This document shows positions 1 through 64,000 of a stretch of 64,000 nucleotides of DNA, in pieces; the stretch's first letter is position 1; each line of letters begins with the position of its first letter. The translations under genes and the position numbers were made by a program. Origin of the DNA: an uncultured Candidatus Nemicrothrix sp. (GTDB lineage Bacteria > Actinomycetota > Acidimicrobiia > Acidimicrobiales > MedAcidi-G1); NCBI GenBank assembly GCA_913055915.1, contig CAJXKL010000006.1:1-64000 (forward strand), given 5' to 3'. The notes under the pieces were generated by a model. The model was not told where the DNA came from and ran no database searches. It saw only the letters and a program-made list of their open reading frames with translations.

Positions 1-981
1 GCCCCCGACGCTCCAGCCACCACCAGCCCACCACCCACCACCGAGACCCTCGTGCCGTGGACCGGCGCCCACCACCCGCTCACCGGCCTGCCCGCCGTCA
101 ACGGCCTCAGCCGCCTACCGGCCCTGGCGGTCAAGATCGGCAACAACGACACCCGCTCGCTGCCACAGGTCGGCCTCGAAGCGGCCGACATCGTCTACGA
201 GGCCCACATCGAGAACAACGTCACCCGCTTCCTCGGCATCTACCAGAGCCAGCTCCCCGAAAGGATCGGCCTCGTGCGCTCGGCACGATCCACCGACATC
301 AACCTGATCGGGAACCTCAAGAACCCCTACTTCGCCTACTGGGGATCCAACGAGGGCGTCGGAGCCGAGGTCACGGCCGCCGAGAGCGTCGGAACCTTCG
401 TGGCACGCTCAACAAGTGGTGTCGGCCAGGAGAACTTCGTACGCGACGACGCCCGCGGCGCCTCGCCGTTCAACGGCTTCCTCAACGCCCAGGGCCTCAT
501 GGCTGCCGCCACCGGTACCGCACCCGACCCCGTATTCCAGTACGGCGACCTGCCCGCATCGGCGGTGCCGGCAGCCGGCGCACGATGGAGCACCCCCAAC
601 AGGCAGATCGACTACGTCTGGGACACAACCTCACGGCGCTGGCTGCGGTTCCAGGGAGGCGTACCCCAGCTCGACCAGAACGGCGTGCAGTTGGCAGCCG
701 ACAACGTGCTGTTCCTCTACGTCGACTACAAGGTCTCGGCCGCCGACTTCGACTCACCCCAGGCCGTCAGCACCGGAACCGGCGACGGTTGGCTGCTGCG
801 CGACGGCACCGTCACCGGGGTCGTCTGGGGACGTCCGTTCATCTCCCACGGCTGGCACCTCGCCGACGACGACACAGACGAGATCGTCGAGTTGGCGCCG
901 GGAACCACGTGGGTGGCACTTGCCAGGCTGGGCGAGGGCAAGGTCCTCGACCTCGCCGAGGCCACCGCAGTCACCGGCTGA
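1..981 (+). CDS. DUF3048 (YerB-like) protein, 5' end missing
   Basis: The frame is open from the first base, so the true start lies outside the window; 326 residues are visible. The first ~17 residues are a Pro/Thr-rich linker, as expected between a signal or lipoprotein segment and an extracellular domain. The rest matches the DUF3048 (YerB) family: 'PLTGLP' near the start, 'PALAVKIGNN', 'DIVYEAHIENNVTR', 'RIGLVRSARSTD' and the C-terminal 'GTTWVAL' barrel strand. The family is usually an exported or lipid-anchored protein of unknown biochemical role. A GTG at 52 could be read as a start but would fall inside the linker. Family assignment is fairly sure; function is not known. Confidence 0.8.
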   Translation, partial: APDAPATTSPPPTTETLVPWTGAHHPLTGLPAVNGLSRLPALAVKIGNNDTRSLPQVGLEAADIVYEAHIENNVTRFLGIYQSQLPERIGLVRSARSTDINLIGNLKNPYFAYWGSNEGVGAEVTAAESVGTFVARSTSGVGQENFVRDDARGASPFNGFLNAQGLMAAATGTAPDPVFQYGDLPASAVPAAGARWSTPNRQIDYVWDTTSRRWLRFQGGVPQLDQNGVQLAADNVLFLYVDYKVSAADFDSPQAVSTGTGDGWLLRDGTVTGVVWGRPFISHGWHLADDDTDEIVELAPGTTWVALARLGEGKVLDLAEATAVTG

Positions 982-1049
982 GCCGGGGCCGGTGGACAGC
1001 CGACCAACATCGGGGTCGCCCGACGGGGGAGGCCGGCCAAAGCCCCTCC

Positions 1050-1055
1050 TAGACT
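1050..1055 (+). promoter_or_regulatory. -10-like hexamer of pdxS (leaderless pattern)
   Basis: TAGACT ends 7 nt before the pdxS ATG, fitting an actinobacterial TANNNT -10 with transcription starting at or next to the start codon. No clear -35 is seen. Confidence 0.5.
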
Positions 1056-1062
1056 GCGTCCC

Positions 1063-1953
1063 ATGAGCGACATCACCCGATCAACGGGAACACAACTGGT
1101 CAAGCGGGGCCTGGCAGAGATGCTCAAGGGCGGCGTCGTAATGGACGTCGTGGACCCCGAACAGGCACGTATCGCCGAAGACGCCGGTGCAGTGGCGGTA
1201 ATGGCCCTTGAGCGCGTTCCATCCGATATCCGACGCGACGGAGGCGTGGCCCGAATGTCCGACCCCGAGATGATCGAGGGCATCAAGGCAGCGGTGACCA
1301 TTCCGGTCATGGCCAAGGCCCGCATCGGCCACTTCGCCGAAGCCCAGATCCTCCAGGCCCTCGGTGTCGACTACGTCGACGAGAGCGAGGTCCTCACGCC
1401 GGCCGACGAGGCCCACCACATCGACAAGTGGGCCTTCGACGTGCCGTTCGTGTGCGGCGCCACCAACCTCGGCGAGGCCCTGCGACGCATCTCAGAAGGC
1501 GCCTGCCTCATCCGCTCCAAGGGCGAAGCTGGCACCGGCAACATCGTCGAGGCCGTACGCCACCTGCGCTCGATCATGGGCGACATCGGGCGCATCACCA
1601 AGGCCGACTCGGCCGAACTCTTCGACTGGGCCAAGAGGCTCCAGTCGCCGCTCTCGCTGGTTCAGGAGATCGCCGAGACCGGCGAACTGCCCGTACCGAT
1701 GTTCTGCGCCGGCGGCATCGCCACACCGGCCGACGCCTCCCTCGTCATGCAGTTGGGTGCCCAGTCGGTCTTCGTGGGTTCCGGCATCTTCAAGAGCGAC
1801 GACCCGGCACCGCGTGCCAGGGCCATCGTCGAGGCCACCACCAACTTCACCGACCCTGTCATCCTGGGCAAGGTCAGCCGGGGCCTCGGTGCCGCCATGC
1901 CGGGCCTCGAGATCGACACCCTGGAGACCCGCCTGGCCGACCGCGGCTGGTAG
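1063..1953 (+). CDS. pdxS: Pyridoxal 5'-phosphate synthase, synthase subunit PdxS
   Basis: Builds PLP from ribose 5-phosphate, glyceraldehyde 3-phosphate and ammonia supplied by PdxT, in a 12+12 subunit complex. At 296 aa it has the family's normal length. Visible catalytic residues are Asp28 in 'GGVVMDVVD', Lys85 in '[10 protein letters not shown]' (equivalent to B. subtilis Lys81, which binds ribose 5-phosphate) and the second lysine in '[20 protein letters not shown]'. pdxT follows after 10 nt, so the two subunits are co-transcribed. The ATG is chosen because it sits 7 nt after a -10-like hexamer and gives the standard N-terminus. Confidence 0.97.
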
Positions 1954-1963
1954 CAGGCTTTCC

Positions 1964-2545
1964 ATGAAGGTCGGTGTCCTGGCCCTCCAGGGGGCGTTCA
2001 CCCGGCATGCCGCCGTGCTCACCGATGTGGGTGCGGCCCCCATCGAGGTGAGAACCCCCGAGCACCTCTCCGGTGTCGACGCGCTCGTGATGCCGGGCGG
2101 TGAGTCCACCACCATGTCGATGCTCCTCGACATCGCCGACCTGCGCCAACCGTTGGTCGAGCGCCTGGCCCACGGCCTCCCGGTATTTGGCACCTGTGCG
2201 GGAATGATCCTGCTGGCCTCGTCGGTCACCGACGGCCGCAGCGACCAGGAGCCCCTTGCGGCAATCGACATAGGCGTGAGGCGCAACGGCTACGGCCGCC
2301 AGATCGACTCCTTCGAGGCCGATGTAGACGTCGGCGGCGAGGGCCTCCCCGACTGGGACACACCGTTCCACGGGGTGTTCATCAGGGCGCCGGTGGTCGA
2401 ACGCGTGGGCGACGGAATCGAGGTTCTCGCCAGCGTCGACGACAGCCCGGTGCTCTGTCGCCAGGGCCACGTGATGGTGGCATCCTTCCACCCCGAACTG
2501 ACCGACGACCGGCGCATCCACGAACTCTTCGTGGAAGCAGTCTGA
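1964..2545 (+). CDS. pdxT: Pyridoxal 5'-phosphate synthase, glutaminase subunit PdxT
   Basis: Class I glutamine amidotransferase that hydrolyses glutamine and channels ammonia to PdxS. The 193-aa protein starts 'MKVGVLALQGAF' and has the nucleophile Cys78 in 'GTCAGM', the oxyanion segment 'MPGGEST', and His176/Glu178 in 'FHPELTDD'. The frame stays open upstream of the ATG, but that part overlaps pdxS and gives no PdxT homology, so the ATG is taken as the start. Ten nt separate it from pdxS. Confidence 0.97.
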   Translation: MKVGVLALQGAFTRHAAVLTDVGAAPIEVRTPEHLSGVDALVMPGGESTTMSMLLDIADLRQPLVERLAHGLPVFGTCAGMILLASSVTDGRSDQEPLAAIDIGVRRNGYGRQIDSFEADVDVGGEGLPDWDTPFHGVFIRAPVVERVGDGIEVLASVDDSPVLCRQGHVMVASFHPELTDDRRIHELFVEAV

Positions 2546-2570
2546 GGGACCGCAGGAACTAGGAGAACGC

Positions 2571-3323
2571 ATGTCGGGCCATTCCAAGTGGGCGACCATC
2601 AAGCACAAGAAGGGCGCCGCCGACCAGAAGCGCGCCAAGCTGTTCGCCAAACTCATCAAGCAGGTCGAGGTGGCCGCACGCCAGGGCGGCGGCGACCCCG
2701 ACGCCAACGCCACCCTGCGGACCATGTACCAAAAGGCCCGTGACTCCTCGGTGCCACTCGACACCATCGAGCGGGCCGTCAAGAGGGGCACCGGAGAACT
2801 GGAGGGCGTCAACTACGAGAGCATCACCTACGAGGGCTATGCGCCCCACGGTGTGGCCCTCTACGTCGAGACCCTCACCGACAACCGCAACCGCACCGGC
2901 TCCGAGGTGAGGTCGCTGCTCACCAAGAACGGCGGCTCCCTCGCCGAGCCGGGCTCGGTGGCCTGGCAGTTCGAACGCAAGGGCGTGGTGCTGCTGGCCG
3001 GCAGCGTCGACGAGGACGAGATCATGATGGCTACCCTCGACGCCGGCGCCGAGGACCTTGCCGACGATGGCGGCACGTGGCGCCTCACCTGCGAACCGAC
3101 CGACCTGCCCACGGTGCGTGCCGCACTCGAGGACGGGGAAGTCCCGTTCGAGTCGGCCGACGTGACCATGGTGCCAACCTCCACGGTCGCCGTCGACACC
3201 GTCGAGGCCGCCAAGGCGGTGCTTCGCCTGCTCGACCTGCTCGACGACAACGACGACGTGCAGGACGTGTTCGCCAACTTCGACATCCCGCCAGAGGTCT
3301 TCGACTCCCTCGACCTGGACTGA
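2571..3323 (+). CDS. YebC/TACO1-family protein (translation or transcription factor)
   Basis: A 250-aa protein with the invariant N-terminal signature 'MSGHSKWATIKHKKGAADQKRAKLFAKL' split over residues 1-28, followed by the three-domain YebC fold ('MYQKARDSSVPLDTIERAVKRGTGE', 'TDNRNRTGSEVR', 'GGSLAEPGSVAWQF'). The family was long annotated as transcriptional regulators; some members help ribosomes through polyproline stretches. The ATG follows an AGGAG ribosome binding site in 'aactaggagaacgcatg'. In actinobacteria yebC typically lies between pdxT and ruvC, exactly as here. Confidence 0.95.
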   Translation: MSGHSKWATIKHKKGAADQKRAKLFAKLIKQVEVAARQGGGDPDANATLRTMYQKARDSSVPLDTIERAVKRGTGELEGVNYESITYEGYAPHGVALYVETLTDNRNRTGSEVRSLLTKNGGSLAEPGSVAWQFERKGVVLLAGSVDEDEIMMATLDAGAEDLADDGGTWRLTCEPTDLPTVRAALEDGEVPFESADVTMVPTSTVAVDTVEAAKAVLRLLDLLDDNDDVQDVFANFDIPPEVFDSLDLD

Positions 3324-3369
3324 GTTCCTCGACCGCAGGGGGTGGCGCTGCCCGGGCGGGAGCAACCGC

Positions 3370-3375
3370 TAGAGT
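3370..3375 (+). promoter_or_regulatory. -10-like hexamer of ruvC (leaderless pattern)
   Basis: TAGAGT ends 7 nt before the ruvC ATG. Its position supports this ATG over in-frame upstream codons that overlap yebC. Confidence 0.5.
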
Positions 3376-3382
3376 CGTACAT

Positions 3383-3919
3383 ATGTTCGTTCTGGGGATA
3401 GATCCCGGCCTCTCACGCTGCGGCTACGGCCTGGTACGCCGCCACGGCAGGCGCCAGCGCGCCGAGGCCGCAGGGGTCATACGAACCGATCCGGCCACGC
3501 CGCTACCGCTGCGCCTGGCCGAACTCCAGGCCGAGGTCCGCGACCTCATTACCGAGTACCAGCCGGACCACGTCGCCATCGAACGCGTCCTCTTCCAGGT
3601 CAACGTGAGCACCGCCATGCAGACCGGTCAGGCATCAGGAGTGGTCATGGCCGAAGCGGCCTCAGCCGGCTGCCAGGTAACCCTCTACTCGCCCAACGAG
3701 GTCAAGTCGGCCGTGGCTGGATGGGGAGGCGCCGACAAGGGTCAGATGGCCCAGATGGTCGAGACCCTCCTCGGCATCGACGTTCCTCTCCGGCCCGTCG
3801 ACGCCGCCGACGCCGTAGCCGTGGCCCTCTGCCATCTGGCAGTGGTGCCGGGATCAACAGTGTCCAGGGCCGGCCGGTCAGGAGCCGACCTGCCCAGGGA
3901 AGGGGCGGTGTCCCAGTGA
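3383..3919 (+). CDS. ruvC: Holliday junction resolvase RuvC
   Basis: RNase H-fold endonuclease that cuts Holliday junctions in the RuvABC resolvasome. The 178-aa protein has the four acidic catalytic residues: Asp7 in 'GIDPGLSRCG', Glu67 in 'IERVLF', and Asp140/Asp143 in 'VDAADAVAVALCH'. The reading frame extends far upstream but only this ATG gives the family N-terminus. Its stop overlaps the GTG start of ruvA (GTGA), so RuvC and RuvA are translationally coupled. Confidence 0.96.
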   Translation: MFVLGIDPGLSRCGYGLVRRHGRRQRAEAAGVIRTDPATPLPLRLAELQAEVRDLITEYQPDHVAIERVLFQVNVSTAMQTGQASGVVMAEAASAGCQVTLYSPNEVKSAVAGWGGADKGQMAQMVETLLGIDVPLRPVDAADAVAVALCHLAVVPGSTVSRAGRSGADLPREGAVSQ

Positions 3920-4518
3920 TCGGATCGCTTCGCGGGCAACTGCTCGAACGCTTCGAGGTCGGCGGCCGCGGCGAGGTGCTGGTCGAGGTCGCAGGCATCG
4001 GATACCGCGTCATCGTCACCCCCACGACAGCCGTTCGAATGGGCGAGCCCGACTCCCGGGTCTTCCTGCACGTCCACCACCACATCCGCGAGGCCGACCA
4101 GATCCTCTACGGCTTCCTCGAGCGCTCCGAGCGCACCTGCTTCGAGGCCCTGCTCTCAGCACACGGGGTGGGACCGTCCCTGGCCCTGGCGGTACTCGGC
4201 GTGCACGGTCCCACAGAGTTGGCACGGGTCCTCGCCGACGACGACGTCGCCGCCCTGTGCCTCGTGCCCGGCGTCGGCAAGAAGACTGCAACCCGTCTCC
4301 TCGTCGAGCTGAAGGCATCCCTCGACCTCCCCATCGACACCGTGCCCATCGACCCCGCCGACGCAACCGCACCCCGCTCGGCACTCGTCGAGGTGCAGGA
4401 GGCCCTCGGCGGTCTCGGCTACACCCCCGACGAGGTGCGGTCCGTGCTGAGCGACCTCGGCGGCGACGACCCGGGTGTCATCCTGCGCGAGGCCCTGCAG
4501 CGGCTGGCCCGGGCCTAG
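3916..4518 (+). CDS. ruvA: Holliday junction branch migration protein RuvA
   Basis: DNA-binding tetramer that holds the junction for the RuvB motor. The 200-aa protein has the N-terminal OB-fold (residues 1 to ~65, '[10 protein letters not shown]'), two helix-hairpin-helix motifs ('[17 protein letters not shown]' and '[18 protein letters not shown]') and the C-terminal three-helix domain that binds RuvB ('[19 protein letters not shown]'). The GTG start overlaps the ruvC stop in a GTGA tetranucleotide. Confidence 0.96.
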
Positions 4519-4528
4519 GAAGGTACCC

Positions 4529-5554
4529 GTGCGCGAAGAACTCCTCTCACCCGACCTGGACCCCGTCGAGGTCGAGGTCGAGGTCGGACTGCGGCCCCGC
4601 AGTCTCGACGACTTCGTTGGCCAGCCTGAGCTGAAGGGCCACCTGCGGGTAATGCTGGAGGCAGCCCGTGCACGCGGCGAAGCCGCCGACCACTTCCTCT
4701 TTGCCGGTCCACCAGGACTCGGCAAGACCACCCTCGCCCACATCGTCGCCGCCGAGATGGACGCCGAACTCCACATCACGTCGGGGCCGGCCCTCGAGCG
4801 GGCCGGAGACCTCGCCGCCATCCTCACCAAGCTTGAACCCGGCGACGTCCTGTTCATCGACGAGATCCATCGCCTCGCCCGCGCCGTCGAGGAAATCCTC
4901 TACCCGGCCATGGAGGACTACGAGCTCGACATAGTGCTCGGCAAGGGCCCGGCAGCCCGCTCAATCCGCCTGGAGCTGCCACGCTTCACCCTGGTGGGCG
5001 CAACCACCCGCACCGGCCTCATCACCGGGCCCCTGCGCGACCGCTTCGGCCTGACCGCCCGCCTCGACTACTACGAGGCCGATGACCTGCAGTCCATCGT
5101 CACCAGGGCTGCCGGCATCCTCGACGTCGACATCGACTCCGAGGGCGCCGGCGAGATCGCACGCCGCTCACGGGGAACCCCCCGTATCGGTAACCGACTA
5201 CTGCGACAGGTACGCGACTTCGCCCAGGTTGAGCGCGGCGGTGCCACCGTCGACAGCACCGTCGCCCGCGACGGCCTCTCGTTCTTCGCCGTTGACGACC
5301 TGGGCCTCGACCGCCCCTCCCGGGCGATCCTGTCGGCCCTGTGCGAGAGGTTCGACGGAGGGCCCGTGGGACTCAAGACCCTCGCCATCTGCGTCAGCGA
5401 GCCGGACGACACCGTCGAAGACGTCTACGAGCCGTTTCTCATCCAGCAGGGCCTGCTCCTGCGCACACCCAAGGGGCGCGTTGCCACGCCGGCCGCATAC
5501 ACACACCTGGGCCTAACCACCCCGACCCGCCCCGGCTTGCTCTTCGAGAACTAG
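4529..5554 (+). CDS. ruvB: Holliday junction branch migration ATPase RuvB
   Basis: Hexameric AAA+ motor of branch migration. The 341-aa protein carries Walker A 'GPPGLGKTT' (residues 60-68), Walker B 'LFIDEIHRL', sensor 1 'GATTRTG' and arginine finger region 'PLRDRFG', with the C-terminal winged helix ending '...[11 protein letters not shown]'. The GTG start is chosen because an AGGAAGG ribosome binding site lies just upstream; earlier in-frame codons would overlap ruvA more deeply. It completes the ruvCAB operon. Confidence 0.96.
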
Positions 5555-5582
5555 GGCACCCCCGGGGCCGTCGGACCCCACC

Positions 5583-5588
5583 TAGGCT
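5583..5588 (+). promoter_or_regulatory. -10-like hexamer of queA (leaderless pattern)
   Basis: TAGGCT ends 9 nt before the queA ATG; there is no Shine-Dalgarno sequence between them. Confidence 0.45.
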
Positions 5589-5597
5589 GGCCCGCCC

Positions 5598-6647
5598 ATG
5601 GGCCCCGACGACTTCGCCTACGACCTGCCCGACGACCAGATCGCCCAGGTGCCCCTGGATGGCCGGTCGTCGGCCCGCCTGCTGGTCGACCTCGCCGACG
5701 GAAACGACCCTGACCACCGTCACGTCAGGGACCTTCCCGACCTGGTCGGCCCCGGTGACGTGTTGGTCCTCAACGACACCAGGGTGCTGCCCGCCCGGCT
5801 GCGCCTGACCAAGGACACCGGTGGGGCTGTCGAGGTCCTCCTGCTGGAACAGACCGGCGATGAAGGTGAGTGGGAGGCCCTGGCCAGGCCCAGCAGGAGG
5901 GTGCCGCCCGGTACGAGGCTGCGGGCCGGCGATGACCTGACCGTCACGGTGGGTGACGACCTGGGTGAGGGCAGGCGCACCGTCATGCTCGAGACCGATC
6001 CCCCGGAGGGCCCGGAAGGTGTCCTGGCTGCCGTGCAGGCCCACGGTGAGATGCCCCTGCCCCCGTACCTGCACACCCGCCTTGACGACCCGGAGCGCTA
6101 CCAGACGGTCTACAGTCAGCGACCTGCATCGGCAGCGGCACCCACGGCGGGCCTCCACCTGACCGGTGGGGTGCTCAATGCCTGCCGGGAGGCCGGCGCC
6201 GCAGTCGAACGCCTTGAACTCGTGGTGGGCCTCGACACCTTCCGGCCCGTCACCGCCGACGACCTCGATGACCACGTGATGCACTCCGAGTCATACACGG
6301 TCGCCGAATCGACCCTCGATGCCTGCCGGGCCGCCGAGCGGGTCATAGCGGTCGGAACAACGACCGTCCGGGCCCTCGAATCAGCCAACCTTGCTGCCTC
6401 CGGGGACGGGGGCACAGCGGGCCGAACGGACCTGTTCATCCGCCCCGGGTTCGACTTCGGCGTCGTCGACGTGGTGCTCACCAATTACCACCTGCCCAGG
6501 TCCACCCTTCTCGTGATGCTGGAGGCATTCGTGGGCCCACGCTGGCGGGGCCTGTACACACTGGCCCTCGCCGAGGGGTACCGCTTCCTGTCATTCGGCG
6601 ACGCCATGTTGGTGGGCAGGCAGGGGCCCGACAGGATCACACCATGA
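5598..6647 (+). CDS. queA: S-adenosylmethionine:tRNA ribosyltransferase-isomerase QueA
   Basis: Transfers and isomerises the ribosyl part of SAM onto preQ1-tRNA, giving epoxyqueuosine. The 349-aa protein shows the family motifs 'VLVLNDTRVLPARL', 'SAAAPTAGLHLT', 'VVGLDTFRPV' (the more usual form has Gly where Asp stands here) and 'LTNYHLPRSTLLVMLEAF'. Its stop overlaps the ATG of tgt (ATGA), the enzyme that supplies its substrate tRNA, so the two queuosine steps are coupled. Confidence 0.95.
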   Translation: MGPDDFAYDLPDDQIAQVPLDGRSSARLLVDLADGNDPDHRHVRDLPDLVGPGDVLVLNDTRVLPARLRLTKDTGGAVEVLLLEQTGDEGEWEALARPSRRVPPGTRLRAGDDLTVTVGDDLGEGRRTVMLETDPPEGPEGVLAAVQAHGEMPLPPYLHTRLDDPERYQTVYSQRPASAAAPTAGLHLTGGVLNACREAGAAVERLELVVGLDTFRPVTADDLDDHVMHSESYTVAESTLDACRAAERVIAVGTTTVRALESANLAASGDGGTAGRTDLFIRPGFDFGVVDVVLTNYHLPRSTLLVMLEAFVGPRWRGLYTLALAEGYRFLSFGDAMLVGRQGPDRITP

Positions 6648-7753
6648 AGGCCACCTTCCACGAAGAAACGAACAGCGACGGTGCCCGCACCGGGCGTGTC
6701 CAGACACCCCGGGGGTCGTTCAACACACCGTGCTTCATGCCGGTCGGAACCCGCGGAGCGGTCCGCCACCTCTCATCGGTGGACCTGGCGGAACTGGGTG
6801 CAGAGGTGGTGCTGGCCAACACCTACCACCTGATGCTGCGCCCCGGTGCCGACGTGGTGCGCGACCTGGGAGGCCTGCGCGGCTTCACCGGTTGGCAGGG
6901 GCTGAGCCTCACCGACTCCGGCGGCTACCAGATCTTTTCCCTCCAGCCACGCGTCGACGACGAGGGCGCCGAGTTCCGCTCCACCTACGACGGCTCCACC
7001 CACAAGCTCACACCCGAGGGCGCCGCAGGAGTGCAGGCCGACCTGGGAGCCGACATCCAGATGGTCCTCGACGTCTGCCCGGCCCTGCCCGCCACCGACG
7101 CCATCCTGCGCCAGGCGGTCGAACGCACGGCCGCATGGGCTGTCAGGGGCCGACAGGCGTTCCTCGACCATCCCGACGCCCAGCAGCGCCAGTGTCAGTT
7201 CGGAATCGTGCAGGGCGGGACAGACGTTTCCCTGCGCACCGAGAGCGCTCAGCGGACCCTCGAGGTGGGCTTTGACGGCTACGCCATCGGCGGCCTCAGC
7301 GTCGGAGAGACCCGCGACGAGATGCTGGACCCTGTCAGTGCCGTGACCACGGCCCTTCCCACCGACCAACCCCGCTACTTTATGGGCCTGGGCGACCCTG
7401 CAGGCCTCGTGGAGGTGGTCGGCCGCGGTGTCGACATGTTCGACTGCGTGCTGCCGACCCGCCACGCCAGGCACGGCACCGTCCTGACCACGGCCGGCAA
7501 GCTCAACCTGCGCAATGCCCGTTTCGCAGCCGACGACGAACCGCTCGATCCGAGCTTTCCTGCCAGTCCGGCAGCACAATGGTCACGCGGCTACCTGCGG
7601 CACCTGTTGATGACCGATGAGCCCACCGGGCGTCGCATTCTGTCGCTCCACAACCTGGCGTGGCTGTTCGCATTCGTGGACCGACTGCGTGCCTCCGTCG
7701 TCGAAGGACGCTTCGAGCAGTTCCGTGCCGAGACGCTCACGGTCTGGGGCTGA
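6644..7753 (+). CDS. tgt: tRNA-guanine transglycosylase Tgt lacking the zinc cysteines
   Basis: Exchanges guanine-34 of tRNAs with GUN anticodons for preQ1. The 369-aa TIM-barrel protein keeps Asp91 in 'LTDSGGYQIFSL', the nucleophile Asp267 in 'MFDCVLPTRHARHG' and the 'GGLSVGE' substrate loop. The odd part is the zinc site: where bacterial Tgts have CxCxxC, this protein has Phe305, Ala307 and Ala310 ('DPSFPASPAAQWSRG'); only the fourth ligand, His336 in 'LSLHNL', remains. The reading frame is unbroken around the site, so it is not a frameshift effect. Activity as a Tgt is still likely given the queA partner, but zinc binding is not expected. Confidence 0.92.
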   Translation: MKATFHEETNSDGARTGRVQTPRGSFNTPCFMPVGTRGAVRHLSSVDLAELGAEVVLANTYHLMLRPGADVVRDLGGLRGFTGWQGLSLTDSGGYQIFSLQPRVDDEGAEFRSTYDGSTHKLTPEGAAGVQADLGADIQMVLDVCPALPATDAILRQAVERTAAWAVRGRQAFLDHPDAQQRQCQFGIVQGGTDVSLRTESAQRTLEVGFDGYAIGGLSVGETRDEMLDPVSAVTTALPTDQPRYFMGLGDPAGLVEVVGRGVDMFDCVLPTRHARHGTVLTTAGKLNLRNARFAADDEPLDPSFPASPAAQWSRGYLRHLLMTDEPTGRRILSLHNLAWLFAFVDRLRASVVEGRFEQFRAETLTVWG

Positions 7754-7788
7754 CCACCGATTGGGTCAGAATCCGCCTGCGACGGCCG

Positions 7789-7794
7789 TAGGCT
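7789..7794 (+). promoter_or_regulatory. Possible -10 element of the yajC-secDF unit
   Basis: TAGGCT lies 78 nt before the yajC ATG in the 119-nt gap after tgt, so yajC, unlike many genes here, may carry a leader of ~70 nt. A GAGG ribosome binding site precedes the yajC ATG. Confidence 0.3.
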
Positions 7795-7872
7795 CTACCG
7801 GTCCCGCTACGGGCGCCCGCTACCGCCAACGGCTGCCGAGCGCCGGCAACCCACCCAGATACGAGGCACCAA

Positions 7873-8187
7873 ATGGCCCAGTTCCTGCCCCTCATCCTGA
7901 TCTTCGGACTCATGTACTTCCTCATGATCCGCCCCCAGCAGAAGAAGGCACGCTCCCAGCAGAACCTCGTTGCCTCCGTCCAGGCGGGCGACGAGGTGCG
8001 CCTCCACTCGGGCCTCTTTGGTGTAGTCAGCGAGGTCGAGGGCGACATCATCTGGCTCGAGGTTGCCGAGAACATCGAACTGAAGGTTCTGCGCAGCGCA
8101 GTGGAGCACCGCTTCAACGAACCGGTTGTGCAGGAAACCGAAGAAGAAGTCGTCGAAGAGGCCGACGAGGGCCCCATCTCTGACTGA
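7873..8187 (+). CDS. yajC: Preprotein translocase subunit YajC
   Basis: Small single-pass membrane protein that associates with SecDF and YidC. The 104-aa protein has one N-terminal membrane segment (about residues 4-20, 'FLPLILIFGLMYFLMI') followed by the classical 'RPQQKK', the 'SVQAGDEVRLHSGLFGVV' beta domain and an acidic tail. It is followed by secD and secF as in most bacteria. Confidence 0.95.
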   Translation: MAQFLPLILIFGLMYFLMIRPQQKKARSQQNLVASVQAGDEVRLHSGLFGVVSEVEGDIIWLEVAENIELKVLRSAVEHRFNEPVVQETEEEVVEEADEGPISD

Positions 8188-8226
8188 CCGCAGCCCCTCC
8201 GAACAACCACAACCACACCTGTCTCC

Positions 8227-9708
8227 ATGCCCCGCCGACAGAGCGTCTACCTCGTCGCAATCGTCCTCGTTGCCGTGACGGCGTCAATCCTGACGGCCTT
8301 CTGGCAGAACAAGCCCCTCCTAGGCCTCGACCTCCAGGGTGGTGTGTCGGTGCGCCTGACGGCCACCGAATCGGCCACCGAGGAAATGCTCGACCAGGCC
8401 GTTGAGATCATCCGCAAACGGGTCGACGCCCTCGGCGTCGCCGAACCCGAGGTGTCCCGGACAGCCGAGGGCGTAATGGTCTCCCTCCCCGGGGTCGACA
8501 ACCAACAGCGTGCCCTGGAGCTGGTCGGCACCACCGCTGAACTGCGCTTCAGGCCCGTCTGCGACGTTCTTCCCCTCATGCCGGCCGACCTTGCGAGAGA
8601 GGGTGTGGCACGGCCAGCACCGGCCTCGTGTGAACCGCTGCTTGCCGGTGACCTCACCGCCTCAACCGGCCCACTCGGGGTGACCCTCCCCGAGGACGAC
8701 CTGGCCGACCAGTTCGTCGTGCTTGGCGGGCGCGACGACAACCAGCGTTACCTGCTGGCACCGAGCGTCCTCACCGGCGATGCTCTCGAGGACGCCAACG
8801 CCGACATGATCGAGTTCGAATGGCAGGTGGCGGTGGCCCTCAAGGCCGGAGCCGTAGGTATCGACGCCTTCAACGAAATGGCGGCGCTCTGCTTCGTGGG
8901 TGCCCCCACGTGCCCGATCCTGCCCGGCTTCACCAACGGCCGCCTGGCCCTGGTGCTCGACGGCGAGGTCCTGACGGCACCACAGATCAGGGCGCCCGAG
9001 TTCCAGCGTGACCGCATCCTCATCTCGGGGGCCTTCGACAAGGAAGAAGCCGACGTTGTGGCCCTGGGCCTCCGGTACGGTGCCCTCCCCATCGAACTCG
9101 AGGCAGAAAACACCCAGGTCGTCTCGGCCACCATCGGCGAGGACTCCCTCCACGCAGGCATCGTGGCCGGGCTCATCGGCCTGATGATCGTGGGCCTGTT
9201 CATCGTCGGCTACTACCGACTGCTGGGCCTGGTGGCCCTGGCCAGCCTGGTGATCTCCGGCAGCCTGCTCTGGGCGATCATCGCCCACCTGGGCACCCAG
9301 TCGGGCCTGGCACTCACCCTCGCCGGCGTTACCGGAATCATCGTGGCCATCGGCGTCTCGGTCGACTCCAACGTCGTCTACTTCGAACACCTCAAAGAGG
9401 ACATCCGCGACGGCCGCACTGCCAGGTCCTCTGTGGACAAGGCGTTCCCCGTGGCCTTCTCCACGATCGTCAAGGCCGACATGGCGTCGCTCATCGGAGC
9501 GGGCCTGCTGTGGTGGCTCACGGTCGGCGCCGTAAGGGGCTTCGCCCTGTACCTGGGTCTGGCCACCCTGTTGGACCTCGTAGCCACGTACTTTTTCATG
9601 GGGCCCATGGTGCGCCTCATGGCCCAGTCCCGGTGGTTCGCAGAGCACCCGGAGCGCTTCGGCCTGCCGGCCAGCGGAGCGGTCAGCGCAGTCGGGAGGA
9701 CCACCTGA
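8227..9708 (+). CDS. secD: Protein translocase subunit SecD
   Basis: RND-type membrane protein that, with SecF, uses the proton gradient to pull exported proteins through SecYEG. The 493-aa protein has an N-terminal membrane helix (residues ~8-27), the 'LGLDLQGGVSVRL' motif, a large extracytoplasmic part and about five membrane helices in the last third ('AGLIGLMIVGLFIVGYYRLLG' onwards, with 'GVSVDSNVVYFEHLKEDI'). The stop overlaps the secF start (TGATG). Confidence 0.95.
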   Translation: MPRRQSVYLVAIVLVAVTASILTAFWQNKPLLGLDLQGGVSVRLTATESATEEMLDQAVEIIRKRVDALGVAEPEVSRTAEGVMVSLPGVDNQQRALELVGTTAELRFRPVCDVLPLMPADLAREGVARPAPASCEPLLAGDLTASTGPLGVTLPEDDLADQFVVLGGRDDNQRYLLAPSVLTGDALEDANADMIEFEWQVAVALKAGAVGIDAFNEMAALCFVGAPTCPILPGFTNGRLALVLDGEVLTAPQIRAPEFQRDRILISGAFDKEEADVVALGLRYGALPIELEAENTQVVSATIGEDSLHAGIVAGLIGLMIVGLFIVGYYRLLGLVALASLVISGSLLWAIIAHLGTQSGLALTLAGVTGIIVAIGVSVDSNVVYFEHLKEDIRDGRTARSSVDKAFPVAFSTIVKADMASLIGAGLLWWLTVGAVRGFALYLGLATLLDLVATYFFMGPMVRLMAQSRWFAEHPERFGLPASGAVSAVGRTT

Positions 9709-10817
9709 TGGGCCTGCTCAGAGGCGTTTTCAACAGCGAGACAGTGCTCGACTACCCGCGCTGGTGGCGCAGGGCGGTGACGGTGTCGCTGGTGGCGATA
9801 GTGCTCAGCATCGGCTCGTTCGGTGTCCGGGGCCTGAACCTCGGCATCGACTTCGAGGGTGGAACCACCTTTGAGGTCATGGCGCCCGGTATCTCGGTAG
9901 CCGACGCACGCGAGGTGATGGCCAGCATCGGTTCCGAGGACTCACGCATCCAGACGGTCGACGGCGACGTCATCCGGATCCGCTCCGAGGTGTCTGACCC
10001 GGCGCATGCCGCCGAAATCCGCAACCTACTCGAAGCCCAACTGGGAACAGTCCAGACGTTCGAACAGGTCGGGCCCACATGGGGCGCCGAGGTGACATCA
10101 AAGGCTGCCAACGCCCTGGTCGTGTTCTTCGCCGTGGTGGCCCTGTACATAACAGTTCGCCTTGAGTGGAAGATGGCCCTCGGGGCCCTCGCAGCGGTAG
10201 CCCACGACATCGTGGTCAGCGTCGGCCTCTACTCGATCCTTCAGCTGGAGATCACACCCTCGACCGTCATCGCATTCCTCACGATCATGGGCTACTCGCT
10301 CTACGACACGATCGTGGTCTACGACAAGGTCCGCGAGGTGACCGGACGCCTCGGCGCCACCGAGCGCTACACCTACACCGAACTCATGAACCTGGCGCTC
10401 AACCGGGTCACCATGCGCTCGATCAACACCAGCATCACCTCGGCAATCCCCGTCGTGTCGCTGCTGCTGATCGGATCGGTGATCATGGGAGCCACGGCCC
10501 TCCAGGAGTTCGGCATCGCCCTGCTGATCGGTATCATCGTCGGCTCCTACTCGTCGCTGTTCCTCGCATCCACACTCGTCACGGTGCTGAAGGAGCGCGA
10601 GGAGCGCTGGCAACAGGTGGCCGACAAGGTCGCGCAGCGCACCGGTGTTACCGACGAGGGCACCACACGCCTCATCGGTCGCGAAGAGGCCGCCCTGCCC
10701 GACACCCGTTCAACCGAGCGTCCCGGTGCCGCCAAGGGCCCGGCACGGCGCCGGCCCGTGGCAACAACCCACCTGGCTGGTGGCGTGCCACCCCGTCCCA
10801 GGAAGAAGCGTCGCTGA
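9708..10817 (+). CDS. secF: Protein translocase subunit SecF
   Basis: Partner of SecD in the SecDF export motor. The 369-aa protein has a first membrane helix followed by 'GLNLGIDFEGGTTFEV', then five more helices with 'TIMGYSLYDTIVVYDKVRE' and 'NTSITSAIPVVSLLLIGS'. A basic, Pro-rich cytoplasmic tail ends 'PPRPRKKRR'. The ATG shares bases with the secD stop. In many actinobacteria an apt gene follows secF before rel; none is present here. Confidence 0.95.
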   Translation: MGLLRGVFNSETVLDYPRWWRRAVTVSLVAIVLSIGSFGVRGLNLGIDFEGGTTFEVMAPGISVADAREVMASIGSEDSRIQTVDGDVIRIRSEVSDPAHAAEIRNLLEAQLGTVQTFEQVGPTWGAEVTSKAANALVVFFAVVALYITVRLEWKMALGALAAVAHDIVVSVGLYSILQLEITPSTVIAFLTIMGYSLYDTIVVYDKVREVTGRLGATERYTYTELMNLALNRVTMRSINTSITSAIPVVSLLLIGSVIMGATALQEFGIALLIGIIVGSYSSLFLASTLVTVLKEREERWQQVADKVAQRTGVTDEGTTRLIGREEAALPDTRSTERPGAAKGPARRRPVATTHLAGGVPPRPRKKRR

Positions 10818-10827
10818 GCCAGCCCGC

Positions 10828-10833
10828 TACCGT
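10828..10833 (+). promoter_or_regulatory. -10-like hexamer upstream of the rel mini-ORF
   Basis: TACCGT ends 6 nt before an ATG at 10840 that opens a 29-codon reading frame ahead of rel. The spacing is the same as for the leaderless genes elsewhere in the window. Confidence 0.35.
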
Positions 10834-10839
10834 GGTGTG

Positions 10840-10929
10840 ATGACCGACAGGGTCCGCCACGGAAACCTGAACAGGCAGTGCGCCAGGCTGCCTGCCCGTG
10901 GAACCGCGTCGACCGGACACAGGGCCTGA
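10840..10929 (+). CDS. Candidate 29-aa leaderless mini-ORF before rel
   Basis: A short frame starting 'MTDRVRHGN' and ending 'TASTGHRA' fills almost the whole gap between secF and rel. It begins 6 nt after a -10-like TACCGT and ends with TGA only one nucleotide before the rel ATG at 10931. I recognise no homology. It is Arg/His-rich and has no hydrophobic segment. It might be a leader peptide whose translation feeds ribosomes onto rel, or just an accidental frame; the evidence is positional only. Confidence 0.3.
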   Translation: MTDRVRHGNLNRQCARLPARGTASTGHRA

Positions 10930-10930
10930 C

Positions 10931-13150
10931 ATGGTCGCCGTCACGCGGGTACTCCCATGGCGCCGCCGGCCCGATCCGAGCGTCGAGGAGACCTCGGATC
11001 TGCTCACCACCTTCCACGACCACCACCCCAGGGCCGACACCTCCCTCATCGAACGTGCCTACGAGGTGGCCCTGGGCGCCCACGTGGGACAGACCCGCAA
11101 ATCGGGTGAGCCCTACATCCACCATCCGATGGCCGTGGCCACGATCGTGGCCCGACAGGGTCTAGACGACGTGACCGTCGCAGCAGCACTGCTGCACGAC
11201 GCCGTCGAGGACACGTCCATCGACCTGGTCGACCTGGAACGCGTCTTCGGGGCAGACGTCTCGCTCATTGTCGACGGCGTCACCAAACTGGACCGTCTTT
11301 ACTTCGACTCCCGCGAGGAACAACAGGCAGCCAGCATGCGCAAGATGCTCGTGGCCCTCGCCAAGGACCTGCGGGTGCTCATCATCAAGTTGGCCGACCG
11401 ACTCCACAACATGCGCACCCTGGCCGCCCTGCCCGAAGACAAGCAGCAGCGCATTGCACGAGAGACCCTCGACATCTACGCACCGCTCGCCAACCGCCTC
11501 GGCATGCAGGAGGTCAAGGACCAACTCGAGGACCTCTCGCTCGCCACGCTCCACCCGAAGCGCTACAGCCAGATCGACCAGATGGTCCAGGACCGGTCGC
11601 CCGAGCGTGATAACTACGTGACCCAGCTCATCGGCGACATCGAAAGGCGCATGTCCGACCTGAACATCACGGCAGAGGTCCACGGCCGACCAAAGCACCT
11701 CTGGAGCATCTACGAGAAGATGATCGTGAAGGGCCGGCCCTTCGACGATATCTACGACCTCATCGGCGTTCGCGTGATCGTCGAGAACGTCCGCGACTGC
11801 TACGCGGTGCTGGGTTCCATCCACTCCACCTGGAAGCCGGTTCACGGCCGCTTCAAGGACTACGTGGCCATGCCCAAGTTCAACCTCTACCAGTCGCTGC
11901 ACACCACGGTCATCGGGCCGCTCGGAAAGCAGGTCGAGTTCCAGATCCGGACGAGGGAGATGCACCAGCGTGCCGAGCACGGGGTGGCCGCCCATTTCGA
12001 CTACAAGACCAGCTCGCCTTCAGACGACATGGCGTGGCTGGGACGAATCGTGGAGTGGCAGGAGGAGACCTCCGACCCCGGCACCTTCATGGCCAACCTC
12101 AAGACCGACCTGGAACAGGACGAGGTGTACGTCTTCACCCCGAGGGGAGGCGTGATCACTCTGCCGATAGGTGCCACACCGGTGGACTTCGCATACATGG
12201 TCCACACCGAGGTCGGCCACAAGTGCGTAGGGGCAAGGGTCGAGGGGCGCCTCGTTCCGCTCGAGACCCGCCTCAATTCGGGTGACACGGTCGAGATCGT
12301 CACCTCGAAACAGGAGGGCGCAGGCCCCAGCCGTGACTGGCTCAAGTTCGTAGCCACACACAAGGCCTCCAACAAGATCAAACAGTGGTACTCACGAGAG
12401 CGTCGCCACGACGCCATCGACAGCGGCTACGACGACCTGGTCAGCGAGCTGCGACGTGCCGGCATGCCGGTAAAGGAGTTCCTGGCCGGCCAACCCCTGG
12501 CCGACGTGGCTGCCGCAATGAACTACGCCGATGCCGACACCCTCTACGCCGCCATAGGTGAACACCACGTCTCGGCAAAGGCCGTGGTCGGCAGGGTGAA
12601 ACGGGCCATCAGCGCCGAACAGGAGGACGACGAGCAGCTGCCCGCCACCGTGTTGCGTCCCTCCACGGCCCAGAGACCCAGCGGCTCGGCCGGGGTACAC
12701 GTGGAGGGCCTTAACGACATGATGGTGAGGCTGTCGCGCTGTTGCACGCCGGTGCCACCAGACGAGATCATCGGCTTCGTCACGCGGGGTCGCGGCGTGT
12801 CCGTCCATCGCAGCGACTGCGCCAACGCAGCGTCGCTCTCCGAGGGGCAACCCGACAGGCTCATCGAGGTCGAGTGGGACGGTTCTGCATCCGGGAGCTT
12901 CCTGGCCACCATCGAGGTCAAGGCCCTCGACCGGCCGGGGCTGCTCCGTGACATCGTGAACGTGCTTGCCGACCACCACATCAACGTTGTCGGAACCGAC
13001 ACGGTCACCAGCGGAGCGGAGCGCACCGCCAAGATGAAGTTCGACTTCGAGATGGGCCACGCCGCGCACCTCGAGCCCCTACTGCACATCATCGCCGAGA
13101 TCGACTCCGTGTACGACGTCTACAGGGTGGTGCCCGGCCAGGGCTCCTGA
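10931..13150 (+). CDS. rel: Bifunctional (p)ppGpp synthetase/hydrolase Rel
   Basis: Stringent-response enzyme that makes and degrades (p)ppGpp. In the 739-aa protein: HD hydrolase domain (residues ~40-190, with His51, His65 and the key His89-Asp90...Glu93-Asp94 in 'LLHDAVEDT'), synthetase domain with the RxKD motif Arg307-Phe-Lys-Asp310 that marks bifunctional Rel enzymes, TGS domain (~397-460), a zinc-finger-like 'RLSRCCTPVPPDEIIGFVTRG' region and a C-terminal ACT domain (from ~656). A GTG at 10898 would add 11 residues; the ATG is preferred because it fits the domain start and follows the mini-ORF stop. Confidence 0.95.
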   Translation: MVAVTRVLPWRRRPDPSVEETSDLLTTFHDHHPRADTSLIERAYEVALGAHVGQTRKSGEPYIHHPMAVATIVARQGLDDVTVAAALLHDAVEDTSIDLVDLERVFGADVSLIVDGVTKLDRLYFDSREEQQAASMRKMLVALAKDLRVLIIKLADRLHNMRTLAALPEDKQQRIARETLDIYAPLANRLGMQEVKDQLEDLSLATLHPKRYSQIDQMVQDRSPERDNYVTQLIGDIERRMSDLNITAEVHGRPKHLWSIYEKMIVKGRPFDDIYDLIGVRVIVENVRDCYAVLGSIHSTWKPVHGRFKDYVAMPKFNLYQSLHTTVIGPLGKQVEFQIRTREMHQRAEHGVAAHFDYKTSSPSDDMAWLGRIVEWQEETSDPGTFMANLKTDLEQDEVYVFTPRGGVITLPIGATPVDFAYMVHTEVGHKCVGARVEGRLVPLETRLNSGDTVEIVTSKQEGAGPSRDWLKFVATHKASNKIKQWYSRERRHDAIDSGYDDLVSELRRAGMPVKEFLAGQPLADVAAAMNYADADTLYAAIGEHHVSAKAVVGRVKRAISAEQEDDEQLPATVLRPSTAQRPSGSAGVHVEGLNDMMVRLSRCCTPVPPDEIIGFVTRGRGVSVHRSDCANAASLSEGQPDRLIEVEWDGSASGSFLATIEVKALDRPGLLRDIVNVLADHHINVVGTDTVTSGAERTAKMKFDFEMGHAAHLEPLLHIIAEIDSVYDVYRVVPGQGS

Positions 13151-13192
13151 GGACCTGTTCGGTTATTGCCTGCCGGTGACCTCGGGGGCCGG

Positions 13193-13198
13193 TAGCCT
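13193..13198 (+). promoter_or_regulatory. -10-like hexamer of hisS (leaderless pattern)
   Basis: TAGCCT ends 8 nt before the hisS GTG; only a run of T and C lies between, with no Shine-Dalgarno sequence. Confidence 0.5.
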
Positions 13199-13206
13199 TT
13201 CCCCCC

Positions 13207-14466
13207 GTGGCAGACCCCATCTACAGGGCGCCGAAGGGCACACACGACGTCCTCTGGCCTGAATCGGCGCGCCGTCGCGCCCTGGTTGGCGTGTTCGCCG
13301 ACATTGTCGAGGCCGCCGGTTATACCGAGGTCGTGCCGCCGATGTTCGAACACGTCGAGGTCTTCCGGCGCCTGGGCGACGCCACCGACGTCGTCCGCAA
13401 GGAGATGTACGAGTTCGAGGACCGCGGTGGCCGCCACATCGCCCTGCGACCCGAGCAGACGGCATCGATCGTGCGCTCCTTTGGCGAGCATCGCCCGACC
13501 CTGCCGTGGAAGGCCTGGTACGCAGGCCCCAACTTCCGCTACGAGCGGGCCCAGAAGGGTCGCTTCCGCCAGTTCGACCAGGTCGGCATCGAGGCCCTCG
13601 GCCCCGAGGACCCACACCTGGATGCCGAGGTGATCACCACGGCATGGCGCTTCTACGAGTGCCTGGGCCTGCGGAAGGTAACCCTGCTGGTCAACTCCCT
13701 GGGTGGCCCCGACGACCGGGCCCGCTACGTCGCTGCACTCCACGACCACTTCTCCACCGACAGGGATGCCCTCAGCGAGGACTCAAGGGCCACGCTTGCG
13801 ACAAACCCGCTGCGGGTGCTCGACTCCAACCGGCCCGAGGACGCCGACCTGATCGCCTCGGCCCCCAGCATGCTGGACCACCTGTCCGACGAGGCCGGCA
13901 CCCACTTCGATCAGGTGAAGGCGGCACTGACCGGCCTTGAGATCCCCTTCACCATCGAGCCGCGCCTGGTGCGTGGCCTCGACTACTACGTGCGAACCAC
14001 CTTTGAGTTCACCTCTGAGACGTTCGACGCAGCCCAGAACGCCATCGGCGGGGGAGGCCGCTACGACGGCCTCGCCGAGGCAATGGGTGCACCACCGACA
14101 CCCGGCGTGGGCTTCGCCCTCGGTGTCGACCGCACCCTCATGGTGTGCGACGCAGAGGGTGCCTTTGAGGCTCCCGACGCGCCGGTGGACGTGTTCGTGG
14201 TCGACACCACGGGCGGCGAAGCGGCCCTGTTGATCACCGACGAACTGCGACGCGCCGGCATACGCGCCGACCGTTCCTGGGACGACCGCTCAATGAAGGC
14301 CCAGATGCGTGCCGCCGACCGCAGTGGTGCCGCCATGGCGGTAATAGTTGGAGAAACCGAACGGGAATCGGGCACCCTGATCCTCCGCGACCTTCGCGGC
14401 GACGCCGGCCAGGAGTCGGTCCCGTGCACTTCCATCACAGACATCCTGCTAGCGAGGCTCAAGTGA
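13207..14466 (+). CDS. hisS: Histidine--tRNA ligase
   Basis: Class II aminoacyl-tRNA synthetase, 419 aa. Motif 1 region 'PMFEHVEVFRRLGDATD', motif 2 'FRYERAQKGRFRQFDQVGIE', the histidine-specific 'LVRGLDYYVRTTFEF' and 'GGGRYDGL', motif 3 'GVGFALGVDR', then the C-terminal anticodon-binding domain. The GTG start is supported by the -10-like hexamer just upstream. Its stop lies within a GTGA shared with the probable aspS start. Confidence 0.96.
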   Translation: MADPIYRAPKGTHDVLWPESARRRALVGVFADIVEAAGYTEVVPPMFEHVEVFRRLGDATDVVRKEMYEFEDRGGRHIALRPEQTASIVRSFGEHRPTLPWKAWYAGPNFRYERAQKGRFRQFDQVGIEALGPEDPHLDAEVITTAWRFYECLGLRKVTLLVNSLGGPDDRARYVAALHDHFSTDRDALSEDSRATLATNPLRVLDSNRPEDADLIASAPSMLDHLSDEAGTHFDQVKAALTGLEIPFTIEPRLVRGLDYYVRTTFEFTSETFDAAQNAIGGGGRYDGLAEAMGAPPTPGVGFALGVDRTLMVCDAEGAFEAPDAPVDVFVVDTTGGEAALLITDELRRAGIRADRSWDDRSMKAQMRAADRSGAAMAVIVGETERESGTLILRDLRGDAGQESVPCTSITDILLARLK

Positions 14467-16235
14467 CAAGCAGTACCGAAGACAACGGCGGGCAAGGCCC
14501 CGATTACACGACGTCCATGCGAACCGACCGCTGCGGCGACCTCCGCAGCGACGACGTCGGTCGCCAGGTCACCCTGTGTGGTTGGGTGGCACGCCGCCGT
14601 GAGCACGGCGAGCACCTGGCCTTTGTGGACCTCCGCGATCGCAGCGGCATCATCCAGGTGGTTGTCGATGGCGCCGCCGACCTGCGATCCGAGTATGTGC
14701 TCCAGGTGACCGGCCAGGTCAGGGAACGACCGGCCGACACCGCCAATGACGCCCTCTCCACAGGAGCCATCGAGGTTGACGCCTCCGAGGTGACCATCCT
14801 CTCGGCGTCAGAGCCGCCGCCGTTCCCGCTCGACGAACGCACCGATGTCGACGAGGTCCTCAGGCTCCGCCACCGCTACGTCGACCTTCGCCGGCCGCGC
14901 CTCCAGAAGAACCTCGAGGTCAGGGCAACGGTCAACAGCGCCGTGCGGACCGCCATGGAGGAACAGGGCTTCATCGAGGTCGAGACGCCGATGCTGGTTG
15001 CCAGCACGCCCGAGGGTGCACGCGACTTCGTGGTTCCCTCACGCAAGGAGCCGGGCTCGTTCTACGCCCTGCCCCAGAGCCCCCAGATCTTCAAACAGCT
15101 CTGCATGATCGGCGGCGTCGACCGCTACTACCAGATTGCCCGCTGCCTTCGCGACGAGGACCTCAGGGCCGACCGCCAGTTCGAGTTCATGCAACTCGAC
15201 GCCGAGGCCAGTTTCGTGAGCCAGGACGACGTGCTCACCTTCATCACCCACACGGTCGCATCGGCCGCCGAGGCAGTCACCGGTGAGAGGCCGGCTGACT
15301 TCCCCCGCATGTCGTGGCACGAGGCCAGGGAGCGCTACGGCTCCGACAAGCCCGACATCCGCTTCGGAATGGAACTCGTCGAGTTGACTCCCGTGTTCGC
15401 CGATACCGACTTCCGTGCCTTCCAGGCTCCGTGTGTCAAGGGCATCCGGGTTCCCGGAGGGGCCGATCTGTCACGCAATCGCCTCGACGACCTGACCGAG
15501 ACATGCAAGGGCTGGGGCGCCAAGGGCCTTGTCTGGATGAAGGTAGAGGCCGACGGCCTCAACTCGCCGGTAGCCAAGTTCCTCACCGGCGACGAACAGG
15601 CGGCGTTGCGCACCACGCTCGAAGCCGAAGAGGGCGACCTGTTGCTGCTGGTGGCCGATGAGCACCACACAACGTGTCGCATCCTGGGCCTGCTGCGCCT
15701 GGAACTGGGACGCCCACCGGTCACCGAGGGAGGCCTCCACTTCCTGTGGGTCGTCGACTTTCCCCTCTTCGAGGGGCTCGACGAGGCAGGCAACCCGATG
15801 CCGGCCCACCACCCGTTCACCATGCCCCATGAAGACGACCTCGAGACACTTGAGGCCGGCGACCTCCTGTCGGTCCGCTCACAGGCCTATGACCTGGTCC
15901 TGAACGGCTGGGAACTTGGCTCAGGCAGCGTGCGGATCCACCGGCGCGAGATCCAGCAGAAGATCTTCTCCATCCTGGGCATCGGCGCCGACGAGGCCCA
16001 GGAACGGTTTGGCTTCCTGCTGGACGCCTTCAGGTACGGCGCACCGCCGCACGCCGGGTTCGCCTTCGGCATGGACCGCCTCATCGCGATCCTGGCCGGC
16101 GAGGAGAACATCCGCGAGGTCATCGCCTACCCCAAGACCCAGTCGGGCGCCGACCCGCTCACCAGCGCACCCACACCGATCGACGACCGCCACCTCGAGG
16201 AGTTGGGCCTGCGGGTCCTCCCCAGAAGCGAGTAG
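14463..16235 (+). CDS. aspS: Aspartate--tRNA ligase
   Basis: Class II synthetase, 590 aa with this start: OB-fold anticodon domain ('VTLCGWVARRREHGEHLAFVDLRDRSGIIQVV'), catalytic motifs including 'FYALPQSPQIFKQ', 'YYQIARCLRDEDLRADRQFEF' and motif 3 'GFAFGMDRLIAILAG', with the bacterial GAD insertion between. Two starts are possible: GTG at 14463, which overlaps the hisS stop as GTGA and has GAGG upstream, or ATG at 14517, which gives the more usual 'MRTDRCGDL' N-terminus but lacks a ribosome binding site. Whether it also charges tRNA-Asn cannot be told from the sequence alone. Confidence 0.94.
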   Translation: MTSSTEDNGGQGPDYTTSMRTDRCGDLRSDDVGRQVTLCGWVARRREHGEHLAFVDLRDRSGIIQVVVDGAADLRSEYVLQVTGQVRERPADTANDALSTGAIEVDASEVTILSASEPPPFPLDERTDVDEVLRLRHRYVDLRRPRLQKNLEVRATVNSAVRTAMEEQGFIEVETPMLVASTPEGARDFVVPSRKEPGSFYALPQSPQIFKQLCMIGGVDRYYQIARCLRDEDLRADRQFEFMQLDAEASFVSQDDVLTFITHTVASAAEAVTGERPADFPRMSWHEARERYGSDKPDIRFGMELVELTPVFADTDFRAFQAPCVKGIRVPGGADLSRNRLDDLTETCKGWGAKGLVWMKVEADGLNSPVAKFLTGDEQAALRTTLEAEEGDLLLLVADEHHTTCRILGLLRLELGRPPVTEGGLHFLWVVDFPLFEGLDEAGNPMPAHHPFTMPHEDDLETLEAGDLLSVRSQAYDLVLNGWELGSGSVRIHRREIQQKIFSILGIGADEAQERFGFLLDAFRYGAPPHAGFAFGMDRLIAILAGEENIREVIAYPKTQSGADPLTSAPTPIDDRHLEELGLRVLPRSE

Positions 16236-16268
16236 CCGGACCGGCCACCCGAACCTGCGCCGAGGCCC

Positions 16269-16274
16269 TAGGTT
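16269..16274 (+). promoter_or_regulatory. -10-like hexamer of rarA (leaderless pattern)
   Basis: TAGGTT ends 8 nt before the ATG at 16283 and 5 nt before the adjacent GTG; the usual 6-9 nt spacing in this window favours the ATG. Confidence 0.45.
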
Positions 16275-16282
16275 CGACGGTG

Positions 16283-17611
16283 ATGGCCAACGACCTGTTC
16301 TCCGCCGCCGCCCGGGAGCGCCTCACCGGGCGTGCGCCGCTGGCCGACCGACTGCGGCCCACCAGCCTCGACGACGTCGTCGGACAGGCACACCTTGTCG
16401 GGGAGGGGCGACCGCTCCGGCGCCTCATCGAGACCGACAGGCTCTCCTCGGTCATCCTCTGGGGACCACCCGGCACCGGCAAGACCAGCCTCGCCCGCCT
16501 GGTGGCCCGCCTGACATCCAAGGAGTTCACCGAACTGTCGGCCGTCAGCGCCAGCGTCAAGGACGTACGTGAGCTGATCGCACGGGCCGAGAACGTGCTG
16601 GGGGAGCGCGACGTCGGCACCATCTTGTTCCTCGACGAGGTTCACCGCTTCAACAAGGCACAACAGGACGCCCTGCTGCCGTCCGTGGAATCAGGCCTGC
16701 TCGTGCTGATCGGGGCCACCACCGAGAATCCCTACTTCGAGGTGAACGCCCCCCTGCTGTCACGCTCCACCCTGTTCCGCCTCGAACCCCTCGACGAGGA
16801 TGCCCTTGCCGGCCTGTTGTCGCGTGGCCTCCAGGCCGAGGGAATGACCGCTGATGACGCCGCCATCAAGTTGCTCGTGGACAGGGCGGCTGGCGACGGC
16901 CGACACGCTCTCACGAGCCTCGAGGTGGCCGCTGCCCTGGCCACCGGACGGGAATCGGAGCAGATCAGCGTCGACGACGCCGAGGCCGCACTCGGCACCA
17001 AGGCAATTCTCTACGGCCGCGATGAGCACTACGACGTGATCAGCGCGTTCATCAAGAGCATCCGGGGTTCCGACGCAGACGCCGGCCTCTACTGGCTGGC
17101 CCGAATGCTCGACGCCGGCGAGGATGCCCGCTTCATCGCACGCCGCCTCGTGATCCTGGCCAGCGAGGACATCGGAATGGCTGACCCCATGTCCCTCCTG
17201 GTGGCCGACGCAGCGGCCCGGGCCGTGGAGTTCGTAGGCTTGCCTGAGGCCCGCCTGAACCTGGCACACGCCGTCGTCCACCTGGCCACCGCACCAAAGT
17301 CCAACCGGGTCACCGTCGGGCTGAGCCGGGCCGGTGCCGACGCCAGGTCAGCCGGTACCGGCCTCGTGCCCATGCACCTGCGTGACGCCCACTACAAGGG
17401 AGCCGCCGACCTGGGCCACGGCTACGGCTACGAGTACCCCCACGACGACCCGGACGGGTGGGTGGCACAGCAGTACAGGCCCCCCGAGGTCGTCGACAAC
17501 ACCTACTACGATCCATCCCCACACGGGTTCGAGGCGGAGGTGGCCGAACGCATGGCACGCCACCGCGGCGACCCACCCGACGACCCCGGCAGCGGGGGAG
17601 GTAAACAGTGA
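16283..17611 (+). CDS. rarA: Replication-associated recombination protein RarA (MgsA)
   Basis: AAA+ ATPase related to clamp loaders that acts at stalled forks. The 442-aa protein has 'RLRPTSLDDVVGQAHLVG', Walker A 'GPPGTGKTSLARL', Walker B 'ILFLDEVHRFNKAQQD', sensor 1 'GATTENPYFEVN' and the MgsA C-terminal domain with 'ASEDIGMADP' and 'YEYPHDDPDGWVAQQY'. GTG and ATG stand next to each other at the start; ATG is chosen from promoter spacing. Its stop overlaps the next gene (GTGA). Confidence 0.94.
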   Translation: MANDLFSAAARERLTGRAPLADRLRPTSLDDVVGQAHLVGEGRPLRRLIETDRLSSVILWGPPGTGKTSLARLVARLTSKEFTELSAVSASVKDVRELIARAENVLGERDVGTILFLDEVHRFNKAQQDALLPSVESGLLVLIGATTENPYFEVNAPLLSRSTLFRLEPLDEDALAGLLSRGLQAEGMTADDAAIKLLVDRAAGDGRHALTSLEVAAALATGRESEQISVDDAEAALGTKAILYGRDEHYDVISAFIKSIRGSDADAGLYWLARMLDAGEDARFIARRLVILASEDIGMADPMSLLVADAAARAVEFVGLPEARLNLAHAVVHLATAPKSNRVTVGLSRAGADARSAGTGLVPMHLRDAHYKGAADLGHGYGYEYPHDDPDGWVAQQYRPPEVVDNTYYDPSPHGFEAEVAERMARHRGDPPDDPGSGGGKQ

Positions 17612-17910
17612 GACGCCGCATCTTCTGGCTCGTGATTGGATGGTTGGTGGGCAACGCAACCTCCATGTGGTTCCAGCGGCGCCTGCGTCGAACCGTCGAG
17701 CGCTACACGCCCGAACACCTCCGGAGGGAACTTGCCGAGCGGTCATCGGCCGTGGTCGACCAGGGAGCCGATCTGGTCCGCAGGGTCAGGCAGATTCGCG
17801 ATGACATGGCGACAGACGACCCGGCAGGCCCAGACGGCCACGACTATGCCTTTCGCCGCAGCGGGCACCGGTCGCGCCGCAACCACCGACCAGCCGGGCC
17901 GCTCCGCTGA
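17608..17910 (+). CDS. Small single-pass membrane protein, unknown function
   Basis: A 100-aa protein beginning 'MRRRIFWLVIGWLVGN', with one membrane helix at about residues 5-21 followed by a basic amphipathic stretch ('QRRLRRTVERYTPEHLRREL') and an Arg/His-rich polar tail. The GTG start overlaps the rarA stop (GTGA), so it is almost certainly translated. I do not recognise a named family. Its position between rarA and alaS and the basic cytoplasmic or exposed region give no function. Confidence 0.7.
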   Translation: MRRRIFWLVIGWLVGNATSMWFQRRLRRTVERYTPEHLRRELAERSSAVVDQGADLVRRVRQIRDDMATDDPAGPDGHDYAFRRSGHRSRRNHRPAGPLR

Positions 17911-17948
17911 GCGACACAACCTGCTCATAGCCAGCGAGGCCACCCCGG

Positions 17949-17954
17949 TAGAGT
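17949..17954 (+). promoter_or_regulatory. -10-like hexamer of alaS (leaderless pattern)
   Basis: TAGAGT ends 9 nt before the alaS ATG. Confidence 0.5.
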
Positions 17955-17963
17955 GGCCCGACC

Positions 17964-20534
17964 ATGGCAGAACACTCAGCCAACGGCGTAAGGCGCGCAT
18001 TCGTCGACTACTTCGTCGACAGGGGCCACCACCATGAGCCCTCCGGTAGCCTGATCCCACACGACCCCACGCTGCTGTTCACGGTAGCTGGAATGGTCCC
18101 CTTCAAGCCCTACTTCGTGGGAGAACAACCAGCCCCATGGGACCGGGCGGTAACCGTCCAGAAGTGCGTGAGGGCCGGCGGCAAGCACAACGACCTCGAC
18201 GAGGTCGGCCGAACCAGTCGCCACCTCACCTTCTTCGAGATGATGGGCAACTTCAGCTTCGGCGACTACTTCAAGTCCGACGCCTGCGCCTTCGCCTGGG
18301 AGTTCGTGACCGATGTCCTGGGCCTCGACCCCGACCGACTCTGGGTGACCGTCCACGTCAGTGACGATGAGGCCGAGGCCATCTGGCGCGACGAGGTCGG
18401 CGTGCCCGTCGAACGCATCCAGCGCCTCGACGAGGACAACTACTGGCGAATGGCCGACACCGGGCCGTGTGGACCCTGCTCCGAGATCTTCTGGGACAGG
18501 GGTCCCGACTTCGGCGCCGACGGCGGCCCCACCCACGGAGGCGAGGAACGCTTCATCGAGATCTGGAACCTGGTCTTCATGCAGTTCGAGCAGCATGAGG
18601 ACGGCTCCATGACGCCGCTGCCGGCGCCGTCCATCGACACGGGCGCCGGCCTTGAACGCATCCTCTCAGTGCTGGAGGAGGTCGACTCGGTATGGGAGAC
18701 CGACGAGTTCGTGCGCCTCCTCGCCGTCATCAGCGAAATCACCGGGGTGGAACACGGGTCCAGCGACCGCACCGACGTGTCCCAGCACATCCTGGCCGAC
18801 CACGCTCGGTCCTCAACCTTTCTCATCAGCGATGGGGTGTTCCCCAGCAACGAGGACCGCGGCTACGTGTTGCGCCGCATCATCCGTCGGGCAGTGCGCC
18901 ACGCCTGGCTGCTTGGAGTCGAGGACCTCGTCATGCCCACGCTGGTCGACGCCGTCGTCTCCATCATGGGCGACGACTACCCCGACCTGGTACGCAACCA
19001 CGCCTTCGTGCGCGACATCCTCGAACGCGAAGAAGGCCGTTTTCGCGAGACCCTGCGAACCGGCCTTGCGATCCTCGACGATGCACTCGAAGGCCTCGAC
19101 GAGGGCTCCACGCTTGACGGAGACGTGGCCTTCAAGTTGCACGACACCTACGGCTTCCCCCTTGAGTTGACCCAGGAGATCACGGCCGAGAAGGGTGTGG
19201 CAGTCGACAACGAGGCATTCGGCGTGGCCATGGCCCGCCAACAGGACATGGCCCGCTCGGCCCGCAAGGACGGCACCACAGCCTCCGTCGGTGACCTGCG
19301 CTCCGTGCTGGAGGCAGGTGGCCCAACCGAGTTCGTGGGTCGCGAACAAGACGGTGCCGAGGCCGTGGTGGTGTTCTCCGACGGAGAGGTCGTGGTCCTC
19401 GACCGCACCCCGTTCTACGCCGAGTCCGGTGGCCAGGTGGGCGACACCGGAACCATCACATGGGACGGCGGGTCCGTCGACGTGGCTGATACCACCCTCG
19501 CCCTCGACGGCCTGCACTGCCACAAGGTCACTGCCGACACACCGGGCCCCGATGTCGGACAGACCGTGACGGCCACCATCGACCCACAACGCCGCGCAGC
19601 AATCCGACGCAACCACACCGGAACCCACATCCTCCACTGGGCGCTGCGACAGGTTCTGGGCGACCACGTCAAGCAGCAGGGGTCATGGGTGGGACCCGAC
19701 CACTTGCGCTTCGACTTCAGCCACTTTGAGGCCATGACCGCCGAACAGGTCTCCGCCGTCGAGGACCTCACCAACGCTGAGATCCTCTCCAACCACGAGT
19801 GCCGAAACTTCGAGACCAGCCGCGAAGAGGCCGAGGCCCTTGGCGCTATTGCCTTCTTCGGTGACAAGTACGGAGACCAGGTGCGTGTGCTCGAAGCTGG
19901 CCCCAACTCGGTTGAACTCTGCGGGGGAACCCACGTGTCAGCCCTGGGCGACATCGGGCTCGTGAAGATCACAACAGAGGGGTCCATCGGCTCCAACATC
20001 CGTCGCCTCGAGGCAGTCACCGGAACAGCACCCATAGAGCGGCTCCGTGGAGCCGAGGCATCCCTGGCCGAGGTCGCTGACCTGGTCGGTGTACCCGTCG
20101 ACGACCTGATCGACGGCATCACGAAGCGCCTGGCCGAGGCCAAGGCCGTTCGCTCTGAGTTGGCTGGCGCCAGGCGTGAGTTGGCCCTGGGCCGCGCCGA
20201 CGAACTGGCAGCCTCGGCCGACGACGGGATCGTCGTGACCATGGTCGACGGCATCGACCGCGACGGCCTACGCGACCTGGCAGTCGCCGTACGTGACCGT
20301 GACGGCGTACGAGCCGTCGTGCTCGGCACCTCACCCGACGGTGGCGGAGCCGCCCTCGTGGCAGCCGTAACACCCGACAGCGGCCTCGATGCAGGTGCAC
20401 TCGTAGCCGATGCCGCAAAGACGATTGACGGTGGTGGACGCCCGAGCCCCGACCTCACCGTCGTCGGCGGCAGGTCCCCCGAGAACCTTCCCGAGGCACT
20501 CGAGCAGGCACGGGCAGCAGCCCTGGCCGGCTAG
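17964..20534 (+). CDS. alaS: Alanine--tRNA ligase
   Basis: Class II synthetase, 856 aa, slightly shorter than the E. coli enzyme (876). N-terminal catalytic core ('SGSLIPHDPTLLFTVAGMVPFKPYF', 'RTSRHLTFFEMMGNFSFGDYFK'), tRNA-recognition helices, an editing domain with the zinc motifs 'NHTGTHILHWALR' and 'CGGTHVSALGDIG', and a C-terminal C-Ala domain ('DGGGRPSPDLTVVGG'). The start is supported by a correctly spaced -10-like hexamer. ruvX follows after 15 nt. Confidence 0.96.
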   Translation: MAEHSANGVRRAFVDYFVDRGHHHEPSGSLIPHDPTLLFTVAGMVPFKPYFVGEQPAPWDRAVTVQKCVRAGGKHNDLDEVGRTSRHLTFFEMMGNFSFGDYFKSDACAFAWEFVTDVLGLDPDRLWVTVHVSDDEAEAIWRDEVGVPVERIQRLDEDNYWRMADTGPCGPCSEIFWDRGPDFGADGGPTHGGEERFIEIWNLVFMQFEQHEDGSMTPLPAPSIDTGAGLERILSVLEEVDSVWETDEFVRLLAVISEITGVEHGSSDRTDVSQHILADHARSSTFLISDGVFPSNEDRGYVLRRIIRRAVRHAWLLGVEDLVMPTLVDAVVSIMGDDYPDLVRNHAFVRDILEREEGRFRETLRTGLAILDDALEGLDEGSTLDGDVAFKLHDTYGFPLELTQEITAEKGVAVDNEAFGVAMARQQDMARSARKDGTTASVGDLRSVLEAGGPTEFVGREQDGAEAVVVFSDGEVVVLDRTPFYAESGGQVGDTGTITWDGGSVDVADTTLALDGLHCHKVTADTPGPDVGQTVTATIDPQRRAAIRRNHTGTHILHWALRQVLGDHVKQQGSWVGPDHLRFDFSHFEAMTAEQVSAVEDLTNAEILSNHECRNFETSREEAEALGAIAFFGDKYGDQVRVLEAGPNSVELCGGTHVSALGDIGLVKITTEGSIGSNIRRLEAVTGTAPIERLRGAEASLAEVADLVGVPVDDLIDGITKRLAEAKAVRSELAGARRELALGRADELAASADDGIVVTMVDGIDRDGLRDLAVAVRDRDGVRAVVLGTSPDGGGAALVAAVTPDSGLDAGALVADAAKTIDGGGRPSPDLTVVGGRSPENLPEALEQARAAALAG

Positions 20535-20549
20535 GCCTGCAGCGCAGTC

Positions 20550-20978
20550 GTGCGGGCAATAGGCCTAGACCTGGGCACGAAGCGGATCGGCGTGGCCGTC
20601 AGCGATAGCGACGGCCGCTTGGCAATGCCGATCGAGGTACTGGTACGCACCGGCGACAGGGAGGGCGAACACCGCGCAGTGGCGGCCCTGGTCGCCGAAT
20701 GGGAGGCCGAGGTAGTGGTGGTCGGCGTGCCCTACTCGCTCGACGGCTCCGTTGGCCCAATGGCCAAGACCATGATCGCCGAAGCCGACCAGTTGGCAAC
20801 CCGGCTGTCCGTGCCGGTCCAGACCCACGATGAGCGCCTCACCACGGCCACCGCCGAAAAGCAACTTCGTGAACAGGAGATGAGCGGAGAGGATCGCCGC
20901 AAGGTGGTCGACAAGGTGGCTGCCTCGGTGATGCTCCAGGCATGGCTCGAGGGCCGGGCCGGGGGAGAGCCGACATGA
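20550..20978 (+). CDS. ruvX: RuvX/YqgF RNase H-fold nuclease
   Basis: A 142-aa YqgF family protein, implicated in processing of 16S rRNA ends or in recombination in different bacteria. Key segments: 'AIGLDLGTKRIGVAVSD' with the first catalytic Asp, 'VVVVGVPYSLDGSVGP', 'VQTHDERLTTATAEKQL' and 'DKVAASVMLQAWLE' with the last Asp. Start is GTG. The stop overlaps the mltG ATG (ATGA). The alaS-ruvX-mltG order is conserved in actinobacteria. Confidence 0.93.
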   Translation: MRAIGLDLGTKRIGVAVSDSDGRLAMPIEVLVRTGDREGEHRAVAALVAEWEAEVVVVGVPYSLDGSVGPMAKTMIAEADQLATRLSVPVQTHDERLTTATAEKQLREQEMSGEDRRKVVDKVAASVMLQAWLEGRAGGEPT

Positions 20979-22291
20979 GCGACGAAACCCCCGACATGCC
21001 GGAAGGGACCGGTGATGACTATCCCGACCTGCACTCCAAACCTGAGTTCTCAGAGACCCGACCCATCGACCAGGTGGTCGCCTGGGAGGCCGACCAGTCC
21101 GGCCAGGAGCCCGACGAGGAGATCCTCACAGAGCAACCCCTTCCGACCGACGAGCCCAGCCCCGACGTCACCTGGGTACGCCACCGGCCACTGCTGGGAC
21201 CCATTCCAAGGTGGGGAGGGGTGCTTGCCGTGGTGCTGTTCGGAGCGGCCGTCGCGTTCGGTGGCTTCCGCGGCTGGGTAGACAACCAGCTTCGACCCAG
21301 CGCACCACCCGGCGACGAGGTGGAGTTGACCATCCTGGAAGGCTGGTCAACCAATGACGTAGCGGTGGCGCTCGGCGACTCCGGCGTAATCGACCACCCT
21401 GCGATGTTCCGCCAGTGGATGCGGTGCCCCTCTGGACTGCAGTGGCTCATCGACTGCCCGGCCGGCATCGAGTACTCGTTCCAGGCAGGCGACTACGTGC
21501 TCCAGGAACACCTCTCCTTTGATGACACCGTTGCGCTTCTCGAAGAGGGTCCCCTGCCCGAAGAGGTCGTCCGCATCACGGTCCCCGAGGGCCTGACCCT
21601 GAACCAGATGGTGAACCGTGTGGTCCGCAGGATGCCCACCTTCGACGAGGCCCAGATGCGTGCGGCCCTCGCCAGCGACCGCCTCATCTGGGAGCACTAC
21701 CCCGGCGAACTGCCGTTCCTCCTTGTCGAGGGCCTCCTGTTCCCTGACACATACCAGCTTGACGACGCGACGATCACCGACGAGTTGGGCCTGCTCGTCC
21801 GCATGCACAACCAGTTCCTGGCGGTTGTGGAGGAACTCGACCTTGAGGAGCGCTCAGTGGAACTGGGCCTCACCCCCTACGACGCGGTCATCCTGGCCTC
21901 ACTCATCGAAGAGGAGGCCCTGCTCGACGGCGACCGGGCCAAGATAAGCCGGGTCATCCACAACAGGTTGAACATGGGATGGACTCTCGGCATCGACGCC
22001 AGCACCCGCTACGCCGTGGCCAAGACCGCTGGCGAGCCCCTCACCGCAGAGGACCTGGACACCAAGTCCATGTGGAACACGAGGGTCGTGGCAGGCCTTC
22101 CGCCCACACCCATCGCAGCCCCCGGTCGCTCCTCCCTCGAGGCCGCCCTGGCCCCGGCAGACGGCTCCTGGCTCTACTACGTGCGTACCGACGAGAACGA
22201 CGTTGTGGGAGCACACACCTTCGCCGAGACAGCAGACGAATTCGAGGATGCGCGCCGGGTATGTGTAGAAAAGGACCTTGGCTGTGGCTGA
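20975..22291 (+). CDS. mltG: Endolytic murein transglycosylase MltG (YceG-like)
   Basis: Membrane-anchored lytic transglycosylase that cuts nascent peptidoglycan strands. The 438-aa protein has an acidic cytoplasmic N-terminus (~70 residues), a membrane helix ('VLAVVLFGAAVAFGGFRGWV'), a LysM-like stretch and the YceG domain. The conserved catalytic glutamate lies in 'ASLIEEEA' (around residues 308-315), followed by 'ISRVIHNRLNMGWTLGIDAS' and 'GLPPTPIAAPGRSSLEAAL'. Coupled to ruvX by an ATGA overlap and overlapping aroE by 8 nt. Confidence 0.93.
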   Translation: MSDETPDMPEGTGDDYPDLHSKPEFSETRPIDQVVAWEADQSGQEPDEEILTEQPLPTDEPSPDVTWVRHRPLLGPIPRWGGVLAVVLFGAAVAFGGFRGWVDNQLRPSAPPGDEVELTILEGWSTNDVAVALGDSGVIDHPAMFRQWMRCPSGLQWLIDCPAGIEYSFQAGDYVLQEHLSFDDTVALLEEGPLPEEVVRITVPEGLTLNQMVNRVVRRMPTFDEAQMRAALASDRLIWEHYPGELPFLLVEGLLFPDTYQLDDATITDELGLLVRMHNQFLAVVEELDLEERSVELGLTPYDAVILASLIEEEALLDGDRAKISRVIHNRLNMGWTLGIDASTRYAVAKTAGEPLTAEDLDTKSMWNTRVVAGLPPTPIAAPGRSSLEAALAPADGSWLYYVRTDENDVVGAHTFAETADEFEDARRVCVEKDLGCG

Positions 22292-23132
22292 GACGCGACG
22301 GTCCGGAAGCCGAATGGCGGCGGTGATCGGTTCACCGGTCGCGCACTCGCTGTCTCCGGTGATCATGAACGCAGCCTTCGCGGCAGCCGACCTGGACTGG
22401 ACGTTCATCGCACACGAGGTAGCCGAGGGAGACACCGCACGGGCGCTCGACTGGGCCCGCAGCGAGAACCTCGTGGGCCTCTCTGTGACTATGCCCCACA
22501 AGGCGGCCGTTGCCGTAGCGGTCGATGAGTTGAGCGACGTTGCCGGGCGCCTCAACGCTGTGAACTGTGTGGTTCTCGACGGCGGGTGCCTCTTTGGCCA
22601 CAACACCGATGGTGGCGGGTTCATCGACGGCCTCGCCCACGATGCCGGCTTCGGCCCCGCAGGCTGCAGGGCCGTCGTTCTCGGAGCGGGTGGCGCAGCC
22701 AGGGCCGTCGTCCACGCCCTGGGTGTTGCCGGAGCATCAGATGTGGCTGTGGTCAACCGGACACCAACCGGGGCGGAGGTGGCCGCCGGCCTCGCCGACG
22801 GGGTCGGGCGGGTCGCCGACACCGATGCGGTGGCAGGCGCCGACCTGGTTGTCAACGCGACACCGATCGGCATGGGCGAAGGTGGTTCCGCGATGCCCGT
22901 CGACCCCGACCTCCTGTACCCGGGCCAGGTCGCCGTCGACCTCATCTACCACCCCCTCGCCACACCCTGGGTGGTGGCACTCCGCGAACGCGGTGTCGAG
23001 GCCCACGGAGGCCTCTCGATGCTCATCTTCCAGGCTGCGCTGGCCTTCACCCACTGGACGGGTGGGGAGGCGCCGGTGGCGGCCATGGAACAGGCTGCAC
23101 GGGTCGAGCTGGCTGCCCGCACAGCCAGCTGA
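22284..23132 (+). CDS. aroE: Shikimate dehydrogenase
   Basis: Reduces 3-dehydroshikimate to shikimate with NADPH. The 282-aa protein shows 'VIGSPVAHSLSPVIMNAAF' (shikimate site), Lys73 in 'VTMPHK', Asp109 in 'GHNTDGGGF', the nucleotide-binding 'GAGGAARAVVHAL' and the 'NRT' cofactor motif. The GTG start is chosen because an AAGGA ribosome binding site lies about 8 nt upstream; TTG at 22278 and ATG at 22314 are alternatives. It overlaps the end of mltG. Confidence 0.94.
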   Translation: MAETRRSGSRMAAVIGSPVAHSLSPVIMNAAFAAADLDWTFIAHEVAEGDTARALDWARSENLVGLSVTMPHKAAVAVAVDELSDVAGRLNAVNCVVLDGGCLFGHNTDGGGFIDGLAHDAGFGPAGCRAVVLGAGGAARAVVHALGVAGASDVAVVNRTPTGAEVAAGLADGVGRVADTDAVAGADLVVNATPIGMGEGGSAMPVDPDLLYPGQVAVDLIYHPLATPWVVALRERGVEAHGGLSMLIFQAALAFTHWTGGEAPVAAMEQAARVELAARTAS

Positions 23133-23148
23133 ACCCCCTGCGGTTCCC

Positions 23149-23614
23149 ATGGATCCGGCGCCAGCCGTGGCCCTTGTCTGGATGGTGGCCTGGCTCGTGG
23201 CCCTCTCGGCTGTGGACCTGCGCAGCCGACGCCTACCGGACCCAATGGTCGCCCCCTCCCGGCAGGTCTCATAGTCCTCGACGCCGCCACTGCGCTCTCA
23301 GGTGGACGTCCTGAGAGCCTGCTGTGGGCCTGCGCCGGTGCCCTCTCATACGGCGGCCTACTGCTCATGGTCAAGGTGCTTGCGCCATCAGGCCTCGGCG
23401 GCGACGTGAAGCTGGCTGCCCCCTGGGATGGCAGATCGGCTTCGCCGGAGGAACCGGGTTCCCCACCGCGGTCCTCACGGCGCTCCTGATGACCTGTCTG
23501 TCCGCCCTGGTGTGGCAGGTGATGGGACGCCTTCGGGGGCACCGGTGGCCTCAGACGCTGGCCTTCGGTCCGTGGCTTGGAGCTGCAGCCGTCCTCGTTG
23601 TTTCGATCCCATGA
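23149..23614 (+). pseudogene. Prepilin peptidase (A24 family) broken by two -1 frameshifts
   Basis: Three frames join into one good A24 peptidase core of ~155 aa. Frame 1 from ATG 23149 gives 'ALSAVDLRSRRLPDPMVAP' with the first catalytic Asp; it must shift at the C5 tract 23252-23256. The next frame gives 'LLWACAGALSYGGLLLMVK' and 'GLGGDVKLAAP' with the second Asp; it must shift again at the C5 tract 23419-23423. The last frame gives 'GWQIGFAGGTGFPTAVL' to the TGA. Each break is one missing C in an identical GCCCCCT. In actinobacteria a short leader peptidase gene sits at this place between aroE and the other aro genes. True pseudogene, homopolymer error or recoding are all possible. Confidence 0.75.
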
Positions 23615-23649
23615 AGCGGTATTCGCCCGAGCCGGAGGGCCCGCATAAG

Positions 23650-23655
23650 TAGCCT
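23650..23655 (+). promoter_or_regulatory. -10-like hexamer of aroK (leaderless pattern)
   Basis: TAGCCT ends 6 nt before the ATG at 23662 and only 3 nt before the adjacent GTG, favouring the ATG. Confidence 0.45.
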
Positions 23656-23661
23656 GTCGTG

Positions 23662-24210
23662 ATGGCAATCGACCACGACGGCCCCGGCGGGCCCCACCTT
23701 GCGCTGGTGGGTCTCATGGGAGCCGGAAAGAGCGACGTGGGCGCAGCTGTGGCTCAGCGTCGGAACCTCCGCCACCTGGACCTCGACGTGCTGGTGACCG
23801 GCCGCGAGGGCCGCTCAGTGGGCGTGCTGTTCGAGGAACAGGGCGAGTCCGGCTTTCGGGACTGCGAGCAGGCAGCGCTGGCAGATGTGCTGTCGCTGGT
23901 GCAACCCGTCGTGTTGTCAACCGGTGGCGGCGTCCTCGAACGCCGACCCAACAGGGAACTCCTGTCCGAGCGGGCAACGGTCATCTGGTTGAGAGCCCGG
24001 CCGGAGACACTCGCCGACCGGGTCGGTGACGGTATTGGCAGGCCCCTCCTCCAGGCAGGCAACCCGGCCGAGGTGCTCACCGAACTGTCGTCCCTGCGTG
24101 GCCCCGACTACGAGGCCGCAGCCGACCACGTGGTTGACACCGACGACATGACCGTCGACGAGGTGGCCGATACCGTTGCAGCCGCGTTGCCCGACCCGGT
24201 GACCACATGA
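23662..24210 (+). CDS. aroK: Shikimate kinase
   Basis: Phosphorylates shikimate with ATP. The 182-aa protein has the P-loop 'GLMGAGKSDVG' (residues 17-27), the shikimate-binding 'DLDVLV', 'GESGFRDCEQAAL' and 'VLSTGGGVLERRPNRELL', and the lid region 'DGIGRPLL'. Its stop overlaps the aroB start (ATGA). In many actinobacteria aroC precedes aroK; here the space before it is taken by the broken peptidase gene only. Confidence 0.95.
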   Translation: MAIDHDGPGGPHLALVGLMGAGKSDVGAAVAQRRNLRHLDLDVLVTGREGRSVGVLFEEQGESGFRDCEQAALADVLSLVQPVVLSTGGGVLERRPNRELLSERATVIWLRARPETLADRVGDGIGRPLLQAGNPAEVLTELSSLRGPDYEAAADHVVDTDDMTVDEVADTVAAALPDPVTT

Positions 24211-25208
24211 TCATCGTCGACGTACCCCTGCCTGGCGGACGCTCCTACCCGGTGGTGATCGGACCCGTGGCAATCGACGGCATGTTGACCGTGCTCCCAC
24301 CCGTGTCGCGTGTCGCCATCGTGACCCAGAAGGGAATCGGGGTAGAGGTTGAGACTGCTGGCGAGCAGCGGGTCTTCACTATCCCCGACGGAGAGTCGGC
24401 CAAGACCCTTGCCACCATCGAGGACCTCTGCAGCGGCTTCTCCTCATGGGGCCTCACAAGGGGCGACATGGTCATTGGCATAGGAGGGGGGGTGGTCACC
24501 GACGTGGCCGGCTTCGCCGCAGCCAGCTACCACCGGGGCGTACCCGTGGCACACGTGGCCACCACCCTGCTGGCCCAGATCGACGCAGCTATCGGCGGCA
24601 AGACAGGCGTGAACCTCCCACAGGGCAAGAACCTCGTCGGGGCGTTCTGGCAGCCGACGGCTGTGTTCTGCGACACCGACACCCTGACGACCCTCCCCGA
24701 GAGGGAGATGAGCTGCGGAAGGGGAGAGATGGCCAAGTACCACTTCCTCGGCGGCGACGGCATGGAGAGCCTCGACCTGGACGAGCAGGTGGCCAGATGC
24801 GTTGAGATCAAGGCAGAGGTGGTGGCCGCCGACGAACGTGAGGCCGGGCGCCGGATGGTACTCAACTACGGGCACACCCTCGCCCACGCCATCGAGACCA
24901 CCGGTCGCTACGACATGCGCCACGGCGAGGCCGTTGCTGTGGGCCTGGTGTACGCAGCCGAACTGGCTGCTGCAATGGGCCGCATCGACATCGACAGGGT
25001 GGATGAACACCGACGCATCGTCGACCACTACGACCTGCCGCGTGCACTACCCGCCGGAGTGGACGACGACGAACTGCTTGCGGCGATGGGCCGTGACAAG
25101 AAGGCATTCGACGGCCTGACCTTCGTGCTGGACGGCCCCGACGGCGTCGAGCCGGTCCACGGGGTCGACCCCGACCTTGCAAGAAATACGCTGGACAGGG
25201 TGAGATGA
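24207..25208 (+). CDS. aroB: 3-dehydroquinate synthase
   Basis: NAD- and metal-dependent enzyme that converts DAHP to 3-dehydroquinate. The 333-aa protein is shorter than many family members (~360) but has all the main motifs: 'GIGGGVVTDVAGFAAASYHRG', 'TTLLAQIDAAIGGKTGVN', metal ligands Glu in 'GEMAKYH', His in 'NYGHTLAHAIE' and His in 'MRHGEAVAVG'. The gene contains an intact G7 run (24486-24492), which shows that long homopolymers are correctly read nearby. Coupled to aroK by ATGA. Confidence 0.95.
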   Translation: MIIVDVPLPGGRSYPVVIGPVAIDGMLTVLPPVSRVAIVTQKGIGVEVETAGEQRVFTIPDGESAKTLATIEDLCSGFSSWGLTRGDMVIGIGGGVVTDVAGFAAASYHRGVPVAHVATTLLAQIDAAIGGKTGVNLPQGKNLVGAFWQPTAVFCDTDTLTTLPEREMSCGRGEMAKYHFLGGDGMESLDLDEQVARCVEIKAEVVAADEREAGRRMVLNYGHTLAHAIETTGRYDMRHGEAVAVGLVYAAELAAAMGRIDIDRVDEHRRIVDHYDLPRALPAGVDDDELLAAMGRDKKAFDGLTFVLDGPDGVEPVHGVDPDLARNTLDRVR

Positions 25209-25236
25209 GCCCTGGGAACGAGAGGAACCGCCAGAT

Positions 25237-25683
25237 ATGAGCACACAGACCGTGATGGTGTTGTCGGGCCCCAACCTGAACCTGCTCGGTGAGCGGGAAC
25301 CCGAGGTGTACGGGGCCGAAACCCTCGACGACCACCTGGCCGTGGCAACCGAGGCGGCCACAGCCCACGGGCTGGCGATCGACCACCTGCAGTCCAACCA
25401 CGAGGGAGAGCTGGTCGACGCCATCCACGCGGCCCGCGCCAACTGCGCTGCCATCGTCATCAATCCCGGCGCCTTCACCCACTACGCCTGGGCCATCCAC
25501 GACGCCCTCGCCGCCTTTGACGGGCCCGTCATCGAGGTGCACCTGTCCAACCCGGCAGCCCGCGAGCCGTGGCGCCACACCTCGGTCGTGGCACCGGTAG
25601 CCGCCGGCACCATCGCCGGCTTCGGCAGCGACGGCTACCGCCTGGCTATGGACGCCGTAGCGGCCCTCCTGGCCCCCGCCTGA
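25237..25683 (+). CDS. aroQ: Type II 3-dehydroquinate dehydratase
   Basis: Dehydrates 3-dehydroquinate to 3-dehydroshikimate. The 148-aa protein has 'SGPNLNLLGEREPEVYG' with the catalytic Arg and Tyr, 'QSNHEGELVDAIH', 'INPGAFTHYAWAIHDAL' with the catalytic His, and 'EVHLSNPAAREPWRHTSVV'. A GAGAGGAA ribosome binding site precedes the ATG. Together with aroE, aroK and aroB four shikimate steps are in this region. Confidence 0.96.
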   Translation: MSTQTVMVLSGPNLNLLGEREPEVYGAETLDDHLAVATEAATAHGLAIDHLQSNHEGELVDAIHAARANCAAIVINPGAFTHYAWAIHDALAAFDGPVIEVHLSNPAAREPWRHTSVVAPVAAGTIAGFGSDGYRLAMDAVAALLAPA

Positions 25684-25690
25684 GCGACCC

Positions 25691-26788
25691 GTGACAACGC
25701 CCGTGCTTCCACCCATGGAGGTGGGGCTGCGCCTGGGCCGGCTACGGACCAGCCTGGATGACGCCGGCTGCGGGGCGCTGCTCATCACCTCCACCACCAA
25801 CGTCGGATACCTCACCGGGTTCACCGGCTCAGCCGGACTGCTCTGGGTCGACGCGGACAGGGCCGTGCTGGTCACCGACGGCCGCTACGCCGATCAGGCA
25901 CCCCGGGAGGTCACCGCCGCCGGCACCGAGGTTGAGGTGGAGATAGCCGTCGCCGGACGCCAGGAACTCATGAAGGGCCTTACCACCGGCAGCACCGACC
26001 TGGGCCTCGAGGCCGACTCCATCACATGGACAGACCAGCGCAGGTTCGCCGACTGGTTCGACGGAACCGCACTTGTACCCACCGGCGGCCTCGTCGAATC
26101 CCTGCGCGAGGTCAAGGATGAGGGAGAGTTGGCCCGCATCGGCGCAGCCGCAGCGATAGCCGACAAGGCACTCGCCGAAGTCTGGCCAATGCTCGACACG
26201 GGACCAACCGAGAGGCAGGTCGCCTCGGCGCTCGACGACACCATGCGGAGCCTCGGCGCATCCGACAGGGCCTTTGAGACCATCGTGGCGGCAGGACCCA
26301 ACAGCGCCCACCCCCATGCCCGCCCTGGTGACAGGGTCATCGCCAGCGGGGACCTCGTGGTCTGCGACCTGGGCGCCATCGTCGACGGCTACCACTCCGA
26401 CATGACCCGCTCGGTCCGCATCGGCGGAACAGGTGACGGCCCCGAGGCCGAAATGCTCACCATGGTGCTCGCGGCACAGCAGGCAGGAATGGCCACCATT
26501 GCCGACGGTGTGGCTACAGCAGCAGTCGACACCGCATGCCGCAGCGTCCTCACAGGAGCCGGCCTCGGTGACGCCTTCACCCACGGAACCGGCCACGGCG
26601 TGGGCCTCGACATCCACGAGGCACCGGCCCTGTCGGGAACCTCCACTGCTACCCTTCGCAGCGGCCAGGTGGTCACCGTCGAACCGGGTGCCTACATCGC
26701 CGGAGTCGGCGGCGTCCGCTGGGAGGACACGGTGGTCGTGGAGAGCGGAGGCTGCCGACGCCTCACCATGTCGCCCAGCGCCACCTGA
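25691..26788 (+). CDS. M24B aminopeptidase P / Xaa-Pro dipeptidase
   Basis: A 365-aa metallopeptidase that removes residues next to proline. N-terminal creatinase-like domain ('RTSLDDAGCGALLITSTTNVGYLTGFTGS'), then the pita-bread catalytic domain with the five metal ligands: Asp in 'VCDLGAIVDG', Asp in 'DMTRSV', His in 'FTHGTGHGVGLDIHE', Glu in 'VEPGAYI' and Glu in 'WEDTVVV'. Whether it acts on dipeptides (PepQ) or longer peptides (PepP) cannot be told. Position before efp is the usual one; a link through proline-rich peptides is only suggestive. Confidence 0.9.
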   Translation: MTTPVLPPMEVGLRLGRLRTSLDDAGCGALLITSTTNVGYLTGFTGSAGLLWVDADRAVLVTDGRYADQAPREVTAAGTEVEVEIAVAGRQELMKGLTTGSTDLGLEADSITWTDQRRFADWFDGTALVPTGGLVESLREVKDEGELARIGAAAAIADKALAEVWPMLDTGPTERQVASALDDTMRSLGASDRAFETIVAAGPNSAHPHARPGDRVIASGDLVVCDLGAIVDGYHSDMTRSVRIGGTGDGPEAEMLTMVLAAQQAGMATIADGVATAAVDTACRSVLTGAGLGDAFTHGTGHGVGLDIHEAPALSGTSTATLRSGQVVTVEPGAYIAGVGGVRWEDTVVVESGGCRRLTMSPSAT

Positions 26789-26830
26789 CACGTAACACGA
26801 CCCACCACACCCCGACAGCGAGACCAGAAC

Positions 26831-27394
26831 ATGCCGATCATCACCACCAACGACCTCAAGAACGGGATGACCCTCGAGCTCGACGACACCCTCTTTTCGG
26901 TGGTCGAGTTCCAGCACGTCAAGCCGGGCAAGGGCCACGCCTTCGTACGCACCACCCTCAAGAACTCCCGCACCGGAGCCGTTATCGACCGCACTTTCCG
27001 CGCCGGCGAGAAGGTCGAGCGGGCGATCATCGACAAGCGGGCAATGCAGTTCCTCTACCGCGACGGCACCGACTACGTGTTCATGGATACCGAGACCTAC
27101 GACCAGCTCACCGTCAGCCCCGAGACGCTCGGCGAAGCATCCCAGTACCTCGTCGAACAGAACACAGCACTCCTCATGATGTACGGCGAGGACGTGATCG
27201 GTGTCGACCTACCCGCATCCGTCGAACTGACCATCACCGAAACCGAACCCGGCCTGCAGGGCGACCGCGTGTCCGGCGCCCGCAAGCCCGCAACCCTCGA
27301 GACCGGTCTCGTCGTCTCCGTGCCGCTGTTCATCGAAAAGGGCGAACACGTCAAGGTCGACACCCGCACCGGTGAATATCTCAGCAGGGTCTGA
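26831..27394 (+). CDS. efp: Translation elongation factor P
   Basis: Relieves ribosomes stalled at consecutive prolines. The 187-aa protein has three beta-barrel domains; domain I begins '[13 protein letters not shown]' and carries the tip loop '[10 protein letters not shown]' with Lys34, the residue that is modified in many bacteria. Domains II and III end with the signature '[18 protein letters not shown]'. No modification enzyme gene is next to it. Confidence 0.97.
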
Positions 27395-27424
27395 GCCAGG
27401 CGAGCAGCCGCCACCGTCCTGACC

Positions 27425-27844
27425 ATGTCACGCAGCCCCGGAGATGCCATCGGCTCACGCCGCGAGGCCCGAGAGACCGCTCTCGGTCTGCTCTACGCCG
27501 CCCACACGCGGGGCGTCGACCCACTGGAGGTTCTTGCCGAACAGCCGATCCCACCCGAGCCCTACACCGTTCAACTGGTTGAGGGAGTCGCCGGCAACAT
27601 CCATGAACTCGACGACCTGATCGACAACTACTCCGAGGGATGGAGCACTGGACGAATGCCGGCCATCGACCTGGCGCTGATCCGCATGGCCGTCTACGAG
27701 TTGGCACACCAGCACGATGTCCCCACCTCCGCGGTGCTCTCCGAGGTCGTGGAGCTGGTGGGCGAGTACTCGACCGAGAAGTCGGGCAGGTTTGTCAACG
27801 GGGTTGTCGCGCGAATTGCCGAAGAACTGCGGCCCGGTTCCTGA
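27425..27844 (+). CDS. nusB: Transcription antitermination factor NusB
   Basis: RNA-binding all-helical protein that, with NusE, assembles the rRNA antitermination complex. The 139-aa protein has 'GSRREARETALGLLYAAHTRG' at the N-terminus, 'YTVQLVEGVAGNIHELDDLI' and the conserved 'DLALIRMAVYELAHQHDVPTSAVLSEVVELVGEYSTEKSGRFVNGVVARIAEE'-type region ending the protein. It lies 30 nt after efp, the usual actinobacterial neighbour. Confidence 0.95.
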   Translation: MSRSPGDAIGSRREARETALGLLYAAHTRGVDPLEVLAEQPIPPEPYTVQLVEGVAGNIHELDDLIDNYSEGWSTGRMPAIDLALIRMAVYELAHQHDVPTSAVLSEVVELVGEYSTEKSGRFVNGVVARIAEELRPGS

Positions 27845-28320
27845 CACCACCTTTCTGGCACCGATTCTGTTCCAACCGCTGCGTCGCCGGGCCGGGTTCG
27901 GCTGCGCAGGCTCCACCCGAATCCCGACCCGACACCGCTCACGCTCCAACGCCTGCTCCTCACAGCGTTGGCAACGACTCCCCACAGGGTTGTCGTATCT
28001 TCGCTGCTGGTTTGCCTGGGAGGGAGAAGCCCGGGAGTTGGTTGGTCGAGGGTGGGGTGCCGGGGGTGGCCGGGATTTCGCGACTGATGCGGAGGACCCT
28101 GGTAGCCGGCTGGTGCTCGATGGAGGTCCTGCACTGATCAACCGTGTGCACGGACTGAGCGGGGAGCTGTTCGAGGTCGGCGTCAGTGTCGGGTCTCGAC
28201 GAGCGAGAGCGGCCTGCGAGCGAGCGGAGTTCGGCGATGGCGACGGCCGGGGTCAGGTACGAGGTAGGGGGTGCGCGGGGTAGGTGCAGTCGCGGGTAGG
28301 GTCTGTTCTCGACCGTGAAG
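27845..28320 (+). other. Gene-free region upstream of the pyr leader
   Basis: About 475 nt without a convincing gene. The first ~120 nt are C-rich and the remainder is G-rich on the plus strand. Visible structure: a CCTGGG/CCCGGG hairpin (28015-28034), a longer stem with AGGACC at ~28092 pairing with GGTCCT at ~28125, a CCGTG-CACGG palindrome near 28142, and three direct GGTAGG copies exactly 16 nt apart (28263, 28279, 28295). It could hold a structured RNA, an operator array or a decayed gene. I find no match to RNase P, tmRNA, SRP or tRNA signatures. Confidence 0.4.
28263..28310 (+). repeat. Three 16-nt phased GGTAGG direct repeats
   Basis: GGTAGG occurs at 28263, 28279 and 28295, each followed by 10 different bases, so the period is exactly 16 nt. 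The last copy contains TAGGGT, a possible -10 element for the pyr transcript. Confidence 0.4.
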
Positions 28321-28338
28321 CGGGTCCCGAGAGGCCCG
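28321..28338 (+). promoter_or_regulatory. PyrR-binding RNA hairpin of the pyr leader
   Basis: A 6-bp stem CGGGUC/GGCCCG (one U-G pair) closes the hexaloop CCGAGA. The segment matches the core RUCCNGNGAGGY of the known PyrR binding loop at every position. It lies 107 nt before the pyrR start and is followed by a terminator, the arrangement known from Bacillus, where UMP-bound PyrR stabilises this hairpin and promotes termination. Confidence 0.7.
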
Positions 28339-28385
28339 GACGGATCGAGGAGACTGGTCAGATGGCCGAGAGAGAACGCAGTCGG

Positions 28386-28409
28386 ACGCCCCCGTTCGGG
28401 GGCGTTTTT
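28386..28409 (+). terminator. Intrinsic terminator/attenuator in the pyr leader
   Basis: An 8-bp perfect stem ACGCCCCC/GGGGGCGT with a GTTC loop runs into a T5 tract. It is the only textbook intrinsic terminator I see in the window and lies just before the pyrR coding sequence, so it most likely serves as a regulated attenuator of the pyr operon. Confidence 0.75.
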
Positions 28410-28427
28410 GTCGCCCACGCCCGGGTC

Positions 28428-28928
28428 ATGACCGCCGACGACATGGGTCGTGCGATCTTACGCATGGCACACGAGATCATCGAGCGCAACCACGGTCTCG
28501 ACGGCGTGGTCGTGGTCGGCCTGCAGACGGGTGGCGTGCCGGTGGCTGAACGTCTTGTCGAGGCCCTCGAGGACATCGAGGGCCTCAGGCCGCCGCTGGG
28601 TTATCTCGACGTGGCGTTGTACCGCGACGACATCGGCATCCGACCGGTCGTACCAGAGGCCGCAACCGACCTTCCGGCCGACATCGACAACAGCCTGATC
28701 GTGCTCGTCGACGACGTGTTGTTCACCGGCCGCACGATCCGGGCTGCGATGGATGCCGTCTGCGACTACGGGAGGCCCCGGTCGGTCCAGTTGGCTGTGA
28801 TGATCGACCGTGGGCACAGGGAACTGCCGATCAGGCCCGACTACGTGGGCAAGAACCTTCCGACCAGGCGTGACGAAGTCGTCGATGTTCATCCTCTGGG
28901 TGTTGACCTGGGGTCGGTGGAGAAGTGA
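28428..28928 (+). CDS. pyrR: Bifunctional PyrR: pyr operon regulator / uracil phosphoribosyltransferase
   Basis: RNA-binding attenuation protein of the pyrimidine operon with weak uracil phosphoribosyltransferase activity. The 166-aa protein has 'RMAHEIIERN', 'VVVVGLQTGGVPVAERL' and the PRPP loop 'VLVDDVLFTGRTIRAAMDA', then 'RPRSVQLAVMIDRGHRELPIRPDYVGKNLPT'-type C-terminal region with the RNA-contact basics. The frame is open upstream through the terminator hairpin, but ATG 28428 is the first sensible start. The stop overlaps pyrB (GTGA). Confidence 0.94.
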   Translation: MTADDMGRAILRMAHEIIERNHGLDGVVVVGLQTGGVPVAERLVEALEDIEGLRPPLGYLDVALYRDDIGIRPVVPEAATDLPADIDNSLIVLVDDVLFTGRTIRAAMDAVCDYGRPRSVQLAVMIDRGHRELPIRPDYVGKNLPTRRDEVVDVHPLGVDLGSVEK

Positions 28929-29902
28929 GCACCGCAGTCACGACCTGGAGGCACCTGCTTGGCATCGACGGGATGTCCCGTGGCGACATCGAGGGAATCC
29001 TGGACCTGACCGACACGTTCGCCGAGGTCGGCAGGCGTTCGATTCCGAAGGTTCCGGCCCTGCGTGGAAGAACGGTGGCGTCGTTGTTCTTCGAGGACTC
29101 CACGCGGACCCGGATGTCGTTTGAGACCGCTGCCAAACGGCTGTCGGCCGACATCATGACCTTCACCGCGGGCTCGTCGTCACTGAGCAAGGGTGAGAGC
29201 CTGCGAGACACGGTCGAGGTGATCGGTTCGTACGGGGCCGACGCCATCGTTGTCCGCCACGCAATGGCCGGCACCGCCCACAGGTTGGCTGACTGGACCG
29301 ATGCATGTGTCATCAACGCCGGCGACGGGTGCCACGAGCACCCCACCCAGGCCCTGCTCGACTGCTACACGTTGCGTGAGAGGCGCGGCGACCTGGATGG
29401 CATGAGGATCGGCATCGTCGGCGACATCCGCAACTCCAGGGTTGCGCGATCCAACATCCTGGCATTTTCGCTGCTGGGCGCCGAGGTGGTGCTGGTGGCT
29501 CCACCCACTCTTCTGCCACCATCGATAGACGGTTGGCCGGTGACGGTTTCACATGACCTGGACGCGGTGCTTCCCGGCCTGGATGCCTGTTACCTGTTGC
29601 GGATGCAGCGGGAGCGGATAAATGAGGGCCTTGTGCCATCCCTGCGCGAGTACGCAACCGACTACGGGATGGATGCCCGGCGTGGGGGGTTGTTGGCGGC
29701 TGATGCGGTGATCTTGCATCCGGGCCCCACCAATCCGGGTGTCGAGTTGACGACCGAGGTGGCGACCGATCCGCGTTCTGTGATCCTGGACCAGGTGTCG
29801 AACGGTGTCTCTGTCCGGATGGCGGTGTTGTTCATGCTGCTGGGATCAGGCATGGACCTGGCGCCCGACCAGTCCGGAGCCGACCAGGGGGTGGACGGAT
29901 GA
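28925..29902 (+). CDS. pyrB: Aspartate carbamoyltransferase, catalytic chain
   Basis: Commits carbamoyl phosphate and aspartate to pyrimidine synthesis. The 325-aa protein has the carbamoyl-phosphate motif Ser59-Thr-Arg-Thr-Arg63 in 'FFEDSTRTRMSFE', 'SSSLSKGESLRDT', 'GDGCHEHPTQALLD' and 'HPGPTNPGVEL'. No regulatory chain pyrI is nearby. GTG start overlaps the pyrR stop and the pyrB stop overlaps pyrC (ATGA). Confidence 0.96.
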   Translation: MSTAVTTWRHLLGIDGMSRGDIEGILDLTDTFAEVGRRSIPKVPALRGRTVASLFFEDSTRTRMSFETAAKRLSADIMTFTAGSSSLSKGESLRDTVEVIGSYGADAIVVRHAMAGTAHRLADWTDACVINAGDGCHEHPTQALLDCYTLRERRGDLDGMRIGIVGDIRNSRVARSNILAFSLLGAEVVLVAPPTLLPPSIDGWPVTVSHDLDAVLPGLDACYLLRMQRERINEGLVPSLREYATDYGMDARRGGLLAADAVILHPGPTNPGVELTTEVATDPRSVILDQVSNGVSVRMAVLFMLLGSGMDLAPDQSGADQGVDG

Positions 29903-31191
29903 GCCTCGTGCTGCGCGGCGGAACGGTTGTCGATTCACAGGGAGAACGGATTCTCGACGTTGAGATCGGCGACGATGGTCGGATCTCCTCGGTCGGCAAC
30001 GACCTGAGCGGCGACATCAACCTGGATGCCTCGGGTTGTGTCGTTGCCCCGGGTTTCGTGGACCTGCACGTCCACCTCAGGGAGCCCGGCCAGGAGGATG
30101 CCGAGACAATCCAGACTGGGTCCCGGGGAGGCGCCCTGGGGGGCTACACGGTGCTGGTGGCCATGCCCAACACCGAGCCGGTCACGGACTGTGCGGCCGT
30201 CGTTGAACAGGTCAGGAACCTGGGAGCGGCGGCGCTTTGTGAGATCGTGCCGACCGCTGCGATGACCGTTGGTCGCCTCGGCGTCGACATGGCTCCAATG
30301 GGGGAGTTGGTCGACATGGGGGTCGGCATCTTCACCGACGACGGAACGGGCGTCCAGGACCCGAGGCTGATGCGTCGCATCATGGAGTACTCGACCGGGT
30401 TGACGGCCCGTCTGGGCCGACCCGTGGTGCTGGCCCAGCACTGTGAGGTTTCGGCACTTTCCGACGGTGGATACATGCACGAGGGTGACTGGTCGTCGCG
30501 GCTCGGCATTCCCGGTCAGCCTGCCGAGGCCGAGGAACTGATGGTCATGCGCGATATCGCCCTGGTGCGCCTGACCGGTGCGCACATGCACTTCCAGCAC
30601 CTGTCCACGGCCAGCTCGGTGGCGATGGTCCGGGGTGCCAAGGCTGCCGGCCTGCCCGTGACAGCCGAGGCGACGACCCACCACTTCAGCCTCACAGATG
30701 CTGCTTGTGCGTCATACGACCCGGTCTTCAAGGTGCACCCGCCGCTGCGCACCGACGACGACGTGGCAGCCGTGCGCAAGGGCCTGGCCGACGGCACGAT
30801 CGACGCCATCGCAACGGACCACGCCCCCCATACGGACCATTCAAAGGAGCAGTCGTTCGACTCGGCACCACCTGGGATGCTGGGCCTCGAAACAGCATTC
30901 TCCCTGGCGTTGGAGGAGTCCGGGCTGGACCTGCCCGACATCCTGGCGCTCATGTCGTGGCGCCCGGCGGCCATCGCCGGCCTCGGCGACAGGCACGGGA
31001 CGCCTGTCGTGGCGGGCAACCACGCCAACCTCTGCGTGATCGACCCCGACGAGACCTGGACGGTATCAGGCCGGGCCATGGCCAGCCCCAGCTCCAACAC
31101 GCCCTACGAGGGGCGCACCCTGCGGGGCCGGGTTAGGCACACCATCAGCGCCGGTGAGCCCGTGGTTGTAGATGGCGAGGCACGCCGGTGA
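29899..31191 (+). CDS. pyrC: Dihydroorotase
   Basis: Zinc amidohydrolase that cyclises carbamoyl aspartate. The 430-aa protein is of the long class I type, with the metal motif 'VDLHVHLREPGQEDAETI', 'AMPNTEPVTD', 'QHCEVSALSDGGYMHEG', 'EATTHHFSL' and the catalytic 'ATDHAPHTDHSKE', ending in the amidohydrolase 'NHANLCVIDPDETW'. ATGA overlap with pyrB and GTGA overlap with carA. Confidence 0.96.
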   Translation: MSLVLRGGTVVDSQGERILDVEIGDDGRISSVGNDLSGDINLDASGCVVAPGFVDLHVHLREPGQEDAETIQTGSRGGALGGYTVLVAMPNTEPVTDCAAVVEQVRNLGAAALCEIVPTAAMTVGRLGVDMAPMGELVDMGVGIFTDDGTGVQDPRLMRRIMEYSTGLTARLGRPVVLAQHCEVSALSDGGYMHEGDWSSRLGIPGQPAEAEELMVMRDIALVRLTGAHMHFQHLSTASSVAMVRGAKAAGLPVTAEATTHHFSLTDAACASYDPVFKVHPPLRTDDDVAAVRKGLADGTIDAIATDHAPHTDHSKEQSFDSAPPGMLGLETAFSLALEESGLDLPDILALMSWRPAAIAGLGDRHGTPVVAGNHANLCVIDPDETWTVSGRAMASPSSNTPYEGRTLRGRVRHTISAGEPVVVDGEARR

Positions 31192-32293
31192 GCCGGCGCA
31201 GCCGGGTCGAGGCACATCTGGTCCTGGCCGATGGGTCGATCTTTGAGGGCGAGGCGATCGGAGCGGCCGCTCCCGATGGCGTGGCCACCGGCGAGGTGGT
31301 CTTCAACACGGTCCTCTCCGGCTATCAGGAGGTCATCACCGACCCGTCGTATGCCGGGCAGATAATCACGTTCACGTACCCGCACATCGGAAACTACGGA
31401 GTCAACGACGACGATAACGAGAGTCGTCGGCCCTTTTGCGGCGGGGTGGTTGTACGCGACATGGCGCGGCTCCACAGCAACTGGCGGGCCGGTGGCGACC
31501 TGGACTCGATGCTTGTCGCCCACGGTGTGGCCGGAATCGCCGGTGTTGACACGAGGCGCCTCACCCGGCACCTGCGCGACCAGGGCGCCATGCCCGGGGC
31601 GTTCGGCACGGCCGACCAGGCAACGCTGACGGCTGTAGCGGCCGACGCTGTCAGTACCGACGGCCTGGACATGGTGGCCGGCGTGACCTGCGAGCAGGCC
31701 TACACGGTGGCCTCCACCGGTGGTGGGCGCCGGATCGTGGCCTACGACCTTGGCATCAAGGGCACCATCGTGAGGCACCTGTCGGCCCTGGGTGAGGTCA
31801 CGGTCGTGCCGGCCTCGACCACGGCCGCCGATGTGTTGGCAATGGCACCTGACGGGGTGTTCCTGTCAAACGGGCCGGGCGACCCCGAACCGCTTGAACA
31901 CGTCCGCGCGGCGGTCTGTGAGTTGCTGGACGAGGTTCCGCTGTTCGGCATCTGCCTGGGCCACCAGGTTCTGGCCGGAGCCCTCGGTGGCGATACCTTC
32001 AAGCTTCCGTTCGGGCACCATGGTGGGAACCACCCTGTCCGCAACCTGGTCACCGGTTCCGTCGAGATAACCAGCCAGAACCACAACTACTGCGTCGCCG
32101 ACGGCTCCATTCCGGCTGTCGACCTGACGCACGTGAACCTGAACGACCAGACCGTCGAGGGCATCTCGTGCCGGTCGGTTCCGGCATTCAGCGTTCAGTA
32201 CCACCCTGAGGCCGGCCCGGGACCGCACGACAGCCGCTACCTGTTCGACGATTTCGAGCGTTTGATGGCCTCCCATCCGGTGGGTGGTCGCTA

Positions 32294-32294
<1 letters not shown>
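31188..32294 (+). CDS. carA: Carbamoyl-phosphate synthase small subunit
   Basis: Glutaminase that supplies ammonia to CarB. The 368-aa protein has the CarA N-terminal domain ('[14 protein letters not shown]', '[31 protein letters not shown]' region) and a class I amidotransferase domain with '[11 protein letters not shown]', the nucleophile Cys in '[16 protein letters not shown]', 'GGNHPVRN' and His/Glu in '[12 protein letters not shown]'. Start GTG overlaps pyrC; TAATG joins it to carB. Confidence 0.96.
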
Positions 32295-35598
<3,304 letters not shown>

Positions 35599-35602
<4 letters not shown>

Positions 35603-36558
35603 GGCAGCGGGCCCGGCGGGGTCGACCGAGCCTCGACAGTGTCAGCGCCGACATGTCGACACGGATCGGGTCGGTGGAGTTGCCGAACCCGGTGATGACC
35701 GCATCGGGCACAGCAGGCAACGGAACCGAACTGGCCGCACACCTCGACCTCTCATCGCTCGGTGCCGTCGTCGTCAAGTCCCTCCACGCCCAGCCGTGGG
35801 ACGGGAACCCGGCACCCAGGGTCCACGCCACGCCTTCCGGCATGATCAACAGCGTCGGGCTCCAGGGACCAGGTGTTGTCGCCTGGCTCGAGGGCGACCT
35901 TCCCGCACTCGAGGCGACAGGAGCCCGGGTGGTGGTGAGCATCTGGGGTCGCACTGTCGACGAGTTCGCTGCGGCCGCTGTGCTGCTGGCAGACGCTCCC
36001 GACTCCGTTGTGGCCGTTGAGGTGAACGCCTCGTGTCCGAACCTCGAGGACCGTCGCTCACTGTTCGCCCACTCGACCACGGCAACCACCGAGGTAGTGG
36101 ATGCCTCCCGGGCGGCGCGTCGTCCGCTCTGGGCCAAGCTCAGCCCCAACACCCCCGAGCTGCCCGAGGTGGCGGCTGCAGCGGCAGCGGCGGGTGCCGA
36201 AGCCGTGACGGTCGCAAACACCGTGCTCGGAATGGTCATCGACACCGGCGCCAGGCGTCCGCTGCTCGGAGCAGGCCGGGGTGGACTCTCGGGGCCCGCA
36301 ATCCGGCCGGTCGCGGTGAGGGCCGTCTACGACACCCACGAGGCCAACCCCGACCTGTCGATCGTCGGGGTCGGCGGCATCACCTCCGGCGACGACGCAG
36401 TGCAGTTCCTGCTGGCCGGTGCATCAGCTGTACAGGTCGGTACGGCCACCTTCGCCGACCCGGCTGCACCGGCACGGGTTCTGGCGGACCTGGGCAGATG
36501 GTGCGATCATCACGGTGTGGCAACGGTTGCAGACCTGGTCGGAGGTGCACATGGCTGA
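35599..36558 (+). CDS. pyrD: Dihydroorotate dehydrogenase, class 1 (1B-like)
   Basis: FMN enzyme oxidising dihydroorotate to orotate. The 319-aa protein has '[13 protein letters not shown]', '[24 protein letters not shown]', the class 1 base Cys in '[10 protein letters not shown]', '[22 protein letters not shown]' and '[26 protein letters not shown]'. This layout is closest to class 1B, which normally needs the iron-sulfur/FAD partner PyrK to pass electrons to NAD; no pyrK lies in the operon. The ATG overlaps the carB stop; ATG 35653 would remove an 18-aa basic extension and is a reasonable alternative. Confidence 0.9.
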
Positions 36559-37291
36559 CGAAGCCACAGGGGGGCCCAGTTCAGATGAACCCGAGGAGGG
36601 GCGTGTGTCGGTCGACATCCGCTCGCGGCTGGCCCTGGCGCTCGACGTGGACGACCTGATCGAGGCCAAGCGCCTAGCGGCCTCGTTGAGCCCCTACTTC
36701 GGAACGATCAAGGTGGGACTCGAGCTCTACGTGGCGGCCGGACCGACCTCGGTCGGCTACTTCGCCGAGGCCGGCTTCGACGTCTTCTGCGACCTCAAGC
36801 TGCACGACATACCGAACACGGTCGAGAGGGCGGCGAGGGTGGTCGGCTCGCTGGGTGCACGCTGGATGACAGCCCACGCCTCCGGCGGTCCCGACATGCT
36901 CCGGGCAGCCGTGGAAGGCCTCGCCGAGGGCGCAGCCAATGCTGAGATGCCGACACCGGGAGTTCTGGGTGTAACCGTGTTGACCAGCGACGATACGGCC
37001 ACGACAGTCGACCTGGCCGCCCGCTGCGACCTGGCGGCCGACACCGGTTGCGGTGGCATCATCTGTGCCGCACCCGACCTGGAGACCACCGAGCCGTGGG
37101 CTGACCGGCTGGTGAGGGTCGTGCCCGGAATACGCCTTCCCGGGGGAGACACACACGACCAGGCCAGGGTCGCGGCTCCCGGTGATGCGTTGATCGCCGG
37201 TGCCGACCTGCTCGTGATCGGACGAATGGTCACCGCGGCCGACGATCCGGTTGCCGCCGCCGAGGAACTCGTCACCTCGCTGCTCAGCTGA
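36551..37291 (+). CDS. pyrF: Orotidine 5'-phosphate decarboxylase
   Basis: Last step to UMP. The 246-aa protein has 'LALALDVDDLIEAKRLA', 'TIKVGLELY', the catalytic 'CDLKLHDIPNTVERAA' and 'GIRLPGGDTHDQARVAAPGDALIAGADLLVIGRMV', i.e. the PyrF group 1 fold. Two starts each have a strong ribosome binding site: ATG 36551 after GGAGGT, and GTG 36605 after GAGGAGG. The first adds an acidic 18-aa tail that is not part of the fold; it overlaps the end of pyrD by 8 nt. Confidence 0.94.
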   Translation: MADEATGGPSSDEPEEGRVSVDIRSRLALALDVDDLIEAKRLAASLSPYFGTIKVGLELYVAAGPTSVGYFAEAGFDVFCDLKLHDIPNTVERAARVVGSLGARWMTAHASGGPDMLRAAVEGLAEGAANAEMPTPGVLGVTVLTSDDTATTVDLAARCDLAADTGCGGIICAAPDLETTEPWADRLVRVVPGIRLPGGDTHDQARVAAPGDALIAGADLLVIGRMVTAADDPVAAAEELVTSLLS

Positions 37292-37344
37292 CCGCCCTCC
37301 GGACCATTCCAGGCCGAGGTGTACGCGGCCCCCGCGGGTACCGC

Positions 37345-37350
37345 TATGGT
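37345..37350 (+). promoter_or_regulatory. -10-like hexamer of mihF (leaderless pattern)
   Basis: TATGGT ends 7 nt before the mihF ATG at 37358. Confidence 0.5.
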
Positions 37351-37357
37351 CGGGGTC

Positions 37358-37672
37358 ATGGCTGGACTACCACAACTCACAGATGAACAACGACGGGCTG
37401 CGCTCGTTAAGGCTGCCGAGGCCCGTAGGGTGCGCGCCGAGGTCAAGCAGCTCCTCAAGATGGGGGCCCTCTCGATGTCAGGGCTCCTGGCCCGTGCCGA
37501 CGCCGAGGTCATCGTCTCGAAGATGAAGGTCCTCGCAGCGCTCGAGTCCCTCCCCAAGCTGGGCAAGGTGAAGGCCCGCCGCACCATGGAGGAGATCGGA
37601 ATCAGCGAGAGCCGCCGCCTTCGTGGCCTCGGAAAGCAGCAGCGAGCCGACCTGCTGGCCCGCTTCGGCTGA
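37358..37672 (+). CDS. mihF: Integration host factor, actinobacterial type (mIHF)
   Basis: Nucleoid-associated DNA-binding protein restricted to actinobacteria. The 104-aa protein begins 'MAGLPQLTDEQRRAALVKAAEARRVRAEVK' (split signature over residues 1-30) and has the helix-two-turn-helix region 'LPKLGKVKARRTMEEIGISESRRLRGLG'. Longer in-frame starts overlap the promoter and are rejected. In mycobacteria the gene likewise stands between pyrF and gmk. Confidence 0.95.
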   Translation: MAGLPQLTDEQRRAALVKAAEARRVRAEVKQLLKMGALSMSGLLARADAEVIVSKMKVLAALESLPKLGKVKARRTMEEIGISESRRLRGLGKQQRADLLARFG

Positions 37673-37682
37673 CCTGACCCCG

Positions 37683-38270
37683 GTGGCCGACACCGGTCGA
37701 CCCGCCGACCCGGGTGGACCGCTGGTTGTGGTCCTGTCCGGCCCCGGTGGTGCCGGCAAGGGCACCATTGCCCGCATTCTGGCCGCCGCAGACGACTCGA
37801 TCAGCCTCAGCGTCTCCTGGACCAGCAGGGATCGACGTTCAGACGATGCCGATGACGCCTACGTGTTCGTGGACCGGGCCGCTTTTGAGGCCCGTCGCGA
37901 CGAGGGCGGCTTCATCGAGTGGAACGAGTTCCTGGGGTGCTACTACGGCACGCCTGTTCCCGGGGCCGATGACGGGCAGGTACTGCTGCTCGAGATAGAC
38001 GTGGCAGGCGGCCGACAGGTACTGCAGTCCGACCCCGGGGCGCTCTGCCTGTTCGTAGATGCCCCAGACGACGATGAGTTGCGGCGACGGCTGGTCGACA
38101 GGGGTGACGGAACCGAGCGGGCCGATGCCCGAATCATCGAGGCGATGAGGGAGAGGGCCGAGGCCGTTGACTTGGGCTACACGATCGTGCTCAACGCCGA
38201 CCTGGACCGGGCGGTACGTGAGGTCGCTGCGCTGATAGCCGCCCGTCTGGCGACGAAAAGCCCACGCTGA
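37683..38270 (+). CDS. gmk: Guanylate kinase
   Basis: Phosphorylates GMP to GDP. The 195-aa protein has the P-loop 'SGPGGAGKGTIARIL' (around residues 19-33), the GMP-binding 'SVSWTSRDRRSDD' and 'YVFVDRAAFEARRDEGGFIEWNEFLGCYYGTP' region, and 'LLLEIDVAGGRQVLQ'. The P-loop has Gly-Gly-Ala where many have Ser-Gly-Val. The GTG start 10 nt after mihF is chosen because further upstream codons overlap mihF. Confidence 0.94.
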   Translation: MADTGRPADPGGPLVVVLSGPGGAGKGTIARILAAADDSISLSVSWTSRDRRSDDADDAYVFVDRAAFEARRDEGGFIEWNEFLGCYYGTPVPGADDGQVLLLEIDVAGGRQVLQSDPGALCLFVDAPDDDELRRRLVDRGDGTERADARIIEAMRERAEAVDLGYTIVLNADLDRAVREVAALIAARLATKSPR

Positions 38271-38330
38271 CGGGCCTGTCCGGCCCCTGATCGGGCATAT
38301 GGCTGCGGAGGCAACCGGAACGGGCTCTGG

Positions 38331-38336
38331 TACCGT
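38331..38336 (+). promoter_or_regulatory. Possible -10 element of rpoZ
   Basis: TACCGT lies in the 177-nt gap between gmk and rpoZ, about 110 nt before the rpoZ start. The gap also has a short GGGCC/GGCCC hairpin just after gmk. An AGGAG ribosome binding site stands 4 nt before the rpoZ GTG, so this gene is not leaderless. Confidence 0.25.
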
Positions 38337-38447
38337 GGTGGGCCGTCCGTAGGGCGAACCACCGGTCGACACGACGGTGTGTCCGCCAGCCCGTGAACCG
38401 TCCAGAACCGGGCGTCTGCGGGTGGCACCAGAACCCCTAGGAGCACA

Positions 38448-38795
38448 GTGAAGCGTCACGAGAGCATGATCAACCCGCCGATCGAGGGGTTGTTGGACCT
38501 GGCTGACTCGAAGTTCAGGCTTGTAACGGTGAGCGCCAAGCGCGCCCGCCAGATCAACTCCTACTTCGGCCAGTTGGGTGAGGGCCTCGGAGCCTCCATC
38601 CCGCCGCAGATCACGTCCACGGCACGCAAGCCGCTCTCCATTGCCTTTGAGGAGATGGACGCCGGCAAGATCGTCCCCATCGAGCCACCCGATGAGCCCG
38701 AGGAGGTCGAGGGTCTCGACGCCGACGGTGAACTGCTCGAGGGCACGACCGAAGAGTCGGCCGACGACGCCGATTCCGCCGATGAAGGCGCCTGA
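38448..38795 (+). CDS. rpoZ: DNA-directed RNA polymerase subunit omega
   Basis: Assembly subunit of RNA polymerase. The 115-aa protein has the omega core 'MINPPIEGLLDLADSKFRLVTVSAKRARQINSYF', 'PQITSTARKPLSIAFEEMDAGKI', then a very acidic tail of ~35 residues. The GTG start with its AGGAG is preferred to ATG 38466. Neighbours gmk and coaBC match the common actinobacterial gmk-rpoZ-coaBC-metK-priA order. Confidence 0.94.
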   Translation: MKRHESMINPPIEGLLDLADSKFRLVTVSAKRARQINSYFGQLGEGLGASIPPQITSTARKPLSIAFEEMDAGKIVPIEPPDEPEEVEGLDADGELLEGTTEESADDADSADEGA

Positions 38796-38810
38796 TCGGC
38801 TGATCCCCCC

Positions 38811-40076
38811 ATGGGAGCGCTAGACGGTCGCCGGATCGTCCTCGGGGTAACCGGGGGCATCGCCGCCTACAAGGCGATTGAGGTGTGTCGTCGTCTCGTC
38901 GATTCGGGTGCCCACGTGGCACCGGTGATGACCGGCGGGGCAATGCGTTTTGTCGGACGTGCAACCTTTGACGCTCTTGCCTCGGAGTCGACCCAGGTGT
39001 CGCTCTGGGACGAGGAGCACCCGGTACCCCACACCCGCCTCGGGCAGGGTGCCGATCTCGTCGTGGTCTGCCCGGCAACGGCCCGACTGCTGGCCGACTA
39101 CCGCATGGGGCGCTCCGGCGACCTCCTGACGGCGACCCTCATGGCCACCCGCGCACCCGTCGTGGTCTGCCCGGCCATGCACACCGAGATGTGGGAGCAG
39201 CCGGCCGTGCAGGAGAACGTTGCTGTGCTCGCCGAGCGCGGCGTCACCATTGTGGGGCCCGAGTACGGTCGCCTGGCAGGTGGCGACGTCGGAGCCGGCC
39301 GTCTGGCCGACCCGGTGGACATCCTGGCGGCAATCGACTCCATCCTGGGAGGGGACGGCTCTACCGCTGGCGGCGACATGGCGGGCCTCGAGGTGCTGGT
39401 AACAGCAGGCGGAACCAGGGAGCCGATCTGCCCCGTGCGCTACGTCGGCAACCGGTCATCCGGAAAGCAGGGCCATGCCCTCGCCCTGGTTGCAGCATCC
39501 CGCGGCGCCAAGGTGAGGTGCGTCACCACCCAGCCCGATACCGCACCGGACATCATCGGAATCGAGGTGCTCGCCGTCGAGACGGCAGCAGAAATGGCTG
39601 CTGCAGTTCTCAACAGTTCTACCAGCGCCGACATAGTCCTGATGGCCGCTGCGGTAGCCGACTTCAGACCGGTAGAGGTGGCCGGGTCCAAGTTCAAGAA
39701 GGCCGACGGCGCCCCCGAGATCATGCTCGAGCCGACCACCGACATCCTGGCCGAACTGGGCCGCAACCGGTCGCCAGGCCAGGTGCTCGTGGGGTTCGCC
39801 GCCGAGACCGATCATCTCAGGCAGAATGCGACCTCCAAGCTGGAATCCAAGGGGATCGACATGATCGTCGCAAACGACGTCTCGACAGCAGGTGTCGGTT
39901 TCGGGCACGACACCAACGCCGTGCTGTTGCTCGACCGGAGCGGAGGGACAACCGAGGTCCCGCTGTCTGACAAGCACCAGGTCGCTGCTGCGGTGTTGGA
40001 TGCAGCCCTCAGATGCCTGCACAATGCCTCGGAGGCCGGTGGCGTAACCGGCCCAGGAGAGGGCGTGACAGGGTGA
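38811..40076 (+). CDS. coaBC: Bifunctional phosphopantothenoylcysteine decarboxylase/synthase CoaBC
   Basis: Two steps of coenzyme A synthesis in one 421-aa protein. N-terminal flavoprotein CoaC: '[20 protein letters not shown]', '[20 protein letters not shown]', '[18 protein letters not shown]' (His in the PAMN motif is a variant known in actinobacteria). C-terminal CoaB: '[32 protein letters not shown]' region, '[14 protein letters not shown]', 'GFAAET', and '[20 protein letters not shown]'. The stop overlaps the metK start (GTGA). Confidence 0.95.
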
Positions 40077-41269
40077 GCGACAACTGGACCTTCACCTCGG
40101 AGTCTGTCTCCGAGGGCCATCCCGACAAGATGGCCGACCAGATCTCCGACTCCATTCTCGACGCCCTCATCGACGAGGACCCCGAGAGCAGGGTCGCCTG
40201 TGAGACCCTCATCACGACCGGTATGTGTGTCGTGGCCGGCGAGATCCACACGGGGGCCTACGTGGACATCCCGCGGACCGTTCGCCAGACCATCTGCGAG
40301 ATCGGATACGACCGCGAGGACTTCGGCTTCGACGGTAACACCTGCGGTGTCATGGTGGCCATCGACGAGCAGTCGCCAGACATCGCCCAGGGCGTCGACA
40401 AGTCCGAGGAGTCACGCTCCGGCGCCGACGGTGCCGGGGACCAGTTCGAGTCCCAGGGTGCCGGCGACCAGGGAATGATGTTCGGCTACGCCTGCAGCGA
40501 GACCGATGTGTTCATGCCGTTGCCGATCCACCTGGCCCACCGCATGGCGGAACGCCACGCCGAGATCCGCAAGGCCGGCACCATCCCGTACCTGCGGCCC
40601 GACGCCAAGACCCAGGTCACCTTCGACTACGAGGGAGGCCGTCCGGTCAGGCTTCGCACCGTCCTCGTCTCGACTCAGCACAACGACGGCATCAGCCGCG
40701 ACTCCATGATCCGCCCCGATCTGATCGAGCACGTGATCCGCCCGGTAATTCCCGAGCAGTTCGCCGACGACGACTACGAGGTCCTCGTCAACCCGACGGG
40801 TCGCTTCGTGGTGGGTGGACCCGTGGGCGACGCAGGCCTGACGGGACGCAAGATCATCGTCGACACCTACGGCGGCATGGCCCGTCATGGCGGTGGTGCC
40901 TTCTCCGGTAAGGACCCCAGCAAGGTCGACAGGTCCGCCGCCTACGCAACCCGCTGGGTGGCCAAGAACCTGGTTGCAGCCGGCGCCGCGTCCCGGTGTG
41001 AGGTGCAGGTGGCATACGCAATCGGCATGTCGCGTCCGTTGTCGATCCGGGTTGAGACCTTCGGCACCGAAGCCGTCGACCCGGGCCGCATAGCCGAGTG
41101 CGTCGACGAGGTCTTCGACCTGCGACCGGCTGCGATTGTCGACGCGCTCGACCTGTGTCGACCCATCTACCGACGTACAGCTGCCTACGGGCACTTCGGC
41201 CGCGAGGGCTTCCCGTGGGAGGCTACCGACAGGGTAGACGCCGTGCGATCCCACCTGGGCCTGGACTGA
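40073..41269 (+). CDS. metK: S-adenosylmethionine synthetase
   Basis: Forms SAM from methionine and ATP. The 398-aa protein has '[27 protein letters not shown]', '[21 protein letters not shown]', '[13 protein letters not shown]' and the loop '[22 protein letters not shown]', with all parts of the three-fold repeat present. The start is the GTG that overlaps the coaBC stop; upstream codons in this frame overlap coaBC. Confidence 0.97.
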
Positions 41270-41280
41270 GACGGACCGGG

Positions 41281-43134
41281 GTGGCTGGCGGCACGGCCGA
41301 CCAGGGGCGCCTCGACCTGGACCTCACTACAACAGATCCGGTCCCGGCTGAACCAGCCGTAGGGGCCGACCCGACCCTGCCGGCCGGTTCGCGCATCGTC
41401 CGCATCCTGCCAGACGTAGCGGCACTGGAGCGCACCTTCGACTACCTGGTTCCACCCTCTTGGGCCGATGACGGGCGTGGACAGCGCCTGGTCGTCGGGT
41501 CAAGGGTCCGCATGGTCCTCGCCGGCCGCCGGGTCGGTGGCTGGGTGGTCGAAGACGACGTTGAACCGCCACCGGGCGTGGCACTGCGGAGCCTCACAAA
41601 GTCGAGCGGCATGGGCCCCTCACCCGAGGTGATCGACCTGGTGCGCTGGGCGGCCCACCGGTGGGCCGGGCGCCTCAACGGCCTCCTGGGTACGGCCTCG
41701 CCACCGAACGTCGTCGAGTCGCTGCCCCCGGCTCCGCCCAGGCCGACAATCCCACCGGCAACCGCCACATGGGTGGTGCGGGCCCTCGAGGTTCCGCGGG
41801 CGGTCGTGCGGCTGCCACCCGGTGCCGATGTGGCGCCCCTGGTCACCGAGGCGGCCAGGAGGGGCGATGCCCTGGTCCTGTTTTCCACCGTTCCCGCAGC
41901 CGAACACATGGCTTCCCGCCTTCACGAGATGGGCCTGCCCGTGTCGCTCGCGCAGCGGCAGTGGGCAGGCTCTGCTGCAGGTGGCCTGGTGGTCGGCTCA
42001 CGTGCAGCGGCGCTGGCTCCGGTGGCGAACCTGGCCGCCGTCGTGGTGGTCGACGAGCACGACGAGACCTACCAGGAGGAGAGGGCACCGACCTGGCATG
42101 CCCGTGACCTGGCGGCCGAGAGGGCACGTAGGGCCGGCGTTCCTTGTGTGCTGACGTCGCCGTCTCCGAGCCTCGAAGCCCTCGGGTGGGGCGAGTTGAT
42201 GGTGCCCTCCCGGGCAGAGGAGCGCGACGGCTGGCCGATCCTGGACCTGCACGACCGCCGCGACGACGACCCGGTGAGGTCTGGCCTGTTGGGCCAGCGC
42301 CTCGTCGACGTGCTCCGCGGTGCCGAGGGCGACCCTGTCGTGTGCGTGTTGAACCGGCGGGGCCGCTCCCGCCTGCTGGTCTGCAACGCCTGCGGTGGCC
42401 TTGTTCGTTGCCCGGAGCACCAGGTTCCGATGATCCAGGAGGATGAGGACACGCTGGCCTGCCCGGTGGACGGCACACGACGCCCGCAGGTCTGCGACGA
42501 GTGCGGGGCTACACGGTTCAAGAACCTGCGGGCCGGGGTGGCGCGGGTGCGCGAGGAGTTGGAGGCCCTGGCGAACAGGCCCGTGCTGGAGGTCACAGGT
42601 GACACCGACGTTCCCGATGGGGGCCTCAGTGACCATGCCGTCTACGTAGGGACCGAGGCGGTGCTGTACCGTGTCGACTCCGCAGCCAGGGTCGTGTTCC
42701 TGGAGTTCGACCAGGAACTCCTGGTTCCGCGGATGCGTGCGGCGGAACAGGCAATGGCCCTCCTGATCCGGGCGGCACGCCTGGTGGGGGGTCGCTTCGA
42801 CGGTGGTCGGATCGTCGTCCAGACCCGGATGCCCGAACATGAGGTCCTTCAGGCCGTCCTGCACGCCGACCCGGGGCGCCTGGTGGAACCTGAGTTGGCC
42901 CGTCGTCGACTCCTGAACCTGCCGCCCTGCTCGGCGCTGGCAAGGGTCTCTGGCCCGCCCGCCGCCGAGTTCATCACCAACATGGGATCGCCTGACGGTA
43001 TAGACCTGCTGGGGCCACGCGACGGAGCCTGGCTGGTGCGGGCGCCTGACCATGACCGGCTCAGCGAGGTGCTTGCCGCCGTGGAGCGCCCCAAGGGCCG
43101 GCTCAGGATCGAGGTCGACCCACCCCGGGCATGA
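41281..43134 (+). CDS. priA: PriA-like primosomal protein N', helicase motifs degenerate
   Basis: Homologue of the replication restart helicase. The 617-aa protein keeps the N-terminal 3'-DNA-binding domain ('ALERTFDYLVPP') and the general PriA layout, but where Walker A should be it reads 'VRLPPGADVAP' (residues ~176-186), so ATP binding is not expected. The DEAH region is 'VVDEHDETYQEERAPTWHARDLA' (Asp258-His260). The zinc-binding part retains 'CNACGG' and 'CDECGA' but has lost some cysteines of the other pairs ('RCPEH', 'LACPVDG'). Walker A loss is known in actinobacterial PriA. Confidence 0.88.
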   Translation: MAGGTADQGRLDLDLTTTDPVPAEPAVGADPTLPAGSRIVRILPDVAALERTFDYLVPPSWADDGRGQRLVVGSRVRMVLAGRRVGGWVVEDDVEPPPGVALRSLTKSSGMGPSPEVIDLVRWAAHRWAGRLNGLLGTASPPNVVESLPPAPPRPTIPPATATWVVRALEVPRAVVRLPPGADVAPLVTEAARRGDALVLFSTVPAAEHMASRLHEMGLPVSLAQRQWAGSAAGGLVVGSRAAALAPVANLAAVVVVDEHDETYQEERAPTWHARDLAAERARRAGVPCVLTSPSPSLEALGWGELMVPSRAEERDGWPILDLHDRRDDDPVRSGLLGQRLVDVLRGAEGDPVVCVLNRRGRSRLLVCNACGGLVRCPEHQVPMIQEDEDTLACPVDGTRRPQVCDECGATRFKNLRAGVARVREELEALANRPVLEVTGDTDVPDGGLSDHAVYVGTEAVLYRVDSAARVVFLEFDQELLVPRMRAAEQAMALLIRAARLVGGRFDGGRIVVQTRMPEHEVLQAVLHADPGRLVEPELARRRLLNLPPCSALARVSGPPAAEFITNMGSPDGIDLLGPRDGAWLVRAPDHDRLSEVLAAVERPKGRLRIEVDPPRA

Positions 43135-43140
43135 CCACCA

Positions 43141-43659
43141 CTACCAGAGCCGGCGGTGGACCTCGTAGAGGGCGATGGCCCCAGCCGCTGCGACGTTGAG
43201 GCTGCCGACCTTTCCTAACTGGGGGATGAAGGCCACCGAGCCACAGGCTTCGAATACCACGCCTGAAAGGCCCCGGTCCTCGTGGCCGAGTGCGAGGCAC
43301 GTCCTTTCCGGGAACCGGGCCTCGTGCAGTGGGACAGCGCCGTCGGACAACTCGATTCCGACGAGGCCGTAGCCGCCTGCGGCCAGGTCGGCGACCGCCT
43401 CCTCGGCTGTCTCGGTGATGGTCCAGGTGAGATAGCGGCCGGTACCGAGGGCGGTCTTGGCGGTCTTGGCATGCGTTGGGGCCGCAGTGGCGCCGGCCAA
43501 CCACAGGTGTGACACCCGGTAGGCGGCGGCGGTGCGCAGGATGGCACCCACGTTGTAGGGCGTCTGGACGCTGTCGAGCAGCAGCGCCACGTCGGTATCG
43601 GCACGCCGCCGCCACTCGCGGTGGAGGCGCTTGAGGCCGGTGCTGTCCAGGTTCTTCAC
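43141..43659 (-). CDS. SpoU/TrmH-family RNA 2'-O-methyltransferase
   Basis: A 172-aa SPOUT methyltransferase reduced to the catalytic domain: motif 1 'SVQTPYNVGAILRTAAAYRV', motif 2 'LALGHEDRGLS' and the knot motif 3 'GSLNVAAAGAIALYEVHRRL'. It lacks the N-terminal substrate-binding domain of longer family members, so it is closest to TrmL/TrmH-like tRNA or rRNA enzymes; the target is unknown. Start is a GTG overlapping the stop of the upstream methyltransferase gene. It ends 6 nt from the convergent priA stop. Confidence 0.85.
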   Translation of the reverse strand: MKNLDSTGLKRLHREWRRRADTDVALLLDSVQTPYNVGAILRTAAAYRVSHLWLAGATAAPTHAKTAKTALGTGRYLTWTITETAEEAVADLAAGGYGLVGIELSDGAVPLHEARFPERTCLALGHEDRGLSGVVFEACGSVAFIPQLGKVGSLNVAAAGAIALYEVHRRLW

Positions 43660-44291
43660 GGCTGGTCCTTGTCGGTGTCTGTGAGTTGGCGGGCGGACAC
43701 GTCGAGGAGGCGAAAGCCCTTGCGTGATGCACGCCGCTGCGTGGTCCAACCCTCGCCTGTGAGCCACCTGGCCAGCGAGTCGGAGCCCAGGTGGCGTTGC
43801 ACGACGAGGTGGGCTGTGCCCTCTGGAGCCAGCCGGTCCAGCCACGTGGACAACAGGTCGTGGAGCGCCGCCTTGCCGACACGGATCGGCGGGTTGGACC
43901 AGATGGCGTTGAACGCCACGTCGTCGGGCATGTCGTCGGGTGTGGTCACGACCACGTTGTCGAGGCCCGCCGAAGCGGCGTTGGATCGACACAGGTCCAG
44001 CGCCCTCTCGTTCACGTCTACGGCCCACACCCGTGAGCCGGGACTACGCACGGCCAGGGCGCAGGCGATGGGTCCGTAGCCGCATCCCAGGTCCATTAGT
44101 TCGGTGGCACCTTGGGTCGGTACCGCTCCCTCCATGAGGAGGAACCGGGTGCCGCGGTCGATGCGTGCACCCGAGAAGACTCCACTGTCGGTCTCGAGGG
44201 TGACCTCCAGGTCTGGTAGCAGCAGGGTGATCTGGTCGGGGCGCGACCCGACCTCGGGCCGGCTGGTCCAGTACTGCTGATCGCCGGTCAC
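43656..44291 (-). CDS. RsmC-like class I SAM-dependent methyltransferase
   Basis: A 211-aa protein with the methyltransferase small domain: 'GVFSGARIDRGTRFLL', SAM loop 'ELMDLGCGYGPIACALAV', 'VWAVDVNERALDLC' and the catalytic 'AIWSNPPIRVGKAAL'. The NPPI motif points to methylation of an exocyclic base amine, as in RsmC (m2G in 16S rRNA). It lacks the extra N-terminal domain of E. coli RsmC, like other short actinobacterial members. GTG start preceded by GAGGAG. Divergent from def and coupled to the SpoU gene by a GTGA overlap. Confidence 0.85.
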   Translation of the reverse strand: MTGDQQYWTSRPEVGSRPDQITLLLPDLEVTLETDSGVFSGARIDRGTRFLLMEGAVPTQGATELMDLGCGYGPIACALAVRSPGSRVWAVDVNERALDLCRSNAASAGLDNVVVTTPDDMPDDVAFNAIWSNPPIRVGKAALHDLLSTWLDRLAPEGTAHLVVQRHLGSDSLARWLTGEGWTTQRRASRKGFRLLDVSARQLTDTDKDQP

Positions 44292-44324
44292 CTCGTCACT
44301 CCTCTGGCCATCATGCCCCGACGG

Positions 44325-44330
44325 TAGCCT
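44325..44330 (+). promoter_or_regulatory. -10-like hexamer of def (leaderless pattern)
   Basis: TAGCCT ends 6 nt before the def GTG, inside the 45-nt gap between the divergent def and methyltransferase genes. Confidence 0.5.
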
Positions 44331-44336
44331 TGCGTC

Positions 44337-44873
44337 GTGAGCACCCGGGAGATCCGCATCATCGGCGACCCGGTCCTGCGAAAGCCTGCGACCGAGGTGA
44401 CCGAGTTGAACGGTGCCCTGGCGCGCCTGGCCGACGAGATGGTCGAAACCATGTACGAGGCCCCGGGATTGGGGCTGGCCGCACCCCAGGTGGGGGTGCA
44501 GAAGCGCTTCTTCGTGTACGACCTCGGCGAGGGGCCCAGTGCCATCGTGAACCCCACGATCCGCGAATCCGACGGCGAATGGCTCTTCGAAGAAGGCTGC
44601 CTCTCCGTCCCCGGGTTCTCGTGGGAGATCCTCCGCCCAAGGACCATCCACCTGGTCGGAGTCGACATGAACGGCAACGACGTGTCCATCGAGGCCGACG
44701 AACTCGAGGCCCGCCTGTTCCAGCACGAACTGGACCACCTCGACGGCATCCTCCTCGTCGACCACCTCGACGAGGACCAGGCACGTGAGGCCCGCAGGGC
44801 CCTCCGGGAACTGACGTTCTCCGGTCCACCGGCCGCCCGTTCAACTCCAGACGGTGGACTGCGATTGCTCTGA
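44337..44873 (+). CDS. def: Peptide deformylase
   Basis: Removes the formyl group from new proteins. The 178-aa protein has motif I 'GLGLAAPQVG' (44-53), motif II 'EGCLSVPGF' with metal ligand Cys88, and motif III 'QHELDHLDG' with His130, Glu131 and His134. All metal and catalytic residues are present. GTG start 6 nt after a -10-like hexamer. Its stop shares bases with the probable CTG start of fmt. Confidence 0.96.
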   Translation: MSTREIRIIGDPVLRKPATEVTELNGALARLADEMVETMYEAPGLGLAAPQVGVQKRFFVYDLGEGPSAIVNPTIRESDGEWLFEEGCLSVPGFSWEILRPRTIHLVGVDMNGNDVSIEADELEARLFQHELDHLDGILLVDHLDEDQAREARRALRELTFSGPPAARSTPDGGLRLL

Positions 44874-45754
44874 GCGCGCCTCCTCCGGCGCATCACCGAC
44901 GGCTGGCCTTCCTGGGGACCCCCATGGCCTCGGTCAGGCCCCTCTTGGCCCTCCACGAGGCGGGCTACGAGATCGCCGTCGTGGTGACCGGAGAGGACCG
45001 TCGCCGTGCAAGGCGGGCCGAGCCCTCGCCGAGCCCCGTGAAGGAGGCCGCCCTGGGCCTCGGCCTGCCGGTCGCCCACGACCTGGCTGCGGTAAGCGAA
45101 AGCGGAGCCGACCTGGGTGTAGTCGTGGCGTACGGGAGTCTTATTCCGGCTGACCTGCTTGCTGCGGTTCCAATGGTGAACCTGCACTTCTCCCTGCTTC
45201 CACGTTGGCGGGGTGCGGCACCGGTGGAACGGGCCATCCTTGCCGGTGACACGACCACCGGGGTGTGTGTCATGGCCGTCGACGTCGAGCTCGACACCGG
45301 CGCCATCTTTGCCAGCATCGAGGTACCCATCGGGGCAGATGAGACGGCCGACTTCCTGCGGGACCGCCTCGTCGATGCCGGTGCCGGCCTGTTAGTCGAG
45401 ACCCTGGGGGCCGGGCTGGGTGAGCCGACGGAACAGGAGGGCGAGCCCGTCTACGCCCACAAGATCGAACAGGCCGACCTGGAATTGGACTGGTCCCGGC
45501 CGGCCACCGACCTCGAGAGGATCGTGCGGGTGGGGGGTGCCTGGACGACCTTCCGGGGGCGACGCCTGAAGGTCTGGGCCGCCTGGCTCGTAGACGGTGT
45601 CGACGCGGTGCCCGGATCCCTCCACGGCGACACGGTTGCGGCCGGCGAGGGTGCGCTTCGCCTGCTCGAGGTGCAGCCCGAGAGCCGTGGGCGTCAATCC
45701 GCCGAGGCCTGGTTAATGGGAGCACGCACCGAGCCCGGCGAGAGCCTGGGCTGA
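44870..45754 (+). CDS. fmt: Methionyl-tRNA formyltransferase, probable CTG start
   Basis: Formylates initiator Met-tRNA. The conserved first strand 'RLAFLGTPMASVRPLLALHEAGYEI' lies partly upstream of the first ATG (44924), and no ATG, GTG or TTG precedes it in frame after the def stop. CTG at 44870 overlaps the def stop as CTGA, the same geometry as the GTGA/ATGA junctions of this genome, and gives 294 aa. Active-site motif 'VNLHFSLLPRWRGAAPVERAI' has the catalytic Asn and His, and the Asp lies in 'VELDTGAIFA'. The C-terminal OB domain is short. Starting at 44924 would remove the first beta strand. Confidence 0.88.
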   Translation: MSAPPPAHHRRLAFLGTPMASVRPLLALHEAGYEIAVVVTGEDRRRARRAEPSPSPVKEAALGLGLPVAHDLAAVSESGADLGVVVAYGSLIPADLLAAVPMVNLHFSLLPRWRGAAPVERAILAGDTTTGVCVMAVDVELDTGAIFASIEVPIGADETADFLRDRLVDAGAGLLVETLGAGLGEPTEQEGEPVYAHKIEQADLELDWSRPATDLERIVRVGGAWTTFRGRRLKVWAAWLVDGVDAVPGSLHGDTVAAGEGALRLLEVQPESRGRQSAEAWLMGARTEPGESLG

Positions 45755-45762
45755 AGGCCGGA

Positions 45763-46878
45763 ATGGACGATCCCAGGCGCCTGGCCGTCGAGGTGCTCGG
45801 CAGGATCGAACGCGACGACGCGTTCGCCAACCTCGCCCTCGCCGCTGCCCTGGACCGGACCGACTTGGACCGTCGGGACCGGGCCTTCGTGACGGACCTG
45901 GTCTACGGCACGACGCGGATGCGGCGGGCCTGTGACCACATGGTCGACCGGTTCCTCCACGACGACGTGGAGCCGGATGTCAGGACCGTGTTGAGAATGG
46001 GCGCCTACCAGCTCCACTGGGGCGGCGTGCCCGCCCACGCCGCCGTGTCGGCAACTGTCGCTGTGGCGCCGCGTCGGGTACGTGGCCTGTGCAACGCCGT
46101 GCTGCGTCGTGTGTCAGAGAGTCAACCGAGCCCGCCCAGTAGGGCCGTGGAGTTGAGCTACCCCGACTGGATCCTCGAGACCCTCACAGCCGACCTGGGT
46201 GAGGCCGACGCCGTCGAGGCGTTGGAGGCCATGAACCGGCCCGCTGCGGCTGTGGTAAGGGAGGACGGCTACCACCAGGACAGGGCCTCACAGCTAGTGT
46301 CAGAGGTCGTGGCCGACGGCCTGGCTGACGGCGCCAGGGTGGCTGACCTGTGTGCCGCTCCCGGCGGAAAGGCCACGGCGGTTGCCTCCATGGGTGCGGC
46401 TGTGGTGGCAGCGGACCTGAGGCAGCGCCGCCTCAACCTGGTCAGGTCCAACGCCAAGGGCCTGGGCCTGAAACTGGGCCTTGTCGTTGCCGACGGCAGA
46501 CGGCCACCGTTGCGGCCCGGCAGCTTCGACCGGGTGCTCGTCGATGCCCCCTGCTCGGGCCTGGGCGTCCTGCGCCGTCGCGCCGACTCGCGCTGGCGTG
46601 TCAAGCCCGATGATGTGGCTGAACTGGCCGACCTGCAGGTGGACCTGCTGAACGCGGCCCTGCCCCTCGTGGCGTCCGGTGGGCTGCTGGTCTACAGCGT
46701 CTGCACGCTGACAGCCGCCGAGACAACCGGTGTTGACGAGCGGTTCCGTGAGGCTACCGGCGCAGTCCCGACAGGCCCACTGTCAACGCCATGGAGGGCC
46801 CACGGTGCAGGCGGCCTGCTGCTGCCCCAGGACCTCGACGCCGAGGGCATGGCGGTATTCCGGTACGAGGTGGCCTGA
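45763..46878 (+). CDS. rsmB: 16S rRNA (cytosine-5) methyltransferase RsmB/Sun
   Basis: Methylates C967 (E. coli numbering) of 16S rRNA. The 371-aa protein is shorter than E. coli RsmB (429). NusB-like RNA-binding N-terminal domain ('RRLAVEVLGRIERDDAFANLAL', 'RAFVTDLVYGTTRMRR'), then the m5C methyltransferase domain with 'VADLCAAPGGKATAVA', the motif IV cysteine in 'VDAPCSGLGVLRRRAD' and the nucleophile Cys in 'LVYSVCTLTAAET'. Eight nt after fmt; the def-fmt-rsmB order is classical. Confidence 0.94.
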   Translation: MDDPRRLAVEVLGRIERDDAFANLALAAALDRTDLDRRDRAFVTDLVYGTTRMRRACDHMVDRFLHDDVEPDVRTVLRMGAYQLHWGGVPAHAAVSATVAVAPRRVRGLCNAVLRRVSESQPSPPSRAVELSYPDWILETLTADLGEADAVEALEAMNRPAAAVVREDGYHQDRASQLVSEVVADGLADGARVADLCAAPGGKATAVASMGAAVVAADLRQRRLNLVRSNAKGLGLKLGLVVADGRRPPLRPGSFDRVLVDAPCSGLGVLRRRADSRWRVKPDDVAELADLQVDLLNAALPLVASGGLLVYSVCTLTAAETTGVDERFREATGAVPTGPLSTPWRAHGAGGLLLPQDLDAEGMAVFRYEVA

Positions 46879-46902
46879 GAGGCCCGGAAAGCCGGCCTCA
46901 GG
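46874..46902. terminator. Inverted repeat between convergent genes
   Basis: CCTGA...GGCC pairs with GGCC...TCAGG around a CGGAAAGCC loop, spanning the 19-nt gap between the rsmB stop and the stop of the minus-strand hydrolase. There is no T tract, but the position suits a bidirectional terminator. Confidence 0.4.
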
Positions 46903-47692
46903 GTGTCAGCAGGCGGCTGCCGAGGTGGTCGAGAACCCTTTCGAGGGCCTCCCGGGTCGGGTGTCCCGGCTCGTCGACCAGTTCCTCGGTGAGAACCGAG
47001 TGGGCCCGGGGGTCGATGCCGTGGGGGTTTCCGGGGGAGGAATCGATCTCGACGCCGATGAAGCCCTCACCCAACTCCTCGGCCAGGCGCTTGAAGCGCT
47101 CTGCGGGGACCATGGCATCGTTGGTGAAGCGCAGGCCGAGGGCACAGGTGCCCGCATCAACCCGGTCGCGCACGACCTCAAGGTCGCGGTCGGAAATGCC
47201 GAGGGAGCGCTTTCGCTTCTTCCCCAAGGGCAGCGGCAGGCTGGGTTGGCTGAGCACCGGCGCAAGGACCCGCTCGTCGACCATCATGCCCAGCGCGAAC
47301 CCGCCCGTGAAGCACATGCCGACGGCCCCCACACCGGGACCACCGCAGCGACCGTGTTCGAATGCCGCCAGTGCACGCAGCCAGTCGGTGACCGGCGAGG
47401 TGTGACGGCGCATCAGGGCGGTGAACTCGCGTGACACGCAGCCGCCCACAAGGCTCTTCAGCGTGTAGCCGGGTGTGGGCTCCCTGCCGGGTGTGCCGAA
47501 CAGTGACGGCATGACGGCGGTGCAGCCGATGTCGGCCACCCGCCGACCGAAGTCGGCGACGCGGGGGGTGATACCCGGCATCTCTGCCATGACGATCACG
47601 GCCGGCCCTCGGCCGGCCCGGAACACGGTGCGTGTGGTGCCACCGTGTGAGAACTGGCCGATCTCGAAACCGTCGAGAGCCTCAACGCCCAT
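46898..47692 (-). CDS. Dienelactone hydrolase-family alpha/beta hydrolase
   Basis: A 264-aa alpha/beta hydrolase. The nucleophile elbow 'GAVGMCFTGGF' has Cys127, as in dienelactone hydrolase (GxCxGG); a later Asp in 'RFTNDAMVP' and a His in 'DEPGHPTREALERVL' could complete the triad. 'VIVMAEMPGITPRVADFGRRVAD' is the family N-terminal part. The ATG has a GGGAGGTGG ribosome binding site. The substrate is unknown; it is the only gene here that is not clearly housekeeping, and stands alone between convergent rsmB and divergent mog. Confidence 0.83.
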   Translation of the reverse strand: MGVEALDGFEIGQFSHGGTTRTVFRAGRGPAVIVMAEMPGITPRVADFGRRVADIGCTAVMPSLFGTPGREPTPGYTLKSLVGGCVSREFTALMRRHTSPVTDWLRALAAFEHGRCGGPGVGAVGMCFTGGFALGMMVDERVLAPVLSQPSLPLPLGKKRKRSLGISDRDLEVVRDRVDAGTCALGLRFTNDAMVPAERFKRLAEELGEGFIGVEIDSSPGNPHGIDPRAHSVLTEELVDEPGHPTREALERVLDHLGSRLLTP

Positions 47693-47778
47693 TGTCAGCC
47701 ACCTCCCGTGGCGGGGTTCGTTACCGGTAGTGGCGACACTAGCGGGCCTCCGTTTCAGCCTGCGGGGAGACACGCCGG

Positions 47779-47784
47779 TACCCT
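47779..47784 (+). promoter_or_regulatory. -10-like hexamer of the MoaB/Mog gene (leaderless pattern)
   Basis: TACCCT ends 7 nt before the ATG at 47792. Confidence 0.45.
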
Positions 47785-47791
47785 CGTTGCC

Positions 47792-48298
47792 ATGTCCGAT
47801 GAGGCCCGACCCGGTGGGAGCATGCAGGTCAAGGTCTTGACCGTCTCCGACGGCGTCGTCCACGGCATTCGTGAGGACCGCTCGGGGGCAGCGCTGGCTG
47901 GCCGGGTCAGGGACGAGGGCTGGGTTCTGGCTGGTCAGGCAGTCTGCGCCGATGGCGTCGACGAGGTGGCCGGTGCACTCAGGGCCCTGGCCGACGGTTT
48001 CCACGGCCTGGTTGTCACCACCGGTGGAACGGGCTTTGGCCCACGCGACCTGACGCCTGAGGGCACGAGGGCCGTCATCGACAGGGAAGCCCCGGGGCTG
48101 GCCGAGGCCATGCGCCTCGTCAACCCGCTTGGGCGTCTGTCACGGGGCATCGCCGGCACCATCGGCACAACGCTCATCGTGAACACCCCCGGTTCCTCCG
48201 TTGGCTGCATCGAGTGCCTGGAGGCCGTGGTCGACGTTGTTCCCCATGCGGTGCGGCTTCTGGTCGACAACGCCGATCCGCACCCCTTTGCCGGCTGA
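47792..48298 (+). CDS. MoaB/Mog-family molybdopterin-binding protein
   Basis: A 168-aa protein of the MoaB/Mog family, which adenylylates molybdopterin during molybdenum cofactor synthesis. Signatures: 'VKVLTVSDGVVHGIREDRSG', 'LVVTTGGTGFGPRDLTPEGTRAVI' and 'NTPGSSVGCIECLEAV'. No other moa or moe genes are in the window. The ATG is supported by promoter spacing; a second ATG at 47825 would give the usual short N-terminus. It ends 7 nt before ribD. Confidence 0.88.
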   Translation: MSDEARPGGSMQVKVLTVSDGVVHGIREDRSGAALAGRVRDEGWVLAGQAVCADGVDEVAGALRALADGFHGLVVTTGGTGFGPRDLTPEGTRAVIDREAPGLAEAMRLVNPLGRLSRGIAGTIGTTLIVNTPGSSVGCIECLEAVVDVVPHAVRLLVDNADPHPFAG

Positions 48299-48305
48299 GT
48301 CGACC

Positions 48306-49307
48306 GTGGACACCGACGCCACCTTCATGGCGCAGGCCATCGAGGTGGCCGGAGCCGCCCGGTACCGGAGTTCGCCCAACCCCTGGGTGGGCGCCGTGGT
48401 CGTGGCCGAAGGTCGAGTCGTTGGCGCCGGGGCAACCAGCCCCCCGGGTGGCGCCCATGCCGAGGTTGTCGCGTTGGCTGAGGCAGGGGAGCAGGCGAGG
48501 GGAGCGACGCTCTTCACGACGCTCGAGCCCTGCTGCCACGAGGGTCGCACCGGACCGTGCACCACAGCACTGGTCGGTGCAGGGATCAGCCGTGTCGTCG
48601 TGGGCGTGGCCGATCCGGACCCCGACGTGGCCGGAGGTGGCATAGCTGCCCTTTCCGGAGCCGGTGTCGAGGTCGAGGTGGGTGTCGGGGCCGAAGCGGT
48701 CGGAGAGCAGTTGCGGCCGTACCTGCACCACCGCCGCACCGGCCTTCCGTACGTGGTCCTCAAGCTGGCTGCCACCCTCGATGGCCGCATTGCCGCTACC
48801 GACGGGTCCAGCACATGGATCACGGGTGCAGAGGCCAGGCAGGACGTGCACAGGCTGCGTGCACAGAGCGATGCCGTCTGCGTTGGAGCTGGGACCATTC
48901 GGGCTGATAACCCACGCCTTACCGTCCGCGACTGGCCCGGAGCCGAAGCCGCCGGGGCACGTGACCCCAGGCGGGTGGTGCTCGGACAGATCCCCGAAGA
49001 GGCGAGGGTGTCACCTGCGAGATCCCACGAGGGTCCCCTCGATGGCTTGCTCTCCGGCCTGGGCGACGACGGGGTGGTGCAACTCCTCGTGGAGGGTGGC
49101 GCCGACGTTGCGGGCCGCTTCCACCGGGCCGGGCTGGTGGACCGTTACGTCATCTACCTGGCGCCGGCGATCCTGGGTGGCGACGACAGCGTGCCGATGA
49201 TGGCCGGACCCGGAAGCTCCACCATGGCCGATGCGGCAAGGGGAAGGTTCACCTCGATCACTCCACTCGGCGACGACCTGCGTATCGATATGGTGCTCGA
49301 CATCTGA
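48306..49307 (+). CDS. ribD: Bifunctional riboflavin biosynthesis deaminase/reductase RibD
   Basis: Second and third steps of riboflavin synthesis. The 333-aa protein has an N-terminal cytidine-deaminase-like domain with zinc ligands His51 (in 'HAE', with Glu53), Cys76 and Cys85 ('PCCHEGRTGPC'), then the reductase domain ('VLKLAATLDGRIAATDGSSTWITG', 'GAGTIRADNPRLTVR', 'LLVEGGADVAGRF'). It is a little short (typical ~360). No ribE/ribA/ribH follows. GTG start; the downstream neighbour is hisG. Confidence 0.94.
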   Translation: MDTDATFMAQAIEVAGAARYRSSPNPWVGAVVVAEGRVVGAGATSPPGGAHAEVVALAEAGEQARGATLFTTLEPCCHEGRTGPCTTALVGAGISRVVVGVADPDPDVAGGGIAALSGAGVEVEVGVGAEAVGEQLRPYLHHRRTGLPYVVLKLAATLDGRIAATDGSSTWITGAEARQDVHRLRAQSDAVCVGAGTIRADNPRLTVRDWPGAEAAGARDPRRVVLGQIPEEARVSPARSHEGPLDGLLSGLGDDGVVQLLVEGGADVAGRFHRAGLVDRYVIYLAPAILGGDDSVPMMAGPGSSTMADAARGRFTSITPLGDDLRIDMVLDI

Positions 49308-49349
49308 TGTCGACCGGAAATGGACCACGGGACCGTGCCGCCCGCCCGG

Positions 49350-49355
49350 TAGGTT
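49350..49355 (+). promoter_or_regulatory. -10-like hexamer of hisG (leaderless pattern)
   Basis: TAGGTT ends 7 nt before the hisG GTG and supports that start over in-frame upstream codons overlapping ribD. Confidence 0.5.
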
Positions 49356-49362
49356 CTTCGCC

Positions 49363-50238
49363 GTGCTGAAGATCGTCCTACCCAAGGGGTCCCTCGAAAA
49401 GGCCACCCTGGAACTGTTCGAGTCCGCCGACCTGGCGGTCCGACGCAGTTCCTCGGCCGACTACCGGGCCAGCGTCAACGACCCCCGCATCGACGAGGTG
49501 CGCATCCTGCGCCCCCAGGAGATACCCACGTATGTGGCCGACGGCCTCTTCGACATGGGCATCACCGGCCGCGACTGGATCGAGGAGACCGGCAGCAGCG
49601 TCGAGAGCTTCGGCGAACTGCACTACTCCAAGGCCACGGCCCGCCCCGTGAACATTGTCGTGGCGGTGCCCGAGGGCTCCGAGTACCAGTCGGTGACAGA
49701 CCTACCGTCAGGGGTGAGGGTCTCAACCGAGTACCCGGAGTTGACGAAGCGGTTTTTCGCCGAGCACTCCGTCGATGCCGACATCCGCCTTTCGTACGGC
49801 GCCACCGAGGCCAAGGTGCCAGACATCGTCGACGTGGTCGTCGACCTGACCGAGACCGGCAGGGCCATAAGGGCCGCCGGCCTGAAGATTATCGACACCA
49901 TCCTCACCAGCTACACCGAACTGGTGGCCAACCCGGTGTCATGGGCCGATTCCGACAAGCGCCACGCCATGGAACAGATCCACACCCTGCTGGAGGGAAC
50001 TCTTGAGGCCCGGGGCAAGGTGCTCGTCAAGATGAACGTGCCGGCTGACGCCCTTGATGCGGTCATCGGCCTGATGCCGGCCATGAAGGCGCCGACCGTC
50101 AACGAGTTGTTCGGTGGTGGCGGCTACGCCGTCGAGACCGTGGTGGCCAAGTCCGAGATCAACGTGCTCATCCCCGAACTGCGCGACAAGGGTGCCACCG
50201 ACATCTTGGAACTACCCCTCGCCAAGATCGTCCACTGA
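49363..50238 (+). CDS. hisG: ATP phosphoribosyltransferase, long form
   Basis: First step of histidine synthesis. The 291-aa protein is the long form, with its own C-terminal ACT-like regulatory domain ('ALDAVIGLMPAMKAPTVNELFGGGGYAVETVV'), so no HisZ is needed and feedback by histidine is expected. Catalytic parts: 'VLPKGSLEKATLELF', 'DMGITGRDWIEE', and the PRPP loop 'DIVDVVVDLTETGRAIRAAGL'. It stands alone, with no other his genes next to it. Confidence 0.95.
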   Translation: MLKIVLPKGSLEKATLELFESADLAVRRSSSADYRASVNDPRIDEVRILRPQEIPTYVADGLFDMGITGRDWIEETGSSVESFGELHYSKATARPVNIVVAVPEGSEYQSVTDLPSGVRVSTEYPELTKRFFAEHSVDADIRLSYGATEAKVPDIVDVVVDLTETGRAIRAAGLKIIDTILTSYTELVANPVSWADSDKRHAMEQIHTLLEGTLEARGKVLVKMNVPADALDAVIGLMPAMKAPTVNELFGGGGYAVETVVAKSEINVLIPELRDKGATDILELPLAKIVH

Positions 50239-50250
50239 CGGCCGGCCGGG

Positions 50251-50757
50251 TCAGCCTTCGTCGGACCCCGCCCCGTCTTCGGCCCCGCTTTCGTCGGGCT
50301 CATCTGGACCAGCGGCTTCGGCGACCCTGGCAGCCTGTTCGAACTTGACGTACGCCATCCGAATCTGGTGGAGGGCGGCCTTGAGGGTGTCTTCGGCCTC
50401 GCCCAGGCGTCCGGGTAGCTTCTCGACCACTCCGGCCATAGCATCGATGGCCACCGCCGTCTCGGTCAGGTTGGCTGGCTTCTTCGAGAGGTGGATGGCG
50501 GCAAGTTCATAGAGGCCCATGGCGTGGTTGGCCACGACCACCGCCGCCGGCATTGACGCCAACTGCTCCTGCACGGCTGCCATGTCCCTGGCCAGTTCCT
50601 CGGCCCGTTGGTGGTCCTCGGGAGCCATGTCCTCGGGAGCCATGCCTCCGACCGGCTGCTCGGGTGGCGCTGAGGCCGGGTCGTCAGGGTCGATGGGGTG
50701 TTCCCCACCGGGTGTCCAGAGGCTGTTCATGTCCTTGTTCTCTCCAGTGTCAGGCAT
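50251..50757 (-). CDS. DUF1844 domain-containing protein
   Basis: A 168-aa protein, acidic at both ends, with the DUF1844 helical core in the middle: 'AAVVVANHAMGLYELAAIHLS', 'NLTETAVAIDAMAGVVEKLPGRLGEAEDTLKAALHQIRMAYVKF' region. The family function is unknown. In other actinobacteria (for example Streptomyces) a DUF1844 gene likewise stands beside infC. The ATG at 50757 is chosen; ATG 50730 is possible. Its stop lies 12 nt from the convergent hisG stop. Confidence 0.75.
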   Translation of the reverse strand: MPDTGENKDMNSLWTPGGEHPIDPDDPASAPPEQPVGGMAPEDMAPEDHQRAEELARDMAAVQEQLASMPAAVVVANHAMGLYELAAIHLSKKPANLTETAVAIDAMAGVVEKLPGRLGEAEDTLKAALHQIRMAYVKFEQAARVAEAAGPDEPDESGAEDGAGSDEG

Positions 50758-50799
50758 TCGGTTGTAGGGAGCCCCGTTCCGGTCGGGGGGTCGTGCTGG

Positions 50800-50805
50800 T
50801 ACTCT
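50800..50805 (+). promoter_or_regulatory. Possible -10 element of the infC operon, overlapping a divergent one
   Basis: TACTCT on the plus strand overlaps TAGAGT on the minus strand, so one short AT-rich spot may serve both the infC operon and the divergent DUF1844 gene. It would put the infC transcript start near 50812 and give a leader of about 250 nt. Confidence 0.35.
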
Positions 50806-50811
50806 AGGGCC

Positions 50812-51062
50812 CACAACTGAACGGAAAGCGGGGGTCGCCCCCCACCCGGCCACCCTCCGGTACATCCGGTGGTGGTGAGCCCGGGTCTTCATCTCGTCGG
50901 ACACACCGGCGTGTTCCCACGGCAGTGCCGTCAGGAACACAATGGCAGGGTTCCTGACGGGTGTCGGCTCTCCGGCACCCGTCGTTTCACGTTTTGGGGC
51001 GACGGGCGACACAACCGACCACACAGGAGGAGAGCCTGCGTGCTTCACAGGAGCCAGGACCA
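50812..51062 (+). promoter_or_regulatory. Structured infC mRNA leader with mutually exclusive hairpins
   Basis: This 250-nt gene-free stretch is full of strong stems: GGGGG/CCCCC near 50830; hairpin A, GTGTTCC (50911) with GGAACAC (50934) enclosing ACGGC-AGT-GCCGT; hairpin B, GTCAGGAAC (50930) with GTTCCTGAC (50950); and hairpin C at 50957-50982. A and B use the same bases and exclude each other. IF3-L35-L20 operons are autoregulated through such leaders in other bacteria, via L20 or IF3. Confidence 0.55.
50957..50982 (+). terminator. Terminator-like hairpin in the infC leader
   Basis: An 11-bp stem (ACGGGTGTCGG with CCGGCACCCGT, one G-U pair) and a CTCT loop is followed by CGTTTC and a further TTTT. 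It lies downstream of two alternative hairpins, as in transcription attenuators. Confidence 0.4.
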
Positions 51063-51066
51063 ATAG
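51040..51066 (+). CDS. Candidate 8-aa leader ORF before infC
   Basis: GTG opens the peptide 'VLHRSQDQ', 9 nt after the strongest ribosome binding site of the region (AGGAGG at 51025). It contains a second AGGAG and ends with TAG that overlaps an ATA codon in the infC frame (ATAG). The geometry suggests coupling to infC but there is no homology support. Confidence 0.25.
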   Translation: MLHRSQDQ

Positions 51067-51794
51067 CGACCCCCACAAATCAGGAACCCCGGATCAACGA
51101 TCGCATCCGTGCCCGTGAGGTACGGCTGGTTTCGCCAGAAGGCGAACAGATCGGGATCCGGCCGCTGCCGGAAGCCCTCGACATGGCCCAAGACCTCGGT
51201 CTTGACCTCGTAGAGGTGGCGAATACGGCGAGCCCGCCGGTCTGCCGGATCATGGACTACGGGAAGTTCAAGTACGAACAGTCCCAGAAGGTCAAGGAAT
51301 CCCGCAAGAAGGCAACCCACATTCTGGTCAAGGAGATGAAGTACCGGCCCAAGATCGGGCCCGGCGACTTCGACACCAAGACCCGGAAGGTGGAGGCATT
51401 CCTGGAAGAGGGAAGCAAGGTCAAGGTGACCATCATGTTCCGCGGTCGCGAGATGCAGCACCCCCAGTTGGGGCGCCGCATCCTCGACAGGGTGGCCGAA
51501 ACCGTGTCCCACGTGGGGCGCGTCGAGGTCTTCCCCAAGCAGGACGGTCGCAACATGGTCATGGTCCTCGTGCCCGGGCAGGCGACGCGTCGCCAGCGAG
51601 AGGCAGCCGAGGATCGCCGTGCCGAAGAGGTGGCAGCAGCCGAAGAGGCCGCAGCCGCCGAAGAGGCCGCAGCCGAGATGGCTGGAGCGGCTGAGGCATC
51701 CGAGGCAGAAGCCACGCAGGCCGAAGAGATGACAGACACCGAGGAGACCGAAGCCGGATCCACCAGCCCGGACGAGACACCCCAGACCTCATAG
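51063..51794 (+). CDS. infC: Translation initiation factor IF-3, probable non-AUG start
   Basis: Keeps 30S subunits free and proofreads start codons. The conserved N-terminus 'EPRINDRIRAREVRLVSPEGEQIGI' begins a few residues after ATA 51063; no ATG is in frame nearby, and the nearest standard start, GTG 50961, sits in the hairpin leader. ATA has AGGAG 9 nt upstream and overlaps the stop of a tiny leader ORF; CTG 51036 is an alternative start. infC uses AUU or similar in many bacteria, which lets IF3 limit its own synthesis. From ATA the protein has 243 aa, with the normal two domains ('PPVCRIMDYGKFKYEQSQK', 'KQDGRNMVMVLVP') plus a ~60-aa Ala/Glu-rich tail. Confidence 0.88.
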   Translation: MATPTNQEPRINDRIRAREVRLVSPEGEQIGIRPLPEALDMAQDLGLDLVEVANTASPPVCRIMDYGKFKYEQSQKVKESRKKATHILVKEMKYRPKIGPGDFDTKTRKVEAFLEEGSKVKVTIMFRGREMQHPQLGRRILDRVAETVSHVGRVEVFPKQDGRNMVMVLVPGQATRRQREAAEDRRAEEVAAAEEAAAAEEAAAEMAGAAEASEAEATQAEEMTDTEETEAGSTSPDETPQTS

Positions 51795-51843
51795 ACAGGG
51801 CCCCACAGGGCCACGAGATCCCCCAGACCGGAGAAGACGAGAC

Positions 51844-52020
51844 ATGCCGAAGATGAAGACCCACCGTGGCCTCGCCAAGCGCATCAAGGTGACCGGCACC
51901 GGTCGCCTGAAGCGGGGCACCTACGTGAAGAAAGCGGTGAAGCTGAAGCGGCGGCGCGGCCGTCAGCTCGATGTGGATCCGATCAACGAGAAGTCAGTTC
52001 GCCGCAAGCTCGGCATCTGA
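51844..52020 (+). CDS. rpmI: 50S ribosomal protein L35
   Basis: A 58-aa basic protein starting 'MPKMKTHRGLAKRIKVTGTG', which fits the L35 signature (K-M-K-T-x-x-G-x-x-K-R-I-x-x-x-G). The C-terminal half ('KKAVKLKRRRGRQLDVDP...VRRKLGI') is shorter and more divergent than in most L35 proteins (~64 aa). It lies between infC and rplT as usual. Confidence 0.92.
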   Translation: MPKMKTHRGLAKRIKVTGTGRLKRGTYVKKAVKLKRRRGRQLDVDPINEKSVRRKLGI

Positions 52021-52094
52021 ACCAACAGTGACCTCTGACAGCCGTTCGGCCGTCGGGAAGCACCTATTCCCCCACGTAGAAAAAGGAGCATGTG

Positions 52095-52454
52095 ATGGCC
52101 AGAGTCAAGCGAGCCGTCCAGACCAAGAGGCGGCACAAGGCCGTACTGAAGTCCGCCAGGGGCTACTACGGCAACAAGAGCCGGTCCTTCCGCGCTGCCA
52201 ACGAGCAGTTGATGCATTCGGGCAACTACGCCTTCCGCGACCGTCGGGCCCGCAAGGGCCAGTTCCGTCGCCTCTGGATTCAGCGCATCAACGCCGCGTG
52301 CCGACAGAACGGCACCAACTACTCCAACTTCATCGCCGGTCTCAAAGCTGCCGGGGTCGAGGTGGACCGCAAGGTACTGGCCGACCTGGCCGTAACCGAT
52401 CCGGCTGCCTTCTCAGCACTGGTCGAGGTTGCCGGATCCGCTGAGGCTGCCTGA
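52095..52454 (+). CDS. rplT: 50S ribosomal protein L20
   Basis: Early-assembly 23S-binding protein that in some bacteria also represses its own operon. The 119-aa protein has '[26 protein letters not shown]' (signature over residues 1-26), '[20 protein letters not shown]' and '[25 protein letters not shown]'. ATG 52095 is preferred over GTG 52092 because AAGGAG lies 6 nt upstream. A GACAGCC/GGCCGTC hairpin sits in the 74-nt gap after rpmI. Confidence 0.96.
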
Positions 52455-52504
52455 GGTCGTAGGCAACCCGAGGTACGGCCCGCTGGACGAGTGCGGAGCC
52501 GACG

Positions 52505-53299
52505 ATGACCGTTGAGCTTGCGGGAGGCAACCAGCGCGTCCAGAGGATGCGCCGTCTGGCGCGTGACCGCGATCTGCGTCAGACCGAGGGCCGGTACGTG
52601 GTTGAGGGCCCGATCCTCGTCGAGCAGGCGATTCAGGCCGGCCTGGACCTCGAACAGCTCCTGGTGCCCGTGTCGGCTGCCCATGACGGCATCATCGTCG
52701 CTGCCGAGGCTGCGGGTGTTCCCTGTGGGCTGGTCGAGGACCGCGTCTTTGCCGGCCTGACCAGCACCCGTTCGGCACAGCCTGCGATCGCCGAGGTCTG
52801 TGAGCACCACGTCGACGGCGGTGACCTCACCGCCGGGGGTGGGACCCTGCTGGTCCTGGCCGAGGTGTCAGACCCCGGAAACGCCGGAACCCTCGTGAGG
52901 ACTGCTGAGGCATTCGGGGTGGACGGTGTGGTCTTCGCCGGTGGTGTCGACCCCTACAACCCCAAGGTGGTCAGGTCCGCTGCCGGGTCCACGTTCAGGG
53001 TCCCCTTCGCTGTCGCCTCCGGCGACGAGGTGGTTCCCGTGGTGCTTTCGGCCCTTGCTGAGGCCGGTTACTCATGCTGGGCGACCGTCCCTGACGGTGG
53101 TGTCACACCCGAGGAGGTTCCGGTGGATCGACCGGTGGCCGTGCTGCTCGGCAACGAGCCTCGTGGGTTGGCGCCTGAGGTCATCACAGCCTGCGACGGG
53201 ACTCTCACCGTTCCCACCGTCGGACAAATCGAATCCCTGAACGTGGCCGCCGCCGGTGCCGTGCTCCTCTACGGCCTCCAGCAGGCCGCCGGTCGATGA
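52505..53299 (+). CDS. TrmH/SpoU-family 23S rRNA 2'-O-methyltransferase (TsnR-like)
   Basis: A 264-aa SPOUT methyltransferase with an N-terminal L30e-like substrate-binding domain ('RVQRMRRLARDRDLRQTEGRYVVEGPILVEQAIQAG' region) and a C-terminal knot domain: 'VLAEVSDPGNAGTLVRTAEAFG', 'VAVLLGNEPRGLAPEV' and 'VPTVGQIESLNVAAAGAVLLYGL'. In actinobacteria a tsnR-type gene lies exactly here, between rplT and pheS. The precise target nucleotide is unknown. Confidence 0.9.
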   Translation: MTVELAGGNQRVQRMRRLARDRDLRQTEGRYVVEGPILVEQAIQAGLDLEQLLVPVSAAHDGIIVAAEAAGVPCGLVEDRVFAGLTSTRSAQPAIAEVCEHHVDGGDLTAGGGTLLVLAEVSDPGNAGTLVRTAEAFGVDGVVFAGGVDPYNPKVVRSAAGSTFRVPFAVASGDEVVPVVLSALAEAGYSCWATVPDGGVTPEEVPVDRPVAVLLGNEPRGLAPEVITACDGTLTVPTVGQIESLNVAAAGAVLLYGLQQAAGR

Positions 53300-53342
53300 G
53301 AGCGGCACCTGATAATGGGCGTCCGGAGGGGCGGAGGTGCCC

Positions 53343-53348
53343 TAGTCT
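53343..53348 (+). promoter_or_regulatory. Possible -10 element of pheST
   Basis: TAGTCT lies 48 nt before the pheS ATG. The resulting short leader shows no run of Phe codons, so classical Phe attenuation is not evident. Confidence 0.3.
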
Positions 53349-53396
53349 GCGGGGGTCCGCCACCCGGCTGCCGCCGACGGCTCTGATTGTTCACTG

Positions 53397-54395
53397 ATGG
53401 AACTGGACCTCGAAACGCACCTCGCCGAAGCTGCCGCCTCAATCGAGGAAGCGGTCGACCTCGACGCCCTCTCAGAGGTCGACACGGCCCTCCTCGGAAA
53501 GAAGTCGGCTGTCACCACCGCCAAGCGGGGCCTTGGTGACCTCGAGCCCGACCAGCGCCGCGAGGCTGGTGGCCGCCTGAACGAGGCCAGGGCGACCATT
53601 GAGGGCCTGGTGGCTTCCCGTCGCACCGAACTCGATGCAGCCGACAGGGTCGTCCGCCTCGAGGCTGAGCGCATGGACCTGACTGAGGCTGACCGGGGCC
53701 GACGCCTCGGCCACCGCCACGTCGTCACCCAGACATGGGACCGCCTCGAGGACCTGTTCGTGGGTATGGGCTACACGGTCGCCGAGGGGCCCGAGATAGA
53801 AGACGAGTGGCACAACTTCGGTGCCCTCAACTTTCCCCTCGGGCACCCGGCCAGGGACATGTACGACACGCTCTACGTCGATTACGGCGAGCCCCAGAGC
53901 ACCCTGCTGCGCACGCACACCTCGCCGGTGCAGATCCGGGTTATGGAGGCCGGCGAACCACCCTTCTACTCGATCATGCCGGGCAGGGTGTTCCGCTCCG
54001 ACACCGCCGATGCCACCCACATGCCCGTCTTCCACCAACTCGAGGCCCTTGTCGTTGACCGCGACATCACCTTCGGCGACCTGGCCGGAACGCTCGAGGC
54101 GTTCACAACCGCCTACTTCGGCGAGGGTTTCGCCACGCGGCTACGGCCCTCCTACTTCCCGTTCACCGAGCCCTCGGCAGAGTTCGATGTCCAGCGTCCC
54201 GACGGAAGCTGGCTGGAGCTGGGCGGCTGTGGCATGGTCCACCCCGAGGTGCTCAGGGCCGGCGGCCTCGACCCCGAGGAATGGTCCGGCTTCGCCTTCG
54301 GCTTCGGCCTGGACCGCCTTGCCTTGATGCGCCACGGCATCGATGACCTGCGCGAGCTGTTCCGTAACGACCACCGCTTCCTCTCCCAGTTCTAG
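53397..54395 (+). CDS. pheS: Phenylalanine--tRNA ligase alpha subunit
   Basis: Catalytic subunit of the (alpha-beta)2 class II enzyme. The 332-aa protein has an N-terminal coiled coil that binds tRNA ('LLGKKSAVTTAKRGLGDLEPDQRREAG'), motif 1 region 'MGYTVAEGPEIEDEWHNFGALN', 'LLRTHTSPVQIRVM', motif 2 'PGRVFRSDTADATHMPVFHQLE', 'LELGGCGMVHPEVLR' and motif 3 'GFAFGFGLDRLALMRHGI'. 27 nt separate it from pheT. Confidence 0.96.
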   Translation: MELDLETHLAEAAASIEEAVDLDALSEVDTALLGKKSAVTTAKRGLGDLEPDQRREAGGRLNEARATIEGLVASRRTELDAADRVVRLEAERMDLTEADRGRRLGHRHVVTQTWDRLEDLFVGMGYTVAEGPEIEDEWHNFGALNFPLGHPARDMYDTLYVDYGEPQSTLLRTHTSPVQIRVMEAGEPPFYSIMPGRVFRSDTADATHMPVFHQLEALVVDRDITFGDLAGTLEAFTTAYFGEGFATRLRPSYFPFTEPSAEFDVQRPDGSWLELGGCGMVHPEVLRAGGLDPEEWSGFAFGFGLDRLALMRHGIDDLRELFRNDHRFLSQF

Positions 54396-54422
54396 GAACC
54401 AGACGATGACCTGCCACCTCCC

Positions 54423-56777
54423 ATGAAGGTCCTGCTCTCCTGGCTGCAGGAGTTCGCACCGGTAGACGGCGATCCCGCCGACATCAGCGACCAGCTCAGC
54501 GCCCTTGGCCTGGCCGTGGAGTCCATGTCGGTCGTGGGTGAGGGCCTCGACGGCATCGTGGTCGCCCGTGTGCTCGAACTTGCCCCACACCCCGACGCCG
54601 ACCGCATCCAGCTGGTCCAGGTCGACGCCGGCGACGGTGAGGCCCTCCAGATCTGCTGTGGTGCCTTCAACATGTCCGTGGGGGACCTAGTTCCCCTTGC
54701 CACGCTGGGAACCGTCATGCCCGACGGCATGGAGATAGTCCGGCGCAAGATGCGCGGCGAATGGTCCAACGGCATGTTGTGCTCACCGACCGAGATCGCC
54801 ATGGGAGACGACCACGACGGCATCCTCCTGCTCGACGACAGCCTTGACGTCGGCCGTCCGCTGGCTGATGCCATGGGTCTGCGGTCCGACGTGCTCTTCG
54901 ACCTCGAGGTCAACCCCAACCGACCCGACGCCATGTCGGTCGCGGGGGTTGCCCGTGACCTGGCGGCCTGCCAGGGGGTGCCGTTTGCCCTGCTGTCCCC
55001 GGACGTCGCGGAGTCGGGTGGCGATGCAACCGACCGATTGTCGGTTGAGATCTTGGATCCGGTCCTGTGCGGCCGCTTCGTGGCACGGGTGCTCGACGGC
55101 ATCACAATCGGGCCATCGCCCACCTGGATGGCAAACCGCCTCACCTCGCTCGGGATGAGGCCCATCAACAGTGTGGTGGACGTCTCCAACTACGTGATGC
55201 TGGAACTGGGCCAGCCCAGCCACACCTTCGACCTGGACCAGGTGGCCGGATCGGCGTTCCGGGTTCGCAGGGCAGCCCCCGGTGAGAAGCTTGTGACCCT
55301 CGATGGTGTCGAACGCACCCTCACGGAGGCCGACGGCGTGGTGGCCGACGCCGACGACACCGCCATCGGCATTGCAGGCGTGATGGGTGGGGCTTCCACC
55401 GAGATCCACGACGGCACCAGCTCGGTTGCCCTGGAGATGGCCTGGTGGGACCCCATGTCGATCGCTACGTCCGCTCGCAGGCTGGGCCTGCGCAGCGAGG
55501 CTTCCACCCGCTTCGAAAAGGGCGCCGATCCCGAGGTCATCGACCTGGCGATGCGCCGCTTCGCCGAACTCCTGGGCGAGACCGGTGCGTCCCTTGCCCC
55601 CGGGACGGTCGACGAGAGAGGACACACCCCGGCCCGCGAGTCAATCAGGGTGCGCACCGACCGGGTCAACCAGATCCTCGGCACGGACCTCAGCCGTGAC
55701 CGCATCGCCGAACTACTGGGTTCCATCGAGTTTGCGCCCGAACAGGTCGGCGACGACCTCGACGTGGTGATCCCCAGCTTCCGCCCCGACAGCGCCACCG
55801 AGATCGACGTCATCGAGGAGGTGGCCCGCATCCACGGCTACGGCTCCATCGAACGCACCACGCCCCGGTCAACCATCACGGGTTCCCTCACCCAGCGGCA
55901 GCTCGACAGGCGAACCGTACGTACAACCATGATCGGTATGGGCCTCGACGAGGTAATGCCCGTTCCATTCCTGGCGCCCGGCGACCTTGCACGGGCCGGC
56001 CTGCAGGTCGATGGCATCACGGTCACGAACCCGCTGGTGGCCGAGGAGTCCGTTATGCGGGCCTCCCTCCGACCCGGCATGTTGGCGACGCTTGCCTACA
56101 ACGCCTCACACCGGATGACCGGCCTCGGCATCTTCGAGGTGGGCCACGTCTACCGGCAGCCTGACCAGCCCCAGCCGCTGCCCGACGAGCGCGAGCACCT
56201 GGCTGTTGCGCTCGCCGGGAGCGACGCTGCCGACGCCGTTGGCGTCTGGTCCGCCCTGGCCGATGCCCTGGCTGCCCGTGACTACACGCTCGTGGCCGAC
56301 GACCCCGCCGGCCTGCACCCAACCCGGACCGCCCGCATAGAGATGGCCGGTGTCGTGGTCGGGGACGTGGGCGAGGTCGATCCGGGCGTGCTCGCTGCCT
56401 TCGACGTTCCCGAGCGGGTGGCATGGCTCGAGGTCGACCTCGAGACCCTCCTTGGCCTGCCACACGGTGACAGGCCCTATGCGTCTGTGAGCCGCTATCC
56501 GTCGTCCGACATCGACCTGGCATTCGAGGTCGACGACGACGTACCCGCAGCCGAGGTGGAACAGCGATTGCGAGGTGCTGCCGGCGAGCTGCTGGTGGAC
56601 CTTGCTCTCTTCGACGTGTTCCGGGGTGAACCTGTGGGGGAGGGCCGCCGCAGCCTGGCTTTCACGCTCAGGTTCCAGGCCGACGACCGCACCCTCACCG
56701 ATTCCGAGGTCTCCCGGGCCCGTGAGGCCTGCATAGGCGCTGTCGAGGGGAACCTTCCGGCGAGCCTTCGGGCCTGA
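54423..56777 (+). CDS. pheT: Phenylalanine--tRNA ligase beta subunit
   Basis: 784 aa, full length. N-terminal EMAP-like tRNA-binding domain ('GIVVARVLELAPHPDADRIQLVQVDAGDG'), B3/B4 editing domain ('TSLGMRPINSVVDVSNYVMLELGQPSHTFDLD' region), B5 domain, the inactive class II core ('RPGMLATLAYNASHRMTGLGIFEVGHVYR' region) and the C-terminal ferredoxin-like anticodon-binding domain ('VSRYPSSDIDLAFEVDDDVPA'). No frameshift is seen. Confidence 0.96.
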   Translation: MKVLLSWLQEFAPVDGDPADISDQLSALGLAVESMSVVGEGLDGIVVARVLELAPHPDADRIQLVQVDAGDGEALQICCGAFNMSVGDLVPLATLGTVMPDGMEIVRRKMRGEWSNGMLCSPTEIAMGDDHDGILLLDDSLDVGRPLADAMGLRSDVLFDLEVNPNRPDAMSVAGVARDLAACQGVPFALLSPDVAESGGDATDRLSVEILDPVLCGRFVARVLDGITIGPSPTWMANRLTSLGMRPINSVVDVSNYVMLELGQPSHTFDLDQVAGSAFRVRRAAPGEKLVTLDGVERTLTEADGVVADADDTAIGIAGVMGGASTEIHDGTSSVALEMAWWDPMSIATSARRLGLRSEASTRFEKGADPEVIDLAMRRFAELLGETGASLAPGTVDERGHTPARESIRVRTDRVNQILGTDLSRDRIAELLGSIEFAPEQVGDDLDVVIPSFRPDSATEIDVIEEVARIHGYGSIERTTPRSTITGSLTQRQLDRRTVRTTMIGMGLDEVMPVPFLAPGDLARAGLQVDGITVTNPLVAEESVMRASLRPGMLATLAYNASHRMTGLGIFEVGHVYRQPDQPQPLPDEREHLAVALAGSDAADAVGVWSALADALAARDYTLVADDPAGLHPTRTARIEMAGVVVGDVGEVDPGVLAAFDVPERVAWLEVDLETLLGLPHGDRPYASVSRYPSSDIDLAFEVDDDVPAAEVEQRLRGAAGELLVDLALFDVFRGEPVGEGRRSLAFTLRFQADDRTLTDSEVSRAREACIGAVEGNLPASLRA

Positions 56778-56809
56778 GCCCCGCGTACGCCGACAGCGGC
56801 GGCGAAGGG

Positions 56810-56815
56810 TAGGTT
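56810..56815 (+). promoter_or_regulatory. -10-like hexamer of the quinone oxidoreductase gene (leaderless pattern)
   Basis: TAGGTT ends 8 nt before the ATG at 56824. Confidence 0.5.
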
Positions 56816-56823
56816 CTGCGGCC

Positions 56824-57798
56824 ATGCGTACATGGCGAATTCACGAACTTGGCGAACCCATCGACAACCTGCTGCTCGAGGACGTGCAGCGGCCCGAGCC
56901 CGGGCCGGGTGAGGTACTCCTGGACGTGAGCGCGGTGGGCCTGGCGTTTCCCGATGTGCTGCAGTGCCGCGGTCAGTACCAGTTCAAGCCACCCCTGCCG
57001 TTCACCCCGGGAGGTGAGACTGCCGGGACCGTGTCAGCAGTTGGTGAGGGCGTTACCGGATTTGAGCCTGGCCAGTTGGTCGTGGGAATGGGGGGTGGCC
57101 TTGCTGAGCAGGTTGCCATCTCGACGGACCGGTTGTTCTTCATTCCGGCCTCGTTGCAGGCTGCCAAGGCTGCGGCCATTCCGCTCAACTACTGCACCAC
57201 CTGGTATGCCCTGCATCACCGGGCACGGCTGGCTGCGGGCGAGACCCTCCTGGTGACCGGTGCTGCCGGCGGGACCGGCTCGGCGGCGATCCAGCTGGGC
57301 CTGGCTACCGGGGCCACGGTCATAGCCGTCGCCGGTGGCCCGGAGAAGGCTGCTGCGTGTGCCGGGTTGGGGGCGCACTTCGTGATCGACCACCGCGAGG
57401 TCGAGGACCTGGTCGAGAGGGTCCGTGAGTTGACCGACGGTCAGGGTGTCGACGTCGCCTACGACCCGGTGGGTGGTGAGATGTTCCAGCAGGTGCGTCG
57501 GTGCATGGGATGGAACGGAAGGCTGCTGGTGATCGGGTTCGTGGGTGGCATTCCAGACCTCACCATGAACCACGTGCTCCTGAAGAACTACTCGGTTGTG
57601 GGTGTGCACTGGGGTGCATCTGTCGGGCGTGACCCGTCGTCAGTCGGCCACCAGATGGCTTCTCTCATGGCCCTGGCCGAGGAGGGCCTCGTCGATCCGC
57701 TGCTGCACCCCGTCTATGCCTTCGACGACGGCTCGAGGGCGCTCCAGGACATCGCCGACCGCCAGGTGACCGGCAAGGTCGTGGTGACAACCGCCTGA
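56824..57798 (+). CDS. Zinc-free medium-chain reductase, NADPH:quinone oxidoreductase-like
   Basis: A 324-aa MDR-superfamily enzyme. It has the GroES-like N-terminal domain ('PEPGPGEVLLDVSAVGLAFPDVLQCRGQY', 'FTPGGETAGTVSAVGEGV') but none of the structural or catalytic zinc cysteines of alcohol dehydrogenases, and the nucleotide-binding 'LLVTGAAGGTGSAAIQLGLATGATVIAVAGG'. This is typical of quinone oxidoreductases and related enoyl or acryloyl reductases. The substrate cannot be told; the adjacent pheST and arg genes give no clue. Confidence 0.87.
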   Translation: MRTWRIHELGEPIDNLLLEDVQRPEPGPGEVLLDVSAVGLAFPDVLQCRGQYQFKPPLPFTPGGETAGTVSAVGEGVTGFEPGQLVVGMGGGLAEQVAISTDRLFFIPASLQAAKAAAIPLNYCTTWYALHHRARLAAGETLLVTGAAGGTGSAAIQLGLATGATVIAVAGGPEKAAACAGLGAHFVIDHREVEDLVERVRELTDGQGVDVAYDPVGGEMFQQVRRCMGWNGRLLVIGFVGGIPDLTMNHVLLKNYSVVGVHWGASVGRDPSSVGHQMASLMALAEEGLVDPLLHPVYAFDDGSRALQDIADRQVTGKVVVTTA

Positions 57799-57818
57799 AA
57801 CAGGGCCCAACCAGCAGG

Positions 57819-57847
57819 TTGCATGACCATACATAAAACTGTATGAT
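57819..57847 (+). promoter_or_regulatory. argC promoter with consensus-like -35 and -10
   Basis: TTGCAT (57819-57824) and TATGAT (57842-57847) are separated by exactly 17 nt, the best sigma-70-type promoter I see in the window. The -10 ends 6 nt before the argC ATG, so the arg mRNA is probably leaderless. Confidence 0.65.
57828..57845 (+). promoter_or_regulatory. Probable ArgR operator (ARG box) in the argC promoter
   Basis: A perfect palindrome, CATACA-TAAAAC-TGTATG, 18 nt long with an AT-rich centre like known ARG boxes, fills the spacer and part of the -10. A weaker half-symmetric TGCAT...ATACA lies immediately upstream. argR is the sixth gene of the same operon, so repression by arginine is likely. 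Confidence 0.6.
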
Positions 57848-57853
57848 CCTCTG

Positions 57854-58933
57854 ATGGCCAACATAGGGATACTGGGCGCCTCGGGCTTCAGCGGCGCCGA
57901 ACTGTTGCGGATCTGTGCCGCCCACCCCACCTTTGACGTGGTCGTGGCTACCGGAGACACCCAGGCCGGCACCGCCGTCGCCGACCTCTACCCCAACCTT
58001 GCCGCCCAGTACCCCGACCTCGCCTACGCACATGCCGACCCTGCCGCCTTCGCCGGCTGCGACGTGGTGTTCCTGTGCCTGCCCCATGGTGCATCCCAGG
58101 CGCTCGTGCCGGAACTGCTTGGACATGTGGGTCACGTGGTCGACCTCGGAGCCGACTTTCGACTGACCAACGCCGGCCTCTACCCGACCTGGTACGGCGA
58201 GCCCCACGCTGCACCTGAACTGCTGGCTGAGGCCGTATATGGCCTCCCCGAACTGTTCCGCGCAGGACTACCCGGCGCCGGGCTCGTAGCCGTGCCGGGG
58301 TGCTATCCGACAGCCGCAGCCCTGGCCCTCGCACCGTTCCTGCGGGCCGGGGTCATCGAACCCGGCGGCATCGTGGTCGACGCCGCCAGCGGGGTATCCG
58401 GCGCCGGCAGAGGACCAAAGCCGGGTACAACCTTTTGTGCCGTCGACGAGGACTTCAGCGCCTACGGCCTCACCGGTGGCACGACCGACGCCCCGACCGG
58501 CCACCGGCACACACCCGAGATTGAACAGGCCATCTCCACCGCCGCCGACGGATCCGCTTTCGAGGCGACAACAGGCGTCTCGGTGCTGTTCACACCGCAC
58601 CTGGCCCCCATGAACAGGGGCATCTTGGCCACCTGTTACGCAGAGCCCATCACCGACATGGACTCCGCCGCCGCCCTGTCCGTGCTGGCCGACGCCTACG
58701 CAGGCGAACCGTTCATCGTTGTATCCGAGAGGTCGCCCTCCACCAAGGCCACGGCGGGTTCAAACACGGCCCACCTGACAGCCCGGGTCGACCCCAGAAC
58801 CGGCCTGCTCGTCGTTATCAGCGCCATAGACAACCTGGTCAAGGGTGCATCCGGCCAGGCGGTCCAGTGCGCCAACATCGCATCCGGCATCGACGAGACG
58901 ACCGGCCTCCCGACGGTGGGGATGTACCCGTGA
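57854..58933 (+). CDS. argC: N-acetyl-gamma-glutamyl-phosphate reductase
   Basis: Third step of arginine synthesis. The 359-aa protein has the NADP-binding 'IGILGASGFSGAELLRI', the catalytic Cys150 in 'VAVPGCYPTAAAL', 'FTPHLAPMNRGILATCYA' and 'SAIDNLVKGASGQAVQCAN'. The first gene of a seven-gene arg cluster; its stop overlaps argJ (GTGA). Confidence 0.96.
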   Translation: MANIGILGASGFSGAELLRICAAHPTFDVVVATGDTQAGTAVADLYPNLAAQYPDLAYAHADPAAFAGCDVVFLCLPHGASQALVPELLGHVGHVVDLGADFRLTNAGLYPTWYGEPHAAPELLAEAVYGLPELFRAGLPGAGLVAVPGCYPTAAALALAPFLRAGVIEPGGIVVDAASGVSGAGRGPKPGTTFCAVDEDFSAYGLTGGTTDAPTGHRHTPEIEQAISTAADGSAFEATTGVSVLFTPHLAPMNRGILATCYAEPITDMDSAAALSVLADAYAGEPFIVVSERSPSTKATAGSNTAHLTARVDPRTGLLVVISAIDNLVKGASGQAVQCANIASGIDETTGLPTVGMYP

Positions 58934-60102
58934 CCGTCACGTCAGTCCCCGGGTTCGTGGCCGCCGGCACGGCATGTGGCGTGAAGCCCTCGGGCGCCGC
59001 CGACCTCGCCCTGGTCGCCACCGCAGACGGATCAGCCGTCACGGCAGCCGGCGTGTTCACCTCGAACAAGATGACAGCGGCACCCGTTCTGGTCTGCCGG
59101 GAGCACCTGGCCGCAACCGGCGGACGGGCAGCCGCAGTTGTGCTCAACAGCGGCAACGCCAACGCCGCCACCGGGGCACAGGGAATGGACGACGCCTCCG
59201 AGATGTGCGCCCTGACAGCCGCCGAGCTGGGCTGCGCGACCGACGAGGTGCTCGTCTGCTCCACCGGCTGGATCGGCTACCCGCTCCCCATGGACGTGAT
59301 CACGCTCGGAATACCTGTCGTGGCCGCCACGCTCGACCCCGACGGGGGCCAGGCTGCGGCAACGGCCATCATGACCACCGACACCGTGCCCCGGACCACC
59401 CTCGTCGAGGCCGGCGGCTTCACCGTCGGAGGCATCGCCAAGGGAGCAGCCATGCTCGAACCCAACATGGCGACCATGCTGGCGGTGCTCACAACAGACG
59501 CGGAGGTCGACGCAGGCACAGCCACCACCCTCCTCCGGGCTGCGGTCGCCACCTCGTTCAACTGCCTGACCGTGGACGGTGCCGAATCGACCAACGACAC
59601 CGTTCTGCTGCTGGCCAACGGCTCGGCCGGGCCGACCGACCCGACCGCCCTGGGTGCCGCCCTCGCCGAGGCCTGTGGAGACCTGGCCGTACAGATGGCC
59701 GATGACGCAGAGGGCGCCACCAAGACCGTGTTCCTGACTGTGAACGGTGCCGCCACGGATGCCGAGGCCGTCAAGGCGGCCCGGGACACAGCCAACTGCC
59801 AACTGGTCAAGTGCTCCTGGTACGGCGAGGACCCCTACTGGGGGCGGATCGCCTCGGAGATGGGAGCCGCCGGAATCGCCTTTGATCCGGCCACCCTCAC
59901 CATCTCCTATGGCGGCACCCTGGTCTACGAACTGGGAGAACCCGTGGAACCCACCGACGGGCAGGCAGTGGCCCTTGCACAGCACATGGCCGGCCGGCAA
60001 CTGGACCTGGTGGTTGACCTCGGTCAGGGCCACGGCAGCGCCCGGGTGGTCACCACCGACCTCAGCCATGCCTACATCGACGAGAACATGCGGACCTCCT
60101 GA
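58930..60102 (+). CDS. argJ: Glutamate N-acetyltransferase ArgJ
   Basis: Recycles the acetyl group from N-acetylornithine to glutamate (and may also use acetyl-CoA). The 390-aa precursor is cleaved autocatalytically before Thr182 in 'LEPNMATMLAVLTTDA'. Other motifs: 'NSGNANAATGAQGMDDA', 'CSTGWIGYPLPMD' (Trp where most have Val), and 'GEDPYWGRIASEMG'. The presence of ArgJ means an argE deacetylase is not required. GTG start overlaps the argC stop. Confidence 0.95.
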   Translation: MTVTSVPGFVAAGTACGVKPSGAADLALVATADGSAVTAAGVFTSNKMTAAPVLVCREHLAATGGRAAAVVLNSGNANAATGAQGMDDASEMCALTAAELGCATDEVLVCSTGWIGYPLPMDVITLGIPVVAATLDPDGGQAAATAIMTTDTVPRTTLVEAGGFTVGGIAKGAAMLEPNMATMLAVLTTDAEVDAGTATTLLRAAVATSFNCLTVDGAESTNDTVLLLANGSAGPTDPTALGAALAEACGDLAVQMADDAEGATKTVFLTVNGAATDAEAVKAARDTANCQLVKCSWYGEDPYWGRIASEMGAAGIAFDPATLTISYGGTLVYELGEPVEPTDGQAVALAQHMAGRQLDLVVDLGQGHGSARVVTTDLSHAYIDENMRTS

Positions 60103-60125
60103 CCGCCTAGACGAGAGACCGGACC

Positions 60126-61019
60126 ATGAACGAAGACGACACCCCCGAGGCATTCTCGCCGGACCGCCGTGCAGCGGTCCTCGTGGAGACGCTGCCCTAC
60201 ATCCAACGGTTCCGGGGGTCGGTGGTCGTGGTCAAGTTCGGTGGAAACGCCATGGTCGATGCCGACCTGGCCGCCCGGTTCGCCGAGGACATAGTGCTCA
60301 TGCACTCGGTCGGGATACGGCCCGTGGTGGTACACGGCGGCGGCCCCCAGATCGGCGACATGCTCGAGAAGCTGGGCCTCGAATCGGAGTTCAGGGACGG
60401 CCTGCGGGTGACCGATGCCGACACCCTCGACGTGGCCCGGATGGTGCTCGTCGGCAAGGTGAACCGGGAGATCGTGTCGGCAGTCAACGTCCACGGAGTC
60501 CTCGCAGTGGGACTCTCGGGCGAGGACGCATCGCTCATCGAGGCATCTGAGCGGAACCCCGACCTGGGGTTCGTCGGCGACGTGGCAGCGGTGAACCCGG
60601 TGATCCTGGAGCGGGTCATGGCCGAGGACCTGATCCCCGTCGTGGCGACCATCGGCGTCGACACAGCAGGTCAGGCCTACAACATCAACTCCGACACTGT
60701 GGCTGCAGCCCTCGCAGGTGCCCTCGGCGCCGAGCGGGTCATGTACCTCACCGACGTCGACGGCCTGCGGTCAGACACAGATGATCCCGGCAGCCGGGTT
60801 TCACGGCTCGACGTCGACGCCCTCGAGTCCCTCATCGCTGACGGAACGGTCAGCGGCGGAATGATCCCCAAGGCCCAGGCCTGCGTGGATGCGGTCAGGG
60901 CCGGTGTCGGCTCCGCGCACATGGTCGACGGCCGGGTTCCACACGTGCTGTTGCTGGAACTGTTCACCGACATGGGCATAGGCACCATGGTGCTGCCGGC
61001 CGGGGAGAGCCTGTCGTGA
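60126..61019 (+). CDS. argB: Acetylglutamate kinase
   Basis: Phosphorylates N-acetylglutamate; usually the arginine-sensitive step in organisms with ArgJ. The 297-aa protein has 'VVVKFGGNAMVD', 'PVVVHGGGPQIGDML', 'VGLSGEDASLIEA', 'NINSDTVAAALAGALGAERVMYLTDVDGL' region and the extended N-terminal helix ('DRRAAVLVETLPYIQRF') that is typical of arginine-inhibited hexameric enzymes. GTGA overlap with argD. Confidence 0.95.
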   Translation: MNEDDTPEAFSPDRRAAVLVETLPYIQRFRGSVVVVKFGGNAMVDADLAARFAEDIVLMHSVGIRPVVVHGGGPQIGDMLEKLGLESEFRDGLRVTDADTLDVARMVLVGKVNREIVSAVNVHGVLAVGLSGEDASLIEASERNPDLGFVGDVAAVNPVILERVMAEDLIPVVATIGVDTAGQAYNINSDTVAAALAGALGAERVMYLTDVDGLRSDTDDPGSRVSRLDVDALESLIADGTVSGGMIPKAQACVDAVRAGVGSAHMVDGRVPHVLLLELFTDMGIGTMVLPAGESLS

Positions 61020-62263
61020 ACGCGCACGCCGAGGCCATGGGAGCCGACACATCTGAGCACTGCCCGATCATGCCCAACTACGGACGGCCGGTGGTCACCT
61101 TCGCCAGGGGCTCGGGCACCGAACTGTTCGACTCCGAAGGCGGGCGGTACCTGGACTTCCTGGGTGGCCTGGCTGTCACCAGCCTCGGCCACTGCCACCC
61201 CAGGGTTGCGGCTGCCCTGGCTGAGCAGGCCTCGACGCTCCTGCACGTCTCCAACCTGTTCGCCACCGTGCCCCAGATCGAGGTCGCAAGGCGGTTGGAC
61301 GCCCTCATCCGGTCGGGTACAGGCGAGGAGGAGCCCGGACAGGTGCTGTTCCAGAACTCCGGAGCCGAGGCCAACGAGGCCGCCATCAAACTGGCACGGA
61401 AGTACCAGGGGCGGGGCCGGCACGGCGTGCTGTCCGCGTTTCGGTCCTTCCACGGCCGGACCCTTGCGACCCTGGCGGCAACCGGCCAGCCTGAGAAGCA
61501 CGAGCCGTTCCAGCCGCTGCCGGAGGGCTTCAGGCACGCCGCCTGGAACGACCTGGCCGCATTCGAGGCTGCCATCGACCCGACCATCGGCACCATCCTG
61601 CTCGAACCCCTGCAGGGGGAGAGCGGCGTCAACCCGGCCGACACCGAGTTCTTCGCCGGCATCCGGAAACTCTGTGACGAGCGGGGGATCCTGCTCATCA
61701 TCGACGAGGTCCAGACCGGTCTGGCAAGGACCGGAAAGTGGTTCGGCTTCCACCACCACGGCATCCGGGCCGACATCGTGACCATGGCCAAGGCACTCGG
61801 CAACGGCGTACCGATCGGAGCAGTTTGGGCACCGACCGGTATCGCATCTGCGTTCAAGCCCGGAGACCACGGCTCCACCTTCGGCGGGCAGCCCCTGGCT
61901 GCTGCGGCCGCCTGCGAGGTACTGCGGGTCATGGAGGAGATCGACGCACCCGCCCTGGCAGTCGAAAAGGGTGCCGAGTTGACAGAACTGCTGGGCTCTC
62001 TACCCGGCGTGACCGAGGTGCGGGGCCTCGGGTTGCTGCTGGCTGCTGAACTGAACGAGACGACCCTTGCCGACCGGACCGCCGGCGAGGTGGCCCTTGC
62101 CTGCCTGCACGCCGGCCTCGTGGTGAACGGCGTCACCACCACCTCTCTGCGGTTCGCTCCGCCGCTCACGGTGACGAGCGCAGAGCTGGCTGAGGGAGTG
62201 GGAATTCTGGCAGGGATACTCGACGCCCCGCCGACGACAGAGGAAGCGGAGGTAGGCCGGTGA
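61016..62263 (+). CDS. argD: Acetylornithine aminotransferase
   Basis: PLP enzyme of class III making N-acetylornithine. The 415-aa protein has '[25 protein letters not shown]', '[19 protein letters not shown]', '[25 protein letters not shown]', the PLP lysine in '[18 protein letters not shown]' and '[18 protein letters not shown]'. It may also serve in lysine synthesis. GTG starts and stops overlap argB and argF. Confidence 0.95.
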
Positions 62264-63165
62264 GACACCTTCTGGAGATAGACGACCTGAGCGTCGCCGA
62301 GCTGGGCCGGGTTCTCGACCTGGCTGCGGACCCATCGCCCCCACAGGTGCTCAACGGCCTCGGCATGGCCCTGCTCTTTGAGAAGCCGTCGGCGCGGACC
62401 CGTAACTCAATGGAGATGGCCGTCGTGCAGCTTGGTGGCCACCCCATGTACATACAGGCTGTCGAGGTTGGCCTCGGTGTGAGGGAGTCCATCGAGGACG
62501 TGACCCGCACGCTCTCGTGCTTCCATGCCTGCCTGGGTGCCAGGGTGTTCGACCATGCAACCGTCGAGGCCATGGCCGCCGTCGGAGCGGTACCCGTTGT
62601 GAACATGCTGTCTGACGGGGCCCACCCCCTCCAGGCCCTGGCCGACGTGCTCACGATGCAGCAGGAACTGGGCGACCTGGCCGGCCGGGTCGTCACCTAC
62701 GTGGGCGACGGAAACAACGTGTTCCGGTCGCTGGCCCTGGCCGCCGGAATGCTCGGCATGGAGGTCCGGTTCACCGGCCCCCCCGGCTACAGGCTGGGTG
62801 ATATCGACCGGGACCGGCTCGCAGCGGCCGGCATCGACTTCGAGGAGTTCGACCGGCCCGAAGAGGCCGTAGCTGGAGCCGACGCCGTCTACTCGGACGT
62901 CTGGGTCTCAATGGGCAAGGAGGACGAAAGGGAACAGCGGTTGGCCGACTTCGAGGGTTTCCAGGTCGACGGTGCCCTGATGGGTGCCGCCGGCGACCAG
63001 GCCCTGTTCCTGCACTGCCTTCCGGCCCACAGGGGCGAGGAGGTCACCGACGGCGTGGTCGACGGCCCCTCCAGTCGGGTCTGGCCCCAAGCCACCAACC
63101 GGATGCACGCAGCCAGAGGCCTGCTGGCGTGGCTCCTGGGCGAGGCACGGGAGACAGGTCAATGA
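62260..63165 (+). CDS. argF: Ornithine carbamoyltransferase
   Basis: Joins ornithine and carbamoyl phosphate to citrulline. The 301-aa protein has the carbamoyl-phosphate motif as '[13 protein letters not shown]' (Ala where most have Thr or Leu), '[16 protein letters not shown]', '[14 protein letters not shown]' and '[16 protein letters not shown]', the last typical of true ornithine transcarbamylases. Overlaps argD (GTGA) and argR (ATGA). Carbamoyl phosphate comes from the carAB of the pyr operon. Confidence 0.94.
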
Positions 63166-63623
63166 GCAAGATCCAGAGGCAGCACCGGCTGTCACTGCTT
63201 CTCGAGGAGCACCCTGTAACCAGTCAGCCCCAACTGGTGGAACTGCTGGCAGCCGAGGGCTTCACCGCCACCCAGGCAACCGTTTCGCGCGACCTCGAGG
63301 ACCTCGGGGCCGTGAAGGTACGGGTGCCCGGAGGCGAGAGCGTCTACGCCATACCCGAACTGCCCTCTGACCGGATGGCCCCTGAGAGCCAACTCAAGAG
63401 GGTCATGGGGGAGTGGGTTGTCGACGTCGCGTCCTCGGCGAACCTGGTGGTGCTACGGACTCCACCCGGGTCGGCCCACGTGGTCGCTTCGGCGCTCGAC
63501 AGAACCGGCCTGCCCGATGTTGCGGGCACCGTGGGCGGCGACGACACGATCCTCGTAGTTGCCGTCGAGGGCACATCCGGAGCCGACCTCGCCGGTAATC
63601 TGCGGGCACTTGCCGGGCTCTGA
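63162..63623 (+). CDS. argR: Arginine repressor ArgR
   Basis: Arginine-dependent hexameric repressor. The 153-aa protein has the winged-helix DNA-binding domain ('[37 protein letters not shown]' region, residues ~19-57) and the C-terminal oligomerisation and arginine-binding domain with '[15 protein letters not shown]'. The likely target is the palindrome in the argC promoter. ATGA overlap with argF. Confidence 0.95.
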
Positions 63624-63666
63624 TGGAATCGGCATCAAACGACATCGAAACTGAACGGAGCATGTG

Positions 63667-64000
63667 GTGACTGGCACCGGAATCGACAAGGTGGTCCTGG
63701 CCTACTCGGGCGGGCTGGACACCTCGATCATCCTGAAGTGGCTCAAGGAGACCTACGGCTGCGAGGTCGTCACCTTCACAGCTGACCTCGGTCAAGGCGA
63801 GGAGATCGAACCGGCGCGGGCCAAGGCCGAGGCCATGGGCGTGAAGGAGATCTACATCGAGGACCTCCGCGAGGAGTTCGTCGCCGACTTCGTGTACCCC
63901 ATGTTCCGGGCCAACGCCCTCTACGAGGGGGAGTACCTGCTCGGAACGTCGATAGCGCGACCTCTCATCGCCAAACGGCTCATCGAGATCGCCGCGGAAA
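63667..64000 (+). CDS. argG: Argininosuccinate synthase, 3' end missing
   Basis: Only the first 111 codons are in the window. '[24 protein letters not shown]' is the ATP pyrophosphatase P-loop signature, followed by '[21 protein letters not shown]' and '[22 protein letters not shown]'. Start is taken as the second of two adjacent GTGs because GGAG lies 6 nt upstream of it. A 43-nt gap separates it from argR. argH would be expected beyond the window. Confidence 0.96.

Follow-up and report, generated by a model that had tools for sequence, protein, structure and literature searches.

Two frameshifts and a lost catalytic codon in an actinobacterial prepilin peptidase gene point to a recent pseudogene in a genome without a Tad pilus

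Prepilin peptidases of the A24 family carry GxGD as their catalytic signature. TadE, encoded together with tadA, tadB and tadC at the Tad pilus locus, bears an N-terminal segment of the type cleaved by these enzymes. When one gene is lost, selection on its partners may relax, a course described as domino-like gene loss in an earlier study (PMC6027505). The locus reported here is like that case in that decay of a peptidase accompanies loss of the machinery it served, and unlike it in its host, an endosymbiont there and an actinobacterium here. As a pseudogene, it is a fresh example of an already known phenomenon. Free-living UBA5794 actinobacteria with type IV and Tad genes appear in another report (PMC12008989), which is context and not evidence for the conclusions drawn here.

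The window, by which we mean the whole 64-kb stretch of DNA that was analysed, comes from genome G000, a 2.10-Mb draft in 41 contigs with a completeness of 93.66. At 23149-23614 on its plus strand lies an A24 prepilin peptidase spread over three frames with a -1 step at each join, sitting between aroE and aroK as the intact genes of genus-mates do. The features are as follows.

22278-23132, plus strand: aroE, the intact upstream neighbour; a single one-frame tblastn match in all four genus-mates compared.
23149-23274, plus strand: first peptidase piece, with a start codon and the first catalytic Asp within VDLRSRRLPD, ending at TAG.
23251-23257, plus strand: break 1, GCCCCCT; one base short against four genus-mates, none of which has a C6 run there.
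23256-23427, plus strand: second peptidase piece, in a different frame, with the second catalytic Asp.
23391-23405, plus strand: damaged catalytic motif, GLGGD against GLGGGD in genus-mates; one codon is lost and GxGD is no longer read.
23418-23424, plus strand: break 2, GCCCCCT; one base short against four genus-mates.
23423-23614, plus strand: third peptidase piece, in the third frame, with the C-terminal membrane part and a stop codon.
23659-24210, plus strand: aroK, the intact downstream neighbour; a single one-frame match in all four genus-mates, one of them cut by a contig end.
24207-25208, plus strand: aroB, intact, with a G7 run at 24486; one frame against genus-mates.

An earlier sequence-only reading of this DNA had reported the same coordinates and frames, the two GCCCCCT sites at 23251 and 23418, 167 nt apart, and the G7 run in aroB, and all of these were confirmed. 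It had also held that joining the frames restores a complete A24 peptidase, and this stands in part. The 155-residue joined reading does match Pfam PF01478 (Peptidase_A24; E 3.5e-9, 37.5 bits, cut-off 26.5), and both Asp residues are readable in it, yet LGGD replaces GxGD, since a whole codon of the motif is missing. None of the three separate pieces reaches the curated cut-off in the same profile comparison, the first piece alone giving E 0.0072; no single open frame spans the domain in the window copy, and a profile search of G000 returned no PF01478 match at E 1e-3. What the copy shares with peptidases of the PilD/TadV type is the joined match, the two Asp residues and the position between aroE and aroK; it differs in being divided among three frames and in having GxGD one codon short. 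It is unlikely that a functional enzyme is produced from the pieces.

Comparison with relatives shows what the window copy has lost. With the joined protein as query, the peptidase was found in one open frame in five of six genus-mates (G006 at 80% identity, G001 and G003 at 79%, G004 at 72% and G005 at 53%), and the sixth, G002, gave no match. The same breaks, which the sequence-only reading had proposed to look for in related genomes, were seen in none of these six. At the DNA level, alignment with four genus-mate records (L031, UBA7884; L032, ARS1426; L033, SI037; L034, NIOZ-UU72) shows three gaps in the window copy, two of a single base and one of three bases, the last of these removing a glycine codon (GLGGDVK against GLGGGDVK). 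The breaks had been described as the loss of one C from a C tract: each site is indeed one base short, but C6 runs are lacking at both breaks in all four aligned genus-mates, whose intact genes are also free of GCCCCCT. The twin motifs are thus private to the broken copy, and may be products of the deletions themselves; the heptanucleotide occurs three times on the plus strand and once on the minus strand of the 64 kb. The sequence-only reading had named intact genes in relatives, without conserved C5 tracts, as the mark of simple decay, and the aligned records show this, save for L033, where an unbroken frame includes a C5 run at site 2. Across a wider set, reading of the peptidase matches finds GxGD kept in 27 of 29 relatives, the two exceptions being G034, which lacks the Asp, and G043, which reads MAFGD.

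The machinery that the peptidase would serve is also gone. The sequence-only reading had proposed a search for type IV pilus or tad genes elsewhere in the genome: no match to PF00437 (ATPase), PF00482 (TadB/C) or PF07811 (TadE) was found in G000 at E 1e-3, and tadA, tadB, tadC and the N-terminus of tadE are deleted on contig C5. PF04964 (Flp_Fap) likewise had no match in G000, nor did the 15 genomes of the family that were searched give one, even where they bear Tad, and this weakens the case for pilus loss, as the profile picked out no pilin gene; with these four profiles, no pilus or secretion machinery with pilin-like substrates was found in G000. The Tad locus of G003, G004 and G006 holds one ATPase together with two PF00482 domains, flanked on one side by NAD synthase, sigma-70 and HAD genes and on the other by a 115-aa gene, HATPase, NhaA and topoisomerase genes. 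When the G006 region (L054:3172-18266) is aligned to C5 of G000, its two matching blocks, query 1-4035 and 7781-15095, overlap by 8 bases where they meet; the overlap, CAGGTCGG, occurs in G006 at both ends of the stretch absent from G000. This stretch of about 3.75 kb carries tadA, tadB, tadC and the start of tadE, and whereas the three genus-mates keep the locus, the window's genome keeps only the last 93 of 192 TadE residues. Because both flanks lie within one contig, the absence is not an assembly gap, and assembly incompleteness is ruled out as its cause. The Tad deletions of G000 (L067, G000:C5:76000-92000) and G001 (L058, G001:C15) are different and non-nested, in two species of one genus, and lie at 8- and 7-base direct repeats, respectively, so that Tad loss is recurrent. 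G005 likewise has flank matches without a Tad block, the Tad flanks of G002 lie 140 bases apart, and in G022 and G030, both of another genus (g4), the matching flanks share a contig but have no Tad block between them.

Taken together with the intact orthologues at the same place, relative to which the window copy is disabled, and with the damage to the catalytic motif, the Tad deletion leads us to hold with high confidence that the gene is a recent pseudogene of a tadV/pilD-type A24 prepilin peptidase that followed pilus loss, as the sequence-only reading had offered among its options. Most likely it is an ordinary relic and not a new mode of gene reading. We suggest that the Tad pilus was deleted first, which would have left the peptidase without a substrate, that selection on the peptidase then lapsed, and that small deletions built up. 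Full excision would be the following stage, and G002 offers a view of it: its aroE-aroK gap is 28 bases and the counterpart of window positions 23137-23603 is absent, so the peptidase gene has been excised there. Within one genus we can thus lay out a series, from Tad with an intact peptidase (G003, G004, G006), through Tad deleted with the peptidase intact (G001, G005) and Tad deleted with the peptidase broken (G000), to both gone (G002). The relic calls for no new biology; it is of modest value, as a single step in this natural series.

Across the family, we scored 37 genomes (G000-G036) as Tad-bearing when they had a PF00437 match over the cut-off; G023, with a match under it, was scored as Tad-less. 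Ten genomes were positive (G003, G004, G006, G007, G009, G010, G012, G014, G018 and G026), and in every one the peptidase is free of stops and has GxGD. The 27 Tad-less genomes have an intact peptidase in three cases (G001, G005, G030), a damaged one in three and none in 21. The damaged copies are those of G000 (two frameshifts and a lost codon), G022 (an in-frame TAG) and G034 (catalytic Asp lost). Parallel cases to the window thus include G022, where Tad is deleted and a TAG interrupts the peptidase, G034, where there is no Tad ATPase and the Asp is lost, and G002, where Tad is deleted and the peptidase excised. The association between Tad and an intact peptidase gives a Fisher P of 8e-7 over all 37 genomes, 0.0014 among the 20 genomes at least 90% complete and 0.036 among the 16 genomes that still have peptidase sequence, all uncorrected for relatedness and incompleteness. 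G001, G005 and G030, in which the peptidase is intact although Tad is lacking, count against decay after pilus loss. They also bear on its order: from these three, and from the lack of any Tad-bearing genome whose peptidase is broken, we infer that Tad loss came before peptidase decay.

Of our results, the pattern of substitutions is the chief one that fails to favour the pseudogene reading. The dN/dS of the peptidase is 0.21-0.24 between the window and genus-mates, and 0.25-0.38 among intact copies; for the window against relatives, aroE gives 0.15-0.17, aroK 0.13-0.21 and aroB 0.19-0.20. Relaxed selection is therefore not visible in the peptidase substitutions between window and genus-mates, which means either that the death of the gene is recent or that the gaps are errors. 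In the latter case one or both one-base gaps would be artefacts of assembly or consensus and the frame would be open in the living cell. G000 is a 41-contig draft, both gaps fall within C-rich stretches, and the substitutions look constrained, all of which suit such an error; we nevertheless consider it improbable, if the most serious of the alternatives. It leaves two independent signs of decay unexplained, namely the Tad deletion and the codon missing from GxGD; the genus-mates lack C6 at both sites, and so give no hint of a longer C run that was simply under-called; and no further broken gene was found in the 64 kb, although the stretch contains 18 C or G runs six or seven bases long. That last point agrees with the earlier observation that the other genes of the window are intact, and comes from a tblastn scan with ORF tiling. 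Genus-mate ORFs searched against the window and its flank gave flags for 8 of 69 (G004) and 14 of 66 (G006), and the same scan flagged 4 of 17 and 4 of 15 ORFs on contig C5. Two of the places flagged in the window and flank, when aligned, proved to be spacers between genes; the remaining flags there, the peptidase aside, were judged collectively, by tiling of coding ORFs, to be read-ins from upstream or shadow ORFs, either antisense or out of frame. Homopolymer under-calling as a simple cause is rejected on these grounds, namely relatives without C6 and a single broken gene found in the window.

The sequence-only reading had also raised slippage-dependent expression, in which a -1 slip of the ribosome on CCC at each of the two sites would yield the joined peptidase. 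The same -1 step and the same heptanucleotide at both joins make the idea understandable, but we find it very hard to credit. GCCCCCT occurs in none of the four intact genus-mate genes, the contexts read C GCC CCC and T GCC CCC with no in-frame X XXY YYZ heptamer, two serial steps would give little product, and the Tad machinery that the product might serve is deleted. The missing codon weighs further, as even a twice-frameshifted product would be without GxGD. Conserved programmed -1 frameshifting is rejected, with relatives encoding the peptidase in one frame and the motif in none of four, and our search found no literature linking programmed frameshifting with a prepilin peptidase. What is left is a version in which two serial single-tRNA slips on CCC would make a little joined peptidase whose shortened motif is still active and acts on a substrate other than Tad, a combination to which we assign almost no probability. 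A frameshifting mechanism is unnecessary to account for this locus. Retention of one or more pieces for a new role, for which one could cite the low dN/dS and the third piece, an open frame of 96 codons from GTG, is just as far-fetched, since the constraint is accounted for by the gene's past as an intact gene and no comparable stand-alone piece appears among the relatives' peptidase matches.

Some other peptidase copies in the family are also of note. Intact peptidases with GxGD persist in Tad-less genomes at G030:C13:49984-50421 and G001:C65:6958-7419. In another genus of the family, the copy of G022 (L009, G022:C37:49318-49764, minus strand) has a single in-frame TAG and forms an independent parallel to the window. 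The copy of G034 (L010, G034:C6:50424-50843, minus strand) keeps an open frame in a genome with no Tad ATPase, and its catalytic GGGD now reads GGGG; judging from this substitution, it is probably a dead enzyme although its frame is unbroken.
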